From positions 124,001-188,000 of the forward strand of contig NZ_JAHWXY010000005.1 in NCBI RefSeq assembly GCF_024281235.1: a stretch of 64,000 nt of DNA, read 5' to 3'. Below are positions 1 to 64,000 of the stretch, piece after piece. The notes beneath the pieces are model-generated. The model worked only from the letters and a program-made list of their open reading frames with translations. It was not told the DNA's origin and ran no database searches. Positions within the stretch are counted from its first letter, which is position 1. Every line of letters begins with the position of its first letter. Both the position numbers and the translations under genes were made by a program. This stretch comes from Shinella daejeonensis (GTDB taxonomy: Bacteria > Pseudomonadota > Alphaproteobacteria > Rhizobiales > Rhizobiaceae).

Positions 1-2
1 CC

Positions 3-362
3 GTCAACGAGGCGATCTGGTTCTCCTCCGCGCGCGACACACTCGCCTTCACCATGTTGCCGGAGGAACCCAAGAACATCGCCGCCATCTACGTCTCCGA
101 CATGGGCAAGGCTCCCTCGTGGGACAATCCCGGCGAGGAAAACTGGGTGGAGGCCCGGACCGCCTTCTACGTCATCGAGAGCGCCGCCCTCGGCGGCATG
201 GGTGCAAGCGAGGCCGTGCCCTTCTCCAGCCGGGAAGCGGCGGAAACATTCCACGCCGAAAAGGGCGGGCGTATCGTCACCTTCGACGAGATACCGCAAG
301 ACTACATCCTGGGGTCCGCCGGAGACATCGACGACGCTCCTCATTCAGGCAGCATTCATTGA
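3..362 (+). CDS. nosL: NosL, copper chaperone for nitrous-oxide reductase (5' end outside window)
   Basis: This is the C-terminal part of NosL, a periplasmic copper-binding protein that helps supply copper to nitrous-oxide reductase NosZ. The frame is open from the first bases (reading VNEAIWFSSARDT before the first internal Met at 54) and stops at 362. The family pattern is visible: IYVSDMGKAPSW near the start, the YVIES...GGMGASEAVPF core and the closing EIPQDYILG. The N-terminal lipoprotein signal is outside the window. nosX follows after 20 bases, the usual nos order (L then X), so the rest of the nos cluster should lie just upstream. Confidence 0.9.
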   Translation, partial: VNEAIWFSSARDTLAFTMLPEEPKNIAAIYVSDMGKAPSWDNPGEENWVEARTAFYVIESAALGGMGASEAVPFSSREAAETFHAEKGGRIVTFDEIPQDYILGSAGDIDDAPHSGSIH

Positions 363-382
363 CCGGTACTCGGGAGGCTCCC

Positions 383-1387
383 ATGACGACCGCACTTTCC
401 CGCAGACGGTTCATCGGCATCAGCGCCGCGGCGGCCGGCATGAGCCTGCTGCCGCTGGCCGCCGGACACGCCGCCATGAACGACCCGAACATCCATGTCT
501 GGCGGGGCTTTGCCCTCGGCGCGCCGGCGCGTGTCATCCTTCACCATTCCGATACAGCCGGGGCGCAGCGGCTGTTCGGTGAAATCGCCGCCGAAACCCG
601 GCGGCTCGAAGCGATCTTCAGCCTGTTCCAGCCGGGATCGGAGATTTCCACGCTGAACCGGACGGGCGCGCTCGCCAACCCGTCCAGCGACATGGTTGCC
701 CTGCTTGCCCGCTGCCGCACCATCCACGCCGAAAGCGGCGGCCTTTTCGACCCCACGGTGCAGCCGCTCTGGACATGCCTGGCGCGGCATTTTTCCGCCG
801 AGGGCGCGGATCCCCGCGGTCCGGCGGCTGAGGAGATGCGCCGCGCGCTCGGGCAGATCGGCTTTAAGGCCGTGCGCTTCAACGCCGACCGTATCGCCTT
901 CGGGCGGCGCTCCATGGCGCTGACGCTGAACGGCGTGGCGCAGGGCTACATAACCGACCGCATCGCCGAGCTTCTCGCCCGCCGGGGCCTGACCCGGAGC
1001 CTCGTCAACATGGGGGAATACCGCGCGCTTGCCACCAAGCCGGACGGCACGCCCTGGCGGATCGGCCTGTCGGTGCTGGAGACGGACACCACGCCGGACA
1101 TCACCGTCGACATCGAGAATCAGGCGCTCGCCACGTCGAGCGCGCAGGGTTTCCGTTTCGACCCGGATGGCCGCTTCAACCATCTTCTCAACCCGAAGAC
1201 CGGCCTCTCCGCCACCCTCTACAGCCATCTGACGGTCGTTGCGCCAAACGCCACCGACGCCGATGCCTGGGCAACCGCCTTCAGCCTGATGACGCCGGAT
1301 GAGATCAGGGCAGCCCTTCCCCGGCTGGGCGGCGTGGCGGTACATTTGAAATCCGTCAATGGCGATCTCATGCATATTGACGCATGA
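383..1387 (+). CDS. nosX: NosX, FAD:protein FMN transferase (ApbE family)
   Basis: A 334-residue exported flavin transferase that is known to attach FMN covalently to NosR, the electron donor protein of nitrous-oxide reductase. The N-terminus has a twin-arginine signal (SRRRFIG at residues 6-12, then a hydrophobic stretch and a cleavage-like AGHA). ApbE hallmarks follow: TLNGVAQGYITDRI, NMGEYRA (where most family members have GG), SSAQGFRF...FNHLLNPKTG and the metal/FAD motif TDADAWATA. The ATG at 383 gives the complete Tat signal and has GGGAGG just upstream; an earlier in-frame ATG at 119 would overlap most of nosL and is rejected. It lies directly behind nosL. Confidence 0.92.
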   Translation: MTTALSRRRFIGISAAAAGMSLLPLAAGHAAMNDPNIHVWRGFALGAPARVILHHSDTAGAQRLFGEIAAETRRLEAIFSLFQPGSEISTLNRTGALANPSSDMVALLARCRTIHAESGGLFDPTVQPLWTCLARHFSAEGADPRGPAAEEMRRALGQIGFKAVRFNADRIAFGRRSMALTLNGVAQGYITDRIAELLARRGLTRSLVNMGEYRALATKPDGTPWRIGLSVLETDTTPDITVDIENQALATSSAQGFRFDPDGRFNHLLNPKTGLSATLYSHLTVVAPNATDADAWATAFSLMTPDEIRAALPRLGGVAVHLKSVNGDLMHIDA

Positions 1388-1394
1388 GATACCG

Positions 1395-1408
1395 ATCGTC
1401 GCGACGAT
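1395..1408. promoter_or_regulatory. 14-bp perfect palindrome upstream of the Crp/Fnr gene
   Basis: ATCGTCGCGACGAT is a perfect palindrome in the 83-base gap between nosX and the regulator gene, 62 bases before its start codon. It does not match the Fnr consensus TTGAT-N4-ATCAA. It could be an operator, but nothing else supports that. Confidence 0.25.
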
Positions 1409-1470
1409 TGTTTACATCGCATCCCCCGACGTCCTAAAAGACCATATCGTTAGCGGACAAGGGACGGATC

Positions 1471-2163
1471 ATGATCGACCGCGAGCTCGTCGACGCCCTG
1501 CCGATCTTTCACGGGCTCGATGCTTCGGCGCTGGACAAGCTGCTGGCCCATGCAAGCCAGCGCAGCCACGCAAAGGGCGACACCGTCTTTCAGCAGGGCG
1601 AGGAAGCCACGCATTTCTATGTGCTGCTGCGCGGTCGGCTGAAAGTGCAGCAGGTGACGGCGGACGGCCAGCAATTCATCGTCCGCGTGGTCAATCCCGG
1701 CGACCTCTTCGGCTTCGCGATGGCGCTCGGCCGCACGCAATATCCCGGCACGCCCATCGCGGCGGTCGACAGCGTCACGCTCGCCTGGCCGATGGGCATG
1801 ATGAACGACATCCTGCAACACAATCCCACATTCGCTATCAATACGATGCAGATGATCGGCCAGCGGCTCGATGCGGCGCACGACCGGCTTCGCGAAATGT
1901 CGACGCAGGAGGTGGAAGGACGCGTGGCCCATGCCGTCATTCGTCTGGCGCAGGAGGCCGGCGTCAAGTCGGGCAGCGAAATCCGCATCGATTTTCCCAT
2001 CTCGCGGCAGGACATCGCCGAGATGACCGGCACCACGCTTCATACCGTCTCGCGCATCATCAGCCACTGGGAAACCAAGGGGCTGGTCAAGGGCGGCCGC
2101 CAGCTTCTCGTCATCGCGGATCTGGCAGGCTTGCGCCGGCTGGCCGGCGATGAAGCAAGCTGA
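1471..2163 (+). CDS. Crp/Fnr-family regulator, NnrR/DNR-like
   Basis: A 230-residue transcription factor with an N-terminal cyclic-nucleotide-type sensor barrel (about residues 10-125), a long dimer helix and a C-terminal winged helix. The recognition helix reads TTLHTVSR near residue 190. The cysteine cluster that binds the oxygen-sensing iron-sulfur centre in Fnr is absent: no Cys occurs anywhere in the protein. This fits the NnrR/DNR/NNR group, which answers to nitric oxide and controls nir, nor and nos genes. Position between nosX and pseudoazurin/nnrS supports control of denitrification. A cAMP-type Crp is less likely in this setting. Confidence 0.85.
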   Translation: MIDRELVDALPIFHGLDASALDKLLAHASQRSHAKGDTVFQQGEEATHFYVLLRGRLKVQQVTADGQQFIVRVVNPGDLFGFAMALGRTQYPGTPIAAVDSVTLAWPMGMMNDILQHNPTFAINTMQMIGQRLDAAHDRLREMSTQEVEGRVAHAVIRLAQEAGVKSGSEIRIDFPISRQDIAEMTGTTLHTVSRIISHWETKGLVKGGRQLLVIADLAGLRRLAGDEAS

Positions 2164-2181
2164 CAAAGATCAAAAAAACTT

Positions 2182-2209
2182 CCCCTCTTTGAGACAGAGC
2201 AAAGAGGGG
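2182..2209. promoter_or_regulatory. Perfect inverted repeat containing a TTG-N8-CAA Fnr/NnrR-type site
   Basis: Arms CCCCTCTTTG (2182-2191) and CAAAGAGGGG (2200-2209) pair perfectly around an 8-base loop. The inner ends form TTG-N8-CAA, the half-site spacing of Crp/Fnr-family boxes. It sits 53 bases upstream of the pseudoazurin start, a sensible operator position for activation by the regulator encoded just upstream. The hairpin could also stop transcription leaving that regulator gene, but no T-run follows on the + strand (an A-run precedes it). Confidence 0.6.
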
Positions 2210-2262
2210 TGCGGAGCACCGACCTAACGTCGCGTCAGTCCTTGAAGCAATGGAGACTGACA

Positions 2263-2706
2263 ATGTTTGTTCGCGCAATCGGCATCCTCGCAGCCGTGGG
2301 TTTTTCGGCTCTGGCGGCCTTTCCGGCAAATGCCGCCGATATCGAAGTCAAGATGCTGAACAAGGGAGAGGCCGGCCCGATGGTGTTCGAGCCCGCCTAC
2401 ATCAAGGCCAATCCCGGTGACAACATCATTTTCCTGCCCACCGACAAGGGCCACAACGTCGAATCCGTCAAGGATATGCTGCCCGAGGGCGTCGAGAAGT
2501 TCAAAAGCAAGATGAACGAGGCCTACACCCTGACCGTGACGGAAGAAGGCGCTTATTTCGTAAAGTGCACCCCGCATTATACCATGGGCATGGTGGCGCT
2601 GATCGTCGTCGGCGATAATCCGTCCAATCTCGACGCGATCGTATCGGCCAAGAAACCCAAGACCGTGCAGAAGCGCCTGGAAAACGCCATCGCCTCCGGC
2701 AAGTAA
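2263..2706 (+). CDS. Pseudoazurin, periplasmic blue copper electron carrier
   Basis: A 147-residue type-1 copper protein that carries electrons in the periplasm to denitrification enzymes such as copper nitrite reductase or NosZ. Residues 1-24 form a Sec signal ending ANA. All four copper ligands are present: His64, Cys102, His105 and Met110 of the precursor, which are positions 40, 78, 81 and 86 of the mature protein, exactly the pseudoazurin numbering. The ATG at 2263 is chosen because it starts the signal peptide; an upstream in-frame start at 2209 would lie at the inverted repeat. It lies between a Crp/Fnr regulator and nnrS. Confidence 0.95.
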
Positions 2707-2736
2707 CCGCATTCCCGTCGAGCAAGAAGATACGCC

Positions 2737-3966
2737 ATGAAAATCATCCGGGATAACGGGAGCGCCGCAACTGCAAGGACACCCGTTCCGCGCGGGCTGA
2801 AGACCACCGGGCCGGTTCTCTTCAGCTACGGCTTCCGTCCGTTCTTTCTGGGGGCAGGCCTCTGGGGCATGGTGGCCATGGTCTTCTGGCTGCTCGCCCT
2901 GATGACGGATTTGCCAATAGGCGGCTCCTACGGAGCCGCCTATTGGCACGCCCACGAGATGTTCTTCGGCTTCGCCACGGCGGCACTCGCCGGTTTTCTT
3001 CTCACCGCCGTTCCGAACTGGACGGGACGGCTCCCGGTGGCCGGCGGCCCGCTGATGGTGCTGGCCGGCGTCTGGCTCATGGGGCGGCTGGCGCTTCTCC
3101 AGCCGGATCTTCTGCCGCCCAACGTGGCGGTCGCCGTCGAAAGCCTGTTCCTGCCCTTCCTGCTGTTCATCTGTGCCCGCGAAATCGTCTCCGGCCGCAA
3201 GTGGAAGGACCTGAAGGTCGTTTTCGCGATCCTTCTTTTGACCGCCGCAAACCTCATGTTCCATTATGCGGTGCTGAGCGACGGCGATACCGCGCTTGCC
3301 GGACGCATCGCCGCTTCCGCCTATCTTCTGCTGATCGGCATCATCGGCGGCCGTATCGTTCCCAGCTTCACCCGCAATTGGCTGAACAAGCGCGGCGAGA
3401 CCCGGTTTCCCACACCGGCGAACCGCTACGATACGGCAACGCTCATCGTCGGGGCGGCAGCGCTCGCCGGCTGGGTGCTTCTGCCGGATCATCAACTCAC
3501 CGCCGCGCTTGCGGGCGTGGCCGCAATCATGCACGCCGTTCGCCTCTGGCGCTGGCGCGGCTGGGCGACGGCGGCCGAACCGCTGCTCCTGATCCTGCAC
3601 GTCGCCTATGCTTTCCTCGCCCTGGGGTTTCTCGCCATCGCCGCTGCGGCAGGCGGACGGCTCGATCCCTATTCGGCCCTGCATGTGGTCACCATCGGCG
3701 CCATCGGCCTGATGATGCTCGCGGTGATGGGGCGCGCGACGCGAGGCCACACCGGCCGCGACCTCACTGCCTCGCGCGTCACGAGCCTGTCCTACGCCTG
3801 CCTCGTCGGCGCGGCGCTGTCACGACCGCTCGCCGAGGTCTTTCCGGCCCACTATCATACCCTCCTGGGCGTTTCCGCATTGCTGTGGATCATGGCCTTC
3901 GGACTGTTCCTGCTCGAATATACCCCGATGCTGGCGCGCGTACGGCGCTCGCCGCTCGCCCGTTGA
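2737..3966 (+). CDS. nnrS: NnrS, haem- and copper-containing membrane protein of nitric-oxide metabolism
   Basis: A 409-residue polytopic inner-membrane protein with roughly twelve hydrophobic segments. NnrS family signatures are clear: FSYGFRPFFLGAGLWG near residue 30, YWHAHEMFFGF near residue 70 with conserved histidines, and GGRIVPSFTRNWL near residue 205. NnrS is known to protect cells from nitrosative stress during denitrification and is usually controlled by NnrR. The gene follows pseudoazurin after 30 bases, so co-transcription is likely. The coding sequence contains an exceptionally stable hairpin, listed separately. Confidence 0.93.
   Translation: MKIIRDNGSAATARTPVPRGLKTTGPVLFSYGFRPFFLGAGLWGMVAMVFWLLALMTDLPIGGSYGAAYWHAHEMFFGFATAALAGFLLTAVPNWTGRLPVAGGPLMVLAGVWLMGRLALLQPDLLPPNVAVAVESLFLPFLLFICAREIVSGRKWKDLKVVFAILLLTAANLMFHYAVLSDGDTALAGRIAASAYLLLIGIIGGRIVPSFTRNWLNKRGETRFPTPANRYDTATLIVGAAALAGWVLLPDHQLTAALAGVAAIMHAVRLWRWRGWATAAEPLLLILHVAYAFLALGFLAIAAAAGGRLDPYSALHVVTIGAIGLMMLAVMGRATRGHTGRDLTASRVTSLSYACLVGAALSRPLAEVFPAHYHTLLGVSALLWIMAFGLFLLEYTPMLARVRRSPLAR
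2913..2947. repeat. 16-bp perfect hairpin inside nnrS
   Basis: GCCAATAGGCGGCTCC at 2913-2928 and its exact reverse complement at 2932-2947 are separated by only three bases (TAC). It encodes the stretch just before and into the conserved YWHAHEM motif of NnrS, so the protein reads through intact. Such a structure in coding RNA should pause polymerase or ribosomes; it is not a transposon end as far as can be seen. Confidence 0.85.
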
Positions 3967-3977
3967 CCAAGCCTGCG

Positions 3978-4514
3978 TCAGACCGTCGCCGACAGCCCAG
4001 AATCGGAAGCCGCGCCGGGTGTCGCTCGACCCATCGCCGAGAGCCTTTCCGGGGCGTTCCCGATCGTCCGGAACGCAACCGCCAATCCCGCTTCGGCGGC
4101 GACGTTCGCCGCATCGTCGAGATCGAACCACTTGCGTGTCCAGCGATTGCGATCCGGCCAGTTCGTCAAGGTTCCGCGAACCCGCAACCCGAAGAGCGTG
4201 ACGTGATGACGGTGCGATCCGTCGCCGTTTTCCTCCGCCGCCCGATGATAGGTGTAAAGCGGTGTGGAGCGGATATCGCCGATCACCCCCGCCGTTTGAA
4301 ACGCCTCCATGGCAGCGGACAGATAGGGCGCCCGATCGCCTGCCGGATCGCCCACAGGGACGGTCCAGCCGCCGCGGCCCGGCGTCGTGACGAGAAGGAC
4401 GCGCATATGGCCGCGCTTGTTCCTGCGCCAGGGAATGACGCCATATTGCTGCACGACGTCGCTCGTCAGGGGACCCGGCAGTTCCCGGGGGTTTTTCAGG
4501 GGGACGATACTCAT
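3978..4514 (-). CDS. Nudix-fold protein with a degenerate Nudix box
   Basis: A 178-residue protein resembling rhizobial Nudix hydrolases (QYGVIPWRR, then VLLVTTPGRGGWTVPVGDP, then a helix ending TAGVIGD). The catalytic Nudix box REUXEEXGU is eroded: here it reads MEAFQTAGV, with the Arg and the two metal-binding Glu replaced by Met, Gln and Thr. Hydrolysis of nucleoside diphosphate compounds is therefore doubtful; a ligand-binding or regulatory role is more likely. The start overlaps the stop of the zinc-ribbon gene by an ATGA junction, so the two are translationally coupled. It is convergent with nnrS, 11 bases away. Confidence 0.7.
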   Translation of the reverse strand: MSIVPLKNPRELPGPLTSDVVQQYGVIPWRRNKRGHMRVLLVTTPGRGGWTVPVGDPAGDRAPYLSAAMEAFQTAGVIGDIRSTPLYTYHRAAEENGDGSHRHHVTLFGLRVRGTLTNWPDRNRWTRKWFDLDDAANVAAEAGLAVAFRTIGNAPERLSAMGRATPGAASDSGLSATV

Positions 4515-4678
4515 AGCGTCCTCCCCGGCTGCCGGACCTGCTCGATCTGTCGGGCCTCAATTGCAAGATCATACGGATAGGCGATGGAAAGCCGCTTGCA
4601 CCAGGGGCAGCGGCGGGCCGCCCGCGGCAGGTGACGATGGCACGAGGTGCAGAATTGCAGAGGGTTCGATTGTCTCAT
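4511..4678 (-). CDS. Small zinc-ribbon protein, 55 residues
   Basis: A short reading frame that starts MRQSNPLQFC and ends QPGRTL. Two CxxC knuckles (Cys10/Cys13 in FCTSC and Cys24/Cys27 in CPWC) form a typical zinc ribbon with an Arg-rich connection, followed by a helical tail. Its TGA overlaps the ATG of the degenerate Nudix gene downstream (ATGA), which supports both being real. The function is unknown; such small ribbons often bind nucleic acid or partner proteins. Confidence 0.6.
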   Translation of the reverse strand: MRQSNPLQFCTSCHRHLPRAARRCPWCKRLSIAYPYDLAIEARQIEQVRQPGRTL

Positions 4679-5218
4679 GAATACGCTCCATTAGAGCGAC
4701 GTGCGTCGCTGGAATGAACCGCAATCTTTGGGAGCCCGGGAGCGGATTATGTGCGGCGTTCAAGATTCGAAAGGACACCGCTCCGGGCCGAAGAACGTGC
4801 TTCGCCGGCGAGCCTCGATACCTTGATGAACGTTTCCATGCACATGCTGATAATCTAGGGACGGGCCCTGCGGGATACAAGGGGCCGGACAGGCCGAAAC
4901 GGGATATTTTTCTTTTTTTTCAGTAATTTGACTTTATCGCCACTCTGGCCGATAAAGAGCGCATGACGAGCTTGACGCATATCGCCTGCCTGCGGATCAG
5001 GCCACGCCTGCTCATCGGGCTCTAGCCTTGGTCTGGCCCTTCCGCCGGTCGGCGGAAACCGCGCCAGGGCACGACTTCACCATCTGCACACGCTTTCAAG
5101 CATGGACCGGCGCGAGGATCGCTCGCCCGGCGTGACCGCCTATGCCCGTTGCAAACCGGCCTTCCATATCGCCGGCGGCACACGGACCGAACATTGCGGA
5201 ACAACTCAGGAGGCCGAA
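4679..5218. other. 540-base intergenic stretch with no convincing gene
   Basis: Short open frames exist on both strands, but none has a good ribosome site or family resemblance. A T-rich tract lies near 4905-4920. A weak Fnr-like match, TTGAC-N4-ATCGC at 4972-4985 (7 of 10 consensus positions), might serve the PTS-IIA gene downstream. Confidence 0.4.
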
Positions 5219-5767
5219 TTGGATACTTTCAATCTGTTTCTCGAGATGGATGTCTCTCTGGCGGCCATCCTGCCCCACAGGGAAGCCATCCTCGCGTTTG
5301 CCGCGGATCGGCTCGCCGAAAGGGCCGACATGGAGTATGAAGACGCCAAGGCGGCGCTCAATGCCCGCGAACGGCTCGGCGCAACCGCCCTCGGCAACGG
5401 CATCGCCATGCCCCACGCATTGACACGGGCCTGCGTTCGTCCCGCCTGCGCGCTCATCGGCCTTTCGTCACCGGTCGATTTCGACGCGCCGGACGAAAAG
5501 GGCGTCGACGTGGTGCTGGCGCTGATATGGCCGCAAAGCCGGGCGCAGGAGTTTCTCAAGCTGTCTTCCACGATAAACCGTATTCTGCCGGACCCCGCCC
5601 TTCTTCAACTCATCCGGGGCGCAAGTTCGCCCGAACGCATCCGCAGCATGCTCCACGCCCGTGCCCGGGCCGACCGGCAGCGCATGTCGGGAGGGATCGG
5701 CGACGTCAGGGCGATCCTTTGCCATGAACATGCCAGCGTCCCTTACCCTGGCCGGATCGTTCCGTAA
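5219..5767 (+). CDS. PTS IIA domain protein of the fructose/nitrogen type (PtsN-like)
   Basis: A stand-alone EIIA domain of about 182 residues, related to PtsN (EIIA-Ntr), a phosphorylated regulatory protein of the nitrogen PTS. The phospho-accepting histidine is seen in GNGIAMPHAL (His66 from this start), followed by the family pattern VDFDAPDEKGVDVVLALIWP. The proposed start is TTG at 5219 because AGGAGG lies five bases upstream; an in-frame ATG at 5102 would add 39 residues that do not look like PtsN. The C-terminal 35 residues are unusual and lack similarity I recognise. It stands alone between intergenic gaps, so its partners are probably encoded elsewhere. Confidence 0.75.
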   Translation: MDTFNLFLEMDVSLAAILPHREAILAFAADRLAERADMEYEDAKAALNARERLGATALGNGIAMPHALTRACVRPACALIGLSSPVDFDAPDEKGVDVVLALIWPQSRAQEFLKLSSTINRILPDPALLQLIRGASSPERIRSMLHARARADRQRMSGGIGDVRAILCHEHASVPYPGRIVP

Positions 5768-5908
5768 CGCCGGAACAAACACGGGATACCCCGTGCCGGC
5801 ACGCTGAGCGGATCGGCGGCTTCCGCATGGGGTCCGCACCAGCCCGGACGGAGGGGCAGAACATGCGGAAACCTGTCGACGGGCAAAACACGATCGTGCT
5901 ATGAATCC

Positions 5909-5935
5909 ATACTGGTCCTATTGTTGGACCAATAT
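5909..5935. promoter_or_regulatory. Probable GntR/FadR-type operator
   Basis: Arms ATACTGGTCC (5909-5918) and GGACCAATAT (5926-5935) match in 9 of 10 positions around a 7-base spacer. Inside, TTGTTGGACCA fits the TNGTNNNACNA consensus of FadR-subfamily regulators. It lies 14 bases before the GntR start codon, so the regulator probably represses its own operon. Confidence 0.65.
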
Positions 5936-5949
5936 GGGAAACAGGGGAC

Positions 5950-6660
5950 ATGACCCGCACCAGCGCGGTAGAGAGCGTCGTCGCAAGGTTGCGCGCCGGG
6001 ATCCGGCAGGATCACCAGCCCGGAGACCTGCTGAAGAACGAGCGCCTGATCGCCGAAGAGTTCGGCGTCAGCCGCAACACCGTGCGCGAGGCGCTGATCC
6101 ACCTCGAAGCCTTCGGGATCATCGAAAAGACCCAACGCGGCCCGCGCGTCTGCGCCCCGAGTGTCGGCGCGGTCTTCCATGTCATGGACCAGTATTTCGA
6201 CCGCAGTCTGAAGAGTTGCCTCGATCTGCTCGATTTCCGCCGGATGATCGACATCGGCGCCCTGCCGCAGGTCGTCGAGCGTATCGGCGATGCCGATATC
6301 GACCGCCTGGAAAGCCATCTCGAACAGATGCACAATTCGCTGACGGCCCACGAGGGCGCGCTTGCCGACTACGCCTTTCACAACGAGATCATCCGCATTT
6401 CCGGCAATCATGTCCTGGAGACGCTCTACAAGGTGCTGTCGGATACGCTGGTCTTCTACATGGAGATCGGCAAGAGCAATCCGGTCAACCGCGAAAAGAC
6501 GCTCGAGGATCATGGCGCCATTCTGCGGGGACTTCGCAAGCGCTCGCTCGAGGCGACGATCCGCGCCTTCCGCCATCATTACGACTACAGCGAACGCAGC
6601 GTGCGGGCAGCCTACGAGAAGGCCGCACCGAAGCGGCGCAGAATGGAAACGGAGCCATGA
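5950..6660 (+). CDS. GntR-family transcriptional regulator, FCD (FadR) subfamily
   Basis: A 236-residue repressor. The N-terminal winged helix includes LIAEEFGVSRNTVREALIHL (about residues 33-52), the standard GntR recognition region. A C-terminal all-helical FCD ligand domain follows, with metal-binding type residues in DFRRMID, FHNEIIRISGN and FRHHYDYS. FCD members usually bind sugar acids or other carboxylates. Its stop overlaps the start of the alcohol dehydrogenase (ATGA), so regulator, dehydrogenase and SDR form one operon, with an operator directly upstream. Confidence 0.88.
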   Translation: MTRTSAVESVVARLRAGIRQDHQPGDLLKNERLIAEEFGVSRNTVREALIHLEAFGIIEKTQRGPRVCAPSVGAVFHVMDQYFDRSLKSCLDLLDFRRMIDIGALPQVVERIGDADIDRLESHLEQMHNSLTAHEGALADYAFHNEIIRISGNHVLETLYKVLSDTLVFYMEIGKSNPVNREKTLEDHGAILRGLRKRSLEATIRAFRHHYDYSERSVRAAYEKAAPKRRRMETEP

Positions 6661-7673
6661 AAGCACTGAGGATAGAGCGGGAGAATGTCACCCGCTTCCA
6701 CGAGGTGGAACCGGTTTCCCCGGGACTGGCGGACGTAAGGGTGGCGGTGCGCCATATCGGCTTGTGCGGCAGCGATTACAACACGTTCAAGGGCCTCAAT
6801 CCGCTGGTGCAACTGCCGCGCATTCCCGGCCACGAGATCGGCGGCGAGATCCTGTCCGCCGGAACCGATGTGGATGCCGCCTATCGGCCCGGCCGGCGCG
6901 TCATCGTCATGCCCTACACCAGTTGCGGCACCTGTAGCTCCTGCCGCAAGGGCCGGCCGAACGCCTGTCGATACAATCGCACGCTGGGCGTCCAGCAGGA
7001 TGGGGGGCTGGCGGAGGAAATCGTGCTTCCGGCAGAAAAACTCATCCTCAACGATACGCTGCCGGCGCGCCACCTGGCGCTGGTCGAGCCGCTTTCGGTC
7101 GGGTTCCACGCCGTCGGTCGCGGGCGGGTGCAGGCGGGCGAGACCGTCGCCGTGCTCGGCCTCGGCATGATCGGGATGGGCGTGCTGATCGGCGCGGTCG
7201 CACGGGGCGCGGATGTCATTGCCGTCGATCCGAGCGGCGACAAGCGCGCACTGGCGCTGGCGTTCGGCGCACGGCACGCGCTTCCCGCCGGCGGCGAGGA
7301 ACTGACGCGCGAAGTTGCCAAACTGACGGGTGACGATGGCGTCGACGTCGCCTTCGAGGCTGTCGGCCTGCCGGCGACCTTCACCCAGGCTGTCGACCTT
7401 GCCGGCTTTTCCGGCCGGGTCGTCTACGTCGGCTATTCCAAGGCTCCGGTCACCTATCAGACCCAGTTCTTCAACCTCAAGGAGCTGGACATCATGGGTT
7501 CCCGCAACGCCACCCTCGAGGATTTCCACGCGGTGGTCGCCCATCTCGAAACCATCGGTGACAGGGCCGACCGGCTCATCTCGAAAGTCTTCCCCTTCCA
7601 CGAGGCCGAGGCGGCACTTCCCTATTGGGACGACCATCGCGATGCCCTCAAGATCATCATAGAGCGGATCTGA
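6657..7673 (+). CDS. Zinc-dependent alcohol/polyol dehydrogenase (MDR superfamily)
   Basis: A 338-residue medium-chain dehydrogenase. The catalytic-zinc site is visible as LCGSDYNTFKG and GHEIGGE (about residues 36-64), the structural-zinc site as CGTCSSCRKGRPNAC (four Cys), and the NAD site as LGLGMIGMG. The closest types are polyol or sugar-acid dehydrogenases such as sorbitol, galactitol-phosphate or L-gulonate 5-dehydrogenase. The substrate is probably a sugar acid or polyol, given the FCD regulator in front and the SDR and lactonase nearby. It is translationally coupled to the regulator. Confidence 0.88.
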   Translation: MKALRIERENVTRFHEVEPVSPGLADVRVAVRHIGLCGSDYNTFKGLNPLVQLPRIPGHEIGGEILSAGTDVDAAYRPGRRVIVMPYTSCGTCSSCRKGRPNACRYNRTLGVQQDGGLAEEIVLPAEKLILNDTLPARHLALVEPLSVGFHAVGRGRVQAGETVAVLGLGMIGMGVLIGAVARGADVIAVDPSGDKRALALAFGARHALPAGGEELTREVAKLTGDDGVDVAFEAVGLPATFTQAVDLAGFSGRVVYVGYSKAPVTYQTQFFNLKELDIMGSRNATLEDFHAVVAHLETIGDRADRLISKVFPFHEAEAALPYWDDHRDALKIIIERI

Positions 7674-7675
7674 CC

Positions 7676-8482
7676 ATGCAAGACCCATCGTCCCCGACGT
7701 CCCGCCCGTCCTTCCCGGCGGCATTCGAACAGGCATTCGGGCTGGCCGGCCGGCATGCCCTCGTCACCGGCGGCGGCAGCGGCCTTGGCCTTGCCATCGC
7801 CCGGGCGATGGCCGCAGCCGGCGCAAGCGTCACCATCGCCGGCCGCCGGCTGGAATTGCTGGAGGAAGCCGCCGCGACGATCGGCCCGAATGTCCGCGGG
7901 CTCCGCCTCGACCTCCGCGACACCGCGTCGATCGGCGATTTCGCCGCCAAAGTGGAAGAAGCCCATGGGCCGGTGGACATTCTCGTCAACAACGCCGGCA
8001 ACACGGTGAAGAAACCCTTCGAGGAACAGACGATGGAAGACCTCGATCAGGTCTTCGATGTCCATGTGCGCGGGGCGCTGGAGCTGACGCGCCACATCAT
8101 TCCCGGCCAGGCAGCGCGCGGCGGCGGCTCGGTGCTGTTCATCGCCTCCATGACCTCCTTTATCGGCCAGCCCCTCGTCATCGGCTACACCACGGCCAAA
8201 TCGGCGCTGACCGGCGTCGTTCGCGGCCTCTCGGCCGAATATGCAGGACGCAATGTCCGCGTCAACGCCATCGCCCCCGGCTGGATCGACACCGATCTGT
8301 TCCGCGCCGCCACGTCCAACGACCGCGCCCGCTACGACAAGATCATCGGCCGCATCCAGATGGGCAGGGTCGGCCAGCCGGAAGACATCGGCTGGGCGTC
8401 CGTCTTTCTCGCCTCCAACGCCGCCGCCTATGTCACGGGCCAGACGCTGGTGGTCGACGGCGGCGCCCTCGTCGGCTTCTGA
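7676..8482 (+). CDS. Short-chain dehydrogenase/reductase, sugar-alcohol/gluconate type
   Basis: A 268-residue classical SDR: cofactor motif TGGGSGLG (about residues 25-32), NNAGN, catalytic Ser in IASMTSF, YTTAK with Tyr and Lys, and the closing VTGQTLVVDGG. It follows the zinc dehydrogenase by two bases, and the pair may interconvert a polyol or sugar acid by oxidation and reduction at different carbons. The family is close to gluconate 5-dehydrogenase, but the substrate cannot be read from the sequence. Confidence 0.87.
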   Translation: MQDPSSPTSRPSFPAAFEQAFGLAGRHALVTGGGSGLGLAIARAMAAAGASVTIAGRRLELLEEAAATIGPNVRGLRLDLRDTASIGDFAAKVEEAHGPVDILVNNAGNTVKKPFEEQTMEDLDQVFDVHVRGALELTRHIIPGQAARGGGSVLFIASMTSFIGQPLVIGYTTAKSALTGVVRGLSAEYAGRNVRVNAIAPGWIDTDLFRAATSNDRARYDKIIGRIQMGRVGQPEDIGWASVFLASNAAAYVTGQTLVVDGGALVGF

Positions 8483-8533
8483 GCACGACCGGCTCCTCCT
8501 GATCCACCGCAAGCCTGTCGCCACGCGGCCTCT

Positions 8534-9448
8534 TCAGGGAGCTTGCGATCCGGTGACGGTGACATAGATGGCGTAGAGCGAGTTGGTCGCGGCGATGAAA
8601 AGCCTATTGCGCCTTGGGCCGCCGAACGTCAGGTTCGCCACCGTCTGGGGCACGAGAATCTTGCCGAGGCGCGTTCCGTCCGGCGCGAAGCAATGAACAC
8701 CGTCGCCGGCGCTCGACCAGAGGTTCCCCTGCGTATCGGTGCGAATGCCGTCGGGGATCCCCTCGTCGATCAGGCAGAAGACGCGGCCGTTCTCCAGTCG
8801 CCTGCCGTCGGCCACGTCGAAGGCGCGGATATGGCGCGGCAGCGTTTCATCGTGGCTCGCCCCGGAATCCGCGACATAGAGCACACGTTCATCCGGTGAG
8901 AAGGCGAGCCCGTTCGGCTGGTTGAAATCCGTGACGACGGCCTCGATCGCTCCGCTTTCGGGGTCGAGCCGGTAGACATTGCGCGTCGCCTGTTCGGGTA
9001 CGGCGCGATAGCCCTCGTAATCCGAAAGGATGCCGTAGGTCGGATCGGTGAACCAGATCGATCCGTCCGATTTCACCACCGCATCGTTGGGGGAGTTGAG
9101 CGGCTTGCCGGCGTGTCTTTCCGCCAGCACGGTAAGCGTGCCGTCGGGCTCGGTGCGCGTCACCCGCCGCAGCCCATGCTCGCAGGCGACGAGACGTCCC
9201 TGCCGGTCGCGCGTCAGGCCGTTTGCGAAATTCGAGGGTTCACGGAAGACGGAAACGCCGCCGCCCGGCGTCCAGCGCAGGATGCGCTGGTTCGGAATAT
9301 CGCTCCACAGCAACTGATTGGCGTCGCCGAACCAGACCGGGCCTTCCGCCCAGCGGCAGCCGGAATAAAGCTCTTCCAGACGGGCGCTGCCGACGATCAT
9401 GTGAGGAAAACGCGGGTCGTCAACGTGGTAGAGGGGAGCAATGGGCAT
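8534..9448 (-). CDS. SMP-30/gluconolactonase-family lactonase
   Basis: A 304-residue six-bladed propeller enzyme predicted to open sugar lactones. Visible elements are CRWAEGPVWFGDANQLLWSD near residue 30 (metal-binding Glu in EGP), NSPNDAVVKSDGSIWFTDP near residue 130, FNQPNGLAFSPDERVLYVAD and the closing FGGPRRNRLFIAA. The start at 9448 (MPIAPLYHVDD) lies 17 bases after the upstream permease stop, so it is the last gene of the ABC transporter operon. An imported aldonolactone, or one made by the dehydrogenases convergent with it, is the likely substrate. Confidence 0.87.
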   Translation of the reverse strand: MPIAPLYHVDDPRFPHMIVGSARLEELYSGCRWAEGPVWFGDANQLLWSDIPNQRILRWTPGGGVSVFREPSNFANGLTRDRQGRLVACEHGLRRVTRTEPDGTLTVLAERHAGKPLNSPNDAVVKSDGSIWFTDPTYGILSDYEGYRAVPEQATRNVYRLDPESGAIEAVVTDFNQPNGLAFSPDERVLYVADSGASHDETLPRHIRAFDVADGRRLENGRVFCLIDEGIPDGIRTDTQGNLWSSAGDGVHCFAPDGTRLGKILVPQTVANLTFGGPRRNRLFIAATNSLYAIYVTVTGSQAP

Positions 9449-9465
9449 GTCGGATGATCCAGGGG

Positions 9466-10416
9466 TTAGCGCGCGCCCGGCTTGCGGCCGCCGGCAAGCA
9501 GGATGACGCTGATAATGATGAGGCCGGTCATGATGAGGCGGATACCCGCCCCCAGACCGTAGGTATTGAGCATGGAGACGACGAGAAACATGAAGAGCGA
9601 GGCGCCCCATATGCCCGGCACGTTGGAATCCCCGCCCGCCACGGCCGTACCGCCGATAACGACGACGGCAATGGACATCAGCAGATATTCCGATCCCATG
9701 TTGAGCGCAGCACCGCCGGAGAAGCAGGCGAGCAGATAACCGGCCAGCGCCGCCAGAACCGCGCAGAACACATAGGTGATGAAGCGCACGCCGTCGACCG
9801 GAATGCCGGCCATCCGGGCAGCCGGCATGCTCTGGCCGATCGCCGATATCCAGCGCCCGTAAACGGTCTTCTCAAGCACCAGCCAGGACAGAAGCGACAG
9901 CGCCAGCGCCACCAGCGCGAGATTGGGCACGCCGAGCGTTGCCGATGTGGTGAAGTCGGCAAGAAAGGACGGCGGCTTGATACGCAGGCCGCGATTGGTC
10001 CAGATCGCCGCCGACTGCACGATGAAGCTCATGGACAAGGTCGCGATGATCGGCGGGATGCGCAACGCCTTGATAAGCGCATAATTGCCGATCCCGACCG
10101 CGACGCCGATCAGCACGGCGACCGCCAGACCGGGCAGGATCATGCCGTTCTCGACATTCATGAACTTCAGCGCCACCGTTCCGGCGAGCGTCATCGTGGC
10201 CGGAACCGACAGGTCGATATTGCCCGGCCCGAGCGTGATGACGAACATCTGGCCAAGACCGACGATGATCGAGAAGGCTGCGAAAGTAAGGGCCGCCTGC
10301 GTCAGGCCGAGCGTGCTTGCGCCACCGGTGACCATGATCGTCGCGAACCAGATGACGAAAGCCGCCCCCCACGACCAGATCCACGGTCTGGAAAACAGCC
10401 TGACGAGCGCGTTCAT
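9466..10416 (-). CDS. Ribose-type ABC transporter permease (second)
   Basis: A 316-residue inner-membrane permease of the RbsC/AraH type with about eight to ten hydrophobic segments. Family motifs are GPGNIDLSVPATMTLAG near residue 75 and a GGTAVAGGDSNVPGIWGA loop near residue 250. It overlaps the preceding permease gene by four bases. Two different permeases in one operon point to a heterodimeric channel, as in several sugar importers of this class. Confidence 0.9.
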   Translation of the reverse strand: MNALVRLFSRPWIWSWGAAFVIWFATIMVTGGASTLGLTQAALTFAAFSIIVGLGQMFVITLGPGNIDLSVPATMTLAGTVALKFMNVENGMILPGLAVAVLIGVAVGIGNYALIKALRIPPIIATLSMSFIVQSAAIWTNRGLRIKPPSFLADFTTSATLGVPNLALVALALSLLSWLVLEKTVYGRWISAIGQSMPAARMAGIPVDGVRFITYVFCAVLAALAGYLLACFSGGAALNMGSEYLLMSIAVVVIGGTAVAGGDSNVPGIWGASLFMFLVVSMLNTYGLGAGIRLIMTGLIIISVILLAGGRKPGAR

Positions 10417-11360
10417 CGGCCATGCCCCCGCTTTTCGACGCGATTGAAGACCAACCGCAGCGCCAGCACCAGAATGAGGATCGCGCCCTGCGCGCCGATC
10501 TGCCAGTCGGGCGAAATCCGCAGGAAGGACAGGAAGGAACCCGCCAGCGTCAGCGTCAGCGCGCCGATGACCGCGCCCACGGGCGAGATGCGCCCGCCGA
10601 TGAATTCGCCGCCGCCGAGAATGACGCCGGCGATGGAAAGCAGCGTATACCGCAAGGCGATATTGGCGTCAGCGGAGGTGGTGAGTCCGACCAGCGCGAT
10701 ACCGGCGAGCACGGCGAAGAGGCCCGCCAGTCCATAGGCCGCGGCACGGGCGGCGACGATGGACCACCCCGCCCGCTCGACCGAGCGCTCATTGCCGCCG
10801 ACCCCCCGGATCAGCACGCCGAGCGAAAGCCGCATGACGATGACGTGGGCGACGACGGCGATGACGACGGCGGCCACGATCGCTATCGGCACAAGGGGCG
10901 GCTTCATCGTCATCAACGCCCGCACCCAGTCCGGCGCCTGACCGCCGGGAGCCGGCAACAGCAGGACGGCAAGCCCCGCCCAGACGAAGCTCATGCCGAG
11001 CGTGACGACGATGGACGGAAGATTGCGCAGGTGGATGACGACGCCGAGGGCGGCATAGACGAGCACCGAACCGGCGAGGATGACGACGCCGACAAGCGGC
11101 GCGTCGCGCAGGAACGTCGCGGTGACGCAGGCGACGAAGCTGACGAAAGTGCCCATGGAAAGGTCGAGATCGTTTACCGCCATGATGAACATCTGCGCCA
11201 CCGTCGCAAGCGCGATGGGGACGGCAAGGTTGAACAGCAGGTTGATGCCGACGTAACTCATGGCCCGCGGCTGAAGCCAGAACACCGCTGCAAGCAGCAC
11301 CGCCAGCGACAGGGCCGGGATCAGCAACCGGATGAAATCGGCAGGCGACCGGCGGATCAT
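10413..11360 (-). CDS. Ribose-type ABC transporter permease (first)
   Basis: A 315-residue RbsC-like membrane protein that forms the transport channel together with its neighbour. It has the NDLDLSMGTFVSFVACV signature near residue 65 and the GGGEFIGGRISPVGAVIGA loop near residue 255. The gene overlaps the ATPase gene upstream (stop of one and start of the other share four bases) and the second permease downstream, giving tight stoichiometric coupling. Confidence 0.9.
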   Translation of the reverse strand: MIRRSPADFIRLLIPALSLAVLLAAVFWLQPRAMSYVGINLLFNLAVPIALATVAQMFIMAVNDLDLSMGTFVSFVACVTATFLRDAPLVGVVILAGSVLVYAALGVVIHLRNLPSIVVTLGMSFVWAGLAVLLLPAPGGQAPDWVRALMTMKPPLVPIAIVAAVVIAVVAHVIVMRLSLGVLIRGVGGNERSVERAGWSIVAARAAAYGLAGLFAVLAGIALVGLTTSADANIALRYTLLSIAGVILGGGEFIGGRISPVGAVIGALTLTLAGSFLSFLRISPDWQIGAQGAILILVLALRLVFNRVEKRGHGR

Positions 11361-12811
11361 GCCGCGCCTCTCTCAAAGGAGGCGGCGAGGATATTGTCTT
11401 CGCTCACCGCATCGCCCGCAAGTTCCGCCACGATCGCGCCTTCGCGGAAAACATAGACGCGGTCGCACAGGCAGACTTCTTCCATCTCCGTCGAATACCA
11501 GACGAAGGTGCGGCCACCGGCGGCCTCCTGCCGGACGATCTCATAGACTTCCTGCTTCGTTCCGACATCGACGCCGCGCATCGGATCATCCATCAGCACG
11601 ACCGGCGCACGGGTCGCCAGCGCACGGGCGAACAGCACCTTCTGCTGATTGCCGCCGGACAACGAAAGGATCCGGTTTTCCATGTCGGGCGTGCGGATTT
11701 CGATGCGCTTGCGCCAATCGGCTCCACGCACCCCCTCCCTGTCGGATCGCACCAGCCCCAGGCGGGAAAGATCGCCAAGCGAGGCGATCGAGAAATTGCG
11801 CAGGATGCTCCACAGTTCGAAAACGCCGTTCAGCCGGCGGTCGCCGGCCACGAACGTCACGGCCGGATCGCGGCGCGGCAGCCAGTCGCTGCTATTGGCG
11901 GCATGCAGCCGCATCAGCATCGCGGTCTGGCCGTGGCCGGCAAGACCGGCCAGTCCGACAACCTCGCCCCGGCGCGCCCGGAAGGGCAATCCGCCACCGG
12001 TCCATTCGAGAACCGGCGGAGCGCCGGAAAAGTCCTGGCTTCGCCCGCGCGCGCCCTCCTGCCTGACGACACTGCCCATCGTCTCGACAAGGCTGTTCTC
12101 GCTGAATGCATCGGCAGGCCGATCGGCGACGATCCGCCCGTCCTTCATCACCACGATACGGTCGGCAGTCGAAAGAATCTCGCCGAGAATATGCGAAATG
12201 AGGATGACCGCACCCCCTGCCGCCACGAAGCGGCGGACATGGGCGAGCATCTGTTCGGCAAGACTTGCATCGAGCGAGGACGTCGGCTCATCGAGGATCA
12301 CCAGGCGCGGCGCGACGCCGGCGTCCGAAAAGGCCATCGCGATCTCTACCATCTGCCGCTCGGCGATCGACAGTTCCCCGACCGTCCGGTCACCGGCGAT
12401 GCGATGGCCGGGGAAGACGGCATCGAGACTTTCCTCGATCACCGCGCAGGCGCGGGATCGCCAGCCGAAGCCGCCGATCCGGCGATGCATCAGGCGCGTA
12501 TTTTCCGCGACCGTGAGATTGGGACAAAGCGACAGCTCCTGGAAAACACAACGCACGCCCATCGCCCGGGCGGCGTTGACGCCATAGCGCGCCAGCGGCT
12601 CCCCATCGCCGGAAAGCGTGCCTTCATGAGGCGTGAGACCGCCGTTGATGACGCTGACGATGGTGGACTTGCCGGCCCCGTTGTGGCCGACCAGCCCGAC
12701 ACATTCGCCCGGCATGATGGCAAGCGTGGCGCCGTCGAGGGCCTTGACCGCGCCAAAACTCACCCTGGCATCGGCGACTTCGATGACCGCCTTGCGCGAA
12801 TGTACCATCAT
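11357..12811 (-). CDS. Ribose-type ABC transporter ATP-binding protein (RbsA-like, two domains)
   Basis: A 484-residue tandem ATPase. Domain 1 has Walker A GHNGAGKST, signature LSIAERQMVEIA and Walker B LVILDEPTSSLD. Domain 2 has an atypical Walker A region (GLAGHGQTAM), a good signature LSGGNQQKV, and VVLMDDP in place of the usual DEP, so its catalytic Glu is Asp. Degeneration of one site is common in this family. The gene is separated from the binding-protein gene upstream by 169 bases that hold a palindromic repeat. Confidence 0.9.
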   Translation of the reverse strand: MMVHSRKAVIEVADARVSFGAVKALDGATLAIMPGECVGLVGHNGAGKSTIVSVINGGLTPHEGTLSGDGEPLARYGVNAARAMGVRCVFQELSLCPNLTVAENTRLMHRRIGGFGWRSRACAVIEESLDAVFPGHRIAGDRTVGELSIAERQMVEIAMAFSDAGVAPRLVILDEPTSSLDASLAEQMLAHVRRFVAAGGAVILISHILGEILSTADRIVVMKDGRIVADRPADAFSENSLVETMGSVVRQEGARGRSQDFSGAPPVLEWTGGGLPFRARRGEVVGLAGLAGHGQTAMLMRLHAANSSDWLPRRDPAVTFVAGDRRLNGVFELWSILRNFSIASLGDLSRLGLVRSDREGVRGADWRKRIEIRTPDMENRILSLSGGNQQKVLFARALATRAPVVLMDDPMRGVDVGTKQEVYEIVRQEAAGGRTFVWYSTEMEEVCLCDRVYVFREGAIVAELAGDAVSEDNILAASFERGAA

Positions 12812-12884
12812 GGATTCTGTCTTCCGTCGCCAGGAAAACGGATCGCACCCCGCAGCAGCGGGCCACGATCCGTTTCAGGGCACC

Positions 12885-12983
12885 AGAGCAATTCCGATGA
12901 AATCCAGCCGGAATTGCTCTCATCATTGTTTTTACCGCATTATCCGACGCCGGAGCGATCTCGCTTCGGCTGGAAATGCTCTA
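12885..12983 (-). repeat. Dispersed palindromic repeat, copy A
   Basis: Read on the minus strand, it begins TAGAGCATTTCCAGCCG, continues through the hairpin core (GAAGCGAGATCGCT...) and GGATAATGCGGTAAA, and ends in a second hairpin with perfect 12-base arms (12885-12896 and 12909-12920; AGAGCAATTCCG). Over about 53 bases it differs from copy C at one position. It lies within one operon, between the binding-protein gene and its ATPase gene. The first TAG of the repeat is the stop codon of the binding-protein gene (12981-12983). Confidence 0.85.
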
Positions 12984-13997
12984 GTTCGCCGCCTCGATCA
13001 CCTGGAGCGCATCGTCCTGCGAATATTCCACATTCGCCACGCCGCCGGCCGGCGTGGTTTCCAGGTTGGCCTCCAGGTTGTCCTGATCGATGCGCAGGAA
13101 GGGAACGACGAGGTCCTTCTTCACGTCCTTGCCGTCGAGGATCTGCTGGGCCACCCAGAAGGCGAGCGTGGAAACGCCGGGCGCGATGGAGACGGACATG
13201 GTCTCATAACCGTTCGCGTCCTTCTGTTCCTTCCACCATTTCAGTTCGTCCTCGCGATTACCCATCACGATAACGGGCATGGGCCGCCCCACCGCGGCGA
13301 TGGCCTGCGCCGCGCCGTAACCGTCACCGCCCTGCGTCACCACGCCGACGATCTCCGGCAGGCTCGGCAGGATGCCCGCGACGGCCTTCTGCGCCACGTC
13401 CTGCGCCCAGTCACCATGAACGGAGCCGGCGACCTTGAATTGCGGGAACTGCTCGACGCCGGCGTGAATGCCGCCGGAAATCTCGTCATCGACGAAAACG
13501 CCGGCAAGGCCCCGGATTTCCAGGAGGTTCCCCCCGTCGGCCAGCTTGCCGGACAGGAACTCGATCTGACTGCGGCCCATTTCCTTGAAATCCACGGCGA
13601 TACGCCATGCGCAGGGCTCGGTGGCGATACCGTCGAAGGAGACGACCGTGATACCGGCGTCGCAGGCTTCCTTGATCGCCCCGTTGAGCGCCGTCGGGGA
13701 CGCAGCGTTGATGACGATGGCGTCATAGCCTTGCAGGATCATGTTCTGGATCTGGGCGGCCTGTTCGGTGGCCTGGTTCTCGGCGGTGGTGAAAGCGTCG
13801 GCGGCGGCGACGACACCGGCCTTGACGGCTTCGCCCGTCACCTTCTCCCAGCTCTCCAGCATCGCCTGACGCCAGGAATTTCCGGCATAGTTGTTGGACA
13901 GCGCGATTTTCTTGCCCGACGTGTCTGCCAATGCGGACACCGGCATTGCGGCGCATGCGATGGCAACGGACGCCAGCAGCAGCTTGCGGATCTTCAT
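12981..13997 (-). CDS. Periplasmic sugar-binding protein of the ribose-type ABC importer
   Basis: A 338-residue type-I periplasmic binding protein (peripla_BP_4 family). Residues 1-24 form a Sec signal (MKIRKLLLAS...SALA). Mature features include KIALSNNYAGNSWRQ at the start and IQNMILQGYDAIVINAASPTAL, the usual ligand-cleft loop. It is the first gene of the operon, with GAGGGAGAG as ribosome site. It is divergent from the sensor kinase across 270 bases in which I see no clear operator. The ligand is unknown; sugar or sugar acid is inferred from the lactonase in the same operon. Confidence 0.9.
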   Translation of the reverse strand: MKIRKLLLASVAIACAAMPVSALADTSGKKIALSNNYAGNSWRQAMLESWEKVTGEAVKAGVVAAADAFTTAENQATEQAAQIQNMILQGYDAIVINAASPTALNGAIKEACDAGITVVSFDGIATEPCAWRIAVDFKEMGRSQIEFLSGKLADGGNLLEIRGLAGVFVDDEISGGIHAGVEQFPQFKVAGSVHGDWAQDVAQKAVAGILPSLPEIVGVVTQGGDGYGAAQAIAAVGRPMPVIVMGNREDELKWWKEQKDANGYETMSVSIAPGVSTLAFWVAQQILDGKDVKKDLVVPFLRIDQDNLEANLETTPAGGVANVEYSQDDALQVIEAAN

Positions 13998-14267
13998 GTG
14001 TCTCTCTCCCTCGGGATCCGTATCGGACGGATCGATCCACGCGCCGCAGACGGCGATGGAAATTGTTCTTGCACTGAGGTTCCTCCTCTCAGTAAAGGCA
14101 TGATGCGGGAGAAGGGCCGTGCTGTACAGGCGCGATACGGCAAACCGTTTGCGGGTTCTGCGCCAGAAGTTGCGGGTTTACGCAAGACGCGGAGCCGGCC
14201 GGCGGCGCTTACTTGCAAGGGAGGGAGCGGCCGTGGAAGGTACGCCCGCATCCTGGAGGAACCGGCC

Positions 14268-15515
14268 ATGCCAGATCACGCGCCCGCTGCCCTGTTCGGA
14301 CATTATCTCGGCATTTCGCGGCTGCTTGCCGGCCAGCTCGATTTCCGCTCGGCCATCCGTTCCGTCGCGGCCGAGATCGCCCATATCATTCCCCACGATC
14401 ATCTCGACGTCTGCGTGCTGATCGACGACGGCAACTATCACACCGCCTATGAAACCGGCATGGAGACCGCCTGGGGCGACATGGCCGGTGCGCCGGTCCA
14501 TGCCAGTCCGATCCGCACGCTGCTGCGCGGGGACGTGGATTACCTGCTTTCCGACGATGCGATGCATGATCCGCGCTTCCATTTCGAAGGCGCCTTCAAG
14601 GGGCCGATCGACGAGCAGCTGCTGCGAAGCCGCGTCCATGTTCCCATGAAGGTGCAGGGCGCCATCATCGCCGCGCTCTCCTGTTCATCGCAAACGCCCG
14701 GCCTCTACACGATGGACGACGTCGACCATGCCCGCATTGTCGCCGATCTGCTGACGCCCTATTTCTTCGCGCTGCGCGCGGCTGAAATGGCGCAGCGCTC
14801 CGCTCTCATCGAGGTCGAGGCGCGTGCTCGCGAGGAAGGCCTGCGCCTCGGCGCGCTGAAACTCACGGAGGCGCTGGAACAGGAACGCCAGCGCATCGGC
14901 ATGGACCTGCACGATCAGACGCTCGCCGACCTGACGCGCATCACCCGGCGTCTCGACCGGCTGTCGCGCGGCGGGGAGATCCCGCCCGAGGCGCTGGAGC
15001 CGGCCTTGCGCTCCTTGCATCACTGCATGCAGGATCTGCGGCAGATCATCGAGCAGGCCAAGCCTTCGGTACTACAGCTTTTCGGTCTCGCGCAGGCCAT
15101 CGAAAACCATCTCGACCGCTCGATCCGCGACAGCGGCGCGCCGATCGAATGGGCGCTTGTCGACGAGACGGAAGGCGGTCTGGAGGCGCTTGAGCCGAAC
15201 GTCGGCGTGGCGCTGTTCCGCATCGCGCAGGAAGCGATCAACAATGCCGTCCGTCATGCCAGACCGACGTCGATCACCGTGCGCCTGCGCATTTGCGACG
15301 GCCAGCTTACGCTCGGGATCTGCGACGACGGTCGTGGCGTCACCCGGCAACGCGGCCATATCGGCGGCGGTATCGACAACATCAAGACACGCGCCGACCT
15401 CATATCGGCCTGTTGCACGATCGGCCCGGGGCGCGGTGAACGCGGCACCATGGTAACCGTGAGCCGCCCGCTCGTGGCCGCCTGCGCGCATCCGGCTATG
15501 GAGGACGGGGCATGA
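14268..15515 (+). CDS. GAF-domain sensor histidine kinase, NarX/HisKA_3 type
   Basis: A 415-residue kinase with no membrane segments, so a cytoplasmic sensor. A GAF domain spans about residues 20-170, a short coiled coil follows (AEMAQRSALIEVEARAREEG), then the phosphoacceptor motif ERQRIGMDLHDQTLADL with His215, and the ATP domain with N-box EAINNAVRHARP and CDDGRG. The ATG at 14268 is preceded by TGGAGGA. The response regulator starts inside its stop codon. Divergence from the ABC operon suggests that the pair controls sugar uptake. Confidence 0.88.
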   Translation: MPDHAPAALFGHYLGISRLLAGQLDFRSAIRSVAAEIAHIIPHDHLDVCVLIDDGNYHTAYETGMETAWGDMAGAPVHASPIRTLLRGDVDYLLSDDAMHDPRFHFEGAFKGPIDEQLLRSRVHVPMKVQGAIIAALSCSSQTPGLYTMDDVDHARIVADLLTPYFFALRAAEMAQRSALIEVEARAREEGLRLGALKLTEALEQERQRIGMDLHDQTLADLTRITRRLDRLSRGGEIPPEALEPALRSLHHCMQDLRQIIEQAKPSVLQLFGLAQAIENHLDRSIRDSGAPIEWALVDETEGGLEALEPNVGVALFRIAQEAINNAVRHARPTSITVRLRICDGQLTLGICDDGRGVTRQRGHIGGGIDNIKTRADLISACCTIGPGRGERGTMVTVSRPLVAACAHPAMEDGA

Positions 15516-16237
15516 AGGTTCTGATCGTCGAGGACGACCCGCTTCACCGCTCCTATCTGCACGAGGCGGTCTGCGCCGCCCTGCCGGAATGCGAGACGGT
15601 GATCGAAGCGGCGAGCGGCACGACCGGCGAGACCCTGGCGCGCGACCATAAATCGGCGCATATCGTCATGGATCTCCAGATGGCGAACCGCAACGGCATC
15701 GAGGCGGCGCGCACGATCTGGAAGGAGCGGCCGGAAACCCGCATCCTGTTCTGGTCCAACTATTCCGACGAGGCCTATGTGCGCGGCGTTTCCCGCATCG
15801 TGCCCGATGGCGCAGCCTATGGCTACGTGCTGAAATCCGCCTCCGACGAACGGCTGAAGCTCGCATTGCGCTCGATCTTCGTGGAAAACCAATGCGTCAT
15901 CGACCGCGAGGTCCGCGGCCTGCAACAAAAGAGCCTCGGACAGAATAACGGCTTCACCGATTCCGAATATGAAATCCTCGTCGATATCGCGCTGGGGCTC
16001 ACGGACCGCGCCATCGCGCGGCGGCGCAACCTCTCGCTGCGCAGCGTCCAGAACCGCCTGCAATCGCTTTACGACAAGCTCGACGTCTATCAGACCGTCG
16101 GCTTCGAGCAGGAGGACGGGCGCTTCAACCTGCGCACCCGCGCCGTCACCATCGCCTTTCTGCGCAAGCTCCTGAACTATAGCGCGCTGGAACGGGCGGA
16201 GGCAGAGTTGCAGGAATGGCTGGCCGAACGCGCGTGA
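15512..16237 (+). CDS. Response regulator with LuxR-like DNA-binding region
   Basis: A 241-residue partner of the preceding kinase, coupled by an ATGA overlap. The receiver domain has the acidic pocket VEDDP (residues 6-10), the phosphorylation site Asp54 in HIVMDLQMANRNG, and Lys in YVLKSAS. The output domain reads FTDSEYEILVDIALGLTDRAIARRRNLSLRSVQNRL, a LuxR/NarL-type helix-turn-helix with an unusual spacing, followed by about 55 extra residues. The extra C-terminal tail is not typical of NarL proteins. Confidence 0.85.
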   Translation: MKVLIVEDDPLHRSYLHEAVCAALPECETVIEAASGTTGETLARDHKSAHIVMDLQMANRNGIEAARTIWKERPETRILFWSNYSDEAYVRGVSRIVPDGAAYGYVLKSASDERLKLALRSIFVENQCVIDREVRGLQQKSLGQNNGFTDSEYEILVDIALGLTDRAIARRRNLSLRSVQNRLQSLYDKLDVYQTVGFEQEDGRFNLRTRAVTIAFLRKLLNYSALERAEAELQEWLAERA

Positions 16238-16344
16238 CCTATCTTGTTCCGCACGGGGAGCGGTGATCTCCGACCGCTATTTTCATAGCGGGCTGGAAAC
16301 GGTAGCGAAGAACGACAGGACCCGCTCACCTAAACGGTACGGCT

Positions 16345-17157
16345 TCATTTTCGTTGCGGTCCGCCAGCCGGCGGCAGGGGATTGGCGGCAAACAGTCCGC
16401 CGACATAAGACAGGCCGTCGGCCTCGGACAGGGACGCAAGATCGCGGAACCCGGGCGCCTGCCGGCCATCGGTATGGGATTGCGGTTCGTAGTGCAGCTG
16501 GTTGGTCATCCTGCGCTGCAGAAGCGGATTCCTGGTATTGGAAACGCCGTTGACGATCTCGAATTTCAATTGCCGGGCTTCCATCCCTTCGACCACCAGC
16601 GCAGCCATATCCTCGCCGCTGATCCAGATGCGCTCCCTCCGCCCATCCACAATCTGCGTGTCCGCGTTTCCGATCCTGACGACGAGGGTGCGAATTCCGA
16701 ACTTCATGGAGTACATGGCGCAAGCCGCTTCGCCGAACGCCTTGCTCAGACCATAGAAGCCATCGGGAGCAATCGGCGCGCTCTCGTCCCATGAGCGGCT
16801 GGACGGCAGCATACCGATAATATGGTGGCTGCTGGCGAAAATGAACCGGTCGATCGCCTTGTTCCGGCAGGCTTCAAGCAGGAGAAGCACCGAACGATAG
16901 TTCGGATCGAGCGAAGCCTCGAAGGAAAGATCCTTTGAAACCGCTCCCGCCAAATGCAGGATGCCGTCGACATTTTCCGTAATCGTATCGACGAACGCGG
17001 CCGATGCAATATCGCCGGGAACGAAGACCTCGCCCTCATGGGGGTCCAGATGCTTGCGCCCCGTCAGCACCAGATCGTAGCGCTTGCGCAGAAGAGGGCG
17101 AAGCAGGGTGCCCACCGCTCCCGTCGCACCGGTCATCAAAAGTCTTTTCTTTTCCAT
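16345..17157 (-). CDS. NAD-dependent epimerase/dehydratase-like protein (uronate dehydrogenase type)
   Basis: A 270-residue extended SDR. The cofactor motif is TGATGAVGTLL (residues 9-19), the catalytic region is FASSHHIIGMLP...YGLSKAFGE with the YxxxK pair, and an Arg-Ile-Gly-Asn region follows. The fold and size resemble bacterial uronate dehydrogenase, which oxidises uronic acids to lactones. The start MEKKRLL at 17157 has AAGGAG upstream. It is the last gene of a six-gene operon that begins with the kinase at 22323. Confidence 0.75.
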   Translation of the reverse strand: MEKKRLLMTGATGAVGTLLRPLLRKRYDLVLTGRKHLDPHEGEVFVPGDIASAAFVDTITENVDGILHLAGAVSKDLSFEASLDPNYRSVLLLLEACRNKAIDRFIFASSHHIIGMLPSSRSWDESAPIAPDGFYGLSKAFGEAACAMYSMKFGIRTLVVRIGNADTQIVDGRRERIWISGEDMAALVVEGMEARQLKFEIVNGVSNTRNPLLQRRMTNQLHYEPQSHTDGRQAPGFRDLASLSEADGLSYVGGLFAANPLPPAGGPQRK

Positions 17158-17171
17158 GGGAGGCTCCTTTC

Positions 17172-17945
17172 TCACGCCGCGCCGCCGAGGGGGCCGGCGA
17201 CAAGCGCGCGGTGGAATTGCTCGGGGGCCTCCCACATCGGATAGTGCCCGCAATCATCGAGAACCGAGAATCGGACGTTCCCGAACCAGACGCCGATGCT
17301 TTCCCGCAGGCGGGTTTCCGACGCACCGGGATCGAGCCGCCCGATGACGACATGCACGGGAACCGCCACATCGTGGATCTCGTCCTCAAAACCCCGTCCC
17401 GTCCACGAGAGCATGTAAGCCTGCAAAACATCGGGCCGCGTCCCCGCGATACTGGTCTCGCACAATGCCGATAGCCACCCGTCCGCCTGAACACGGCCTG
17501 TGTTGGCGTCGATAAGCTGCTTGCGAGCGCCGGCGTCGGTTGTGGCGGTGACCAGGAGATTCCAACGATCCTGGTCGATCCGTGCGCCCGACGCCGGAAC
17601 GGGCGCAACCAGAATTGCCGATAACAGCCGTTCTGGAGCGTCCACGAGGATGCGCTGCGCCGACATCCCAGCCATGGAATGACCGAGAACGTGAAAGCGG
17701 TCCCAGCCGAGCCCATCCGCGCAGGCAAGCATGTCTTCGGCAATCTGCTCGATGGTGAAGGGTCCGGCCCGGTTCTGGCGGGATCCGTAGCCGCGCGCGT
17801 CGAGCAGTGCCACTGTAAACCGCTCGTTGTCGATGAAGGACAGCATCGGATCGAAAAGATGGTGGTCGCCCATCCAGCCAGCGACGGCGATGAGCCGTAT
17901 CGGACCGTGGCCGAGGACTTTTGCAGGTTCGACTTTCTCCGCCAT
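17172..17945 (-). CDS. Alpha/beta hydrolase
   Basis: A 257-residue hydrolase. The nucleophile elbow is GHSMAG (Ser near residue 94), the acid is probably in GRLDPGASET near residue 215, and the catalytic His in DDCGHYPMWEAPEQF near residue 240. It has no signal peptide. It may cleave an ester, lactone or C-C bond of a pathway intermediate. The start MAEKVEP lies 10 bases after the aldolase stop; an upstream extension of 70 residues overlaps that gene and is rejected. Confidence 0.8.
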   Translation of the reverse strand: MAEKVEPAKVLGHGPIRLIAVAGWMGDHHLFDPMLSFIDNERFTVALLDARGYGSRQNRAGPFTIEQIAEDMLACADGLGWDRFHVLGHSMAGMSAQRILVDAPERLLSAILVAPVPASGARIDQDRWNLLVTATTDAGARKQLIDANTGRVQADGWLSALCETSIAGTRPDVLQAYMLSWTGRGFEDEIHDVAVPVHVVIGRLDPGASETRLRESIGVWFGNVRFSVLDDCGHYPMWEAPEQFHRALVAGPLGGAA

Positions 17946-17955
17946 ATGGCCTCTC

Positions 17956-18774
17956 CTAATAGGACGTCTGCATGGGTTGCGTTGCCGCTGGAGCCTGCTG
18001 CGACAGGAGCGAGCGATAGGATGCGACACTCGCCGCTGCGGCGCCTGCCAGCAGCCTGACGTCGTTGGACACCGTGACCATGTCAAACCCCCATCCGACG
18101 GCCTTGGCGGCATAGCCGGGGGTCCCGCAATGCAATGCGGCCTTAATGCCTGCACGATGGGCAGCCGCGAGAATGGAACGGATCGCGTCGATCATTTCGG
18201 GCTCCTCCCGGTCGAAACCGGTCGGATGGCTCTTTCCGGTGAGGGCGAGCGTCAGATCGGCGGGACCGATGTAGACGGCGTCGAGACCCGGCGTTGAAAC
18301 GATGGCGTCGAGATTTTCAAAACCCTCGCGGGTCTCGATCATCGCAAAGCAGAGGACCTCGGTGTCGGCGGACTTGCCGTAGTCGGAACCGATCGAGAAA
18401 ACCGCGCGCGAAGGCCCGAAACTCCGGCAGCCCTGTGGCGGATAGCGCATATAGGAAACGAGCCGTTCCGCATCCTCGCGGCTATTGACCATCGGGCAGA
18501 TCACGCCATAGGCGCCGGCATCGAGGACCTTCATGATCGCCGCCGGATCGAGCCATGGAACGCGCGCCAGAGGCGTGACGACGGAAGCCCCCATGGCCTG
18601 GAGCATCGTCACGGCAGCCTGATAGTCGACGATGCCGTGCTGAAGATCGATCGCAACGCTGTCGTATCCTTGTGCCGCCATGATTTCGGCGGTGAACGGA
18701 TTTGCGACGGAGAGCCAGCCATTGAGGACGCTGCCGCCCTCCTCCCAGATTTTCCTGATGCCATTCGGTTTCAC
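17956..18774 (-). CDS. HpcH/HpaI-family aldolase
   Basis: A 272-residue class II pyruvate-type aldolase. Features are YDSVAIDLQHGIVDY near residue 40, RVPWLDPAAIMKVLDAGAYGVICPMV near residue 72, the metal-binding Glu in MIETREGFENLDAI and Asp in GPADLTLAL. The family splits 2-keto-3-deoxy acids into pyruvate (or similar) and an aldehyde, which fits directly behind a sugar-acid dehydratase. The start is GTG at 18774, with AAGGAGAG ahead of it, and overlaps the dehydratase stop by four bases. Confidence 0.85.
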   Translation of the reverse strand: MKPNGIRKIWEEGGSVLNGWLSVANPFTAEIMAAQGYDSVAIDLQHGIVDYQAAVTMLQAMGASVVTPLARVPWLDPAAIMKVLDAGAYGVICPMVNSREDAERLVSYMRYPPQGCRSFGPSRAVFSIGSDYGKSADTEVLCFAMIETREGFENLDAIVSTPGLDAVYIGPADLTLALTGKSHPTGFDREEPEMIDAIRSILAAAHRAGIKAALHCGTPGYAAKAVGWGFDMVTVSNDVRLLAGAAAASVASYRSLLSQQAPAATQPMQTSY

Positions 18775-19886
18775 AATTCTCTCCTTCCAAGCAGACGGCC
18801 ATATTTCCGGATGACGTCCGGGTCGGGTTCGAAACCGATGCCCGGCCTGTCCGGGACCGTGATGAGTTCGCCGTCGCGGAGCCCCTCCACATCGGCCAGC
18901 CAGGCGTCCGGCCGCACGAAATTGTATTCGAGAACGGCAATGGCCGGACGGGCGGCGGCGACTTGCAGGGAGGCGTAAAATCCCGGCCCGAAATAGGGTG
19001 AGTGCGGCATGAGCGTGGAGCCGTGGCTCTCGGCGATATCCACGATCTTCAGATATTCGGAGATGCCGCCGATCTTCGTCATGCTCGGCTGGAGATAATC
19101 GACCGCACCGGCTTTCAGCGCCTCTTCGACCTGGAAGCTCGTGCACCAGTTCTCGCCCGCGGCGATGTTCAGCCCCTTGCCCCGCAGACCGGCCAGCGCC
19201 GTAAAATCCTCCGGCGGATAGATCGGCTCCTCCAGCCAGGTCAGCTGAAGCGCATCGAGTTCCTTCCGGTTTGCCTCCACGAAATCGACGGACCAGGCGC
19301 AATTCACATCGACACAGATGTCGATCCCGTTTCCGACCGTCCGGCGCGAGGCCCGGATCGCCGGCAGCGTGATCTCGTGAAGCTTGATCCGCCGAAAACC
19401 CGCATCAAGCACCTCTATGGAGGCATCCACCACGAGTTGCTCCTCGGCATAACGCACGAGGCTGGCATAGAAGGGAATCTGCCGCCGAACATCACCTCCT
19501 GTCGCCAGCAACTGGTGCAGCGGCTTTCCAGCACGTTTTGCCGCGAGATCCCAGAGTGCGATGTCGACGCCGGAGATCGCGAAGATCGTCACGCCGTAGC
19601 GACCGAACATGTGCAGCTGACGCTGGGTCCTTGCATTCCACGCGGGAATATCGTCGATCTCGGCCCCGACCAGCGAGGGCAGGATCAGGCGATCGATCAC
19701 CGACTTGGTGGCGTCGATCAGCGAATAGCCAAAACCTTCGCCCCAGCCGATATTTCCAAGTTCATCCTCCACGCGCACCAGCGCGAACTCGAGGGTCTTC
19801 CATGCCGTGGGCATGATGCCGACGCCGGTTCCGCGCAAGGCGAACGGAATCTCGACGAGGATGACTTCGGCAGCGGTAATTTTCAT
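18771..19886 (-). CDS. Enolase-superfamily dehydratase (mandelate racemase/MLE type)
   Basis: A 371-residue enzyme with the MR/MLE capping domain followed by a barrel. Metal ligands are visible in DVNCAW, LEEPIYPPED and AAGENW, and the general base region as RRIKLHE. The His of SHGSTLMPHSPYFGPG is the usual seventh-strand base of sugar-acid dehydratases. Expected reaction: dehydration of a sugar acid (or a related hydroxy acid) to a 2-keto-3-deoxy acid, followed by the aldolase encoded next. The actual substrate is unknown. Confidence 0.85.
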   Translation of the reverse strand: MKITAAEVILVEIPFALRGTGVGIMPTAWKTLEFALVRVEDELGNIGWGEGFGYSLIDATKSVIDRLILPSLVGAEIDDIPAWNARTQRQLHMFGRYGVTIFAISGVDIALWDLAAKRAGKPLHQLLATGGDVRRQIPFYASLVRYAEEQLVVDASIEVLDAGFRRIKLHEITLPAIRASRRTVGNGIDICVDVNCAWSVDFVEANRKELDALQLTWLEEPIYPPEDFTALAGLRGKGLNIAAGENWCTSFQVEEALKAGAVDYLQPSMTKIGGISEYLKIVDIAESHGSTLMPHSPYFGPGFYASLQVAAARPAIAVLEYNFVRPDAWLADVEGLRDGELITVPDRPGIGFEPDPDVIRKYGRLLGRREL

Positions 19887-19923
19887 GAATGCCTCCCATG
19901 GTGCTGGAACGGATAGCCTTCCG

Positions 19924-21258
19924 TCATCGAAGCGCCGCGAGAACCTCGTCGAGTGCCTTGAGGAAGATATCGGCCTCCTCTATCCTGAAGGGCAGCGGCG
20001 GACGGATCTTGAGCACATTGCCGGTCGACCCGGAGGCGCTGATGAGGATGCGCTTTTCACGCAGGGCATTGACGACCCGCAAGGAGGTGGCTCCGTCATG
20101 TGCCCTGGTCTTGCGGTCGGTCACGAATTCCATGGCGAGGAACAGGCCGGCCCCGCGAACGTCGCCGATGGCGTCGTACCGGTCCTGGAGCTGCCGCATT
20201 CCATCGACCATGTAAGTCCCCACCGTGACGGCATTCTCCATCAGGCGTTCGTCCTTGATGACGTCGAGCACGGCCTGCGCGGCGGCGATCGAGACCGTAT
20301 TGGCGCCGAACGTATTGAAATAGCGAACATCCGCGCCGAAGCGCTCAAGCACCTCCGGCTTCAGCGTTATCCCGGCGATCGGCATGCCATTGCCCATGGG
20401 CTTGCCCATCACCACGATGTCGGGAACGATGCCGTGCCGCTGGAAGCCCCACCAGTGCGTGCCCGTGCGGCCGAATCCGGGCTGCACCTCGTCGGCGATG
20501 TAGAGGCCGCCGGCAGCATGGACGACGTCGATCGTTTGTTTCAGGAAGCCGGCCGGCTCCGTAAGGATGCCGTCCGTCGAGAAGATGCCGTCGGCGACGA
20601 AAGCCGCAAGCTTGATTCCGTGACGGTTCATGTCGCGGATCGCCGCGGCGACCCGCCCGGCGAGAAGTGCCCCGAGATCGCCTTCGTCCCGATAGCTTTC
20701 CGGCGGATCGACCACGTAGACATGTTGCCCGAGCGGGACGTTCGGCCCCATGGAGGGCGAGATTTCCGCGACCGCAGACGTCAGGCCGTGATAGGCGTTC
20801 GCCGTGACGATGATACCTGTGCCGCCCGTGCCGTATCTGGAAATTCTGAGCGCGAGATCGACCGCCTCGCTGCCGGTGCAGGTATACATCACATTGCCGA
20901 TTTCCGCAGGGAACGTCGCCAGCAGATCTTCGGAATATTTCAGGATGGAGTCGTGGAGATAGCGGGTATGGCTGTTGAGGGTCGCGGCCTGCTTCGAAAT
21001 CGCCTCCACGACGCGCGGATGGCAGTGCCCGACCGAAGGGACATTGTTATAGACGTCGAGATAGGCGTTGCCGGCCGGATCGTAGAGCCAGACGCCCTTG
21101 GACCGCACGACATGAACCGGATGCTCATAGAAGAGCTTGTAGGACGGGCCGAGAAGCTGCCGGCGGCGCGCAATCAGATCCTGCTCCTGCGGAGACAGGC
21201 GGCCGGCGGTGTCCGGATCGAAGCCGTTGATCATATAAGCCGTTGCGGGGGACGACAT
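19924..21258 (-). CDS. Class-III PLP enzyme, aminotransferase or phospho-lyase (AGXT2L-like)
   Basis: A 444-residue fold-type I PLP protein. Features are the N-terminal GPSYKLFYEHPVHVV, YNNVPSVGHCHPRVVEAI, TCTGSEAVDLALRI (phosphate loop), DEVQPGFGRTG and the Schiff-base Lys in VVMGKPMGNGMPIAG. The DVYNNVPSVGHCHP stretch resembles the AGXT2L group, in which members are ethanolamine-phosphate or 5-phosphohydroxylysine phospho-lyases rather than transaminases. The gene follows a small-molecule kinase by 9 bases, the same pairing as known kinase/phospho-lyase couples. An ordinary transaminase remains possible. Confidence 0.8.
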   Translation of the reverse strand: MSSPATAYMINGFDPDTAGRLSPQEQDLIARRRQLLGPSYKLFYEHPVHVVRSKGVWLYDPAGNAYLDVYNNVPSVGHCHPRVVEAISKQAATLNSHTRYLHDSILKYSEDLLATFPAEIGNVMYTCTGSEAVDLALRISRYGTGGTGIIVTANAYHGLTSAVAEISPSMGPNVPLGQHVYVVDPPESYRDEGDLGALLAGRVAAAIRDMNRHGIKLAAFVADGIFSTDGILTEPAGFLKQTIDVVHAAGGLYIADEVQPGFGRTGTHWWGFQRHGIVPDIVVMGKPMGNGMPIAGITLKPEVLERFGADVRYFNTFGANTVSIAAAQAVLDVIKDERLMENAVTVGTYMVDGMRQLQDRYDAIGDVRGAGLFLAMEFVTDRKTRAHDGATSLRVVNALREKRILISASGSTGNVLKIRPPLPFRIEEADIFLKALDEVLAALR

Positions 21259-21267
21259 GGTGTTCTC

Positions 21268-22323
21268 CTAAACTGACAGGGCGCTGGCGATGGCATCCGT
21301 GGCCTTCGCGGAAGGGATGGCGGCCAGGCGATGAAACTGTAGCCACGCCTGAGGCGTATTCCGCAGGATGTAGGCCCGGTTTTCGGGAAAGCGGACGGCG
21401 CGCCACTCGGTGATTGCGATACGCATTACCATCCGCGCCATGATCGTCGTGAACAGCAGGGCGACCTCACGATCGTGCAGCGGCCGCCGACTGTGGAAAC
21501 CGGCGATGAACTCGTTGGCCGCCCGCAACGGATCGTCGGCATCGGTCAACTGGTAGGCGGCGGCCACCGCCACATCGAAGAGAACGGCGGTTTTCACCAT
21601 GTCCCCGAAATCGATGATACCGGTGATTTCGTCGGTGTTCGCGGGATCGACGACGATATTGTCGCTGTTGAGATCGTTGTGGACGACCTGTGATCGCAGA
21701 CGGCCGAGATCGGGAAGCACCTCATCGGCAAACCGGTCGAGCCAGGCGCACAATTCGGCGCGTTTCCCGCCATCCTCGAGGTCGTCCAGCATGCCCTTCA
21801 GCGAAAGGGCATGCTTCATGTCCCAGGTCGAGACATGATCCTCCGCCGGATGACGAAAATCGGCCAGCGCCTCCTGCAAGCGCCCCAGCATGATACCGGC
21901 GTTCCTTCGCTGGACCGGCGTCTGCACCGTCTTTCGCTGGAGAATACCCTGCGTGAAAGTCACCAGACGCACGGTGCGGCAATCCCCCTCACCGCGATCG
22001 AGCCGGAATTCCGGCTGACCGTCCCGTGTCGGAACGATCGCCTGGACCGGCATTCCGGGATCCCGCGCGGCGACGTGCAAGAGCGCCAGCGTGTGCATGT
22101 TCGTGACCGCGGCTTCCTCACCGGGATTGACGACCTTGAGCAGATATTGCGCGCCATCCATCGCATCGAGCCGGAAATTGCTGTCCTTTTCCCCGGAAAG
22201 CGGGTGAGCCGAGGCAGCCAGGCCATAGAGACGGCGCGCGATCTCCGACGCTTCGGCGGCGGTCAGAAGCTCGGATCGAGCCGTCAGCGCGGGGGTTATC
22301 GATGCGGTGCCGGAGGCCGCCAT
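21268..22323 (-). CDS. Aminoglycoside-phosphotransferase-fold kinase (hydroxylysine/homoserine kinase-like)
   Basis: A 351-residue small-molecule kinase. The nucleotide-binding region has EKDSNFRLD...YLLKVVNPGEE with the ATP-binding Lys. The catalytic loop is VVHNDLNSDNIVVDP (HxDxxxxN) and the metal site is IIDFGDMVKTA. The EKDSNF start and the partner PLP gene recall hydroxylysine kinase (AGPHD1), which phosphorylates an amino alcohol before a phospho-lyase removes phosphate and ammonia. This is the first gene of the six-gene operon and is divergent from the GntR regulator. Confidence 0.82.
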   Translation of the reverse strand: MAASGTASITPALTARSELLTAAEASEIARRLYGLAASAHPLSGEKDSNFRLDAMDGAQYLLKVVNPGEEAAVTNMHTLALLHVAARDPGMPVQAIVPTRDGQPEFRLDRGEGDCRTVRLVTFTQGILQRKTVQTPVQRRNAGIMLGRLQEALADFRHPAEDHVSTWDMKHALSLKGMLDDLEDGGKRAELCAWLDRFADEVLPDLGRLRSQVVHNDLNSDNIVVDPANTDEITGIIDFGDMVKTAVLFDVAVAAAYQLTDADDPLRAANEFIAGFHSRRPLHDREVALLFTTIMARMVMRIAITEWRAVRFPENRAYILRNTPQAWLQFHRLAAIPSAKATDAIASALSV

Positions 22324-22350
22324 TCACTGCTTCCTTCATTTAATATAGTA

Positions 22351-22445
22351 ATATATTGGTATATAAATATTCTGGAGACAAGGCCTCCCGGCCGGAATTT
22401 TTCCGAAAATTGATTCCGGGCCGTTTCCGATGTACTGGTATATTG
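22351..22445. promoter_or_regulatory. Two AT-rich TTGG/CTGG operator-like sites between divergent operons
   Basis: ATATA-TTGG-TATAT at 22351-22364 and GTACTGGTATATTG at 22432-22445 share the core AyTGGTATAT. They lie in the 176-base gap between the kinase gene (minus) and the GntR gene (plus). Two similar sites precede the transporter operon at 23377-23411, which suggests the same GntR protein binds all of them. Confidence 0.5.
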
Positions 22446-22499
22446 AAAAACGTGAGGTTGGCGGGCGCCGATCCGGATCACAACCAAGAAGAGGCAACC

Positions 22500-23231
22500 G
22501 TGGAACAGTTTCCCATCCTGTTCAATCCCGACCAGCTCGACGGCCGGACGTCCAAGGCCGCGCAGGTCTATGAACTCCTCAGGGACGCGATCATATCCCT
22601 GAAGTTGCCCCCCGACAGTCCGATCGTCGAAAAAGATATCTGCGCGCAGCTCGGGATTTCACGCACGCCATTGCGCGAAGCCATCATCCAGCTTGCCAAG
22701 GAGAGCCTGATCAAGATCGCGCCGAGCGACGGGACCTTCGTAAACAAGATCGTCATTCGCGAGGTTCTCCAGGGACAGCTCATCCGGGACACGCTCGAGA
22801 TGCGCCTGACCCGGCTCGCGGCCAGGAACTTCAGGAGGGATTTCGAGAAGGATTTCGAACTTGCGCTGTTCAAGCAGAAGGCGGCCGCCAGAAGGAAGGA
22901 TGTCGACGAGTTTTTCGCGCTCGACAACGAGTTCCATCAACTCATATGCACCTCCGCCGGCTTTCCCGATGCCTGGCACACGATCCACAATGCGACAGGG
23001 CAACTCGATCGCGTGCGCCGACAGGCCTTTCCGCTCGAAGGTCACTATTCGGTCGTTTATGACGAGCATAGCGAGATCTACGGTCACCTGAAACGTCACG
23101 ACGAGGACGGCGCCGCACACGTATTCCAGCTTCAGCTGGACAGCACCTTTTCCTCCATCGAGATCCTGCGCACCAAACAACCGGACCTCCTGACCGGCGA
23201 CATGGACATCGACGTGGACCTCATTCGGTAG
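22500..23231 (+). CDS. GntR-family transcriptional regulator, FCD subfamily
   Basis: A 243-residue regulator. The winged helix contains VEKDICAQLGISRTPLREAIIQL (about residues 43-65), and the FCD domain carries the metal-type residues in FFALDNEFHQLICTSAG and DEHSEIYGHL. The GTG at 22500 is chosen because AAGAAGAGG precedes it and the N-terminus then matches the family length; an ATG at 22356 would add 48 residues across the operator region. It lies between the catabolic operon and the transporter operon, and AT-rich repeated sites upstream of both make it the probable local repressor. Confidence 0.85.
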   Translation: MEQFPILFNPDQLDGRTSKAAQVYELLRDAIISLKLPPDSPIVEKDICAQLGISRTPLREAIIQLAKESLIKIAPSDGTFVNKIVIREVLQGQLIRDTLEMRLTRLAARNFRRDFEKDFELALFKQKAAARRKDVDEFFALDNEFHQLICTSAGFPDAWHTIHNATGQLDRVRRQAFPLEGHYSVVYDEHSEIYGHLKRHDEDGAAHVFQLQLDSTFSSIEILRTKQPDLLTGDMDIDVDLIR

Positions 23232-23376
23232 GCACCGCCTCCGGCCCGTCGATACCTGCGCGCTCCCGACGCCGCCGCGCGGGGCGCATGCGCGGACCCT
23301 TTCTTTCACCCTCTTGAGCCTTCAGGCGCTGTTCCGGGCATTCGCCTTCGAGCGAGGCCATTATTTTTTCGTTAGC

Positions 23377-23411
23377 AATATATTGGAGTATTGCAATATT
23401 GGTCGATATGC
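23377..23411. promoter_or_regulatory. Paired ATATTGG operator-like sites upstream of the ABC transporter
   Basis: AATATATTGGAGTATTGC (23377-23394) and GCAATATTGGTCGATATGC (23393-23411) overlap by two bases. Each carries ATATTGG followed by an AT-rich half. GCAATA and TATTGC (23375-23380 and 23389-23394) also form an inverted repeat. The rest of the 332-base gap between GntR and the permease gene shows nothing I can identify. Confidence 0.5.
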
Positions 23412-23563
23412 GTTTCACTAGGCATCAAGAACAAGGGAACGACACGGACGCCGCTTGGGCGGGCCGCGAGGTCGAAGCGCATATGGCGATCCGTGAAAAC
23501 CGGAAGCGCCCCGGACTTACGCTCGATCCGTGACGGCTCTCCCATAGCAGGTGCAAAGCCAGG

Positions 23564-24586
23564 GTGGATGTCATGACGGCAGAACTTACGCCGCTAACCA
23601 AGCAGCCGGAGACGGGAGGCGCGACCGATCGCATCGGAAGGCCCGGTTTCCGGATCGACGTCAACACCCTCGTTCTCGCGGCGCTGTGCGCCGTGGTGCT
23701 GGGTCTCCTGTTCACGATGTATGTCGAAGCCCCCACCTTCTTCCGCGTGAACAACCTCATCAACATCCTGGTTCAGGCGTCGATTGTCGGCATTCTCGCC
23801 ATTGGGCTCTCCTTCGTCCTGATCGGCGGCGGCATCGATCTTTCCATGCCGGCGACGCTGGCGCTGAGCGGCGTCATCGGCGCGATCTGCATGCGCGACA
23901 TGCAATCGGCCTGGATCGGCCCGGTCGTGATGCTCACCGCCGGCACGGCGATCGGCGCCTTCAACGGTTACGCCGTCGCTTATCTGCGCATGGCCCCCTT
24001 CGTCGTGACGCTGGCGACGATGACGGTCGCCGGCGGCGCGGCAGTCTGGATCACCGGCTCGCAGAGCATCTCCGACTATCCGCTCGAGTTCGAGGATTTC
24101 TTCCTGTTCCGGTTCCTCCGTCTGCCGCTTTCGGTCTGGTTGTTCGCCGCCTGCGCGCTCATCGCCGCATTCCTCCTCAACAGGACCATGTTCGGCCGCT
24201 ATATTCGCGCGGTCGGCTTCAACCCCGCCGCGGCATCGATCTCGCGCGTTCCCGTGTCGCGCGTGCTCTGCCTGACCTATGTCATTGCCGGCTTCCTCGC
24301 CTCCCTCACCGCAATCCTGCTTATCGCCCGTTTGGGCTCGGCCTCGGCGAGCCTTGCCAGCGACAGTCTCCTTCTCGACATCATCAGCGCCTGCGTGATC
24401 GGGCGCGTCAGCATCTACGGGGGCGTCGGCAATCCCCTGCAAGCCGCCCTTGGCGCCGTCGCCGTCACTTTGATCAGCAATAGCCTCAACCAGCTTGGCG
24501 TGTCCTATTTCGCAAGCCTGGTGATCAAGGGCGGGATCATCGTGCTCTTCGTCTATCTCGACAGGTTCGTCCGGAGGTCCGCATGA
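23564..24586 (+). CDS. Ribose-type ABC transporter permease (first)
   Basis: A 340-residue RbsC-like permease with about nine membrane segments, the GGGIDLSMPATLALSG signature near residue 88, and the YGGVGNPLQAALGAV loop near residue 285. Two starts are possible, ATG at 23564 or ATG at 23573 (MTAELTP); the second has AGGGTGGA closer to the best spacing. It overlaps the ATPase gene by four bases and is the first gene of an operon of transporter plus HyuA/HyuB genes. Confidence 0.9.
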   Translation: MDVMTAELTPLTKQPETGGATDRIGRPGFRIDVNTLVLAALCAVVLGLLFTMYVEAPTFFRVNNLINILVQASIVGILAIGLSFVLIGGGIDLSMPATLALSGVIGAICMRDMQSAWIGPVVMLTAGTAIGAFNGYAVAYLRMAPFVVTLATMTVAGGAAVWITGSQSISDYPLEFEDFFLFRFLRLPLSVWLFAACALIAAFLLNRTMFGRYIRAVGFNPAAASISRVPVSRVLCLTYVIAGFLASLTAILLIARLGSASASLASDSLLLDIISACVIGRVSIYGGVGNPLQAALGAVAVTLISNSLNQLGVSYFASLVIKGGIIVLFVYLDRFVRRSA

Positions 24587-26097
24587 ACGCCCTGCCCCGC
24601 CTCCAGATGTCCTCCGTCGCCAAGCGTTTCGGTCCTGTCGTCGCGCTGACGGACGGAAACCTCACCCTTCATGCCGGCGAGGTCCACGCATTGATGGGCG
24701 CGAACGGCGCTGGCAAGAGCACCCTCATGAACATCCTCGGCGGCGTGATCTCGAAGGACACCGGCAAGGTGGTCATCGATGGCGCACCCGTCGAACTGAA
24801 CGGCTCGGCGCATGCCGCCGCGATGGGCATCGCCTTCGTCCATCAGGAACTGACGACGATGCCGACGCTCACCGTGGCGGAGAACATGTTCCTCGAGGAT
24901 TATCCGAAACGGGGCCCGTTCATCGCCCGGCGCCGGATGATCGCCGAGGCCGCCGCCCTCCTGGCGCGCGTCGGTTGCCAGATCGATCCCCTCGCGCTGG
25001 TGGAAACGCTGAGCACCGGCGACCGCCAGCTCGTCGAGATCGCCCGCGCCATACGGAAAGCGCCGAAGATCATCATCTTCGACGAGCCCACCTCCTCTCT
25101 TTCGGGCCCCGAGCGCGAAAAGCTGTTCGGCGTCATCGAAACGCTGCGCGCCAACGGCGCGGCGATCGTCTTCATCAGCCACTTCCTCGACGAGGTCTTC
25201 CGCATCAGCGACCGGATCACCGTCATGCGCAACGGTTGCACGGTCGGCATGTGGGCAAAGACGGAGACGAGCACGGCCGAGGTGGTGGAGAACATGCTGG
25301 GCAGCGTTGCAGCCACGGATCGCGTGCGCGAACCGTTCGTCTCCGGCAGCGCACCCTTTCTGGTTGCCCGGGAGGTAACGTCCGGCCCCCTGATCGACGG
25401 GGTGAACCTGACGATGCGTCCCGGCGAAATCGTCGGCCTCTGGGGATTGCTGGGATCGGGCAGGACGGAACTGGTGCGCGCCCTGATGGGGCTCGACCCG
25501 CTGAGCGCCGGCCGCATCGAGGTCGCGGGGGACGACGGCGTGCTGCGCGAGACGGCACCGGCGGCGCTCCGCCAGCGCACCGGGCTCGTCACCGAGGACC
25601 GCCGCAAGGAGGGCGTCATCCTGCCCTTCTCGATCGCGCAGAACATCGGCTTGCCCAACCTCGCGCAGCTCAGCAACGCCTTCGGCATCATCGATGCGCG
25701 CAAGGAACGGGCGCTTGCCACACGCCTCGCATCGGAGCTTGGCGTGAAGGCCGTCTCGGTCGACCAGACGGCCGGCACGCTGTCGGGCGGCAACCAGCAG
25801 AAGGTCGTCTTCAGCAAATGGCTGCCGATGAAGCCGCGCCTGTTCATCCTGGACGAGCCGACGCGCGGGCTCGACACCGGCGCGAAGGGCGAAATCCTGA
25901 AGCTGACCGTCCGGCTGGCGGAGGAAGGGGCGAGCGTCCTTTTTATCTCCTCCGAACTGGAGGAACTGATGCGCGTGGCGGATCGCTACATGGTGATCAA
26001 CCGCGGCCGCATTACGCATGAACTGCCGGGCTCCGCCTCGCATGACGCGCTGATGGCTTCGGTTTCCGACGAACGTTCGATGCAAGGGGCCGCCTGA
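24583..26097 (+). CDS. Ribose-type ABC transporter ATP-binding protein (RbsA-like)
   Basis: A 504-residue tandem ATPase. Domain 1: GANGAGKST, LSTGDRQLVEIA, IIIFDEPTSSLSG. Domain 2: GLLGSGRTE, LSGGNQQKVVFSKW, LFILDEPTRGLDTG. Unlike the other RbsA copy in this window, domain 2 keeps the normal DEP motif. It overlaps both neighbouring permease genes, so the operon is tightly packed. Confidence 0.92.
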   Translation: MNALPRLQMSSVAKRFGPVVALTDGNLTLHAGEVHALMGANGAGKSTLMNILGGVISKDTGKVVIDGAPVELNGSAHAAAMGIAFVHQELTTMPTLTVAENMFLEDYPKRGPFIARRRMIAEAAALLARVGCQIDPLALVETLSTGDRQLVEIARAIRKAPKIIIFDEPTSSLSGPEREKLFGVIETLRANGAAIVFISHFLDEVFRISDRITVMRNGCTVGMWAKTETSTAEVVENMLGSVAATDRVREPFVSGSAPFLVAREVTSGPLIDGVNLTMRPGEIVGLWGLLGSGRTELVRALMGLDPLSAGRIEVAGDDGVLRETAPAALRQRTGLVTEDRRKEGVILPFSIAQNIGLPNLAQLSNAFGIIDARKERALATRLASELGVKAVSVDQTAGTLSGGNQQKVVFSKWLPMKPRLFILDEPTRGLDTGAKGEILKLTVRLAEEGASVLFISSELEELMRVADRYMVINRGRITHELPGSASHDALMASVSDERSMQGAA

Positions 26098-27053
26098 TGC
26101 GCACAAGCCGAATTCTCGCCACCCTGGGCGACGCACACCGCAATCTCGGGCTGGTCCTCGCCCTGCTTGCCGTCATGGCCGGCTTTTCGATAGCCGCACC
26201 GAGCTTTGCCACGACCGACAATCTCTTTGCGATCCTGCATGCGATGGGTCCGTCGACGCTGGCCGCAACGGGCATGGCGCTGGTCATCCTCACCGGCAAG
26301 ATCGATATTTCCATCGGCTCCATCGCCTTCCTCTCCGCCTCGACCGGCGCCTTGCTGATGGAAGCCGGCCACAGCCCTCTTGCGGGCTTCGCGGCGATCC
26401 TGGGGCTCGGAGCAGTGCTCGGCGCGATCAACGGGTTTCTCGTCGCCTATCTGCGGATCAATGCGCTGATCGCCACGCTCGGCACGATGATGGCCTATCG
26501 CGGGATCGGACTGATCTTCACAGACGCGCGCGTCATCCCGCTGCCGGAAACCATGCGCAGTGTGGCCAATGCGACCATAGGCCCCGTCTTCATCGACACC
26601 GTCGCGGTCGTCGCCATCGTCGCGGCGATCCAGGTGCTGCATCGCTCCACGAGCTTCGGGCGCTCCCTCTCGGCGGTGGGCAATGGCGAGGACATCGCCG
26701 CGAGGATCGGGCTGAACACACGCCGGACCGTGTTCCTCACCTTCACGCTGGCCGGCCTTCTCGCCGCGCTCGCCGCCTGCAGCAGCTTCATCCAGGTCGG
26801 CTCCGTCAGCGGCTTTCTCGGCAAGGGGCTGGAATTCAACGCCATCGCCATCGCCGTCGTCGGCGGGATCTCGCTTGCCGGTGGCCGCGGGACGATCGTT
26901 CCGGGCGTCCTGATCGGCGCTGCCGCCTTCCAGATGATCTCCAACGGCCTCAACCAGGTGAACGCCGATCCCTACATCTACCAGCTCGTGACCGGCGCCG
27001 TGATCTTCGTCGCCATGTACATGGACGCCTTCAAACGCGCACCTGTCCGTTGA
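26097..27053 (+). CDS. Ribose-type ABC transporter permease (second)
   Basis: A 318-residue RbsC-like permease with LTGKIDISIGSIAFLSAS near residue 65 and VVGGISLAGGRGTIVPGVLIGA near residue 260. Its ATG shares one base with the ATPase stop codon (TGATG). Together with the permease at 23564 it should form the membrane channel. Confidence 0.91.
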   Translation: MRTSRILATLGDAHRNLGLVLALLAVMAGFSIAAPSFATTDNLFAILHAMGPSTLAATGMALVILTGKIDISIGSIAFLSASTGALLMEAGHSPLAGFAAILGLGAVLGAINGFLVAYLRINALIATLGTMMAYRGIGLIFTDARVIPLPETMRSVANATIGPVFIDTVAVVAIVAAIQVLHRSTSFGRSLSAVGNGEDIAARIGLNTRRTVFLTFTLAGLLAALAACSSFIQVGSVSGFLGKGLEFNAIAIAVVGGISLAGGRGTIVPGVLIGAAAFQMISNGLNQVNADPYIYQLVTGAVIFVAMYMDAFKRAPVR

Positions 27054-27096
27054 TGGGCGGCAGAACGACTTCAACCGCAACAAAAAGGGGAATACC

Positions 27097-28077
27097 ATGA
27101 AATCGCATCTGATATTTGCCACCGCCGCCATCGGCCTCATCCTGTCGGGCCATGCCCATGCGGAAGAAAAGACGATCGGACTTTCCTGGAACTCCAAGGA
27201 GAACGAGATCGTCGGCAAGTGGGAGGAATACTTGCAAAGCGAAGCCGCGCGGCAGGGCAAGGAGGCCGGGCTCGAGTTCCGGTTCGTCATCAATGTCGCC
27301 GACAACGATCCCACCCGGCAGGCCGCCAATATCGAGGACTTGATCAACCAGGGCGTCGACCTGATCATCGCGCGCGGCGAGGATTCCGCCGCCATCGGCT
27401 CATCCATCCGCGCGGCGAAGCGGTCGGAAATTCCCTTCATCACCTTCGATCACGGCTCGACCTCGGTCCAGCCGGACGCCCATGTCTCGGGTGACAGCTA
27501 CAATCAGGCAAAAAGCACCGCCGAGGCCTTTGTCGCCCTCATGAAGGAAAAGGGCGTCGAGGGCCAATGCATCGAGCTGCAAGGCGCGCTGAAGGACGTC
27601 AACGCCGTCAACCGCTCGAAGGCCTGGCACGAGGTCACCGAAAATTCCGGCGTCGTGACGACGCTGCAATCCGTTCCGACCGAATGGAACCCGGAAATCT
27701 TCCGGTCTGGGACGGTGAACGCCTTCCGCGCCAATCCGAATGCCAACTGCCTGTTCCTCGGCAGCGATTTCGCTATTTCTGCTGTTCGCTCGGCATTGGA
27801 AAGCATGGACAAATGGGCGCCGGCCGGCGACCCGAAGCATGTGTATATCGCCACACAGGATCTTTTCCCGGAAGCGGTCAAGGCGATGGAAGACGGTTAC
27901 ATCGACGTCGGAACGACCTTCGATGCCTATGAGCATGCAAAGGAAGCGATCCGTGTCGCGATCACGCTGATCGGCGGCGGCGACCCGGAATGCGCACCCG
28001 AAGGCTGCCTTGCCGCAGGCCGCATCGCGACGCCGGCAAATATCGCAACGCTGGAAAACCTCTGGTCGCGGCAGTGA
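27097..28077 (+). CDS. Periplasmic substrate-binding protein of the ribose-type importer
   Basis: A 326-residue type-I binding protein with a short Sec signal (MKSHLIFATA...HAHA, cleavage near residue 22). Cleft elements are IEDLINQGVDLIIARGEDSAAIGSSI near residue 85 and PFITFDHGS. The mature protein has a conserved-looking Cys pair near the C-terminus (DPECAPEGCLAAG) that may form a disulfide. AAAAGGGG precedes the start. The ligand is unknown; it should be the compound degraded by the surrounding enzymes. Confidence 0.9.
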   Translation: MKSHLIFATAAIGLILSGHAHAEEKTIGLSWNSKENEIVGKWEEYLQSEAARQGKEAGLEFRFVINVADNDPTRQAANIEDLINQGVDLIIARGEDSAAIGSSIRAAKRSEIPFITFDHGSTSVQPDAHVSGDSYNQAKSTAEAFVALMKEKGVEGQCIELQGALKDVNAVNRSKAWHEVTENSGVVTTLQSVPTEWNPEIFRSGTVNAFRANPNANCLFLGSDFAISAVRSALESMDKWAPAGDPKHVYIATQDLFPEAVKAMEDGYIDVGTTFDAYEHAKEAIRVAITLIGGGDPECAPEGCLAAGRIATPANIATLENLWSRQ

Positions 28078-28129
28078 TCCCCGCCCGGCGCTCGCCCCCC
28101 GGGCGCCGGGTCCCTATCCCTCTTCCTGG

Positions 28130-29938
28130 ATGATTACCGTGCACACTCCCGTTCAACAAGCATCCGCAAAACTTCCGATGTTCACGGTCGTGGTCCTGCG
28201 GCGGCGCTTCGAATCCGTGGTTCGCGAGATGTCGAACACGCTGGCGAAAACCGGCCGGTCCGGTGTCCTCAACACGGCCCTCGATTTTTCCTGCACCGTC
28301 ACCGACAGCAGCTTCCAATCGCTGAGCGCCGGACAGGGCCTGCCGGTGCACACCGGGGCCATCCACCTGATACCGCAGGCCGTCGCCGAGAAATTCGGCG
28401 ACGACATGGGGCCGGGCGACTGCTTCGTCAACAATTCCAGCTACCACGGCAACACGCATTGCGCCGACTTCACGCTGTGCTCGCCGGTCTATCATCAGGG
28501 CGAACTCGTCTTCTATTCCATCGCCCGCGCCCACTTCAGCGACATGGGCTTTCCGACGCCGGACACCTACGCGCCGCTTGCGCGCGACTATTACGAGGAA
28601 GGGCTGATGCTACCGTGCATCCGCATCCAGCGGGCCGGGCGCGACGTGCCGGAAGTCATCGACATCTGCAAAGCCAACATCCGTGCGCCGGACATCTTCT
28701 ACGGCGACTATCTCGCCACCCTCGGCGCCGTGCGGACAGGAGAACGCCGCGTTCTGGAGATCTGCGACGAGTTCGGCGTGGATGTCGTCAAGCAGTTCCT
28801 CTGCGAATATCAGGATTATGCCGAGGCCATGGCGAGCGAGGCCATCGGTGGCCTTCCCTCCGGCACGGTCAGCAAGGAATTCTTCCACGATTCCGTCCTG
28901 CCGGAATACCCGGACGGAATTCCCGTCCGCGCCACGCTGACGGTCGATCCCGACGCACGACGGATCGAGATCGATCTGCGCGACAACGTCGACAACCTGC
29001 CGCTCGGGATCAATATGAACGAGGCGACGGTGCTCGCCTGCTGCGCCACCGCGATCATGAACATCCTGGGTCCCGACGTGCCGCGCTGCGCCGGCGCGCT
29101 CAGGCGCGTCCATGTCCTGATGCGCGAGGGCAGCGCGATCGGCAAGCCGAAGTTTCCCGCCGCAACCTGCGCCTCCACGACGAACCTCGCGCATATTCTC
29201 ATCGAGCACATACAGTCGATGTTCGCCGAACTGGGCGAAGGGCTGGGCACCGGTTACGGCACGATCGGCCACCCCGCTTCCGCCCCCGTCGTCTCGGGCT
29301 CCGACTCCCGCTTCGGTGAACGGCCCTTCGTCAACCAGATCATGCTCGGATACTGGGGAGGCCCCGCTGCCTCGGGCCACGACGGCTGGCTGACCTATGG
29401 CAGCGGAACCACACAGGGCATGCTCTGGCAATCGAGCGTCGAGGTCGTCGAGGCGCAACAGCCGCTGCTGGTCGAAAAACTGGAGATCCGCGCGGATTCC
29501 TTCGGCCCCGGCGAGTGGATCGGGGGCGGTGGAGCCTCCTGCGTCCTGCGAGCCCGCGCCGATACGCTGCGCTTCACCTGCAACAGTGGCGCACGCCGCT
29601 TTCCCCCACCGGGAACGGCTGGCGGGGAGCCCGGCGCGCCCAATCTGGCCTGGAAGCGATCGGCCGACGGCAGCCTGACCGAGTTGCCGATCTTCTTCGA
29701 CGTCGTGATCGCCCCTGGCGAAAAACTCGTCTCCGAAGGATGCGGCGGCGGCGGATACGGTCCGCCGATGCGCCGCGACGCCACACGCGTCCTCAAGGAC
29801 GTCCGCGCGGAACTGATCAGCGTCGAATGCGCCCGCAAGACCTATGGCGTGGCCGTCATGCGCGGCCGCGACGGATACGAGATCGACATCGACGCGACGC
29901 GCAACTTGCGCTCCCCAAGCAAACAGCAGGTAGGATGA
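28130..29938 (+). CDS. Hydantoinase B/oxoprolinase-family subunit (HyuB-like)
   Basis: A 602-residue subunit of the HyuA/HyuB family, which includes ATP-dependent N-methylhydantoinase, 5-oxoprolinase, caprolactamase and acetone/acetophenone carboxylases. Family features are ALDFSCTVTD near residue 50, PGDCFVNNSSYHGNTHCADF near residue 100 with metal-type His/Asp residues, and GGGGYGPPMRRD near the C-terminus. The start is either ATG 28130 or GTG 28139. The HyuA partner follows after one base. The substrate is not defined by sequence; opening a lactam or cyclic imide is the common chemistry. Confidence 0.88.
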   Translation: MITVHTPVQQASAKLPMFTVVVLRRRFESVVREMSNTLAKTGRSGVLNTALDFSCTVTDSSFQSLSAGQGLPVHTGAIHLIPQAVAEKFGDDMGPGDCFVNNSSYHGNTHCADFTLCSPVYHQGELVFYSIARAHFSDMGFPTPDTYAPLARDYYEEGLMLPCIRIQRAGRDVPEVIDICKANIRAPDIFYGDYLATLGAVRTGERRVLEICDEFGVDVVKQFLCEYQDYAEAMASEAIGGLPSGTVSKEFFHDSVLPEYPDGIPVRATLTVDPDARRIEIDLRDNVDNLPLGINMNEATVLACCATAIMNILGPDVPRCAGALRRVHVLMREGSAIGKPKFPAATCASTTNLAHILIEHIQSMFAELGEGLGTGYGTIGHPASAPVVSGSDSRFGERPFVNQIMLGYWGGPAASGHDGWLTYGSGTTQGMLWQSSVEVVEAQQPLLVEKLEIRADSFGPGEWIGGGGASCVLRARADTLRFTCNSGARRFPPPGTAGGEPGAPNLAWKRSADGSLTELPIFFDVVIAPGEKLVSEGCGGGGYGPPMRRDATRVLKDVRAELISVECARKTYGVAVMRGRDGYEIDIDATRNLRSPSKQQVG

Positions 29939-29939
29939 C

Positions 29940-32027
29940 ATGAGCCAGGCCGCCTCCGCTCCCTTCCATATCGCCGCCGACGTCGGCGGAACGTTCACCG
30001 ACCTCGTGCTACGCGACGCCCGTGACCGGACCTTCCTGTTCAAATCGCTGACCACGCCCGCCGATCTTTCGGAAGGCATTTTCAACGGCCTCGCACTCAT
30101 GGCGGAAGCGATCGGCATGAGCCGGGAAGAGATGCTGGCTGCCGCCAACGGCTTTGCCTGCGGCACCACGGCGGCCACCAACGCCATTCTCGAAGGCAAG
30201 ACGGCGCGCACCGCCCTTTTCTGCACCGAGGGTTTCCGCGATATCCTCTCGATCCGTACCGGCGGCCGGCACGGCTTCTCGATTCAGGAGGACTATCCCG
30301 AACCCTATATCCCCCGCGAGATGACATTCGGCGTGCGCGAACGGCTGAATGCCGAAGGCGCCATCGAGACCGCCTTCGACGCCGAACAGGCCCGGGCGCA
30401 GCTTGCGTCCTGTGCCGCAGGCCGGCCGGAGGCGGTCGCCGTCGCATTTCTCTGGTCCCACATCAACCCGGCCCACGAACTGCAATTCGCCGCACTTCTG
30501 GAAGACCTGCTTCCAGGCGTTCCCTACAGTCTTTCCCATCAGGTCAATCCTACCATCGGGGAATACAAGAGAACCTCTGCAACGGCGATCGACGCGTCCC
30601 TGAAGCCGGTTCTCCGCCAGCAGATCGCCGCATTGGAAGAAAGGCTGGCCCTGAACGGCTTTCGCGGGCAGCCGACCTTCGTCTGCTCCAACGGCGGGCG
30701 GACCTCCAGTCGGGAGATAACGCAAAAGCCCGTCTATCTCTGCCTGTCCGGCCCCTCCACGGCGCCTGCCGCCGCAGTCAGGCTTGCCGCCCGTGCCGGT
30801 ATCGCGCATGGAAACGTCATCACCATCGACATCGGCGGCACGAGCCTTGACGCCAGCATCGCCCGCAAAGGCCGCGTCGCCATGCATCGGGAAGGGTCTA
30901 TCGCAGGACATGTGTTCGGCGTGCCGTCCATCGATGTGGCGACCGTCGGCTCCGGCGGCGGCTCGATTGCCTGGGTGGACGCCGGCGGGATGCTGCGCGT
31001 CGGGCCTGAAAGCGCCGGGTCCTTCCCCGGACCGGCCTGCTATGGACGCGGCGGCGAGCGCGCCACCCTCACCGACGCAAACCTCGTGCGCGGCCTCCTG
31101 GACCCGGCAACCTTCGCGGACGGGCAGATGACGCTCTCGCTCGACAAGGCGCGGGACGCTATCGGGCGGGACGTCGCCGGCCCGCTCGGCATCTCCGTCG
31201 ATGAGGGCGCCGCCCTCATTGCCGCCGTCGCCGAGCAGGACATGGTCGCGGCCATCGAGGAACTGGCCATCAAGCGCGGCTTCGATCCGCGCGAGTTCCT
31301 GCTGGTCTCCGGCGGCGGCGCGGGCGGCCTGCATGCGGCGCGCCTCGCCCGCGAACTTGGCATGCGGGAAGTGCTCTTCCCCCACGCGGCCAGCGTGCTC
31401 TGCGCCTATGGCACGGCGACCGGCGACATAAAGTTCGATTTTTCCGTCAGCCGCGCGACAAGCAGCAAGGCCTTCGACTTCGCTGCCGTCCGCACGGCGC
31501 TCGCCGCACTTCACGCCGAGGGAACCGCCTTCCTCGAACGAATGGACGTGGAACCCGCGCGGCGAACGCTGCGTTTCACCGTCGACGCCCACTACCAGGG
31601 CCAGGTGTCCCATCTCTCGGTCGATCTTGACGGCGATCTCGCCACCAAGGACGATCTCGCCAGACTGACGGCGGCGTTCCACGCCGAGCACCAGCGCAGC
31701 TATGCCGTCCAGGCGCCGGATGACACGATCGAATTCGTGGCATGGAACGTCGAGGCGATCGGCAGGACCCGGGACGCGACCCACACGACCGGCGCCCGGA
31801 CGACGGCGATCAGGCCGATCGTGGCTGAACGCCATCGCAGCGTTTTCGACCACGCCACCGTGACGGCGGTCGAGATCGGGCTTATTGCCAGCGATAGCCT
31901 GACACCCGGCGACACCTTCACCGGCCCGACACTGGTGGAGGACCGGCTGACATCGATCTTTATCCCCGAGCGGTGCATCGCGACGGTCACGCAGGATCGA
32001 GACTTGCTTGTCGCGATAGACGCCTAG
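29940..32027 (+). CDS. Hydantoinase A/oxoprolinase-family subunit (HyuA-like), ATP-binding
   Basis: A 695-residue subunit with the ASKHA-type phosphate-binding start AADVGGTFTDLVL (residues 14-26), GTTAATNAILEGKTARTAL near residue 78, and second nucleotide-site motif TIDIGGTSLDASI near residue 300. It hydrolyses ATP to activate the substrate that HyuB then processes. ATG 29940 lies one base after the HyuB stop. It is the last gene of the operon that starts with the ABC importer, so the imported compound is probably its substrate. Confidence 0.9.
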   Translation: MSQAASAPFHIAADVGGTFTDLVLRDARDRTFLFKSLTTPADLSEGIFNGLALMAEAIGMSREEMLAAANGFACGTTAATNAILEGKTARTALFCTEGFRDILSIRTGGRHGFSIQEDYPEPYIPREMTFGVRERLNAEGAIETAFDAEQARAQLASCAAGRPEAVAVAFLWSHINPAHELQFAALLEDLLPGVPYSLSHQVNPTIGEYKRTSATAIDASLKPVLRQQIAALEERLALNGFRGQPTFVCSNGGRTSSREITQKPVYLCLSGPSTAPAAAVRLAARAGIAHGNVITIDIGGTSLDASIARKGRVAMHREGSIAGHVFGVPSIDVATVGSGGGSIAWVDAGGMLRVGPESAGSFPGPACYGRGGERATLTDANLVRGLLDPATFADGQMTLSLDKARDAIGRDVAGPLGISVDEGAALIAAVAEQDMVAAIEELAIKRGFDPREFLLVSGGGAGGLHAARLARELGMREVLFPHAASVLCAYGTATGDIKFDFSVSRATSSKAFDFAAVRTALAALHAEGTAFLERMDVEPARRTLRFTVDAHYQGQVSHLSVDLDGDLATKDDLARLTAAFHAEHQRSYAVQAPDDTIEFVAWNVEAIGRTRDATHTTGARTTAIRPIVAERHRSVFDHATVTAVEIGLIASDSLTPGDTFTGPTLVEDRLTSIFIPERCIATVTQDRDLLVAIDA

Positions 32028-32070
32028 ATGAGACCCGTTCGCGGATCAGTTTGCCGACAGCATCGTAGCC

Positions 32071-32643
32071 CTACGCGTCCTTCGGCAAGGTCGAACGCAC
32101 CCGCGCGACGAAGGTGTGGAACTCGGCCATGATGTTGCGCAGGAAATCGGCGGTGCCGTCGTTTGTGACCTCGCCATCATCGGCAATCAGGCCCGGCGTG
32201 AACTGGATATAAGCCTCTGGCGCGTTCATCTGCGGCGAATTGCAGAAGCTGAGCACACTGCGGAGATTCTGCTGCGCGACGGCGGTGCCGATCGCGCCCG
32301 GCGAGGTGCCGATCACCGCAGACGGCTTGCCGGTGAAGGCGTTGGTGCCATAGGGACGGCTCGCCCAGTCGATGGCATTCTTCAATCCGCCGGGTATGGA
32401 ACGATTATATTCGGGCGTGACGAACAGCACGGCGTCGACGGCGGCGATGGCCTCCTTGAACGTCCGGGCAACCTGCGGATAATCGGCGTCGTAATCGTAG
32501 CTGTAGAGCGGCAGATCCTTGAAGGAAATCTCCGACATCGCCAGTTCCGGCGGCGCCAGCCGCACCAGTGCATTTGCAAGTTTGCGGTTGATCGATCCCG
32601 CAGCAAGGCTTCCGATGAAGTATCCGACTTTATGCGTGGTCAT
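32071..32643 (-). CDS. NADPH-dependent FMN reductase (quinone/azo/chromate reductase type)
   Basis: A 190-residue flavodoxin-like reductase. The FMN phosphate loop is FIGSLAAGSINRKLANAL (start of the protein) and the second site is TPEYNRSIPGGLKNAIDWASRP near residue 80, both diagnostic of the NADPH:FMN/quinone reductase group. The start MTTHKVGY at 32643 has AGGAAG upstream; a start five codons earlier (32658) is also possible. It is divergent from the acetoin reductase gene. Confidence 0.87.
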   Translation of the reverse strand: MTTHKVGYFIGSLAAGSINRKLANALVRLAPPELAMSEISFKDLPLYSYDYDADYPQVARTFKEAIAAVDAVLFVTPEYNRSIPGGLKNAIDWASRPYGTNAFTGKPSAVIGTSPGAIGTAVAQQNLRSVLSFCNSPQMNAPEAYIQFTPGLIADDGEVTNDGTADFLRNIMAEFHTFVARVRSTLPKDA

Positions 32644-32860
32644 GACATGCTTCCTCATAACGAACGATTGCTGTTGCTTCTGGTGCGATCACCCCTTGGG
32701 TAACCCCGCGACCGATTTCCCCGCCATCGCATCAATTCTGGGCCATGGCCTTGAAAAGGGTCCGGTTCATGGAGTGTAGTCGGTTCTGCTCTGTCTGTAT
32801 CGCTCGAAAAGCAATAGACCGGGTGGAACAGGATCGGCCGATTTTTCGTAGGAGAACCTT

Positions 32861-33640
32861 ATGTCATTGAAGGATCAAGTCATACTGGTAACCGGCGCTG
32901 GCCAGGGAATTGGACGAGGCATCGCACTGCGGCTTGCAAAGGAAGGCGCCGATCTCGCGCTGGCCGATGTCAAGGCGGACAAGCTCGACTCCGTTCGCAA
33001 GGAAGTCGAAGCGCTCGGCCGCAAGGCGACCACCATCATTGCCGATGTCAGCAAGCGCGACGACGTCTACGCCGCCATCGACCATGCGGAAAAGCAACTT
33101 GGCGGGTTCGACGTCATCGTCAACAATGCCGGCATCGCACAGGTCAAGCCGATCGCCGACGTCACGCCCGAGGATATGGACCTGATCTTCCGTATCAATG
33201 TCGACGGCGTGCTCTGGGGCATCCAGGCGGCTGCGAAGAAATTCAAGGATCGCGACCAGAAAGGCAAGATCATCAATGCGTGCTCGATCGCCGGACACGA
33301 CGGCTTCGCCATGCTTGGCGTCTATTCGGCGACCAAGTTCGCCGTACGCGCACTGACGCAAGCCGCCGCCAAGGAATATGCCAGCGCAGGCATCACGGTC
33401 AACGCCTATTGCCCCGGCATCGTCGGCACCGACATGTGGGTGGAGATCGACGAGCGCTTTTCCGAAATCACCGGGACACCGAAGGGCGAGACCTACAAGA
33501 AATACGTCGAAGGCATCGCGCTCGGCCGCGCCCAGACACCCGAGGATGTTGCAGCGCTCGTCGCCTTTCTCGCAGGCGCCGATTCCGACTATATCACCGG
33601 GCAGTCCATCCTCACCGACGGCGGTATCGTCTATCGATAG
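32861..33640 (+). CDS. budC: (S)-acetoin-forming diacetyl reductase / butanediol dehydrogenase (SDR)
   Basis: A 259-residue SDR very close to bacterial diacetyl/acetoin reductases. Cofactor site [14 protein letters not shown] (about residues 12-25), [11 protein letters not shown], catalytic [21 protein letters not shown] with Ser/Tyr/Lys, and the acetoin-reductase-like [15 protein letters not shown]. It reduces diacetyl or acetoin with NADH and may run in reverse. It is a single gene with AGGAG ten bases before the start, and the 202-base gap to the reductase gene shows no obvious operator. Confidence 0.85.
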
Positions 33641-33712
33641 GCCACCGGCATGACGCCCTGAATTTGCGACCCGCTCCCCGGCTGTTGCACAGCAAGGGAG
33701 CGGGTGCATCCG

Positions 33713-34165
33713 TTACGACCGCAGTTCATCCACCTTGCCGAAACGCCGGGGCCTGGCTTTGGCGATCGGCCCGCCGCCACTTTCAGCGAGCCCCTCGATG
33801 ATCGGGCAGTCCGGCCGGCTGTCACCGTGACAGCGTCTGGCCAGATTTTCCAGCGTCGCGATCATCGCCGCGATCTCTGCCTGCTTCTGCTTCAGCGCAT
33901 CGACATGTAAAAGCGCCAATGCCTTCACGTCGGCGCTCGCGCGCTCGCGATCGCTCCACAGGGCGAGCAGATCGCCGATCTGCTCGACGGTGAAGCCAAG
34001 ATCGCGCGCGCCGCGGATGAAGCGCAAACGGTGGATGTCGGCATCGTCATAATCGCGATAGCCGCTGTCGCGCCGCGCCGCCTTCGGGATCAGGCCGGTC
34101 TGTTCATAGTAGCGGATCATCTTGGAACTGACCCCGGAAGCCTGGGCTGCCTCACCGATATTCAT
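33713..34165 (-). CDS. cueR: CueR, copper-responsive MerR-family activator
   Basis: A 150-residue MerR-type regulator. The helix-turn-helix MNIGEAAQASGVSSKMIRYYEQTGLIP is followed by the wing and a dimerisation helix. The metal loop has Cys112 and Cys120 (CHGDSRPDC), the same positions that bind Cu(I) in Escherichia coli CueR. It activates copper efflux by untwisting a promoter with a 19-base spacer, and exactly such a promoter stands before the divergent copA gene. AAGGA precedes the start. Confidence 0.92.
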   Translation of the reverse strand: MNIGEAAQASGVSSKMIRYYEQTGLIPKAARRDSGYRDYDDADIHRLRFIRGARDLGFTVEQIGDLLALWSDRERASADVKALALLHVDALKQKQAEIAAMIATLENLARRCHGDSRPDCPIIEGLAESGGGPIAKARPRRFGKVDELRS

Positions 34166-34268
34166 CAGACTTTTCCTTTCGCGGCGGTTTTCGCGCTCGA
34201 GACCGCAATCCTCATGTCACAGTCCTCATATGGAGTGCCTGACGCCTTCGGCCAATGCCTGAACGCGT

Positions 34269-34315
34269 GTCGGCTGCACCGGCGCGTCGTTGATGCCGTC
34301 GCCACACGCCCCTGA
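34269..34315 (-). pseudogene. Possible relic of a P-type ATPase (GDGINDAP motif)
   Basis: Read on the minus strand, this spot upstream of cueR encodes [10 protein letters not shown], the hinge motif of P-type ATPases. About 20 bases there are identical to the same site in copA (36640s), which is on the other strand. No other ATPase motif surrounds it and the frame ends soon after, so it may be the remnant of a second copper ATPase that once preceded cueR. A chance match is possible. Confidence 0.3.
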
Positions 34316-34406
34316 TGAACCTGCCATAGCGCATCCGTCCATTCGGACGAAAGCAAGGCGCCATCAAAATCCGGGATCATGCGATCAGGAAAAAGAACTT
34401 TCGCAC

Positions 34407-34437
34407 TTGACCTTCCCATGGTTGGAAGCCCCATTTT
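34407..34437 (+). promoter_or_regulatory. CueR-type copper promoter of copA
   Basis: The -35 hexamer TTGACC (34407-34412) and a -10-like CATTTT (34432-34437) are separated by 19 bases, the overlong spacing used by MerR-family activators. The spacer carries the CueR dyad CCTTCC (34411-34416) and GGAAG (34424-34428), like the copA promoter of Escherichia coli. Confidence 0.75.
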
Positions 34438-34477
34438 CCAGTCGAACGTAAATTTCGGAACAAAAAAGGAGGCGGCT

Positions 34478-36985
34478 ATGAATGCTCCCGTTCGAGCTGC
34501 GGACCCGAAGAACGCAGTAATTTCCCTGTCTATCGAAGGCATGACTTGCGTATCCTGCGTCGGCCGCGTCGAAAGAGCCCTCAAGGCCGTACCCGGCGTT
34601 GCCGACGCTGCCGTCAATCTGGCGACCGAAAAAGCAAGCATCACGACAGACGCCCCCGTCGATCGCGCCATGCTCGTCAAGGCCGTGGGAGATGCCGGCT
34701 ATACGGTCTCGGAGAGCTTCAGCGCTCCGAAAGCGACCTCGCTCGAGGTTGCGATCGAGGGCATGACCTGCGCCTCCTGCGTCGGCCGCGTCGAGAAGGC
34801 CCTGAAGGCTCTCCCGGGTGTTGCAAACGCGATCGTCAACCTTGCGACCGAGAAGGCCACGGTTCAGGGAACCGCCGATCCGGCGGCCGTAATCGGGGCA
34901 ATCGCCAGCGCGGGTTACACCGCCGAGGTGATCGGCGGCGCCCATGAGGGCGGACAGGCCGAAGCGAAAGAACGCGCCGGGAAGAAGGAGGAAGAACGCC
35001 GGGAACTCACGCGCGACCTCACCATCGCGGCGGTGCTGACGGCGCCGGTGTTTTTACTGGAAATGGGCGCGCACGCGATCCCCGGTGTCCATGACCTGAT
35101 CGATTCGACGATCGGGATGACGAACGCCTGGTATCTGCAATTCGTGTTGACGACCATCGTGCTGTTCGTACCCGGCATCCGCTTCTACGCCAGGGGACTT
35201 CCGGCGCTCTGGCGGCTTGCGCCTGACATGAACTCTCTGGTCGCCGTCGGTACGTTGGCTGCCTATGGTTATTCTCTTGTCGCGACCTTCGCCCCCGGCT
35301 TCCTGCCGGCGGGAACGATCAACGTCTATTATGAAGCCGCTGCGGTCATCGTCACGCTGATCCTGCTCGGCCGGCTGCTCGAAGCCCGCGCAAAAGGCCG
35401 CACTTCGGAAGCAATCAAGCATCTGGTCGGCCTTCAGGCCAGAACGGCGCGTGTCCGCCGTGACGGCAAGGCGGTCGATCTGCCGATCGATTCGGTTCTA
35501 TCGGGCGACATCGTGGAGGTCCGCCCCGGCGATCGTATCCCGGTCGATGGCGACGTGATCGAAGGCGACAGCTATGTCGACGAATCGATGATCACCGGCG
35601 AACCGATCCCGGTTTCGAAATCGGCGGGCAGCGAAGTCGTCGGCGGCACGGTCAACCAGACGGGCGCATTCGCATTCCGGGCAACCGCCGTCGGCGGCAA
35701 CACGGTGCTGTCGCAGATCATCCGCATGGTCGAGGAAGCGCAAGGCTCGAAGCTGCCTATTCAGGCGCTGGTCGACAAGGTGACGATGTACTTCGTCCCG
35801 GCGGTCTTCGCCGCCGCCGCGCTCACCTTCGCTGCATGGCTCTATTTCGGCCCCTCGCCCGCGCTCACCTTCGCGCTGGTCAATGCCGTTGCCGTCCTGA
35901 TCATCGCCTGCCCCTGCGCCATGGGCCTTGCGACGCCGACCTCGATCATGGTCGGCACCGGCCGCGGCGCGGAACTGGGCGTGCTGTTCCGTAAGGGCGA
36001 GGCGCTGCAACTCCTGAAGGACGCCAGGGTCGTGGCCGTCGACAAGACCGGCACGCTGACCGAGGGCAAGCCTGCGCTGACCGACCTCGAACTGGCTGCC
36101 GGCTTCGACCGGGCAACGGTGCTGGGTCTGGTCGCGGCCGCCGAAGCCAGGTCGGAACATCCGATCGCCCGCGCGATCGTGGACGCGGCCGAGGCGGAAG
36201 GCATCGCACTGCCCACGGTGTCGGACTTCGAATCGGTGACCGGCTTCGGCGTGAAGGCCGTGGTCGGCGGCAGCCACGTCGAGATCGGCGCCGACCGCTA
36301 CATGGTCGAGCTTGGCCATGATGTGGCGGGCTTCGCCAAGGTTGCCGAACATCTCGGCGATGAGGGCAAGTCGCCGCTCTATGCGGCGATCGACGGCAGG
36401 CTGGCGGCAATCGTTGCCGTCGCCGACCCGATCAAGGAGACGACGCCCGCCGCCATCAAGGCGCTGCACGATCTCGGCCTCAAGGTCGCGATGATCACCG
36501 GCGACAACGCCCGCACGGCAAAGGCCATCGCCGCGCGGCTCGGCATCGACGAGGTGGTGGCGGAAGTGCTGCCGGACGGCAAGGTCGATGCGGTGCGCCG
36601 CCTCAAGGCCGAGCACGGCAAGGTCGCCTTCGTCGGCGACGGCATCAACGACGCTCCGGCCCTGGCCGAGGCGGATGTGGGTCTCGCCATCGGCACCGGC
36701 ACGGACATCGCCATCGAGGCTGCGGACGTGGTACTCATGTCGGGCAGCCTGCAAGGGGTGCCGAACGCCATCGCACTCTCCCAGGCGACGATCGGCAACA
36801 TCCGGCAGAACCTGTTCTGGGCCTTCGCCTATAACACGGCGCTGATCCCGGTCGCCGCCGGTGTGCTCTATCCGGCCTATGGCATCCTCTTGTCGCCGGT
36901 CTTCGCCGCCGGCGCCATGGCCCTGTCGAGCGTCTTCGTGCTCGGCAATGCGCTACGGCTCAAGACCTTCAGGGTCCCAAGCTGA
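34478..36985 (+). CDS. copA: CopA, copper-exporting P1B-type ATPase
   Basis: An 835-residue Cu(I) pump. Two N-terminal metal-binding domains carry GMTCVSC (Cys24/Cys27) and GMTCASC (Cys98/Cys101). Eight membrane segments follow, with the transport-site motif CPC at 478-480, the TGE loop in MITGEPIPV, phosphorylated Asp522 in [15 protein letters not shown], the nucleotide-site GDGINDAP, and the Cu-specific YN and MALSSVFV near the C-terminus. It exports cytosolic copper, or supplies periplasmic copper enzymes. The ATG at 34478 has AAAGGAGG seven bases ahead. It is transcribed from the CueR promoter. Confidence 0.95.
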
Positions 36986-36996
36986 TGACATCGCTC

Positions 36997-37076
36997 TACC
37001 GCATTATCCGACGCCGAAGCGAGATCGCTTCAGCCCAGGATAATGCGGTAAAAGCAATATATATTAGAGCATTTCC
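36997..37076 (+). repeat. Dispersed palindromic repeat, copy B
   Basis: Perfect 13-base arms TACCGCATTATCC (36997-37009) and GGATAATGCGGTA (37038-37050) enclose the core GAAGCGAGATCGCTTC. The unit continues with AAAGCAATATATATTAGAGCATTTCC. It shares core and right flank with copies A and C but has an extra inverted left end. It stands between the convergent ends of copA and the AraC gene and may act as a terminator for both. Confidence 0.85.
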
Positions 37077-37085
37077 GCCTGCATC

Positions 37086-37961
37086 TCAGCGCCTCAGATT
37101 CCTGGGGGGAAATCCGAAAACCTTCTTGAACGCCGCGGTGAAATTCGTGGCGTCCGAATATCGAGCGGCATGAGCCGCCTGGGCAATGGTGGCGCCTTCG
37201 TTTTCAAGCGCCTGCCGGCCAAGCTCCAGACGCCTGACACGGATGAACTCGAAGACGCCGATGCCGAATTCCTCGCGGAAATGGCGCTGGACCCACGAGA
37301 CGCTGACGCCCGTCTCGCGTGCGATACGCGCTATGGTCAGCGGCTGGGCCAGGTGGGCGAGAATGTAGTCGCGGATCTGCTCACATCGCTGGCGCGTTTG
37401 CAGGCGGGGCTTGTTTTTCAGCTCCCGCGACCGCACCAGCGCCGAGCATGCCAGACCGATGAGATCCAGCGCGCGTGCGTTCTTGAACAGTGTCCGCATC
37501 TCGCCCTCCATGGAGGGCGGCGGTTCCATCATCTGTTCGGCGAGAACCAGCATCTGCTGGTCCGGTTCGAAACGGAACTCGGCCAGATGGGTGGCCAGAA
37601 ATCCGTGCAGGGCGGGCAGCCCGTCGGGCTGGGCGGCAACCAGTTCCTCGATCCATGGCAGTGGCGCGGAGATCTGGATCTTGCGCAACGGCAGATCGCT
37701 GTCATTGACGAAACGAAGCTTCGAATAGCGTGCGACATTGAGCATCAGCACCTGCGGCGTCGTAGCCTCGGGTGGCCCGGCGTCGATACGAAAGGCCGTG
37801 TTGTCGATCACGAAATGCTGGATGCCCTGAAGGAAGACCATCACCAGCAGCTTCGGCCAGATGTCGTATATCTCGTCATCCGGCGCGCAGCTGGGCTCGC
37901 CGTCCATGGTGCCGACGAAAAGGTCCGTCGGAATGTCTGCATTCAACCGGGTATGCTGCAT
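37086..37961 (-). CDS. AraC-family transcriptional regulator
   Basis: A regulator with an N-terminal ligand-type domain of the AraC_N/cupin group and a C-terminal pair of helix-turn-helices (PLTIARIARETGVSVSWVQRHFREEFG and IAQAAHAARYSDATNFTAAFKKVFGFPP). The start MQHTRLNADIPTD at 37961 gives 291 residues; Met at 37985 or 38063 would extend it. It is divergent from the siderophore receptor, like other AraC-type regulators that sense a siderophore or other ligand, but the domain is also common in regulators of unrelated genes. Confidence 0.82.
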   Translation of the reverse strand: MQHTRLNADIPTDLFVGTMDGEPSCAPDDEIYDIWPKLLVMVFLQGIQHFVIDNTAFRIDAGPPEATTPQVLMLNVARYSKLRFVNDSDLPLRKIQISAPLPWIEELVAAQPDGLPALHGFLATHLAEFRFEPDQQMLVLAEQMMEPPPSMEGEMRTLFKNARALDLIGLACSALVRSRELKNKPRLQTRQRCEQIRDYILAHLAQPLTIARIARETGVSVSWVQRHFREEFGIGVFEFIRVRRLELGRQALENEGATIAQAAHAARYSDATNFTAAFKKVFGFPPRNLRR

Positions 37962-38075
37962 TGGTGGGCACCGTCGATGATCCATCAGAAAGCCGCATCC
38001 TGCCGTTACCGCGCAGGTAATTGCCGTTTGCGCACGGGTCGCGGCAATCGACTTCACCGGCATTATTCATATACA

Positions 38076-38090
38076 TGAGATCATCAGTCA
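38076..38090. promoter_or_regulatory. TGA-N9-TCA iron-responsive box upstream of the siderophore receptor
   Basis: TGAGATCATCAGTCA matches the rhizobial IRO motif (TGA-N9-TCA) bound by the iron-sulfur regulator RirA. It lies 60 bases before the TonB receptor start and is preceded by A and followed by A, like other boxes in this window. Confidence 0.5.
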
Positions 38091-38149
38091 AGTTTTGTCC
38101 TGCGCCATGGTTATGGCACGGGGACGCATTTTTTTGGAGACAGGGCACA

Positions 38150-40369
38150 ATGAGCACGATCAGCGGGACTGTGCGGGCATTGAAACGGGGGGCAAGCGTG
38201 ATCGTTCTGGCGTCGGCCGGACACGCGGCCTTCGCGCAGGAAGCAGGTCAGGCCCCCGCGCAGTCAACGGTTCTGGAGCCGATCGTCGTCACCGGCGGTT
38301 ATGAAGACGCCCGCGGATCGTTTACGGGATATCTCGCCGGCAAGACGGCGACCGCGACCAAGACGGCCACCTCGATCGTCGACGTTCCTCAATCCATCTC
38401 CGTCATCGGCCGTGAAGAAATGGATTCCCGGTCGGCGACGCGTCTTTCCGAAACCCTGCGCTATACGCCGGGCGTCACGGTCGAGGCGGACGGTGTCGAT
38501 TCCCGTTTCGACTCGATCTCGATCCGCGGTTTCAACACCGACAACGCCACATGGCTGGATGGCATGCCCTATCAGGCCGGCGCGAGCCTCGGCAGCGGCA
38601 ACAACTGGACGATCCCCCAGATCGACACCTGGACGCTGGAACGCGTGGAGGTGCTGAAGGGGCCGTCGTCGTCCATGTATGGTCAGCTTCCGCCGGGCGG
38701 CATGATAAACCAGGTGACCAAGCGCCCAAGCGATGAGGCCTCGCGCCAGATCGAGACCTATGTCGACAGTTTCGGCATGCCGACGGCCGCCGTCGATTTC
38801 ACCGGCCCGCTCAACGACGCCACCTCCTACCGGCTGCTCGGCAAATTCGGCAAGACAGGCTCCGAAGTCGATGAAGGCGATCGCACACGCCTGCTCCTTG
38901 CCCCATCCTTCAGCGTGGACGTGGGGGAAGGAAAGTTCACCGGCTATGCGCAGCTCCAGCAGGATCGCGGCGGGATCGATTACTCCTGGCTTCCCGCCTA
39001 CGGCACGCTCTACGATAACCCCCACGGGCGCATATCGCGGAGCTTCTTTGCCGGCGAGCCGGATTTCAACCGCTATGATCGCAACCAGTATATCATCGGC
39101 TACGACTACGAAACGCCGCTCTTCTCCGACAATCTGACGCTGCGCCATGCGCTGCGCTGGTCAAGGGTCCAGTCGACCATCAATATGGTCCAGAGCGATA
39201 TGTTCGACGATCCGACAGCCGGTTGGGACTGGCGCACGATCGATCGCTATGCCGTCGATGCCAGCGGCGACACCAACAATCTGGTTTCGGATACGTCGTT
39301 GAACTGGCTGGTGGAAACCGGGTCGGTCAGGCATCAGATCGTCGCCGGCATCGATATCGCACGCAGCACATTCGACGCCTCCCGCTATTCGGGCACCGCG
39401 CCTTCCATCGATATGTTCAACCCCGTATACGGGACCGGGTCGATCGGCAATTTCGATCTGTTGAGCAATATCGACGCCCGGCTGAGCCAGGTCGGCCTCT
39501 ATGTCCAGGATCAGATGGAGATCGGCAATCTTCGGGTGCTCGGCGGGCTGCGGCAGGATTTCACCAATGGAAAATCCGATGTCGAGACCTGGCGCGGCGT
39601 GGAAACGATTGACCAGAAGGACAGGGCGACGAGCGGCCGCGCCGGTCTTCTCTACCGCTTCGACAACGGGATCGCGCCTTACATTTCCTACGGCACGTCG
39701 TTCCAGCCGGTGCTGGGCGCCACTGCCGGCGGCAATGTTTTCAAGCCGATGACCGGCGAGCAATATGAAGCCGGCATCCGCTATGCGCCGTCCGACGATC
39801 TTTTGTGGTCGGCTTCGGTGTTCGACATTCGCCAGACCAACCGCCTGACCGACGACCCCGTCTACGGATGGCCGGATCAGGTGCAGACCGGCGAGGTGCG
39901 CATCCGCGGCTTCGAAACCGAACTCAAGGCCGATCTGCAAAATGGCTGGTCCGTGACCGCATCCTATTCCTATCTCGATCACAAGGTCACCGAGAGCGAG
40001 ATTCCCGAGGAACTGGGACAACCCGTCCTTTTCGTCCCGAACCATCAGGCGAGCCTGTGGGCCGACTACACCGTGCAGGCCGGCACATTCGAGGCATGGC
40101 GGCTGGGGGCCGGCGTGCGCTACACCGGATCGAGCCGCGGCGGCGATATCGAGACACCCTCCGGCTATGCGGGCATGAAGATACCCGGTTACGGACTGGT
40201 GGATTTCAGGCTTTCGGCACCGCTCGACAGGTGGATCCCCGGCGGCCAGCTGAATCTTTCAATCAATAACGTCTTCGACAAGAAATATGTCGCCGGCTGC
40301 GGCAGCGTCTGGACCTGCGGCTTCGGATACGGCCGCACCGGCACGCTATCGATTTCTGCGAAGTTCTGA
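38150..40369 (+). CDS. TonB-dependent siderophore receptor (ferrichrome/FhuA-like)
   Basis: A 739-residue outer-membrane receptor. Residues 1-30 form a Sec signal ending AFAQ. The TonB box region is TVLEPIVVTGG, the plug spans about 60-200 with VPQSISVIGREEMDSR...LRYTPGVTV, RGFNTDNATWLDGMPY and LERVEVLKGPSSSMYGQLPPGGMINQVTKRP, the siderophore-receptor form of the plug signature. The barrel ends with the typical terminal Phe (SAKF). Its 3' end overlaps the convergent ATPase gene by 24 bases. It works with the ABC importer encoded opposite. Confidence 0.92.
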   Translation: MSTISGTVRALKRGASVIVLASAGHAAFAQEAGQAPAQSTVLEPIVVTGGYEDARGSFTGYLAGKTATATKTATSIVDVPQSISVIGREEMDSRSATRLSETLRYTPGVTVEADGVDSRFDSISIRGFNTDNATWLDGMPYQAGASLGSGNNWTIPQIDTWTLERVEVLKGPSSSMYGQLPPGGMINQVTKRPSDEASRQIETYVDSFGMPTAAVDFTGPLNDATSYRLLGKFGKTGSEVDEGDRTRLLLAPSFSVDVGEGKFTGYAQLQQDRGGIDYSWLPAYGTLYDNPHGRISRSFFAGEPDFNRYDRNQYIIGYDYETPLFSDNLTLRHALRWSRVQSTINMVQSDMFDDPTAGWDWRTIDRYAVDASGDTNNLVSDTSLNWLVETGSVRHQIVAGIDIARSTFDASRYSGTAPSIDMFNPVYGTGSIGNFDLLSNIDARLSQVGLYVQDQMEIGNLRVLGGLRQDFTNGKSDVETWRGVETIDQKDRATSGRAGLLYRFDNGIAPYISYGTSFQPVLGATAGGNVFKPMTGEQYEAGIRYAPSDDLLWSASVFDIRQTNRLTDDPVYGWPDQVQTGEVRIRGFETELKADLQNGWSVTASYSYLDHKVTESEIPEELGQPVLFVPNHQASLWADYTVQAGTFEAWRLGAGVRYTGSSRGGDIETPSGYAGMKIPGYGLVDFRLSAPLDRWIPGGQLNLSINNVFDKKYVAGCGSVWTCGFGYGRTGTLSISAKF

Positions 40370-41137
40370 AGGCACCACCATCGGCGTGAACGTGACCGGG
40401 TCCGGCACGATCACGCTCTCCAGCCGGAAGACGGCACGCATGGTCTCGGCACGCACAACCTCATCCGGCCGGCCGGCGGCGATCACCTGCCCGCCGGCCA
40501 GCATCACAAGATGGGATGCGTGGCGGCTGGCCTGGTTGATGTCGTGGAGGACCGCGACAATCGTGCGGCCGCGCTCCGACAACTCGCTCAAAAGCGCCAT
40601 CAGTTCGACCTGATAGGCGATGTCGAGGAAACTGGTCGGCTCGTCCAGAAGCAGGATCGGCGTGTCCTGCGCCAGCACCAGCGCGATCCAGACGCGCTGC
40701 CTTTGCCCGCCCGACAAGGTCGAGACCAGCCGGTGGGCGAGATCGGCCACACCGGCCTGCGCCATGGCGGCATCCACCGCCGTCCGATCGGCGGCCGACC
40801 ATTGGCGGAACATCGTCTGATGCGGAAAGCGGCCGCGCATGACGAGTTCAGCGACGCGGATGCCGTCCGGCGCCAGCGGGAACTGCGGCAGCATCGCGAT
40901 ATCGCGGGCAAGATGACGGGGACGCAGGGCGGACACCGGTTTGCCGTCGAGCAGAATCTTGCCCGCGACAGGCGCGACGGCGCCGCCCAGAAGCTTCAGC
41001 AAAGTTGATTTCCCGCTGCCGTTGGCGCCCATGATGGCGGTAAATACGCCGTCCGGCAGGACGAGGCTGATGTCTTTCAGCACTGAGACGCCTTCATAGG
41101 CGGCGCTGACGCGATCAAGTTGAAGACGATAATTCAT
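40346..41137 (-). CDS. Iron-siderophore ABC transporter ATP-binding protein (FhuC/FepC-like)
   Basis: A 263-residue ATPase. Walker A is GANGSGKST (residues about 36-44), the signature is LSGGQRQRVWIALVL, and Walker B is ILLLDEPTSFLD, with the D-loop and HDINQASRHASH switch typical of FecE/FhuC proteins. It powers siderophore import across the inner membrane. The start overlaps the stop of the permease gene upstream (ATGA), and the end overlaps the receptor gene tail. Confidence 0.92.
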   Translation of the reverse strand: MNYRLQLDRVSAAYEGVSVLKDISLVLPDGVFTAIMGANGSGKSTLLKLLGGAVAPVAGKILLDGKPVSALRPRHLARDIAMLPQFPLAPDGIRVAELVMRGRFPHQTMFRQWSAADRTAVDAAMAQAGVADLAHRLVSTLSGGQRQRVWIALVLAQDTPILLLDEPTSFLDIAYQVELMALLSELSERGRTIVAVLHDINQASRHASHLVMLAGGQVIAAGRPDEVVRAETMRAVFRLESVIVPDPVTFTPMVVPSELRRNR

Positions 41138-42165
41138 GATGTCCCGACGCGCCCCGAACGCAATAACAGCCAGAAGAACCACAACCCGCCCAGAACCAGC
41201 GTAACGACCCCCACCGGCAGCGGCATGCCGGACGGTATTTTCTGGGCCAGCAGATCTGAGGCGCCGAGCAGGATCGATCCGGCAAGTGCGGCGTGAACGA
41301 GCGCCACATCGCCGTCGGCCGTTAACCGCCGGGCGATCTGAGGCGCGACCAGCGCGATGAAGCCGATCGGCCCGACGAGAGCCGTGACCAGCGCCGACAG
41401 GGCAAGCCCGACGAGAATCGCCGATAGCCTCGTGCGGCCCGGGTCGAGGCCTGTTCCCCTTGCGATGGCGTCGCCGAGCTCCAGCTGGCGCAGCGAGCGG
41501 GCGAGCAAAAGGCCGGGCGGAACGAGAAGCACCGCGCTGATGCCGAGATAGGCAAGCCGGCTTTTATCCATGTCGTTGAGCGACCCCAGTCCCCAGCTCG
41601 CCACCGCGACCGCCGCTTCTTCGCCCGCTTGCAGCAGCAGCCATTGCGAGGCGGCGAAGAACAGCTGACCGATGCCGATACCGACCACGATCAGCCGGAA
41701 GCCGCTCAAGCCCCGCGCGACGAAAAGATAGACCGCAAGCGCGGCCACCGCACCGCCCGACAATGCGCCGCCCGCGACCAGAAAGAAACCGCCGCCGAAG
41801 ACCAGCATCGCGACCACGGCCCCGAAATGGGCGCCGGCGTCGAAGCCCATCACATCAGGACTGGCGAGCGGGTTGCGAAATACCGACTGGAAAAGCGCGC
41901 CGGCAAGTCCGAGCATCGCGCCGGCCACCAGAGCAGCCAGGAAGCGCGGCAGCCGCCATTCCATCACCACCATGCGCGCGGTCTCGTCTCCCCCGCCCCG
42001 CACCACATCCAGAATCTCGTAGAAAGTAAGCGGATAATCCCCGCTCGCCAGCGTCCATATGCCTATGCCGAGGCCCGCGAGACACAGGAAGATGCCCGCC
42101 AGGAGCCGCCTTCGGCTGGTCTTCAACGCGATGCCGCCGGCGGGAGATGCGATGATGACGCTCAT
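41134..42165 (-). CDS. Iron-siderophore ABC transporter permease (FecD/FepG-like, second)
   Basis: A 343-residue permease of the FecCD family with about nine membrane segments. Motifs include EWRLPRFLAALVAGAMLGLAGALFQSVFRNPLASPDVMG near residue 70 and GFIALVAPQIARRL near residue 265. It follows the first permease by one base and overlaps the ATPase gene. Confidence 0.92.
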   Translation of the reverse strand: MSVIIASPAGGIALKTSRRRLLAGIFLCLAGLGIGIWTLASGDYPLTFYEILDVVRGGGDETARMVVMEWRLPRFLAALVAGAMLGLAGALFQSVFRNPLASPDVMGFDAGAHFGAVVAMLVFGGGFFLVAGGALSGGAVAALAVYLFVARGLSGFRLIVVGIGIGQLFFAASQWLLLQAGEEAAVAVASWGLGSLNDMDKSRLAYLGISAVLLVPPGLLLARSLRQLELGDAIARGTGLDPGRTRLSAILVGLALSALVTALVGPIGFIALVAPQIARRLTADGDVALVHAALAGSILLGASDLLAQKIPSGMPLPVGVVTLVLGGLWFFWLLLRSGRVGTS

Positions 42166-42166
42166 C

Positions 42167-43147
42167 TCACAGATCTCCGATCCTGTAGGCGAGCGCGATC
42201 AGCACCGGCGCGCCGGCAAAGGCCATCACGATGCCCAGTGGCGCTTCGCCTTGCGGCAGCACGACGCGGGCGAGAAGGTCGGCGCTCAACAGCAGGACCG
42301 GGCCGAGCAGTGCGGTCAGCGCAAGGATCGCCCGCTGGTCGACGCCGACGACGGCGCGGGCGGCCAGTGGGGCGAGAAGGCCGACGAAGCCGACCGGCCC
42401 GGTCGCGCTGGTGGCGGCGCCGGCAAGAACGACGACCGAGGCGGCGGCGGCCATTTGCGTGCCCGCGATGCCGACGCCGAGCGAGCGCGCCAGATCGTTG
42501 CCGAGCGCGATGGCGTTGAGACGGGGGCCAAGTACAAGCGTCAGCAATACGCCCGCCAGCACAAAGGGAGCCACGGCCCGAACCGGCTCGAAATCGGTGA
42601 CGATCAGCGAGCCAGCGCCCCAGACCAGAACCCGCCGGAAAAGATCGGGATCGGAAAGCGTGACCGCCCAGCCCGCGCCGCCGGCGATGGCGCTCATCGC
42701 GACGCCGCACAAAACGAGGCGCAGCGCCGTGGCGCCGCCGAGCGAACTGAAGATCTGCACCAGCGCGCCGGTCACCAATGCGCCGCCCATCGCCGCCCAG
42801 ACCAGCGTCATGGGCTGCGCCATGCCGGTCAACGCGACACACAGGACGACGGCAAGGCTCGCACCGGCATTGACGCCCATGATGCCCGGATCGGCAAGGA
42901 CGTTGCGGGTGACGGCCTGCATGACAGCCCCGGCCAGCGCAAAGCCGATGCCGGCCAATATGGCCAGCAACATGCGCGGCACCCGCATGGCGACGATCTC
43001 ATTGGCGACATCCGAAGCATCGCCGGTAAGTGCCGCCAGCACCTCGCCGAGCGGCAGGGATTTCGCGCCGATCGCGAGGCTGGCAAGAGCCAGGATGCAG
43101 AGCATCGACGAAGCCAGCGCCACGGCAAGGCCGAGGCGGGCGGTCAT
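42167..43147 (-). CDS. Iron-siderophore ABC transporter permease (FecC/FepD-like, first)
   Basis: A 326-residue FecCD-family permease: RVPRMLLAILAGIGFALAGAVMQAVTRNVLADPGIMG near residue 55 and GFVGLLAPLAARAVVG near residue 250. It begins inside the stop codon of the siderophore-interacting protein gene (ATGA). With its neighbour it makes a heterodimeric channel for ferric siderophore. Confidence 0.92.
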   Translation of the reverse strand: MTARLGLAVALASSMLCILALASLAIGAKSLPLGEVLAALTGDASDVANEIVAMRVPRMLLAILAGIGFALAGAVMQAVTRNVLADPGIMGVNAGASLAVVLCVALTGMAQPMTLVWAAMGGALVTGALVQIFSSLGGATALRLVLCGVAMSAIAGGAGWAVTLSDPDLFRRVLVWGAGSLIVTDFEPVRAVAPFVLAGVLLTLVLGPRLNAIALGNDLARSLGVGIAGTQMAAAASVVVLAGAATSATGPVGFVGLLAPLAARAVVGVDQRAILALTALLGPVLLLSADLLARVVLPQGEAPLGIVMAFAGAPVLIALAYRIGDL

Positions 43148-43947
43148 GCCATTTCCTGTTCCATGCGCAGGGTCCAATAGGTCGATACGTCGAACCGGCC
43201 GCCTTCGTCCTTGCGCGGAGCGAGATGGGCGCGCAGCGCCTCGACCGCCTTGCGTTCGGCCGCCGCCCACAAATAGACGCCCTGCCCCAGCGGCTCGTCA
43301 CGGACCAGCCCGACCAACACGTCGGTCTGCCCTGGATCATGCAGCAGCCAGCGGATTTCAGCGGATTCCGGCGCTTTCAGCGGAATGCGCGCGGCTTCGT
43401 CCCCGATCAGGATGATCGCCGTCACCGTCGCCGTGTCGGGCAGCATCTCCAGCCAGTTGGCGAGCGCCGGAAGCGCCGTCTCGTCGCCGATCAGCAGGTA
43501 GCGTTCGGCCGCCGGCAACAGCATCGACGCCTTCGGTCCCGCCAGATGGATCCTGTCACCGATCTGTGCCCCGGCGGCCCAGCCGCCGGCGATACCGCCA
43601 TCATGCAGCACAAAGTCGAGAATCAGCCTTCCGCTCGAAGCATCATGGGCGCGGGGCGTATATTCGCGCGAGATCGTCGGCGGATCGTCCGGCCAGTGGA
43701 GCCGCCCGTCACCCTGCTGCGGCAGTGCAATGCTGGACGTCCGGGGATCGGGAAAGAAAAGCTTCACATGATCGTCCGGCCCGAGGCTTTGAAAGGCCGG
43801 CAGTTCCCGACCGTCCTTTCTGAAAGCCCCAAGTTGCTCGCCGCCAAGGACGATGCGCCGCATTCGGGGCGACAAATCCTCCACGCCGATCACCTCCACC
43901 TCGCGCAATGTGATCGGAAATCGTTGAACGGCGATCTGGTTCATCAT
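43144..43947 (-). CDS. Siderophore-interacting protein, FAD ferric-siderophore reductase
   Basis: A 267-residue cytoplasmic reductase of the ViuB/SIP group. The FAD site is SREYTPRAHD near residue 93, the flavin phosphate region is GPKASMLLP near residue 137, and the NAD(P)H site includes LIGDETALPALANWLE. It removes iron from imported siderophore by reducing Fe(III). It sits between the binding protein and the permease genes with ATGA overlaps on both sides, so import and release are made together. Confidence 0.9.
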   Translation of the reverse strand: MMNQIAVQRFPITLREVEVIGVEDLSPRMRRIVLGGEQLGAFRKDGRELPAFQSLGPDDHVKLFFPDPRTSSIALPQQGDGRLHWPDDPPTISREYTPRAHDASSGRLILDFVLHDGGIAGGWAAGAQIGDRIHLAGPKASMLLPAAERYLLIGDETALPALANWLEMLPDTATVTAIILIGDEAARIPLKAPESAEIRWLLHDPGQTDVLVGLVRDEPLGQGVYLWAAAERKAVEALRAHLAPRKDEGGRFDVSTYWTLRMEQEMA

Positions 43948-44879
43948 GCTGCATCCAGTTTGTTCATCAGAATATCGAGACCGTCGAGAAAGCGGTTCGC
44001 GGTCAGGTGCATTTCCGGCCAGATATCCGGCAGGCCGACAAGCCTGCCCGATGCGACGGCGGGAAGCCGGCGAAAGCCCGGCAGGTCGAGGATCGGCTGG
44101 ACCTCGGGCGAAGGCTGGCCGTCGAGCGTCGGATAGAGGAACCCCTGCACATCGCTCAATTCGTCGACCTGTTCATAGGAAAGCTGGACGCCGTTGGCCT
44201 CGTCGGTGCGCGCGACGGGCGGCAACGATACGCCGAGGTCACGAAAGATCCGCCCCGTCCACGAAATCGAGCTATGGATGAGGATCTGCCGGTCGCGCCC
44301 GCTGATCACGGCCAGCGGTCCGTGTTGACGCGCGCCGGACCAGCGTTCGTGGGATTTGGCGACGCGGGCACCATAGGCATCGCGGTCGGCCTGAGCCTGC
44401 GCTTCAAGCCCCATCGTGGCTGCAAGCGCATCGGAGGTCTCCAGCAGTGCGCCCGCCCCCTCGGACTGGATCAGCACCGTCGGTGCGATGGCCGACAGCT
44501 TGCGGTAAAGGGCCGAATGGTCGGCGCCGCTGCGCACCATACCCACGATGAGATCGGGTCGGAGCGCCAATATCGCCTCGTAGCGAAGCTGTCCGCCATA
44601 GGTCGAGGCGCCGACCACCGGGACGTCCGCGAGAATCTGCGCGCCCGCTTCCGTCAGCGATGTACGGCTGACTGTCGTGGCTCCGACGGGCCTCAGGCCA
44701 TAATTGGCCGCCACCGCCGCCGCCGCATCGAGGGCGACGATCCTTTCGGGCGCGGCCGGGATCGTCACCGGCCCAAACGCGGTCGCGACCTTGAGGTCCC
44801 CCGAAAAACCCGCTGCGGGCGCAAATAGCGCCAGCCCGCCCAGGGTGAATGTGCGTCGGGTGAGATGTCGTCGTGTCAT
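43944..44879 (-). CDS. Periplasmic ferric-siderophore-binding protein (FepB/FhuD-like)
   Basis: A 311-residue class III binding protein. The N-terminus has a Tat signal (MTRRHLTRRTFTLGGLAL). Cleft motifs are PERIVALDAAAAVAANYGLRPVGAT and ILALRPDLIVGMVRSG. It delivers ferric siderophore to the permease pair. Start 44879 is chosen for the Tat signal; an in-frame ATG at 44963 would add 28 residues that cross the iron box. It is the first gene of the import operon. Confidence 0.9.
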   Translation of the reverse strand: MTRRHLTRRTFTLGGLALFAPAAGFSGDLKVATAFGPVTIPAAPERIVALDAAAAVAANYGLRPVGATTVSRTSLTEAGAQILADVPVVGASTYGGQLRYEAILALRPDLIVGMVRSGADHSALYRKLSAIAPTVLIQSEGAGALLETSDALAATMGLEAQAQADRDAYGARVAKSHERWSGARQHGPLAVISGRDRQILIHSSISWTGRIFRDLGVSLPPVARTDEANGVQLSYEQVDELSDVQGFLYPTLDGQPSPEVQPILDLPGFRRLPAVASGRLVGLPDIWPEMHLTANRFLDGLDILMNKLDAA

Positions 44880-44922
44880 TGTCCAGGATGAGTGCTTGCG
44901 GCCAGAGGATGGACCGAATACA

Positions 44923-44937
44923 TGACATTTACTGTCA
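44923..44937. promoter_or_regulatory. TGA-N9-TCA iron box in an 89-base divergent promoter
   Basis: TGACATTTACTGTCA is a near-palindrome (TGACA and TGTCA arms) that fits the IRO motif. It lies 44 bases before the binding-protein start and 31 bases before the serine hydrolase start, so one site could repress both directions. Confidence 0.6.
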
Positions 44938-44968
44938 AGATTGTCCATGTGAAAAGGATGCAAGCCGC

Positions 44969-45967
44969 ATGATGACCCGGATCAGGGACATGATCCGCGC
45001 CCGGACGGGTGAGCCCGGTCCCGGCGCAGCCATCGGCATCTGGCGCGAGGGAAGGCCGGTGCTTTGCGAAGGTTACGGTCACGCGGTCCGGGGCGGGCAT
45101 CCGATCGGCGTGAAGACGGTGTTCGATACCGCATCCGTATCGAAGATGTTCACCGCGCTCTGTGTCCTGATTCTGGAACGGCGGCGCCTGTTGTCCATCG
45201 ATGACCCGCTTGCGGATCTGTTGCCGCAAATGAGGACGGCGGCGCCCGGTGTCACCATTCGCCATCTTCTTAACCATGTGTCGGCATTGCCCGACTATAT
45301 GGAACTCTTCGACGTCAGGGGCTGGGGACTGGCGCATCGTCTGGGAATGGACGCAACGCTTGAGGTTCTGGCCGCCCAGCCGCCACCAGCCGTGCGGCCG
45401 GGAACCCGCTACTCCTATTCCAACAGCGGCTATGTGCTTCTGTCGGCGATTGTGGAGCGTATGAGCGGGCAGACGCTCGCCCGATTTGCGCAGGAAAACG
45501 TCTTTGCGCCGCTGGGGATGAACCACAGCTGCTATGTCGACGCAATGCCGGCGCAAATGCCCGCGCTCGCCCGTTCCTATGAGAGCGCCGAAGGCCCCGA
45601 AGTGCTGCCGATGTGGGAGATGACGGGCGATGGTCAGGTCTACAGCACGGCAGAGGATCTCGGCCGCTGGGCGCTTGAGCTCATGCGGCCTTCGCTGTTT
45701 GCCGACCTGATCCCGCAGTTGTGCACACCGGCGACCCTCGCGGACGGCTCGCGCACCGCCTATGGCGCGGGTATGCAACTGGAAACGCTCGATGAGCGAC
45801 CCGTCTTCGGCCATGACGGGGGCTGGGCCGGCTTTCGCTCCTCCTTGCTCGTCGCCCCGGACGCGGGCCTCGGCATAGCCCTCCTGGCGAACCGGGCCGA
45901 TTTTGCGACGGGAGAACTGGCGAGAAGCATTCTTCTGGAGTTGCTGGCAGCTTCGGACGGCAACTAG
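44969..45967 (+). CDS. Serine hydrolase of the beta-lactamase/DD-peptidase fold
   Basis: A 332-residue hydrolase with SVSKMF (SxxK, residues about 57-62), YSNSGY (YxN-type motif) and GHDGGW (HxG) of class C beta-lactamase-like esterases. It lacks a signal peptide, so it is cytoplasmic and is not expected to act on cell-wall drugs. A siderophore esterase that frees iron, or a processing enzyme, would fit the shared promoter with the siderophore import operon. That is an inference. Its TAG stop is also the first TAG of repeat copy C. Confidence 0.75.
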   Translation: MMTRIRDMIRARTGEPGPGAAIGIWREGRPVLCEGYGHAVRGGHPIGVKTVFDTASVSKMFTALCVLILERRRLLSIDDPLADLLPQMRTAAPGVTIRHLLNHVSALPDYMELFDVRGWGLAHRLGMDATLEVLAAQPPPAVRPGTRYSYSNSGYVLLSAIVERMSGQTLARFAQENVFAPLGMNHSCYVDAMPAQMPALARSYESAEGPEVLPMWEMTGDGQVYSTAEDLGRWALELMRPSLFADLIPQLCTPATLADGSRTAYGAGMQLETLDERPVFGHDGGWAGFRSSLLVAPDAGLGIALLANRADFATGELARSILLELLAASDGN

Positions 45968-46050
45968 AGCATTTCCAGCCGAAGCGAGATCGCTTCGGCG
46001 TCGGATAATGCGGTAAAACAATATATTAGAGCATTTCCAGCCGGATTTCA
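45965..46050 (+). repeat. Dispersed palindromic repeat, copy C
   Basis: TAGAGCATTTCCAGCCG occurs twice in direct orientation (45965-45981 and 46027-46043). Between them lie the hairpin core with arms CCGAAGCGA (45979-45987) and TCGCTTCGG (45990-45998) and the stretch GGATAATGCGGTAAAACAAT. The initial TAG is the stop codon of the serine hydrolase. The following 180 bases before the IalB gene hold an open frame (GFFGAEGFAEMAHDGG...) that may be the tail of a lost gene. Confidence 0.85.
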
Positions 46051-46232
46051 CCGGGCAGGCGGCACGGCTTTTTCGGCGCGGAAGGCTTTGCCGAAATGGC
46101 TCACGACGGCGGCGCGGCCGATCTCATGGGCGTCAATGCAGCGCATTACGTCGCCCGCGCGCTCGTGGCATCCGGCGTGTTGACGGCAATCGCCGGAACC
46201 GCGACCAAACCGTTGCCGGGATGCGTGCCGGA

Positions 46233-46790
46233 TCAGTCCTTCAAGGCCAGAAGCTCGCGCGCGCGAACAAAGGCCGTCGTGAAGCCTGCGAGGGAGAGCT
46301 TCAGCTCGACAGCGGCGCCGCTGCTGGCGTTAGCGGCTGAAACGAGCGCCTCCTTCCCGTTTTTGAGACGGTCGAGCTGCTCAGCCCGGAATTCCACCGG
46401 CACGATGCATCCCGCCTCGACGCAGGTCATGAACGGGAACGGCGTTGAAAATGGCGTGCCGTCCACCGAAAGCCTGACACCATCGGCAAGCTTCAGTCCG
46501 AAGGGTGAAAGCAGGATGCCTTCCGCCTGCGTTTCACTGACCGGAACCAGCTCCAGGCTGAGCACGGTTTCTCCCGTGCTGCGGGCGAGGGCCTGAAGGA
46601 GCATGCAGGATTTCCGGGCTTCGACGATGCGGCAGGAAACGGTCCAGTCGCCATGGCTTTCCTGAACCGAGGAAGCCCCGCCCGGCAACGCGGTGGAGCT
46701 TTCCGTCTGGGCATGCGCGGGATGGGAGACGCCAAGGGCGATGCAGAAGAATGCAACCGCCTGAAGCAGGTGGGAAGATGGCCGTGTCAC
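46233..46790 (-). CDS. IalB-family (invasion-associated locus B) periplasmic protein
   Basis: A 185-residue exported protein: signal peptide (MTRPSSHLLQAVAFFC...AHAQ, cleavage near residue 28), then the IalB pattern HGDWTVSCRI...KSCMLLQAL and GCIVPVEF, with four Cys that probably form disulfides. IalB proteins are common in alphaproteobacteria; their molecular role is unclear. It overlaps the ChaN gene by four bases and is the last gene of a haem-related operon. Confidence 0.82.
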   Translation of the reverse strand: MTRPSSHLLQAVAFFCIALGVSHPAHAQTESSTALPGGASSVQESHGDWTVSCRIVEARKSCMLLQALARSTGETVLSLELVPVSETQAEGILLSPFGLKLADGVRLSVDGTPFSTPFPFMTCVEAGCIVPVEFRAEQLDRLKNGKEALVSAANASSGAAVELKLSLAGFTTAFVRARELLALKD

Positions 46791-47638
46791 GCGGTGTTCC
46801 TTTCTGGAGCCCTGTCATGGGTATCGAGACGAAAAAGCGCATCCGCGATACCCGCCGATCGCCCGCCGTCGAACGTTTCGCTGTCGGACGGTAGCAACAC
46901 CGACACCTCCGCAACACCGAGATCGGCCAGTTGGAACGGCGTCCCATGGCCGAATTCGAGATGCCCGCGGCCGATAATGCCGATGACGAGCGCATCCGGC
47001 GTTTCGGCCAGAACCTCCTTGATGTTGCAGGCGAAGGCGCGGTCCCAGGTCTGCTGGGCCCGCACGAAGCGATCGAAATCCGGACTGTCGGAGCTTGTCG
47101 CCTTGCGGGCGGGATTACCGCCGCCCGTCAGGTCGAACAGATATTTCCGGTAGGCGGGCGTGGCGCTTCTTGCAGGCGTCAGGCCATCGCGGTCTTCTTC
47201 CGCAATCGCATCCCAGCCGAATTTGCCGACTTCGGTGACAAGCGGCCGACGGCAGTTGAGAGCCTTCATCGGAATGCGGAACTGGCGGCAGAAGTGGAAG
47301 AGCGGAAGGTATAGTTCCGGCGTGAACCCCCAGACGGTCTTCCATTCCGACTGTTCGAGGAAGTCTTCCGTATCGAGATCGCCCGCAATCCAGGCATCCA
47401 GGGCCGGCTGCACACGGCGGGGAAACATCTCAAATCCCATGACGAGACGCCGGCCCGTCGCCATAAGACCGGCCGCCACATGGAGTTGCCAGCGGTGAAT
47501 GTCGTAGCGGTCATGCGTCTCGCCGAGAAGGACGGCACGCTTGCCGCCCATGCGGGCGATGAGTTCTCCATGGGGAAGTTCCGTTCCGGTCTGCGGATCG
47601 AGCCAGGTGCCGGGCTTATGCGCAATTGTGACAGTCAT
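46787..47638 (-). CDS. ChaN/PhuW-family haem-related protein
   Basis: A 283-residue protein of the ChaN family. The N-terminal motif VLLGETHDRYDIHRWQ (around residue 40), GFEMFPRR and the C-terminal GIIGRGHLEFGHGTPFQL are the family hallmarks. ChaN-type proteins bind haem in several bacteria. The usual lipobox or signal peptide is absent from the start at 47638, so this copy looks cytoplasmic. Its position with a haem receptor and a HemS-like gene supports a haem link. Confidence 0.78.
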   Translation of the reverse strand: MTVTIAHKPGTWLDPQTGTELPHGELIARMGGKRAVLLGETHDRYDIHRWQLHVAAGLMATGRRLVMGFEMFPRRVQPALDAWIAGDLDTEDFLEQSEWKTVWGFTPELYLPLFHFCRQFRIPMKALNCRRPLVTEVGKFGWDAIAEEDRDGLTPARSATPAYRKYLFDLTGGGNPARKATSSDSPDFDRFVRAQQTWDRAFACNIKEVLAETPDALVIGIIGRGHLEFGHGTPFQLADLGVAEVSVLLPSDSETFDGGRSAGIADALFRLDTHDRAPERNTA

Positions 47639-47642
47639 GAAA

Positions 47643-48386
47643 CTATTCCGCTCCCTCGCCGGCGTGTGTGAAGATCGCACCGTCGTCGGCATGAAGTGTC
47701 AGTCCGATCCCCTTGCCGTCCTTGCCAAGCGCGGTCAGTTCCGTCCGGCCTTCCACGGTACGGGACACCCAGCTTGCAACGGAGCCGCCGGGTAGATGCA
47801 GATGGAAATCACCGTCCATCACATTGATGAAACCCATCGCGAGGCTGACTTTCGGCACCACGCCCGTCCAGCGCTGGGAAAAGCCGCTCTTCTCGAAAGC
47901 GATGCCGATAGGCTGCCCCGAGGCGAGCGCCGCTTCGAGCGGCAGGCGGCCGGGATCGTCGTCGGCGACCTCCGGGCGCTGCTTGCGTTCCGCAGCCTTG
48001 TCATTCGCCGGCAAGGTCTCGAGGGAAAGCCCGGCAAGCGCCTTTTCGAAGGGCTCCAGACCGCCGAAGCCGACAACGCTGACGACCGCCCGGCCGTCGA
48101 CGTCATTGAAGTCGATCCGCGGATAGACCTGATCGCGCATCACGCTGGTGGTGTCCGCGACGATCGTCGCAATGTCTTTAATCCGGATCAGACTGTCATG
48201 GGCCGCGCCGCGACAAGCCAGCGCATCACCCTGACGCTCGACATATTCGACGGGGCCGATGCGTTCGTGCGTGACGTCGTCGGTCTTGCCGATGATCATC
48301 AGCTTGCCGATCTCCGGCAGAAGCCGAAACACCGTTTCGGCATCCGCCTTGATGGTGTAGCGGGCGGGAAGGGATTTTTCCGTCAT
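47643..48386 (-). CDS. Divergent HemS/ChuX-like haem-utilisation protein
   Basis: A 247-residue protein without signal peptide. One stretch, VMRDQVYPRIDFNDVDGRAVVSVVGFGG, aligns with the HutX/ChuX segment FLVRRPFMGV...FFNADGETIFKIYVGRD found in this window at 58200. The overall length is shorter than the two-repeat HemS/HmuS type and longer than ChuX. A haem-binding role is inferred from this and from its place between an ABC gene and ChaN. The match is partial, so another identity is possible. Confidence 0.45.
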   Translation of the reverse strand: MTEKSLPARYTIKADAETVFRLLPEIGKLMIIGKTDDVTHERIGPVEYVERQGDALACRGAAHDSLIRIKDIATIVADTTSVMRDQVYPRIDFNDVDGRAVVSVVGFGGLEPFEKALAGLSLETLPANDKAAERKQRPEVADDDPGRLPLEAALASGQPIGIAFEKSGFSQRWTGVVPKVSLAMGFINVMDGDFHLHLPGGSVASWVSRTVEGRTELTALGKDGKGIGLTLHADDGAIFTHAGEGAE

Positions 48387-48411
48387 GGGTATCTCCAGAA
48401 CAAGTCGGGTT

Positions 48412-50094
48412 TCAGGCAAGTGCGGCGACAGCCGCATCGGGTGGATTGAGATCGACGATCCGTTTCGGCGCCATGGCCGCGGGTTCGCGATGCGCGATGA
48501 TGAGGAAAGCCGTTAGCGGCAGCCGCTGGCGAAGCAGCGACAGGAGATGGCGCTCCGCCGCGGCATCCAGCGCGCTGGTCGCTTCGTCGAGCACTGCCCA
48601 ATCGGGTTTGTGCAGAAGAAGACGGGCGAAGGCGAGGCGCTGCATTTCGCCGCCGGACAGGCCGTCTGCGGATGCGTCGATCCTCAGGCCGAGCCCGACG
48701 TCGCAAATCGCCTGCCGGACGGCCTCCGCGCCCAGAGCGTCGACCGTCATCGGATAGGCCGCCGCTTCCAGCAGCGTGCCGGCAGGAACCCACGGCTTTT
48801 GCGGCAGGAACATCCATTCGCCATCAGCGCGCTCGATGATCCCGCTGCCGTGCGGCCAGAATCCGGCCAGCGCCTTGACGAGCGTCGTCTTGCCAAGGCC
48901 GGAAACACCCCGGAGCCAGACGATCTCACCCGGCCGGATGACGGCGTCATCGATATCGAGCAGCCGTCGGCCGTCCGGCGCGTCCAGACGCAGCTCCCGC
49001 AGCCGTGTCGCATCGCCGGTCTTGCGGTATGCATAGCTGGAGGGGCGACCTGCTGCCGATTTCGCGCTTTCGATGAATGTATCGAGCCGCGCCGATGTGG
49101 CGACCAGATCGGCAAGGTCGCGATAAGAGAAGATGAACCAGGAAAGCGTCGTGACGACGCTGGAGAAGGCCGTGGCAAGCTGCATCAACCCGCCAAAGGC
49201 GACATGTCCGGCAAAATACCCCGGCAGGGCCACGAACAACGGAATGCGCAGCACCGAATGCTGGAATGGATAGGTGAACGTACCGAGGATCAATTCGCGG
49301 CGGATCAGCTTGTGCCAGTTTGCCACGACGCTGTCGAAACGATCCCGGAAGTTGCGCTTTTCGGCTTCCTCGCCGTTGGTCAGGGCAACTTCATCGAACG
49401 CCGTGCGCCAGCGCGCCATGGCGTAGCGAAAGCTTGCCTCGCGGCGTTGCTGCTCCACGAAGAGACCTTTCAGCGGGCGGCCCAGAAGATGGGTGATGCC
49501 GCTGGAAAGCGCGACATAGAGGAATGCGGCCCAGACCATATAATGGGGAATATTGACCGACAGGCCGCCGATCGAAAAGCTCAGCGGGAAATCGGAAAGA
49601 CCCCAAAGCAGGGTGAGATAGGAAAACAGCCCCACCACACGCTGGATAAGGTCCAGCGCCTCACCGAGAAGCCCCCGCACGAAGAGGCGGCAATCTTCCG
49701 CGATCCGCTGGTCGGGGTTATCGATGGCCTGTTGCGAGTGGGCGAGGTGCCAATAGGCTTTCCCCCGCGTCCAGCAATCGATCGCGGCATCCGTCAGATT
49801 CCGGCGCCAGCGGATTTCAAGCACTTTTCTGAGATATCCGCCGATAAGGTGCCTTACGGAATTAAGCCCGACGATCAGCACGAATATGCCGATCTGCCGC
49901 AAGGCCTCCCTGCCGTCGACTTTCTCGACGGCAGAATAGAATTCGCCGGTCCATTGCACGATGCGGAGCGTCGCGTAGACACTGCCGAGGTTGAGCGCGA
50001 TCACGACGGCGAAAAGCAGCAGGCTGATCTTGCTGCCCGGTGCGTGAACGCACAGGCGCATGAGCCTTAGAATTTGCCTGAATACATTCGGCAT
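48412..50094 (-). CDS. Fused ABC protein of the BacA/SbmA-ABCD type (membrane domain plus ATPase)
   Basis: A 560-residue half transporter: SbmA/BacA-like membrane domain (residues 1-320, about six segments, LEIRWRRNLTDAAIDCW and NPDQRIAEDCRLF, signatures of the YddA/Rv1819c group) followed by an ATPase with Walker A GVSGLGKTT, signature LSGGEMQRL and Walker B WAVLDEATSALD. Known members move peptides or cobalamin (Rv1819c). It lies 72 bases behind a haem receptor gene in one operon. No HmuTUV-type importer occurs in this cluster, so it could replace it, but the substrate is unproven. Confidence 0.82.
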   Translation of the reverse strand: MPNVFRQILRLMRLCVHAPGSKISLLLFAVVIALNLGSVYATLRIVQWTGEFYSAVEKVDGREALRQIGIFVLIVGLNSVRHLIGGYLRKVLEIRWRRNLTDAAIDCWTRGKAYWHLAHSQQAIDNPDQRIAEDCRLFVRGLLGEALDLIQRVVGLFSYLTLLWGLSDFPLSFSIGGLSVNIPHYMVWAAFLYVALSSGITHLLGRPLKGLFVEQQRREASFRYAMARWRTAFDEVALTNGEEAEKRNFRDRFDSVVANWHKLIRRELILGTFTYPFQHSVLRIPLFVALPGYFAGHVAFGGLMQLATAFSSVVTTLSWFIFSYRDLADLVATSARLDTFIESAKSAAGRPSSYAYRKTGDATRLRELRLDAPDGRRLLDIDDAVIRPGEIVWLRGVSGLGKTTLVKALAGFWPHGSGIIERADGEWMFLPQKPWVPAGTLLEAAAYPMTVDALGAEAVRQAICDVGLGLRIDASADGLSGGEMQRLAFARLLLHKPDWAVLDEATSALDAAAERHLLSLLRQRLPLTAFLIIAHREPAAMAPKRIVDLNPPDAAVAALA

Positions 50095-50166
50095 GCGAGT
50101 TGTTTCTTTCTGCCCGGTGCAGGCCGGCCGGAGCGGCGATCAGCCACCCCGACCGGTCTGTATGTC

Positions 50167-52488
50167 TCAGAACTTCACGGTTGCGCCGATCTTGAAGGTG
50201 CGGCCCGCTCCGGTCTGAAGCTCGAGGGGGTTGACGTTGGCGACGGCGGTGGAGGCCGGCGTGCGCTCGTAACCCGTCAGCGAGTTCGGGAAGTAGCGGC
50301 GATCGAAAATATTCTCGATGCCGACCGTGAGTTCGAAGTCCTTGCGGGGCGACCATTTGGCATAGGCATCGAACAGCGCGTAACCCGAGGGCAGGAAGGC
50401 GGTTGCGCTGGCGTTTTCCGTGCGGCCCGAGGCAAGGGTGGTGAACAGTTCGAACTGAAGGCCGTAGTCCGGCATTTCATGCCTCAGCCCCAGCACGGCG
50501 ACCAGCGGGATGGCGCCGTCGAAGGCGGTCGTTGCGGCACCGGCATTCACCTTCTGCCGGCCGCGGCTCCAGGCGATGTTCGCCGAGGCGGTGGTATTCT
50601 CCATGACCTCGTATTCGCCGCCGATCTCGATGCCCCAGAAACGGACGTCCTCGACGTTGCTGGACGTATAGGCCGTTACCGGTACGCCTGTCGGATCGAT
50701 GATCGTGACGGGATGGAAGCCGCGGATGAAATCCGTGTATTCCGCATAGAAGGCGCCGACGGTGAAATAGCCCCTGTCAAGCTCGCCGCGGAAGCCGACC
50801 TCGTAGTTCTGGACGGACTCCGGACGAAGCGCCGGATTCGGAATGATCGCGGAACCCGTGAACAGATCCGTGCTGGACTGGAAGAGCTGCGCCGAAGTCG
50901 GCATCTTGAAGCCTTCGCCATAGGCGGCATAGGCCGAATAGGTATCGTCGAACTTGTAGATCGCGCTGAAACGCTTGATCAGTTCGTTATGGGTCTGCTT
51001 TTGCGGCGGGAAGCCCGGCAGGCCGGGATAGCTCTTGTCTTCGGTCGGGTCGATCGAATAGTGCGCGAAACGCAGACCCGGCGTGAGCGTCAGCCTGCCG
51101 TCGAGAAGTTCGATCTCGTCCTGGATGTAGAAGTCCGCGCGCTGGGTCGTGACCCGCGGAAAACTGAAGCCCTGATTGATCGCGGTGGTCGTGGTATCCG
51201 TGAGCGAATTGTAGGTCGTGTTGATGCCTGCGTAGTCGCCCTCAGTGCGGTCGCCGTCGAAGCCGTAGATCAGCGTGTGATGCGTCGAGCCAAGATCGAA
51301 CGACGACTGGAGCTGGACGTCGGCCTCGAAGAAGTCCTCGCTGTAGTTGCGGTACTGATTGTGCAGCTGGTAGCGGTCGGAATAACGGCGACGCTGGTTG
51401 CTATCGGTTTCCCGGCTTTGCGGCGAGTAGGACAGACGCCAGTTGAGCGTGTCCAGCCAGTTTGCGCCGACATCCCAGTTATGCTCCAGCGCGATGCGCT
51501 TGCGGCTCATTTCGAGATCGCGGATATAGGGATCGTTCAGATAGCCTGTCGTCGTCGGAATGCCGGTCGTCACCTCGCTCATGTCGTAGAGTTGCAGGAT
51601 GCTCGTATCGCGGCCGAACAGCTCGCCCGTCAGTTTGACGGTGTGCTCGCCATCCGGGGTCCAGACAACCTTGGCCAGGGCGTTGTTGACGTCGGTATCG
51701 GCGGGGAAGATCACGTTGCAGCCGATGTAGGGACGCGTGCAACCCCAGATGCCGCCGTCGGCCCGGGCATTGCGCAGGCGCGGCTCGCTGGAGGATACGT
51801 GGCCGTAGCTGCCCAGCACCTGGACGTCGCCGAAATCATAGGCGGCAGTCACCTGCTTGCGCCAGCTGCGATCGAAGCTGTCATAGCCGGTCTTCGTCTC
51901 CAGGGCCCAGGGCTTGTCGCTGCCGGCCAGAAGATCGGAGGGATCGCGGGTCCGGAACATCACCGCGCCGCCCAGCGCATCAGCGCCCCAGAGCACGGAG
52001 TTCGGCCCCCGGACGATCTCGACGGCCTTCATGTTGCTCATGTCGAAGAAGTCGCGGCTGCCGTCGGTGATCTGCTCCTGGACACGCGAGCCGTCGACGG
52101 ACAGCTGAACGCGGTTTCCGCCCATCCCGCGGATGGAGAAGGACGTAAGCTGGCCCCAGGGGTTGGTGATGGACGTCTGGCGGTTGACGGCGATGCCGGG
52201 CTCGCGCCGGACGAGATCCTGGATGTCCCGGACGTTATAATCGTCCAGTTGCTGGCGATCTATCACCGAGATCGACTGCGGAATGTCGAGAGGCTTCTTC
52301 GCACGGCGCGTCGACAGGACGACGATCTCTTCGAGAACGGTCGCCTGGGCTTGCGTAAGGCCGGCATCATTGTCTTGCGACTGTGCGGAAAGCGGCATTG
52401 CGAGGCTGACCGAGGCAACCCCGGCAGCAAGAAGACCCGCACGACGGCGGAATGACGCGCGGCGCGCGACGGAGACATTTTCAATCAT
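50167..52488 (-). CDS. TonB-dependent haem/haemoglobin receptor
   Basis: A 773-residue outer-membrane receptor. Residues 1-37 are a Sec signal ending SAQS, the TonB box follows (TVLEEIVVLSTRR), then the plug with IPQSISVIDRQQLDDYNVRDIQDLVRREPGIAVN, SIRGMGGNRVQLSVDGSRV and MKAVEIVRGPNSVLWGADALGGAVMFRTRDP, the haemoglobin-receptor style plug. The barrel has the family motif NPALRPESVQNYEVG near residue 560 and ends in VKF. Start 52488 has GGGGTGGG ahead. Two iron boxes lie upstream. Confidence 0.9.
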   Translation of the reverse strand: MIENVSVARRASFRRRAGLLAAGVASVSLAMPLSAQSQDNDAGLTQAQATVLEEIVVLSTRRAKKPLDIPQSISVIDRQQLDDYNVRDIQDLVRREPGIAVNRQTSITNPWGQLTSFSIRGMGGNRVQLSVDGSRVQEQITDGSRDFFDMSNMKAVEIVRGPNSVLWGADALGGAVMFRTRDPSDLLAGSDKPWALETKTGYDSFDRSWRKQVTAAYDFGDVQVLGSYGHVSSSEPRLRNARADGGIWGCTRPYIGCNVIFPADTDVNNALAKVVWTPDGEHTVKLTGELFGRDTSILQLYDMSEVTTGIPTTTGYLNDPYIRDLEMSRKRIALEHNWDVGANWLDTLNWRLSYSPQSRETDSNQRRRYSDRYQLHNQYRNYSEDFFEADVQLQSSFDLGSTHHTLIYGFDGDRTEGDYAGINTTYNSLTDTTTTAINQGFSFPRVTTQRADFYIQDEIELLDGRLTLTPGLRFAHYSIDPTEDKSYPGLPGFPPQKQTHNELIKRFSAIYKFDDTYSAYAAYGEGFKMPTSAQLFQSSTDLFTGSAIIPNPALRPESVQNYEVGFRGELDRGYFTVGAFYAEYTDFIRGFHPVTIIDPTGVPVTAYTSSNVEDVRFWGIEIGGEYEVMENTTASANIAWSRGRQKVNAGAATTAFDGAIPLVAVLGLRHEMPDYGLQFELFTTLASGRTENASATAFLPSGYALFDAYAKWSPRKDFELTVGIENIFDRRYFPNSLTGYERTPASTAVANVNPLELQTGAGRTFKIGATVKF

Positions 52489-52542
52489 GGCCCACCCCTT
52501 TTCAACCACGTTCGACGTGGTGCGCTGCAGGCCTAATAAACA

Positions 52543-52582
52543 TGACTAAAAGAATCAAGATTGAACTTGATAAAAATAGTCA
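52543..52582. promoter_or_regulatory. Two TGA-N9-TCA iron boxes upstream of the haem receptor
   Basis: TGACTAAAAGAATCA (52543-52557) and TGATAAAAATAGTCA (52568-52582) are spaced 25 bases centre to centre in AT-rich DNA. The nearer box ends 55 bases before the receptor start. Two adjacent matches at one promoter are much less likely to be chance than one. Confidence 0.65.
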
Positions 52583-52768
52583 TATTTTTTCAGGCCGTTA
52601 TGCCGCTGAAAAGACTGGACTTTAGTTTCATCGACTCAAAAGGGTAATTTCGCCGTAGGAATTTCAATTCAGCATTGAGCGTTATCCCGCCGCCATTTCC
52701 GCCCGCTGCCTGCGTCTGTCGATCTGACAGCCGGACGACATCATTCCCCGGTTTTTCAGGCCACCATG

Positions 52769-52799
52769 AAATAACATGAGTATTATCATCATGTTATTT
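52769..52799. promoter_or_regulatory. Extended palindromic iron box upstream of the HlyB-like exporter
   Basis: Arms AAATAACATGA (52769-52779) and TCATGTTATTT (52789-52799) are perfect 11-base complements around a 9-base spacer, so the centre is again TGA-N9-TCA. It stands 61 bases before the exporter start. The 371-base gap between the two divergent genes contains this site, the two boxes at 52543-52582 and no gene. Confidence 0.7.
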
Positions 52800-52859
52800 G
52801 ACAGGCCCCGGCCGATGGAATAGCACTCGCCCACCTCCCTCGGCTGATAGCGATAGAAG

Positions 52860-54611
52860 ATGCACCTGCGTAAAACGATGGCTTCCCTTCAACTCGGCGG
52901 CTGGCCGACGGTCCTGCGCATGCTGTTCATCCATCGTGGCCGTTTTGCATTGGCCATATTCCTGTCGCTTGCGGGCATCGGGCTTTCGATAACCGTGCCG
53001 ATCCTCTCACAGAAGATCATCGACAGCGTCATGGTGGGCAAGGATGGCCGGGCCGCGGTGGTTTTTGCAGGCATTGCGATTCTCGCCGCCGCGGTCCGGC
53101 ATCTTGGCGCGCGCTGGCAGAACAGGATCACGAACGATCTCGAGGCGCGGCTGACCGCACGACTGTCGAAGCGCATCTATATCCGGATGATGCGGATCCC
53201 TTTCGAGGGATCCGCTGCCGCGACCGGTAATTCGATCAACCTGCTCAATGAATCCCAGCGTGTGGCGACATTCGTGTTATCGGCGGCGCCCAACTTCCTC
53301 TTCACGATCATAGGTGCGGTCGTCTCCTTCGCCGTCGCCGTTTATTATGACTACCTTATCTGTCTGCTGGCGGCTGCGGTCGCGGCGGTATTCGCCCTGT
53401 TTGCCCGAAATACCAATGCGCAGCTCGGCGAGGCGAGCCGTGCGAGTTTCAGGCTGAACAGCGTCCTGCAAGGCGCCACCTCCGAGACCGTCAACAACCT
53501 GCGGGCCATAAAATCCAACGCCGTCGAGCATTTTTTCATCCGGCGGTGGATGACCAGGTCTTCCGAGGCTATCGCCGCGCGCTGGCGCATTCTCAACCTG
53601 TCGCATTCGTATACGTTCACGCTGGGCCTGCTGACGGAAATCCTGACGTTGCTCGTCGTACTGGTCGGCTGTCTGCGTATCCTGAACGGCGACCTGACCA
53701 TCGGCGGACTGCTGGCGCTTCAGTTGCTCATCACCAGGGCGGTCATGCCGATGCTCACGAGCGCCGGCATTCTCATCCAGTTCCATTCCGTCAGCACCAC
53801 CGTTGCCGCGCTTGCGGCATTTCTCAAACGCGAGCCGGAGCGCGCCAACCGCGCGCCGCCCCATAGGCCCCCCCATCTCGGCGCCGTTTCGATCGAAGGG
53901 TTGACGCTGGTATATCCCGGCACGGGGCGTCCCGCCTTGAAGGATATTTCCCTGAGCCTGCCGCCGACCGGCGTCGTCGCGATCGTCGGCCGCAACGGTT
54001 CGGGAAAATCGAGCCTGTTGCGAGCGGTGATCGGCCTTGAGCGCAGTTATGAAGGACGGGTGACGATCGGCGGGGTCGACGTCCGCTCCTGCGCGCCGAG
54101 ATGGTTACGCCACAGGTTCGGTGTCGTGGATCAGGAAACCTCGCTGTTTTCCGGTACCATTCGCGACAATATCCAGGCCGCGGTCGCACATCGTCTGACG
54201 GAAGAGGAGATCAGGACAGCGTTGCAGTTTTCCTCGGCCGAAACGTTCGTCGACAATCTGCCCGGCGGCCTGGATACGGAACTGCTTCCTGCGGCCCAGA
54301 ACCTTTCGGGTGGCCAGCGTCAGCGGCTGGCCATCTCGCGGGCCGTTTCGCGCAAGCCCGAAGTCGCGGTTTTCGACGAGCCGACCTCGGCGCTCGACGC
54401 GGAACAGGCCCTGGCGCTCGAACGCAGGATGCTGGCCATGGGCCGGGATCGCCTTGTCATCCTTGTGACCCATCACCTGTTTTCGGCGCGCGCGGCCGAT
54501 ATGATCGTCGTGCTTGACGAGGGCACAGTCGCAGGAACCGGGAGCCATGATTGGCTGCTGGAAAGCTGTGATCCCTACAAGTCGCTCTGGCGTGACTATG
54601 TGCGGGCATGA
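52860..54611 (+). CDS. ABC exporter, HlyB/LapB-like permease-ATPase without peptidase domain
   Basis: A 583-residue exporter half: six membrane helices in residues 20-300 (LAIFLSLAGIGLSITVPILSQKIIDSVM at the start, the NSINLLNESQRVATF linker), then an ATPase with Walker A GRNGSGKSS, signature LSGGQRQRLAISRA and Walker B VAVFDEPTSALD. The C39 peptidase domain of peptide exporters is absent, as in type I secretion ATPases. No membrane-fusion partner or substrate gene is next to it. The iron box before it suggests export linked to iron or haem. Confidence 0.83.
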   Translation: MHLRKTMASLQLGGWPTVLRMLFIHRGRFALAIFLSLAGIGLSITVPILSQKIIDSVMVGKDGRAAVVFAGIAILAAAVRHLGARWQNRITNDLEARLTARLSKRIYIRMMRIPFEGSAAATGNSINLLNESQRVATFVLSAAPNFLFTIIGAVVSFAVAVYYDYLICLLAAAVAAVFALFARNTNAQLGEASRASFRLNSVLQGATSETVNNLRAIKSNAVEHFFIRRWMTRSSEAIAARWRILNLSHSYTFTLGLLTEILTLLVVLVGCLRILNGDLTIGGLLALQLLITRAVMPMLTSAGILIQFHSVSTTVAALAAFLKREPERANRAPPHRPPHLGAVSIEGLTLVYPGTGRPALKDISLSLPPTGVVAIVGRNGSGKSSLLRAVIGLERSYEGRVTIGGVDVRSCAPRWLRHRFGVVDQETSLFSGTIRDNIQAAVAHRLTEEEIRTALQFSSAETFVDNLPGGLDTELLPAAQNLSGGQRQRLAISRAVSRKPEVAVFDEPTSALDAEQALALERRMLAMGRDRLVILVTHHLFSARAADMIVVLDEGTVAGTGSHDWLLESCDPYKSLWRDYVRA

Positions 54612-54658
54612 TCGGGCGGCCGGACTGTTGTCGAGGAGTGTCATTGGGAAAGGATTAC

Positions 54659-54690
54659 GGGCGGGGCCGCCTTGCAAAGGGTCCCCGCCC
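54659..54690. terminator. Hairpin between convergent exporter and receptor genes
   Basis: GGGCGGGG (54659-54666) and CCCCGCCC (54683-54690) can pair around a 16-base loop in the 102-base convergent gap. There is no strong T-run, so it may act as a weak two-way terminator only. Confidence 0.45.
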
Positions 54691-54713
54691 GCCCGTGTCG
54701 CCTGAGGCCCGGA

Positions 54714-56882
54714 TCAGAACTTGACCCGCGCCGTCACCTCGATGCTGCGGCCGGTACCCGGCAGTTCGCCGAATGTTGCGCGATATTCCTTGTTCAGGAT
54801 GTTGTTGAAGTTCAATGAGAAGCTGAGGCGGTCATTCTCGCCGTAGCTGCCGCCGAACGCCAGGTTGAGCGTTCCCCAGCCGGGAAGTTTCTCGGTGACG
54901 AGACGGCCATTGTCCAGCGAGGTCTGCTTGTTGGCGACCGCACCGCGCACGAAGACGTCCGCCCAGACCGGCGTATCGTGCCAGTCGCCCTCGTAGCGCA
55001 GGCCGATGCGGCCGGACAGCGCCGGCGTGTCGCTGTTATAGGTGGAGAAGGTGGCATAATCCAGTTCGCGGCGGATCCATGCTCCGCTGACATAGGGCGC
55101 AAAGCCGCTGTTGCCGAACTCGTATTCGGCCAGTAGCTCGAGGCCGAAGGTCGTCGCCCGGTCGGCGTTGACATAGACCGAGGAGCCTGCGCCCAGGCAG
55201 GAGCCGACGGGTGCGCCCATGCCCGTGCAAGGCGCCGTGGCAATATAGTTCTTCGCCCGGGTGTAGAAGGCGCCGGCGTCGAATGTCAGGCCGTTGTCCT
55301 CATAGCGCGCGCCGATCTCGAAGTTGCGGGCCGTCTCGGAATCAAGCGCCGGATTGCCGTAGATCGTCTGACCGCCGGCCGTCGAGGTGCTGAAGAGTTG
55401 CAGCAGCGTCGGCGTGATATAGCCTTCCGAATAGCCGGCCCGAAGGGTCAGCGGATCGAAAGGACGCCAGGTGATGCCGAGCGAGGAAAGAAGCTGCGTG
55501 TCGTTCTCTCCCTCCCAGCCGGCGCGGGCAGCCTCCGTGGTCCTGTCCAGTTCGGTACGGATATGGCTGAGCCGCAGGCCGGAGATCAGCGTCAGATCGT
55601 CGGTGAGGCTCCATTCGTCCTGGGCATAGAGCGAGAAAGTGTCGATATGGGCCTTGTCGTAACTGTTCCGGATCAGCGGCGGGGGCGGCGGGTTCGGCCG
55701 GATGGTGGTGACCGTCCGTGAGGTTTTCCGGGTGGTCAGACTATCGGAAAGATACTGTGCGCCGACGATCGTCTTGTGGTTTTCCAGAAGATCGAGATCG
55801 ACCTGCGTGTTCATCCCGTAGTTCGTGATGCGGTCGTCCGAAGTCGAGGTGGAATCGACCGTGATGATGGGCATGGGCGAAGCCAGAAGCTCATTTCGGA
55901 AAAGCCGATCGATCGTCTGATAGTAGAGGTCGACGTGGATCTTCCGGACGGTCTCGCTGATGTCGTCGCCGTCATAGTAAAGGCCGACCTTGCGGCGGTC
56001 ACGCTTCGGCAGGTCGATCAGGAATTTCTGCGTATTGGGTGGCAGGGCGGTCGGCCGCCCCTCGCTTTCCAACTCGTGCTGCTCGAATTTCAATGCCAGG
56101 TAATGATTATCGCTGTCGCCGAAGCGATAGCCGAGATGCCCGTAGATGTTGCGGTTGTTGAAGGTGGTGTGGTCGAGTTCGCCCGTCGCCGAGTAAATCC
56201 CCTTGGCGACACGGCGGTTCTTGTGGTCGTCGGCCGAAACCGAAAAGCGATAGTCGAAGCCATCCTTGCTGCCGGACGCCGCCGTCCAGCCCTGCCAGCC
56301 GCGCGAGCCGGAGGAATAGGTGCCGCCGGCTTCGATCTGGATCGGCTTGTCGGCGCCCTTCTTCGTCACGATGTTGACGACGCCGCCGATCGCCTTGGCG
56401 CCGTAAAGCACCGAGGACGGTCCCTTGACCACTTCGATGCGTTCGACAGCGGCCGGATCGATCAGCAGCGGCGTACCGTAGGTGCTGTGATCGGTGATCT
56501 CCTGTCCGTCGACGAGGATCGTCACGCGCCGCGAGCTTTCGCCGCGGATACGCAGCCGCTTCATGCCGGCAATCGATTCGTCCGCCACTTCGACGCCGGG
56601 CACATCGCGCAGGAGTTCGGCGATGCTGTCGGCCGGGCGGCGTTCGATTTCCTTTTCATCGATCACCGCCACGGAGCGCGGATTGTCCTTGATGGCAAGC
56701 TCCGTGCGCGTGCCGACGACGGTGACCGTATCGAGCCATGTCCCCCCGTCGACATTGCCGATCTCCTGCGCCAGCGCCGGGAAAAGGCCGGAAGGCGCGG
56801 TGGAAAGCAGAAGCGCGATCGACAGCCTGCGCCACGCGCACATCGGCCATCCCTCGCGGATCGCGATGGAATATGTTGTCAT
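54714..56882 (-). CDS. TonB-dependent outer-membrane receptor, probable haem or siderophore receptor
   Basis: A 722-residue receptor. A signal peptide covers about residues 14-39 (WRRLSIALLLS...ALAQ), the TonB box region is LDTVTVVGTRTEL, and the plug has DNPRSVAVIDEKEIERRPADSIAELLRDVPGVEV and VERIEVVKGPSSVLYGAKAIGGVVNIVTKKG. The barrel carries NPALDSETARNFEIGARYEDNG, a motif of haem and vitamin B12 type receptors, and ends VKF. GAGAGGG precedes the ATG at 56882. It shares the operon with a small four-cysteine protein. Confidence 0.88.
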   Translation of the reverse strand: MTTYSIAIREGWPMCAWRRLSIALLLSTAPSGLFPALAQEIGNVDGGTWLDTVTVVGTRTELAIKDNPRSVAVIDEKEIERRPADSIAELLRDVPGVEVADESIAGMKRLRIRGESSRRVTILVDGQEITDHSTYGTPLLIDPAAVERIEVVKGPSSVLYGAKAIGGVVNIVTKKGADKPIQIEAGGTYSSGSRGWQGWTAASGSKDGFDYRFSVSADDHKNRRVAKGIYSATGELDHTTFNNRNIYGHLGYRFGDSDNHYLALKFEQHELESEGRPTALPPNTQKFLIDLPKRDRRKVGLYYDGDDISETVRKIHVDLYYQTIDRLFRNELLASPMPIITVDSTSTSDDRITNYGMNTQVDLDLLENHKTIVGAQYLSDSLTTRKTSRTVTTIRPNPPPPPLIRNSYDKAHIDTFSLYAQDEWSLTDDLTLISGLRLSHIRTELDRTTEAARAGWEGENDTQLLSSLGITWRPFDPLTLRAGYSEGYITPTLLQLFSTSTAGGQTIYGNPALDSETARNFEIGARYEDNGLTFDAGAFYTRAKNYIATAPCTGMGAPVGSCLGAGSSVYVNADRATTFGLELLAEYEFGNSGFAPYVSGAWIRRELDYATFSTYNSDTPALSGRIGLRYEGDWHDTPVWADVFVRGAVANKQTSLDNGRLVTEKLPGWGTLNLAFGGSYGENDRLSFSLNFNNILNKEYRATFGELPGTGRSIEVTARVKF

Positions 56883-56923
56883 TTACCCTCTCCGTTACTG
56901 CGGCGATTGCCCTGATCGAGCCG

Positions 56924-57310
56924 CTACTCGCCGCTTTCGGTCATGTCTTGTGTCGATGTCGTGCAGTAATGTCTCTGCCCGGCCTCCGGCGGCGGCAAAC
57001 GCTCCAGCGCCTGGCGGCAGTCCTCGGCGTTTTGCTGCCTGCTGACGCTCGCCTGCTCCCCGTCGAGGCTGACCAGCAGGTCGTGGCGCTGCGCGTCCTT
57101 CGGCGGGTCGTGATCGAAGTAGGTGAATTCGGCAGCGCTACGGAAGCACCCGGCCTCCCGGGTCTCGGTACTCTCGCTGCTTTCCAGAATCGGGCGAATG
57201 CGCTCCAACCGCTCGATACATTCCTCCTGCGTGTCGATATTGACGAAGCTGGAGGAAATATCCCCATTGGGAAGCATGGTCAGGATGATCATGACGACGG
57301 TGGCGTTCAT
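56924..57310 (-). CDS. Uncharacterised 128-residue protein with four cysteines
   Basis: I do not recognise this protein. The first 14 residues (MNATVVMIILTMLP) are hydrophobic but too short for a clear signal peptide. Four Cys (31, 55, 98, 116) are spaced for two disulfides or a metal site; the rest is rich in Glu, Arg and Ser. TAGGAG lies eight bases before the ATG. It is 41 bases upstream of the TonB receptor gene on the same strand, so it is probably co-transcribed with it and may be a periplasmic partner. Confidence 0.6.
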   Translation of the reverse strand: MNATVVMIILTMLPNGDISSSFVNIDTQEECIERLERIRPILESSESTETREAGCFRSAAEFTYFDHDPPKDAQRHDLLVSLDGEQASVSRQQNAEDCRQALERLPPPEAGQRHYCTTSTQDMTESGE

Positions 57311-57341
57311 AGGGTGCTCCTAGCGGCAATTCCAGCAGGCG

Positions 57342-57356
57342 TGAACAGCGCATTCA
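57342..57356. promoter_or_regulatory. Single TGA-N9-TCA match upstream of the four-cysteine gene
   Basis: TGAACAGCGCATTCA fits the iron-box pattern 32 bases before the start at 57310, but its centre is GC-rich, unlike the other boxes, and such a match arises by chance about once per 4 kb. Low confidence. Confidence 0.3.
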
Positions 57357-57426
57357 TATCTGGAATTCAATAAAACCAACGAGATAGGGGATTTGGTGGA
57401 TATTTCCGGATCCACCGCAAAAGGCC

Positions 57427-58110
57427 CTATGCAGACAGAGGGAACGGCTGGACCGGATTGGCGCATTGCATTCGTCCGGAATCGACGATGGCGAAGGCAT
57501 GGCCGACGGTTGCCGGATCCCGAAGCGTGCGCAGCGTCATCAGGGCGACATCCTCGCGGTGGACGACGCCGTGCATTTCAGGATCCGTCGACAGGATCGC
57601 CTCACCGGTTGCCGGCTCGGAAATCAGGCCCCCCGGCCGAAGGATCGTCCAGTCGAGGCCGCTTCGGCGCAAGGTGTCCTCCGCCCGGGTCTTGGCGTCA
57701 ACGGCCGCTCCGAAGGCGGAGATAGCGCGCGCCGAGCGGAAAGGCGCCATCTCGCCGCAACCGATCGAGGTGATGAGCACGACGCGGCGCGTGCGGCCAC
57801 TGTCGACGGCCGCCCTGACGACGTTGATATTGCCTTCGTCGTCGGCGCGGCGACCGTCCTGCGCCCGTCCGCCGAGCGTCGAGACGATATCGATGTCGCC
57901 TGGCGTGCCGGCGATCGCGCGCGCGACGTCCTCGGACGAAAGCGCATCGCCGCGCAGGAGGGTCGCACCGATCGCCTGAAGAGCCTCGACGGTGGAGCCG
58001 GGCCGCACGAAAGCCGTGACTGCGCGGCCCTGCGCACGGGCATGGCGGGCGAGTTCCAACCCGACGCCCCGGGTCGCGCCGAAAATGAGCAGCGTCCCCC
58101 TGTCAGGCAT
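57427..58110 (-). CDS. NAD(P)-binding SDR-like protein, ChuY-like anaerobilin reductase candidate
   Basis: A 227-residue atypical SDR of the NmrA/biliverdin-reductase type: LLIFGATRGVGLELARHA at residues 7-24 binds the cofactor, then VLITSIGCGE, TRAEDTLRRSGLDWTILRPGGL. The start MPDRGTLL overlaps the HutX stop by eight bases. In enterobacteria the genes chuW, chuX and chuY lie in this same order; ChuY reduces anaerobilin, the product of ChuW. The identity here rests on fold and position; specific ChuY residues were not checked. Confidence 0.7.
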   Translation of the reverse strand: MPDRGTLLIFGATRGVGLELARHARAQGRAVTAFVRPGSTVEALQAIGATLLRGDALSSEDVARAIAGTPGDIDIVSTLGGRAQDGRRADDEGNINVVRAAVDSGRTRRVVLITSIGCGEMAPFRSARAISAFGAAVDAKTRAEDTLRRSGLDWTILRPGGLISEPATGEAILSTDPEMHGVVHREDVALMTLRTLRDPATVGHAFAIVDSGRMQCANPVQPFPLSA

Positions 58111-58636
58111 GGCCGGCGCTTTCGGCGAAGCGGGTTTCCAGCCGGTTGAAACGGTCAATCTGGTCCTGCTTCAGTCGGCGCTGTTCATCGCGGCCGACAT
58201 AGATCTTGAAGATCGTTTCGCCATCGGCATTGAAGAACTGCACCGACAGCGTATCGACGCCCATGAAGGGACGGCGAACGAGGAAGATCGACTTGCAGTT
58301 CTCGTGCCGCAGATGGCCGGAAAGGCCCTGGCCGCCGCCTTGCAGATTGTACATGCCGTGGCCGATCCTGCCCTTGGGCAGCGGGCCGGAAAACTCCACG
58401 ACGGCGTCCTTCGAGTGGCAAATGAAGGTGATGTCGCCCCAGTCGGCGATGTCGGTCAGAACGTCGACGAAATGCCGCCCGTCGATACGAGCAGCGCCGC
58501 CGGCCGGCACGCATTCGATCACCGTCTGCACCGGCACGTCATATTCCGTCGCAAGCGCCTCGAGGATGCCGTCCGGCTTCTCGGCGATGGCCTGTCGGAT
58601 GCGTTCGATCTTTTCCGCATGGTTGAGGGTCTGCAT
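58103..58636 (-). CDS. hutX: HutX/ChuX, cytoplasmic haem-binding carrier
   Basis: A 177-residue haem utilisation protein: IECVPAGGAARIDGRHFVDVLTDIADWGDITFICHSKDAVVEFSGP and the second-half LVRRPFMGVDTLSVQFFNADGETIFKIYVGRD are characteristic. It is known to bind haem and to hand it to the radical SAM enzyme HutW/ChuW. It follows hutW by 29 bases and overlaps the SDR gene after it. Confidence 0.9.
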   Translation of the reverse strand: MQTLNHAEKIERIRQAIAEKPDGILEALATEYDVPVQTVIECVPAGGAARIDGRHFVDVLTDIADWGDITFICHSKDAVVEFSGPLPKGRIGHGMYNLQGGGQGLSGHLRHENCKSIFLVRRPFMGVDTLSVQFFNADGETIFKIYVGRDEQRRLKQDQIDRFNRLETRFAESAGHA

Positions 58637-58665
58637 GGCGATACTCCGTTCAATGGATTGTTATG

Positions 58666-60048
58666 TCAGGCGGCGTTGTCGGTGGGACACAGTTGCGTCT
58701 GGAGGATTTCGTGGAAGGCGGAAATCAGGTTGGCGTACCAGAAGCGGCCCGCCACGGTGAGTTCGATGGTCTCGTCCTCAAGCGTGAGAAGACCGGCTTG
58801 CCGCCATTGCGCCAGCAACGGCGTGAACAGACCGGACGCGATCGCCCCGCCGGCGGCCTTCTCCAACCCGGCAAGATCGAGATGCCCGACCTCGAAGCCG
58901 GCGGTCACCCTGTCGCGCAGCGGCTGGATGGCGTCGCTGGCGCTCAGCATGCCGATCGGCTTTCGGCCGGCGTGCATGTCCTCGCCATAGCGTTGCAAAT
59001 CGCTCGTCAAGCCGTAGCTGTAGCGGCCGATCGAACCGCCGGCGCCCGAGCCGAAGGCGAGGCAATCGGCGCCTTCCTTGATCAGCATATTGTAGATATT
59101 GCGCTCGCGCGTCGTGCGCCCCCAGTGGTTGTTCGTGAGCTGACGCCAATTGCGGCGGCGGAAGAAATCCGCTCCTGCGCGATAGAGCGCGCCGATATCG
59201 CCAAGCCCTGCGGCGGCGGGAAACTTGCCGGCGGAAATCGCCTTGGACAGGGGCGTGCCGGGGATAAGATTAAGGCCGTAGAGATCGATGCCGTCGGGGG
59301 CGAGGGCGGCGGCCGTCTCCAGATCCTGATGCCAGACTTCGGGCGTCTGGCCAGGCAGGCCATAGATGAGGTCGATCACCAGGGCGGCGCGGTCGCGGTC
59401 GCGGATACCCTCGAGAAAGCGCACGGCTTCCTCGCGGCTTGCCCGCCGGCCCTGTCGCCGACGCACCTCGGTGTCGAAACTCTGGACGCCGATCGAGAAA
59501 CGATTCGCTCCGGCCTCGAGGCAGGCGTCGATTTTTTCCGGATCGAAATGGATGATGCGGCCCTCGACGGTGATTTCGCAGTCGGGAGCGAGCGGCAATT
59601 CTGCACGGACGGTCGCCAGCAGATCGGAAAGCTCCCTTGCCGAAAGCGCGGTCGGTGTTCCGCCGCCGAAGTAGACTGCATGGACCGGATTGTCGCGCAG
59701 GGCCGGCGCGCGCGCCTCGCGGCGTATCTCCTCGATGACGAGCTTGACGTAATCGGCGCCCGTCTGCGGCACATAGGCGTTGCGATAGAAGCCGCAGAAC
59801 AGGCAGTGATTGGCGCAGAAGGGTATATGGACATAGACAAGCCGCTTGCCGGGCCAGCTCGGGGCCGACAGGATTGCCCGCCACCGCGTCTCGATCTCTT
59901 CGGCGGGCAGCCGCTTCTTGCCGCGAAACGGCATGACGGCGGTGCGGCGCGCAAAGGCGTCGCTCAAGGGGTCGGGGCCGGCATCGTTCGCGTAGTAACG
60001 CGTCATGTCCGCGTGTGCTGCCATTTTTTGCCGTGCTTCCGTTTCCAT
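58666..60048 (-). CDS. hutW: HutW/ChuW, radical SAM methyltransferase for anaerobic haem degradation
   Basis: A 460-residue radical SAM enzyme. The iron-sulfur motif CxxxCxxC is Cys78, Cys82 and Cys85 in FCANHCLFCGF, followed by FGGGTPTALS, the SAM-binding GGTP region, and GVQSFDTEVRRRQGR and DLIYGLPGQTPEVWHQDL of the HemN-like class. ChuW opens haem with a methyl transfer to give anaerobilin and Fe(II), without oxygen. In a denitrifier this suits growth without oxygen. An iron box lies 66 bases upstream, and hutX and a ChuY-like gene follow. Confidence 0.9.
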   Translation of the reverse strand: METEARQKMAAHADMTRYYANDAGPDPLSDAFARRTAVMPFRGKKRLPAEEIETRWRAILSAPSWPGKRLVYVHIPFCANHCLFCGFYRNAYVPQTGADYVKLVIEEIRREARAPALRDNPVHAVYFGGGTPTALSARELSDLLATVRAELPLAPDCEITVEGRIIHFDPEKIDACLEAGANRFSIGVQSFDTEVRRRQGRRASREEAVRFLEGIRDRDRAALVIDLIYGLPGQTPEVWHQDLETAAALAPDGIDLYGLNLIPGTPLSKAISAGKFPAAAGLGDIGALYRAGADFFRRRNWRQLTNNHWGRTTRERNIYNMLIKEGADCLAFGSGAGGSIGRYSYGLTSDLQRYGEDMHAGRKPIGMLSASDAIQPLRDRVTAGFEVGHLDLAGLEKAAGGAIASGLFTPLLAQWRQAGLLTLEDETIELTVAGRFWYANLISAFHEILQTQLCPTDNAA

Positions 60049-60113
60049 AAGACCTGTCGCGGAGGCCGAACCTAAGGCAAAAAAACTTGAGTTGTTTGCT
60101 CCAGATCAAATTG

Positions 60114-60130
60114 ATGACTTTTATTGTCAT
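60114..60130. promoter_or_regulatory. TGA-N9-TCA iron box of the hutW operon
   Basis: ATGAC (60114-60118) and GTCAT (60126-60130) are inverted arms around an AT-rich centre, and TGA-N9-TCA is met at 60115-60129. It lies 66 bases before the hutW start. The 610-base gap from 60049 to the nrdA start holds this box and the cobalamin riboswitch, no gene. Confidence 0.65.
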
Positions 60131-60349
60131 GTTTTTTGGAGGGCGTGGCCCCGGCCAGCCGGCCGCGGAAGCGACGTTGTCATTCTCGGACAAGCGCTCA
60201 TCACCCCGTGCACACACGGCATACGATCTCGTCTGCAATGGAAAAGGAGGCTGTCGAGCGCGTCCTTTCAGCCCCACCGCAAGCACCCGGGATGTGGATT
60301 GAGAAACTAGATATTGACGCTTGCATCGCGTGCGGTTCAATATGCTGTG

Positions 60350-60540
60350 GTCACGGTTCTTCTGAGTCTGTCCGGACTCTGGAGCTAAGAGGGAAGCCAG
60401 TGCCCCGAATCCGGGAATGCTGGCGCTGCCCCCGCAACTGTAAGCAGCGAGTCGCTATCTCGTGAAACGCCACTGGTGTCGAGGCACCGGGAAGGCTGGA
60501 TAGCGATGACGACCTGTAAGCCAGGAGACCTGCCGTAACG
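60350..60540 (+). ncRNA. Cobalamin (AdoCbl) riboswitch in front of nrdA
   Basis: All hallmark elements are present: GGGAAGCCAGTG near 60391, the conserved GCCCCCGCAACTG (60427-60439), the CACTGG and GGGAAGG steps near 60470-60495, and the B12 box AGCCAGGAGACCTGCC at 60519-60534. Edges are estimated. The aptamer lies 119 bases before the nrdA start, enough for an expression platform. In this class coenzyme B12 binding normally shuts the gene off. Confidence 0.93.
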
Positions 60541-60658
60541 CCATGAACGAACCTCGGGCGGGGTGTCCCGGTGGTGCGCGTGCCTCTCGTGCGGCAGGGC
60601 CGTGCGCTTCCGGCATGCGTTGCCTCGCGCTCTCCGTCCACAACGCCACGGGGATACG

Positions 60659-63538
60659 ATGCAGACGACCATAGCACTCCACACCGAGGGGGCCGATGAG
60701 GCTCCGATGCTTCCCGACGACAACGGGCATGCGCCGACGCAACCGGCTTACCGCATCATCCGGCGCAACGGCGCGGTAACGCCGTTCGATCCGATGAAGA
60801 TCACGATCGCGCTGACGAAAGCTTTCCTCGCCGTGGAGGGATCGGCGGCGGCCGGTTCGCGGCGTGTCCACGACGTGGTAACGGATCTCACCGGGCAGGT
60901 GGCTTCCGCGCTGACCCGGCGTGTCGGCGAGGGCCGCACCTTCCATATCGAGGACGTACAGGACCAGGTTGAACTCGCGCTGATGCGCGGCGAGCATCAC
61001 AAGGTCGCCCGCGCCTATGTGCTCTATCGCGAAGAGCGGGCACGCGAACGGGCTGCGGAAAAGGCGGCGGTGGCAAGCTCCGTGCCATTGCTGCATGTCA
61101 CGATGGAGGACGGGTCGCTCAGGCCGCTCGACGAGGACCGGCTGGCCCGCATCGTCGAGGAAGCCTGCGACGGGCTGGACGCCGTATCCGCCGCGCCGAT
61201 CCTGACCGAGGCCCGCCGCAACCTCTATGACGGTCTTTCCCTGGACGAACTGTCGCTGGCGCCGATCCTGGCAGCGCGCACGCTGGTGGAGCAGGAACCG
61301 AACTATGCCTTCGTCTCCGCGCGGCTGCTGCTCGACCGTCTGCGCCGGGAAGCCCTCACCTTCGTGGCCGGGCAACCGGAGCAGGCGACACAGGCCGAAA
61401 TGGCGGCGCGCTACGCCAGCTATTTCCGCGAATTCCTGCGCGTCGGCATCAAAGCCGAGTTGATCGATCCCGAACTCGGCCGCTTCGACCTTGCACGGCT
61501 GGGCGCCGCGCTGAAGCCGGAACGCGACCTGAGCTTCCAGTATCTCGGCCTACAGACGCTCTATGACCGCTATTTCCTGCATACGCGTGGAAAGCGCTTC
61601 GAGTTGCCGCAGGCTTTCTTCATGCGGGTGGCGATGGGGCTAGCGGTCCGCGAGATCGACCGCGAGGCGCGCGCCATCGAATTCTACGACCTCCTGTCGT
61701 CCTTCGACTTCATGGCCTCGACGCCGACGCTCTTCAATTCGGGCACGCTTCGTCCGCAACTGTCATCCTGCTTCCTCACCACGGTCGCCGACGACCTCGA
61801 CGGCATCTTCAAGGCGGTCAGGGACAACGCCCTGCTTGCGAAATATTCGGGCGGCCTCGGCAACGACTGGACCCCGGTGCGCGGTCTGGGGGCTCACATC
61901 AAGGGCACCAACGGCGAGAGCCAGGGCGTGGTGCCGTTCCTGAAGGTGGCCAACGACACGGCCATCGCCGTCAATCAGGGCGGCAAACGCAAGGGCGCGG
62001 TCTGCGCCTACCTGGAGACCTGGCACGTCGACATTGAGGAATTCCTCGACCTCAGGAAGAACACCGGCGACGACCGCCGCCGCACGCATGACATGAACAC
62101 CGCCAACTGGGTGCCCGACCTGTTCATGCAGCGCGTCGAAGCGAACGCCGAGTGGACACTGTTCTCGCCTGACGAGGTTCCCGACCTGCACGATCTTTAT
62201 GGCGTGGCGTTCAAGGCGGCCTATGAGGCGTATGAGGCCAAGGCCGCCGGCGGCGGGATCAAGGTGTTCCGGAAGGTCAGGGCACTCGACCTGTGGCGCA
62301 AGATGCTGACCATGCTGTTCGAGACCGGGCATCCATGGATCACCTTCAAGGACCCGTGCAACATCCGTTCGCCTCAGGGGCATGTCGGCATCGTGCATTC
62401 TTCGAACCTGTGCACCGAGATCACGCTGAACACCTCGAAAGACGAGGTGGCGGTGTGCAACCTCGGCTCCGTCAACCTCCCAAACCATGTCACCGAGAAG
62501 AAGCTGGACCTCGACCGGCTGGCGCGGACGGTCGGCACGGCAATGCGGATGCTCGATAACGTCATCGACATCAATTTCTATACAATTCCGGAGACGCGGC
62601 ACTCCAACTTGCAGCACCGCCCGGTCGGTCTCGGCATCATGGGCTTCCAGGACGCCCTGCAAGCGCTCCGCATTCCCTACGCGTCGGACGCTGCCGTAGC
62701 CTTCGCGGACGAAAGCATGGAGGCGATCAGCTATCATGCGATTTCGGCGTCGGTCGGGCTTGCCGCCGAGCGCGGCCGCTATCCGAGCTTCGAGGGTTCG
62801 CTGTGGTCGAAGGGCATCCTGCCCGTCGATTCCATCAAGCTGCTCGAGGATGCGCGTCCAGGGGTCGAAATGAACAGCCGCTCCACGCTCGATTGGGAAG
62901 CGCTGCGCAAGCGGGTGAAGAAGACCGGCATGCGCAACTCCAACTGCATGGCGATCGCACCGACGGCGACCATTTCCAATATCTGCGGCGTGTCGCAGTC
63001 GATCGAGCCGGCCTACCAGAACCTGTTCGTCAAATCGAACATGTCGGGCGATTTCACGGTGGCGAACGCTCGCCTCGTGCACGACCTGAAAGCCCGGGGC
63101 CTGTGGGATGAGGTGATGGTGTCGGACCTGAAATATTTCGATGGCTCCATCGGCCAGATAGACCGCATCCCCGACGACCTCAAGGCGCTCTACGCGACGG
63201 CTTTCGAGATCGAAGCCGCATGGCTGATCGAGGCCGCCTCGCGTCGCCAGAAATGGATCGATCAGGCGCAGTCCCTCAATCTCTACATCGCCGATCCGTC
63301 AGGCAGGAAGCTTGACGCGCTTTACCGCCTGGCATGGCGGAAGGGGCTGAAGACGACCTACTATCTGCGCTCCCGCTCGGCCACGCATGTCGAGAAATCG
63401 ACGCTGAAAGGCACCGACGGAAAGTTGAACGCGGTGTCGGCGAGCGTTGCGGCCGCCGGGCCCATTGCCATCAATCCGGACGCGATGCGGGTCAAGGCCT
63501 GCGCGATCGACGACCCTGAATGCGAAGCCTGCCAGTGA
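60659..63538 (+). CDS. nrdA: Class I ribonucleotide reductase large subunit (NrdA)
   Basis: A 959-residue catalytic subunit that makes deoxyribonucleotides. The N-terminus carries two ATP-cone-like domains (about residues 30-120 and 140-220), as in Pseudomonas NrdA, so allosteric control is expected. The active site is complete: Cys371 (SSCFLTT), Asn583/Cys585/Glu587 (NLCTEITL), Cys600 (CNLGSVNL), the radical-transfer pair Tyr901-Tyr902, and the C-terminal redox pair Cys955/Cys958. The start at 60659 removes a poorly conserved 32-residue extension. nrdB follows. Expression is under a cobalamin riboswitch. Confidence 0.94.
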
Positions 63539-63563
63539 GCAGCGAAAACAAGGAGACAGACAG

Positions 63564-64000
63564 ATGCTCGACTGGTCCGAACCGAAATCCAGGCCCGCGG
63601 TTGACAGGAATGCGATCATGACGGAACCAGCGCCCGCCGCCACCACCGGCCTTGGCGAGATAGACCGCGGCGCCGCACGCGTCTCGGTCGACGACAAGCG
63701 CATGATCAACGCCCGCGCCGACGTGAATCAGCTCCTGCCGCTGAAGTATCGCTGGGCGTGGGAGAAATACCTCGCCGGCTGCAACAATCACTGGATGCCG
63801 ACCGAGGTTTCCATGCAGGCCGACATCGCCTTGTGGAAGTCGCAGGACGGGCTGACCGAAGACGAGCGGCGCACGCTCAAGCGCAATCTCGGCTTCTTCG
63901 CCGCCTCGGAGAGCCTCGTGGCGAACAACATCGTGCTTGCCATCTACCGTCACCTCACCAACCCCGAATGCCGCCAGTACCTGCTGCGCCAGGCTTTCGA
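63564..64000 (+). CDS. nrdB: Class I ribonucleotide reductase small subunit (NrdB), 3' end outside window
   Basis: The first 145 codons of the radical-bearing subunit. The frame reads [45 protein letters not shown] and the family start [27 protein letters not shown], where the Glu in FFAASES is the usual metal ligand; the radical-site Tyr lies beyond or near the window end. AAGGAGA precedes ATG 63564. It is 25 bases behind nrdA in the same operon. Confidence 0.92.

Follow-up and report, generated by a model that had tools for sequence, protein, structure and literature searches.

Three tightly spaced genes on the minus strand of the Shinella daejeonensis window (the whole 64-kb stretch of DNA analysed here), at 58666–60048 (460 amino acids), 58103–58636 (177 amino acids) and 57427–58110 (227 amino acids), probably form an operon for recovering iron from haem in anoxic growth, under low-iron and low-oxygen or denitrification control. 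The first gene encodes HutW/ChuW, a predicted radical SAM haem-opening methyltransferase of the anaerobilin synthase type, which is a full-length equivalog match to TIGR04107 (538.3 bits against a cut-off of 400, E = 1.2e-161, model positions 2–419 of 419), matches PF04055 in Pfam and carries the radical SAM CxxxCxxC motif as CANHCLFC in its translation. The second encodes HutX/ChuX, a predicted cytosolic haem carrier, also a full-length equivalog match (TIGR04108, 204 bits against a cut-off of 110, model positions 1–154 of 154), with PDB relatives 2ph0 (3.5e-39) and ChuX 2ovi (6.6e-37). The third overlaps hutX by 8 bp and its product is nearest, among solved proteins, to ChuY and ShuY. With HutW and HutX above their curated cut-offs and the third gene so placed, sequence comparison supports assigning all three genes to a ChuW–ChuX–ChuY set; the initial annotation had described a radical SAM enzyme with CxxxCxxC, a haem carrier and a reductase, and the three sets of matches bear this out.

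Cytosolic haem would be passed from HutX to HutW, which would methylate and open the ring through radical SAM chemistry and so free Fe2+, and ChuY would then use NAD(P)H to reduce the linear product. Relatives of the set were collected as 59 loci found by peptide patterns from the Shinella HutW, a sample rather than a census; their HutW proteins are 43–74% identical to that of Shinella over the best segment, and all 59 have a HutX match. A wide distribution of HutW in the family was rejected: 393 of 394 family genomes match the model loosely and 6 of 394 pass its cut-off, the loose matches being taken as HemN/HemW kin.

Two adjoining boxes upstream of hutW

The promoter of hutW looks wired to both iron shortage and oxygen-free respiration, judging from an FNR/FixK-type box that adjoins a RirA-type iron box, an arrangement that is new at this gene. 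The FNR/FixK-type box, TTGATCTGGAGCAA (60096–60109, minus strand; motif from PMC3050613 and PMC1274295), has one mismatch to TTGAY-N4-RTCAA, within one half-site of the TTGAT-N4-ATCAA type; it is conserved in relatives, and the copy at locus L009 is perfect. At a gap of 5 bp lies the iron box, which has the published form TGA-N9-TCA (60115–60129) and is conserved beside the FNR-type box. A pair of the TTGA-N6-GCAA form, with a gap of 1–9 bp, occurs once in the 4.66-Mb genome (0 in the backwards control), and a wider form of the pair is found in 9 of 60 hutW upstreams, which make up four groups at 80% HutW identity, and nowhere else across the loci concerned (2.39 million strand-bases). Chance as the source of the boxes was rejected on this uniqueness of the pair in the genome and on the confinement of the wider form to hutW in the loci and the window. 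By itself, TGA-N9-TCA is found 23 times in the window, against 11.0 expected.

The FNR slot is shared more widely. Box types were chosen after the sites and papers had been looked at, and on this basis an FNR- or NnrR-type box, perfect or with a single mismatch, lies upstream of hutW in 18 of the 24 Rhizobiales-type loci (the window, L001–L019, L043, L049, L057 and L058, a few MAGs being placed by title or similarity), or 11 of 15 when these are grouped at 80%. Fourteen of the 18 boxes stand 53–66 bp before the assumed start, which here, as in the pair count, is the position aligned to the Shinella HutW Met rather than a mapped start; six of the 24 loci have no such box, and in four more it falls outside the slot. 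The corresponding figures are 3 of 35 at the other loci, 37 of 387 at other upstreams predicted by our own ORF picking and 4.9% of 2400 random windows. Locus L041, with little upstream DNA, is within the 60 of the pair count and outside the count of FNR- and NnrR-type boxes.

Transcription would need two conditions, namely low iron, when RirA is off its box, together with either low oxygen or denitrification, when an FNR-family activator is bound to the box adjacent to that of RirA. The genome encodes an FNR-like protein with four cysteines, as well as an Rrf2 protein with Cys 91, 99 and 105 (counted from Met3), which we take to be RirA-like on the presumed cysteine positions of RirA. Of ten RirA peaks, five carried the TGA-N9-TCA operator motif (PMC8822346). 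The RirA cluster is described as lost in air too (PMC6748827), so that the iron box may itself already respond to oxygen. Within the open-access literature searched, which leaves subscription journals mostly outside, no paper joins RirA with chuW, with hutX, or with FnrN, promoter and heme together.

The second signal could also be nitric oxide, with the activator being not an oxygen-sensing FNR but the Cys-less Crp/Fnr-type protein encoded beside nos (P0008, window 1471–2163) or another NO-responsive regulator. DNR boxes are similar to FNR boxes and the alphaproteobacterial NnrR site is given as TTGcg-N4-cgCAA (PMC1274295); a perfect box for NnrR, a NO regulator, occupies the FNR slot in two relatives, L006 and L058. 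This is possible but on balance doubtful, as the slot reads TTGAT-N4-AGCAA here and in most Rhizobiales-type relatives, which is nearer the FNR/FixK type, and the genome has its four-cysteine FNR-like protein.

Haem receptors and the source of haem

Two TonB-dependent receptor genes lie on the same strand as the set. TBDT1 (54714–56882) has TIGR01785 as its best model, at 273 bits and thus under the cut-off of 316.85, and the haem receptor PhuR (8the, 4e-28) as its best PDB match; it was rejected as a certain haem receptor and is kept as haem-receptor-like. TBDT2 (50167–52509), of the haem/haemoglobin type, passes both cut-offs (TIGR01786, 330.5 against 323.75; TIGR01785, 323.4 against 316.85) and matches PhuR 8the at 3e-70. 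Motif searches place two TGA-N9-TCA iron boxes before TBDT2 (52543–52582) and a perfect extended iron box, AACATGA-N9-TCATGTT (52773–52795), before the ABC gene at 52860. Further along on the minus strand (46233–50094) are IalB-like, ChaN-like, HemS-domain and SbmA/BacA-like ABC genes (PF06776, PF04187, PF05171 and PF05992/PF06472), which are candidates for a part in haem handling. Of 23 genomes examined (the Rhizobiales-type set without L057, Shinella included), 22 have an HmuV-type ATPase above the model cut-off, which 4 of 14 control genomes also pass. The haem receptors, together with an Hmu-type importer whose genes lie elsewhere, would bring haem in. As general background, the placing of B12 riboswitches ahead of class I reductases is a recognised regulatory scheme.

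Alternatively, the operon might turn over the cell’s own haem, either to regain iron held in haem-rich respiratory proteins or to dispose of an excess during oxygen-independent haem synthesis in denitrification. The presence of hemN on the same contig as hutW fits such a role, as does the fact that no more than 16 of 59 relatives have a TBDT1 match (at least 40% identity over at least 50% coverage) flanking hutW. We consider it unlikely, given that chuY is followed by P0007 and a haem-receptor-like gene, that iron boxes precede both TBDT2 and hutW, that an HmuV-type ATPase is present and that an iron-shortage box suits supply more than detoxification.

The third gene and P0007

The third gene (57427–58110, minus strand) encodes a protein predicted to be a NAD(P)-binding anaerobilin reductase of the ChuY type. 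It matches PF13460 in Pfam at 129 bits, and its best PDB sequence matches, ChuY 5guy (1.2e-29) and ShuY-like 5ffq (2.8e-29), are followed by 3e8x (3.9e-9) and biliverdin IX-beta reductase 1hdo (1.2e-8). Its identity is 38.7% to E. coli ChuY, as opposed to 27.6% to 3e8x and 28.7% to BLVRB. An identity as a biliverdin reductase was rejected on these E-values and identities, and the ChuY role, at first put forward as an inference, is favoured by the same comparison with ChuY/ShuY. Among the 59 relatives, a ChuY match above 90 bits is found in 36 and is absent in 23, including four of the 23 Rhizobiales-type ones (L015, L019, L043 and L057). In a tree with very long outgroup branches and 13 open forks, E. 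coli ChuY falls among the hutW-linked sequences; its own group there has 10 rows and support 99/97 and leaves out the window’s protein. A general flavin or biliverdin-type reductase without relation to anaerobilin is highly improbable, for although the broad family is common to both and biliverdin reductase B does match distantly, the E-value to ChuY/ShuY is about 20 orders of magnitude better than that to the next solved proteins, and the chuY-type gene is linked to hutW in those 36 relatives.

After chuY comes the gene for P0007 (56924–57310, minus strand), a new and undescribed protein of 128 amino acids with two beta-beta-alpha-beta repeats and four invariant cysteines, as seen in a 10-row alignment (A1, which omits the fragmentary copy of L049) and an AlphaFold model with a mean pLDDT of 89. 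Membership in a known family was rejected: neither Pfam nor NCBIfam has a family that matches P0007 at E ≤ 0.01, profile searching of the PDB yielded nothing above chance (best E 0.47), and a Foldseek search of PDB folds gave none with E ≤ 0.001 (best E 0.23). Among the candidates scored in the family survey, at most 11 first-look ones per genome, a full-length match occurs in 3 of 394 genomes, and all three carry HutW. P0007 may be an accessory cytosolic protein of the haem route, which would make it a new candidate part of haem breaking.

Denitrification and known systems

By gene content, the host is a denitrifier. The 190-kb contig with the hutW set also bears napA, nirK, nor-type and nos genes; the host’s NapA, NirK and NosZ pass curated cut-offs, and COX1, cytochrome c and NorQ-type domains stand at the expected places of norB, norC and norQ. 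The Nos and Nor names that have no model test behind them are presumed. The initial annotation had placed the trio close to where a nos cluster ends and had drawn the denitrification link from that position. Direct adjacency was rejected in this genome: the nosZ match (C33:120000) falls some 4 kb ahead of the window, and the ApbE gene, Crp/Fnr-type regulator, cupredoxin and NnrS genes at window 119–3966 end about 53 kb from chuY. The link itself has support from the shared contig, from 4 of 59 relatives in which hutW has nos genes no more than 10 kb away, from the 18 upstream boxes and from an association within the family, where NirK is found in all six HutW-positive genomes against 158 of 388 HutW-negative ones and NosZ in five of six against 92 of 388, a comparison that rests on six carriers and is uncorrected for kinship. 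A NosZ match is absent in 17 of 51 distinct HutW genomes, which take in 50 of the 59 loci (L030, L033, L034, L036, L054, L055, L056, L057 and L059 are out).

The operon of E. coli O157:H7 presumably has the order chuW–chuX–chuY. Its proteins belong to the same three families, with HutX like ChuX and the third gene like ChuY (PMC10404700, PMC10035031). Unlike E. coli, Shinella has FNR- and RirA-type boxes upstream of hutW, P0007 and TBDT1 after chuY, and a 264-amino-acid HemS-domain gene about 9 kb away, as opposed to a ChuS adjoining the set, in a denitrifying Rhizobiales host. Vibrio cholerae HutW is the same radical SAM enzyme, but that organism is described as being without a ChuY homologue (PMC10035031). 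Fusobacterium nucleatum HmuW/HmuF likewise opens haem by radical SAM chemistry and has a reductase dedicated to the product, but there flavodoxin-type HmuF combines carrying and reduction, which in Shinella fall to separate HutX and ChuY (PMC10404700).

The idea of a ChuW–X–Y set in a denitrifier is already published and is not new here: the alphaproteobacterium Hyphomicrobium denitrificans has one, Hden_0599–0601, for which anaerobic haem degradation and iron acquisition were proposed; its gene numbers continue directly from Hden_0564–0598, a cluster that includes genes for nitric oxide reductase (PMC12423496). A difference is that its chuW transcript is lowered in SoxR and sHdrR mutants, with chuX and chuY unchanged, which counts against the proposed operon; the searched text of that paper has no occurrence of FNR or FnrN (PMC12423496).

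It is quite possible, if short of probable, that anaerobic haem breakdown belongs to the denitrification regulon of Rhizobiales, under a fixed composite operator of RirA with an FNR-, DNR- or NnrR-type sensor in which the second sensor is swapped by lineage and the slot kept, and that P0007 and the set’s own haem receptor serve the pathway. Many denitrification proteins contain haem or iron–sulphur centres (PMC9409073). If the operon is switched on by iron shortage together with anoxic or NO signals, it would give soil denitrifiers an oxygen-free source of iron, and environmental nitrogen cycling would gain a system whose first descriptions came from gut pathogens.

The hut genes, their neighbours and P0007

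The haem set comprises three adjacent minus-strand genes, as the initial annotation described: hutW (58666-60048, 460 aa), hutX (58103-58636, 177 aa) and a chuY-type gene (57427-58110, 227 aa). NCBIfam models identify the first two products as HutW/ChuW (538.3 bits, cut-off 400) and HutX (204 bits, cut-off 110). The third, to which the ChuY role had been given by inference, contains an NAD(P)-binding domain, and its nearest solved relatives are ChuY (5guy, 1.2e-29) and a ShuY-like protein (5ffq, 2.8e-29), with 3e8x (3.9e-9; 27.6% pairwise identity) and biliverdin IX-beta reductase (1.2e-8) far behind. Alignment favours the proposed role, with 38.7% identity to E. coli ChuY versus 28.7% to biliverdin reductase B. 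In a 40-row tree with very long outgroup branches and 13 open forks, E. coli ChuY is tentatively placed among the hutW-linked reductases of other bacteria. All 59 relatives collected via HutW have a HutX match and 36 have a ChuY match above 90 bits, which is absent in 4 of the 23 Rhizobiales-type relatives (L015, L019, L043 and L057).

Between chuY and the receptor gene TBDT1 sits the gene for P0007 (56924-57310, minus strand), a 128-aa protein that matches no family in Pfam or NCBIfam. Aligned with nine relatives taken from hutW loci, P0007 shows 18 invariant positions, including four Cys. The AlphaFold model predicts two beta-beta-alpha-beta repeats (mean pLDDT 89); its first strand already begins at residue 4, leaving no visible leader in the predicted structure, and a solved-fold search with the model gave no match at E <= 0.001. 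Full-length P0007 matches occur in 3 of 394 family genomes, all three HutW carriers, and a weak 42-residue match occurs in one further genome, where HutW scores below its cut-off (co-occurrence p 8e-6, with the weak match counted against). The other three of the six family HutW carriers have no match.

Candidate haem uptake genes lie alongside. TBDT1 (54714-56882) is haem-receptor-like, below the model cut-off, and a second TonB-dependent receptor, TBDT2 (50167-52509), passes two haem-receptor models and matches PhuR at 3e-70. Downstream of TBDT2, HemS, ChaN, SbmA/BacA-like ABC and IalB domain genes form one minus-strand row (46233-50094). An HmuV-type ABC ATPase exceeds its cut-off in 22 of 23 genomes examined, S. 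daejeonensis included, but 4 of 14 control genomes have one too. Elsewhere in the window, a siderophore-type cluster (38021-44963) encodes a TonB siderophore receptor, an Fe ABC transporter, a siderophore-interacting protein and a periplasmic binding protein; TGA-N9-TCA boxes occur at positions 38076 and 44923. Two caprolactamase beta/alpha subunit-like genes, both below cut-off, adjoin a sugar-type ABC transporter (28010-32027). A cobalamin riboswitch (RF00174, 123.3 bits, 60337-60551, plus strand) directly precedes a ribonucleotide reductase alpha gene (60563-63538), whose product passes NF005544 (1716.7 versus 965) and TIGR02506 and falls just below the NrdJ model TIGR02504 (395.4 versus 399.95).

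Paired boxes upstream of hutW

Two boxes precede hutW: an FNR/FixK-type box, TTGATCTGGAGCAA, at 60096-60109 on the minus strand, and a RirA-type box, TGACTTTTATTGTCA, at 60115-60129, 5 bp further up. In excerpts of the literature, the FixK site is TTGA-N6-TCAA (PMC3050613), the FNR site is TTGATnnnnATCAA, with DNR sites alike, and the alphaproteobacterial NnrR site is ctTTGcgnnnncgCAAag (both PMC1274295). The upper box fits the RirA palindrome TGA-N9-TCA (PMC8822346, in part). Low iron and/or air strips RirA of its cluster and releases it from the box (excerpt of PMC6748827), so that oxygen may act through the iron box of hutW as well.

When the pair is searched as TTGA-N6-GCAA, allowing 1-9 bp between the boxes, the whole genome has a single copy (backwards control, 0). 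A wider form, TTG[AC]-N6-[GT]CAA, is found in 9 of 60 hutW upstreams, which fall into four groups when HutW is clustered at 80% identity; scanning 2.39 million strand-bases across these loci gave no other copy. With box types picked after the sites had been seen, 18 of 24 Rhizobiales-type hutW upstreams contain an FNR or NnrR box at <=1 mismatch, 14 of them at 53-66 bp before the assumed start and 4 further up. Of 387 upstreams taken from other predicted ORFs at these loci, 37 have one, as do 4.9% of 2400 random windows; among the 35 remaining hutW loci only 3 do. After grouping at 80% identity, 11 of 15 Rhizobiales-type groups have a box. In two loci, L006 of Bosea and L058 of Shinella pollutisoli, the FNR slot is occupied by TTGCGCTGGCGCAA, an exact NnrR core. 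From these sequences we infer a single promoter slot that different FNR-family members would serve in different lineages. Eight Pseudovibrio hutW upstreams (L030, L032, L033, L036, L054, L055, L056 and L059) have a near-palindromic iron box, AACTTGA-N9-TCATATT, and seven of them are without an FNR/NnrR-type box at <=1 mismatch.

Across the window, TGA-N9-TCA occurs 23 times versus 11.0 expected, a count reached in none of 100 shuffles. Six of these boxes have an AT-rich core (control patterns 0, 2 and 0): two before the haem receptor gene TBDT2, one before an ABC gene at 52860, one before hutW, one at 44923 where the siderophore-transport operon begins, within the predicted first codons, and one at 40251 inside a receptor gene. 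The genome encodes six Rrf2 proteins over cut-off, one with Cys at 91, 99 and 105 (numbered from Met3), which we take to be the RirA pattern. It also encodes an FNR-like protein with four Cys; the Crp/Fnr-type protein adjoining nos has no Cys.

Denitrification genes on the contig and across genomes

On the hut contig of this 4.66 Mb draft genome (window, C33:124001-188000), NapA, NirK, HemN and NosZ exceed curated cut-offs, NosR matches below its cut-off, and COX1, cytochrome c and NorQ-type domains occupy the expected norB, norC and norQ places. The set had been described as lying close to where a nos cluster ends; this is off by ~53 kb in S. daejeonensis, because the nos-side genes (ApbE, the Crp/Fnr-type regulator, a cupredoxin and NnrS) lie at the window start and the hut genes at 181-184 kb of the contig. 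Nos genes fall within the 10-kb hutW flanks in 4 of 59 relatives (L004, L005, L013 and L058), and in L058 a single 297-aa frame on the opposite strand separates chuY from nosR. In Shinella fusca (L009), hutW is preceded, at a distance of ~2.4 kb, by a second NirK-type gene (6748-7554; 325.9 bits, over cut-off; 522-aa frame). The beginning of the S. daejeonensis contig encodes both VirB8 and a serine recombinase (C33:442-6339), pointing to a possible plasmid or integrative element.

Among 394 family genomes, HutW exceeds its cut-off in 6, NirK in 164 and NosZ in 97; the HutW carriers have NirK in 6/6 and NosZ in 5/6 (one-sided Fisher p 0.005 and 0.004, respectively, not corrected for kinship). 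In 51 distinct hutW genomes (S. daejeonensis and those of 50 of the 59 loci, duplicates removed), NosZ matches in 34 and NirK exceeds its cut-off in 28. The 23 Rhizobiales-type genomes have NosZ in 14 and NirK in 21, and the HutW-NirK link is therefore strong in Rhizobiales and weaker elsewhere.

Proposed role and regulation

Another denitrifying alphaproteobacterium, Hyphomicrobium denitrificans, also has ChuW-X-Y, with locus numbers directly following those of a cluster that contains nitric oxide reductase genes, and the authors propose anaerobic haem degradation and iron acquisition (PMC12423496, in part). Iron restriction raises chuW in Actinobacillus pleuropneumoniae (excerpt of PMC3091793). 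No paper in the open-access literature searched mentions RirA alongside either chuW or hutX. The ChuW-X-Y set itself is thus known, and the new elements are the composite operator, the replacement of the FNR-type box by an NnrR site, and P0007.

As described in parts of PMC10404700 and PMC10035031, haem is bound by HutX, HutW uses SAM to open the ring, which releases the iron, and ChuY reduces the product with NADPH. In S. daejeonensis, RirA would repress the hut set and an FNR-family protein would activate it, P0007 would take part in the haem breakdown route, and HutX, HutW and ChuY would carry out these steps while the cell denitrifies.
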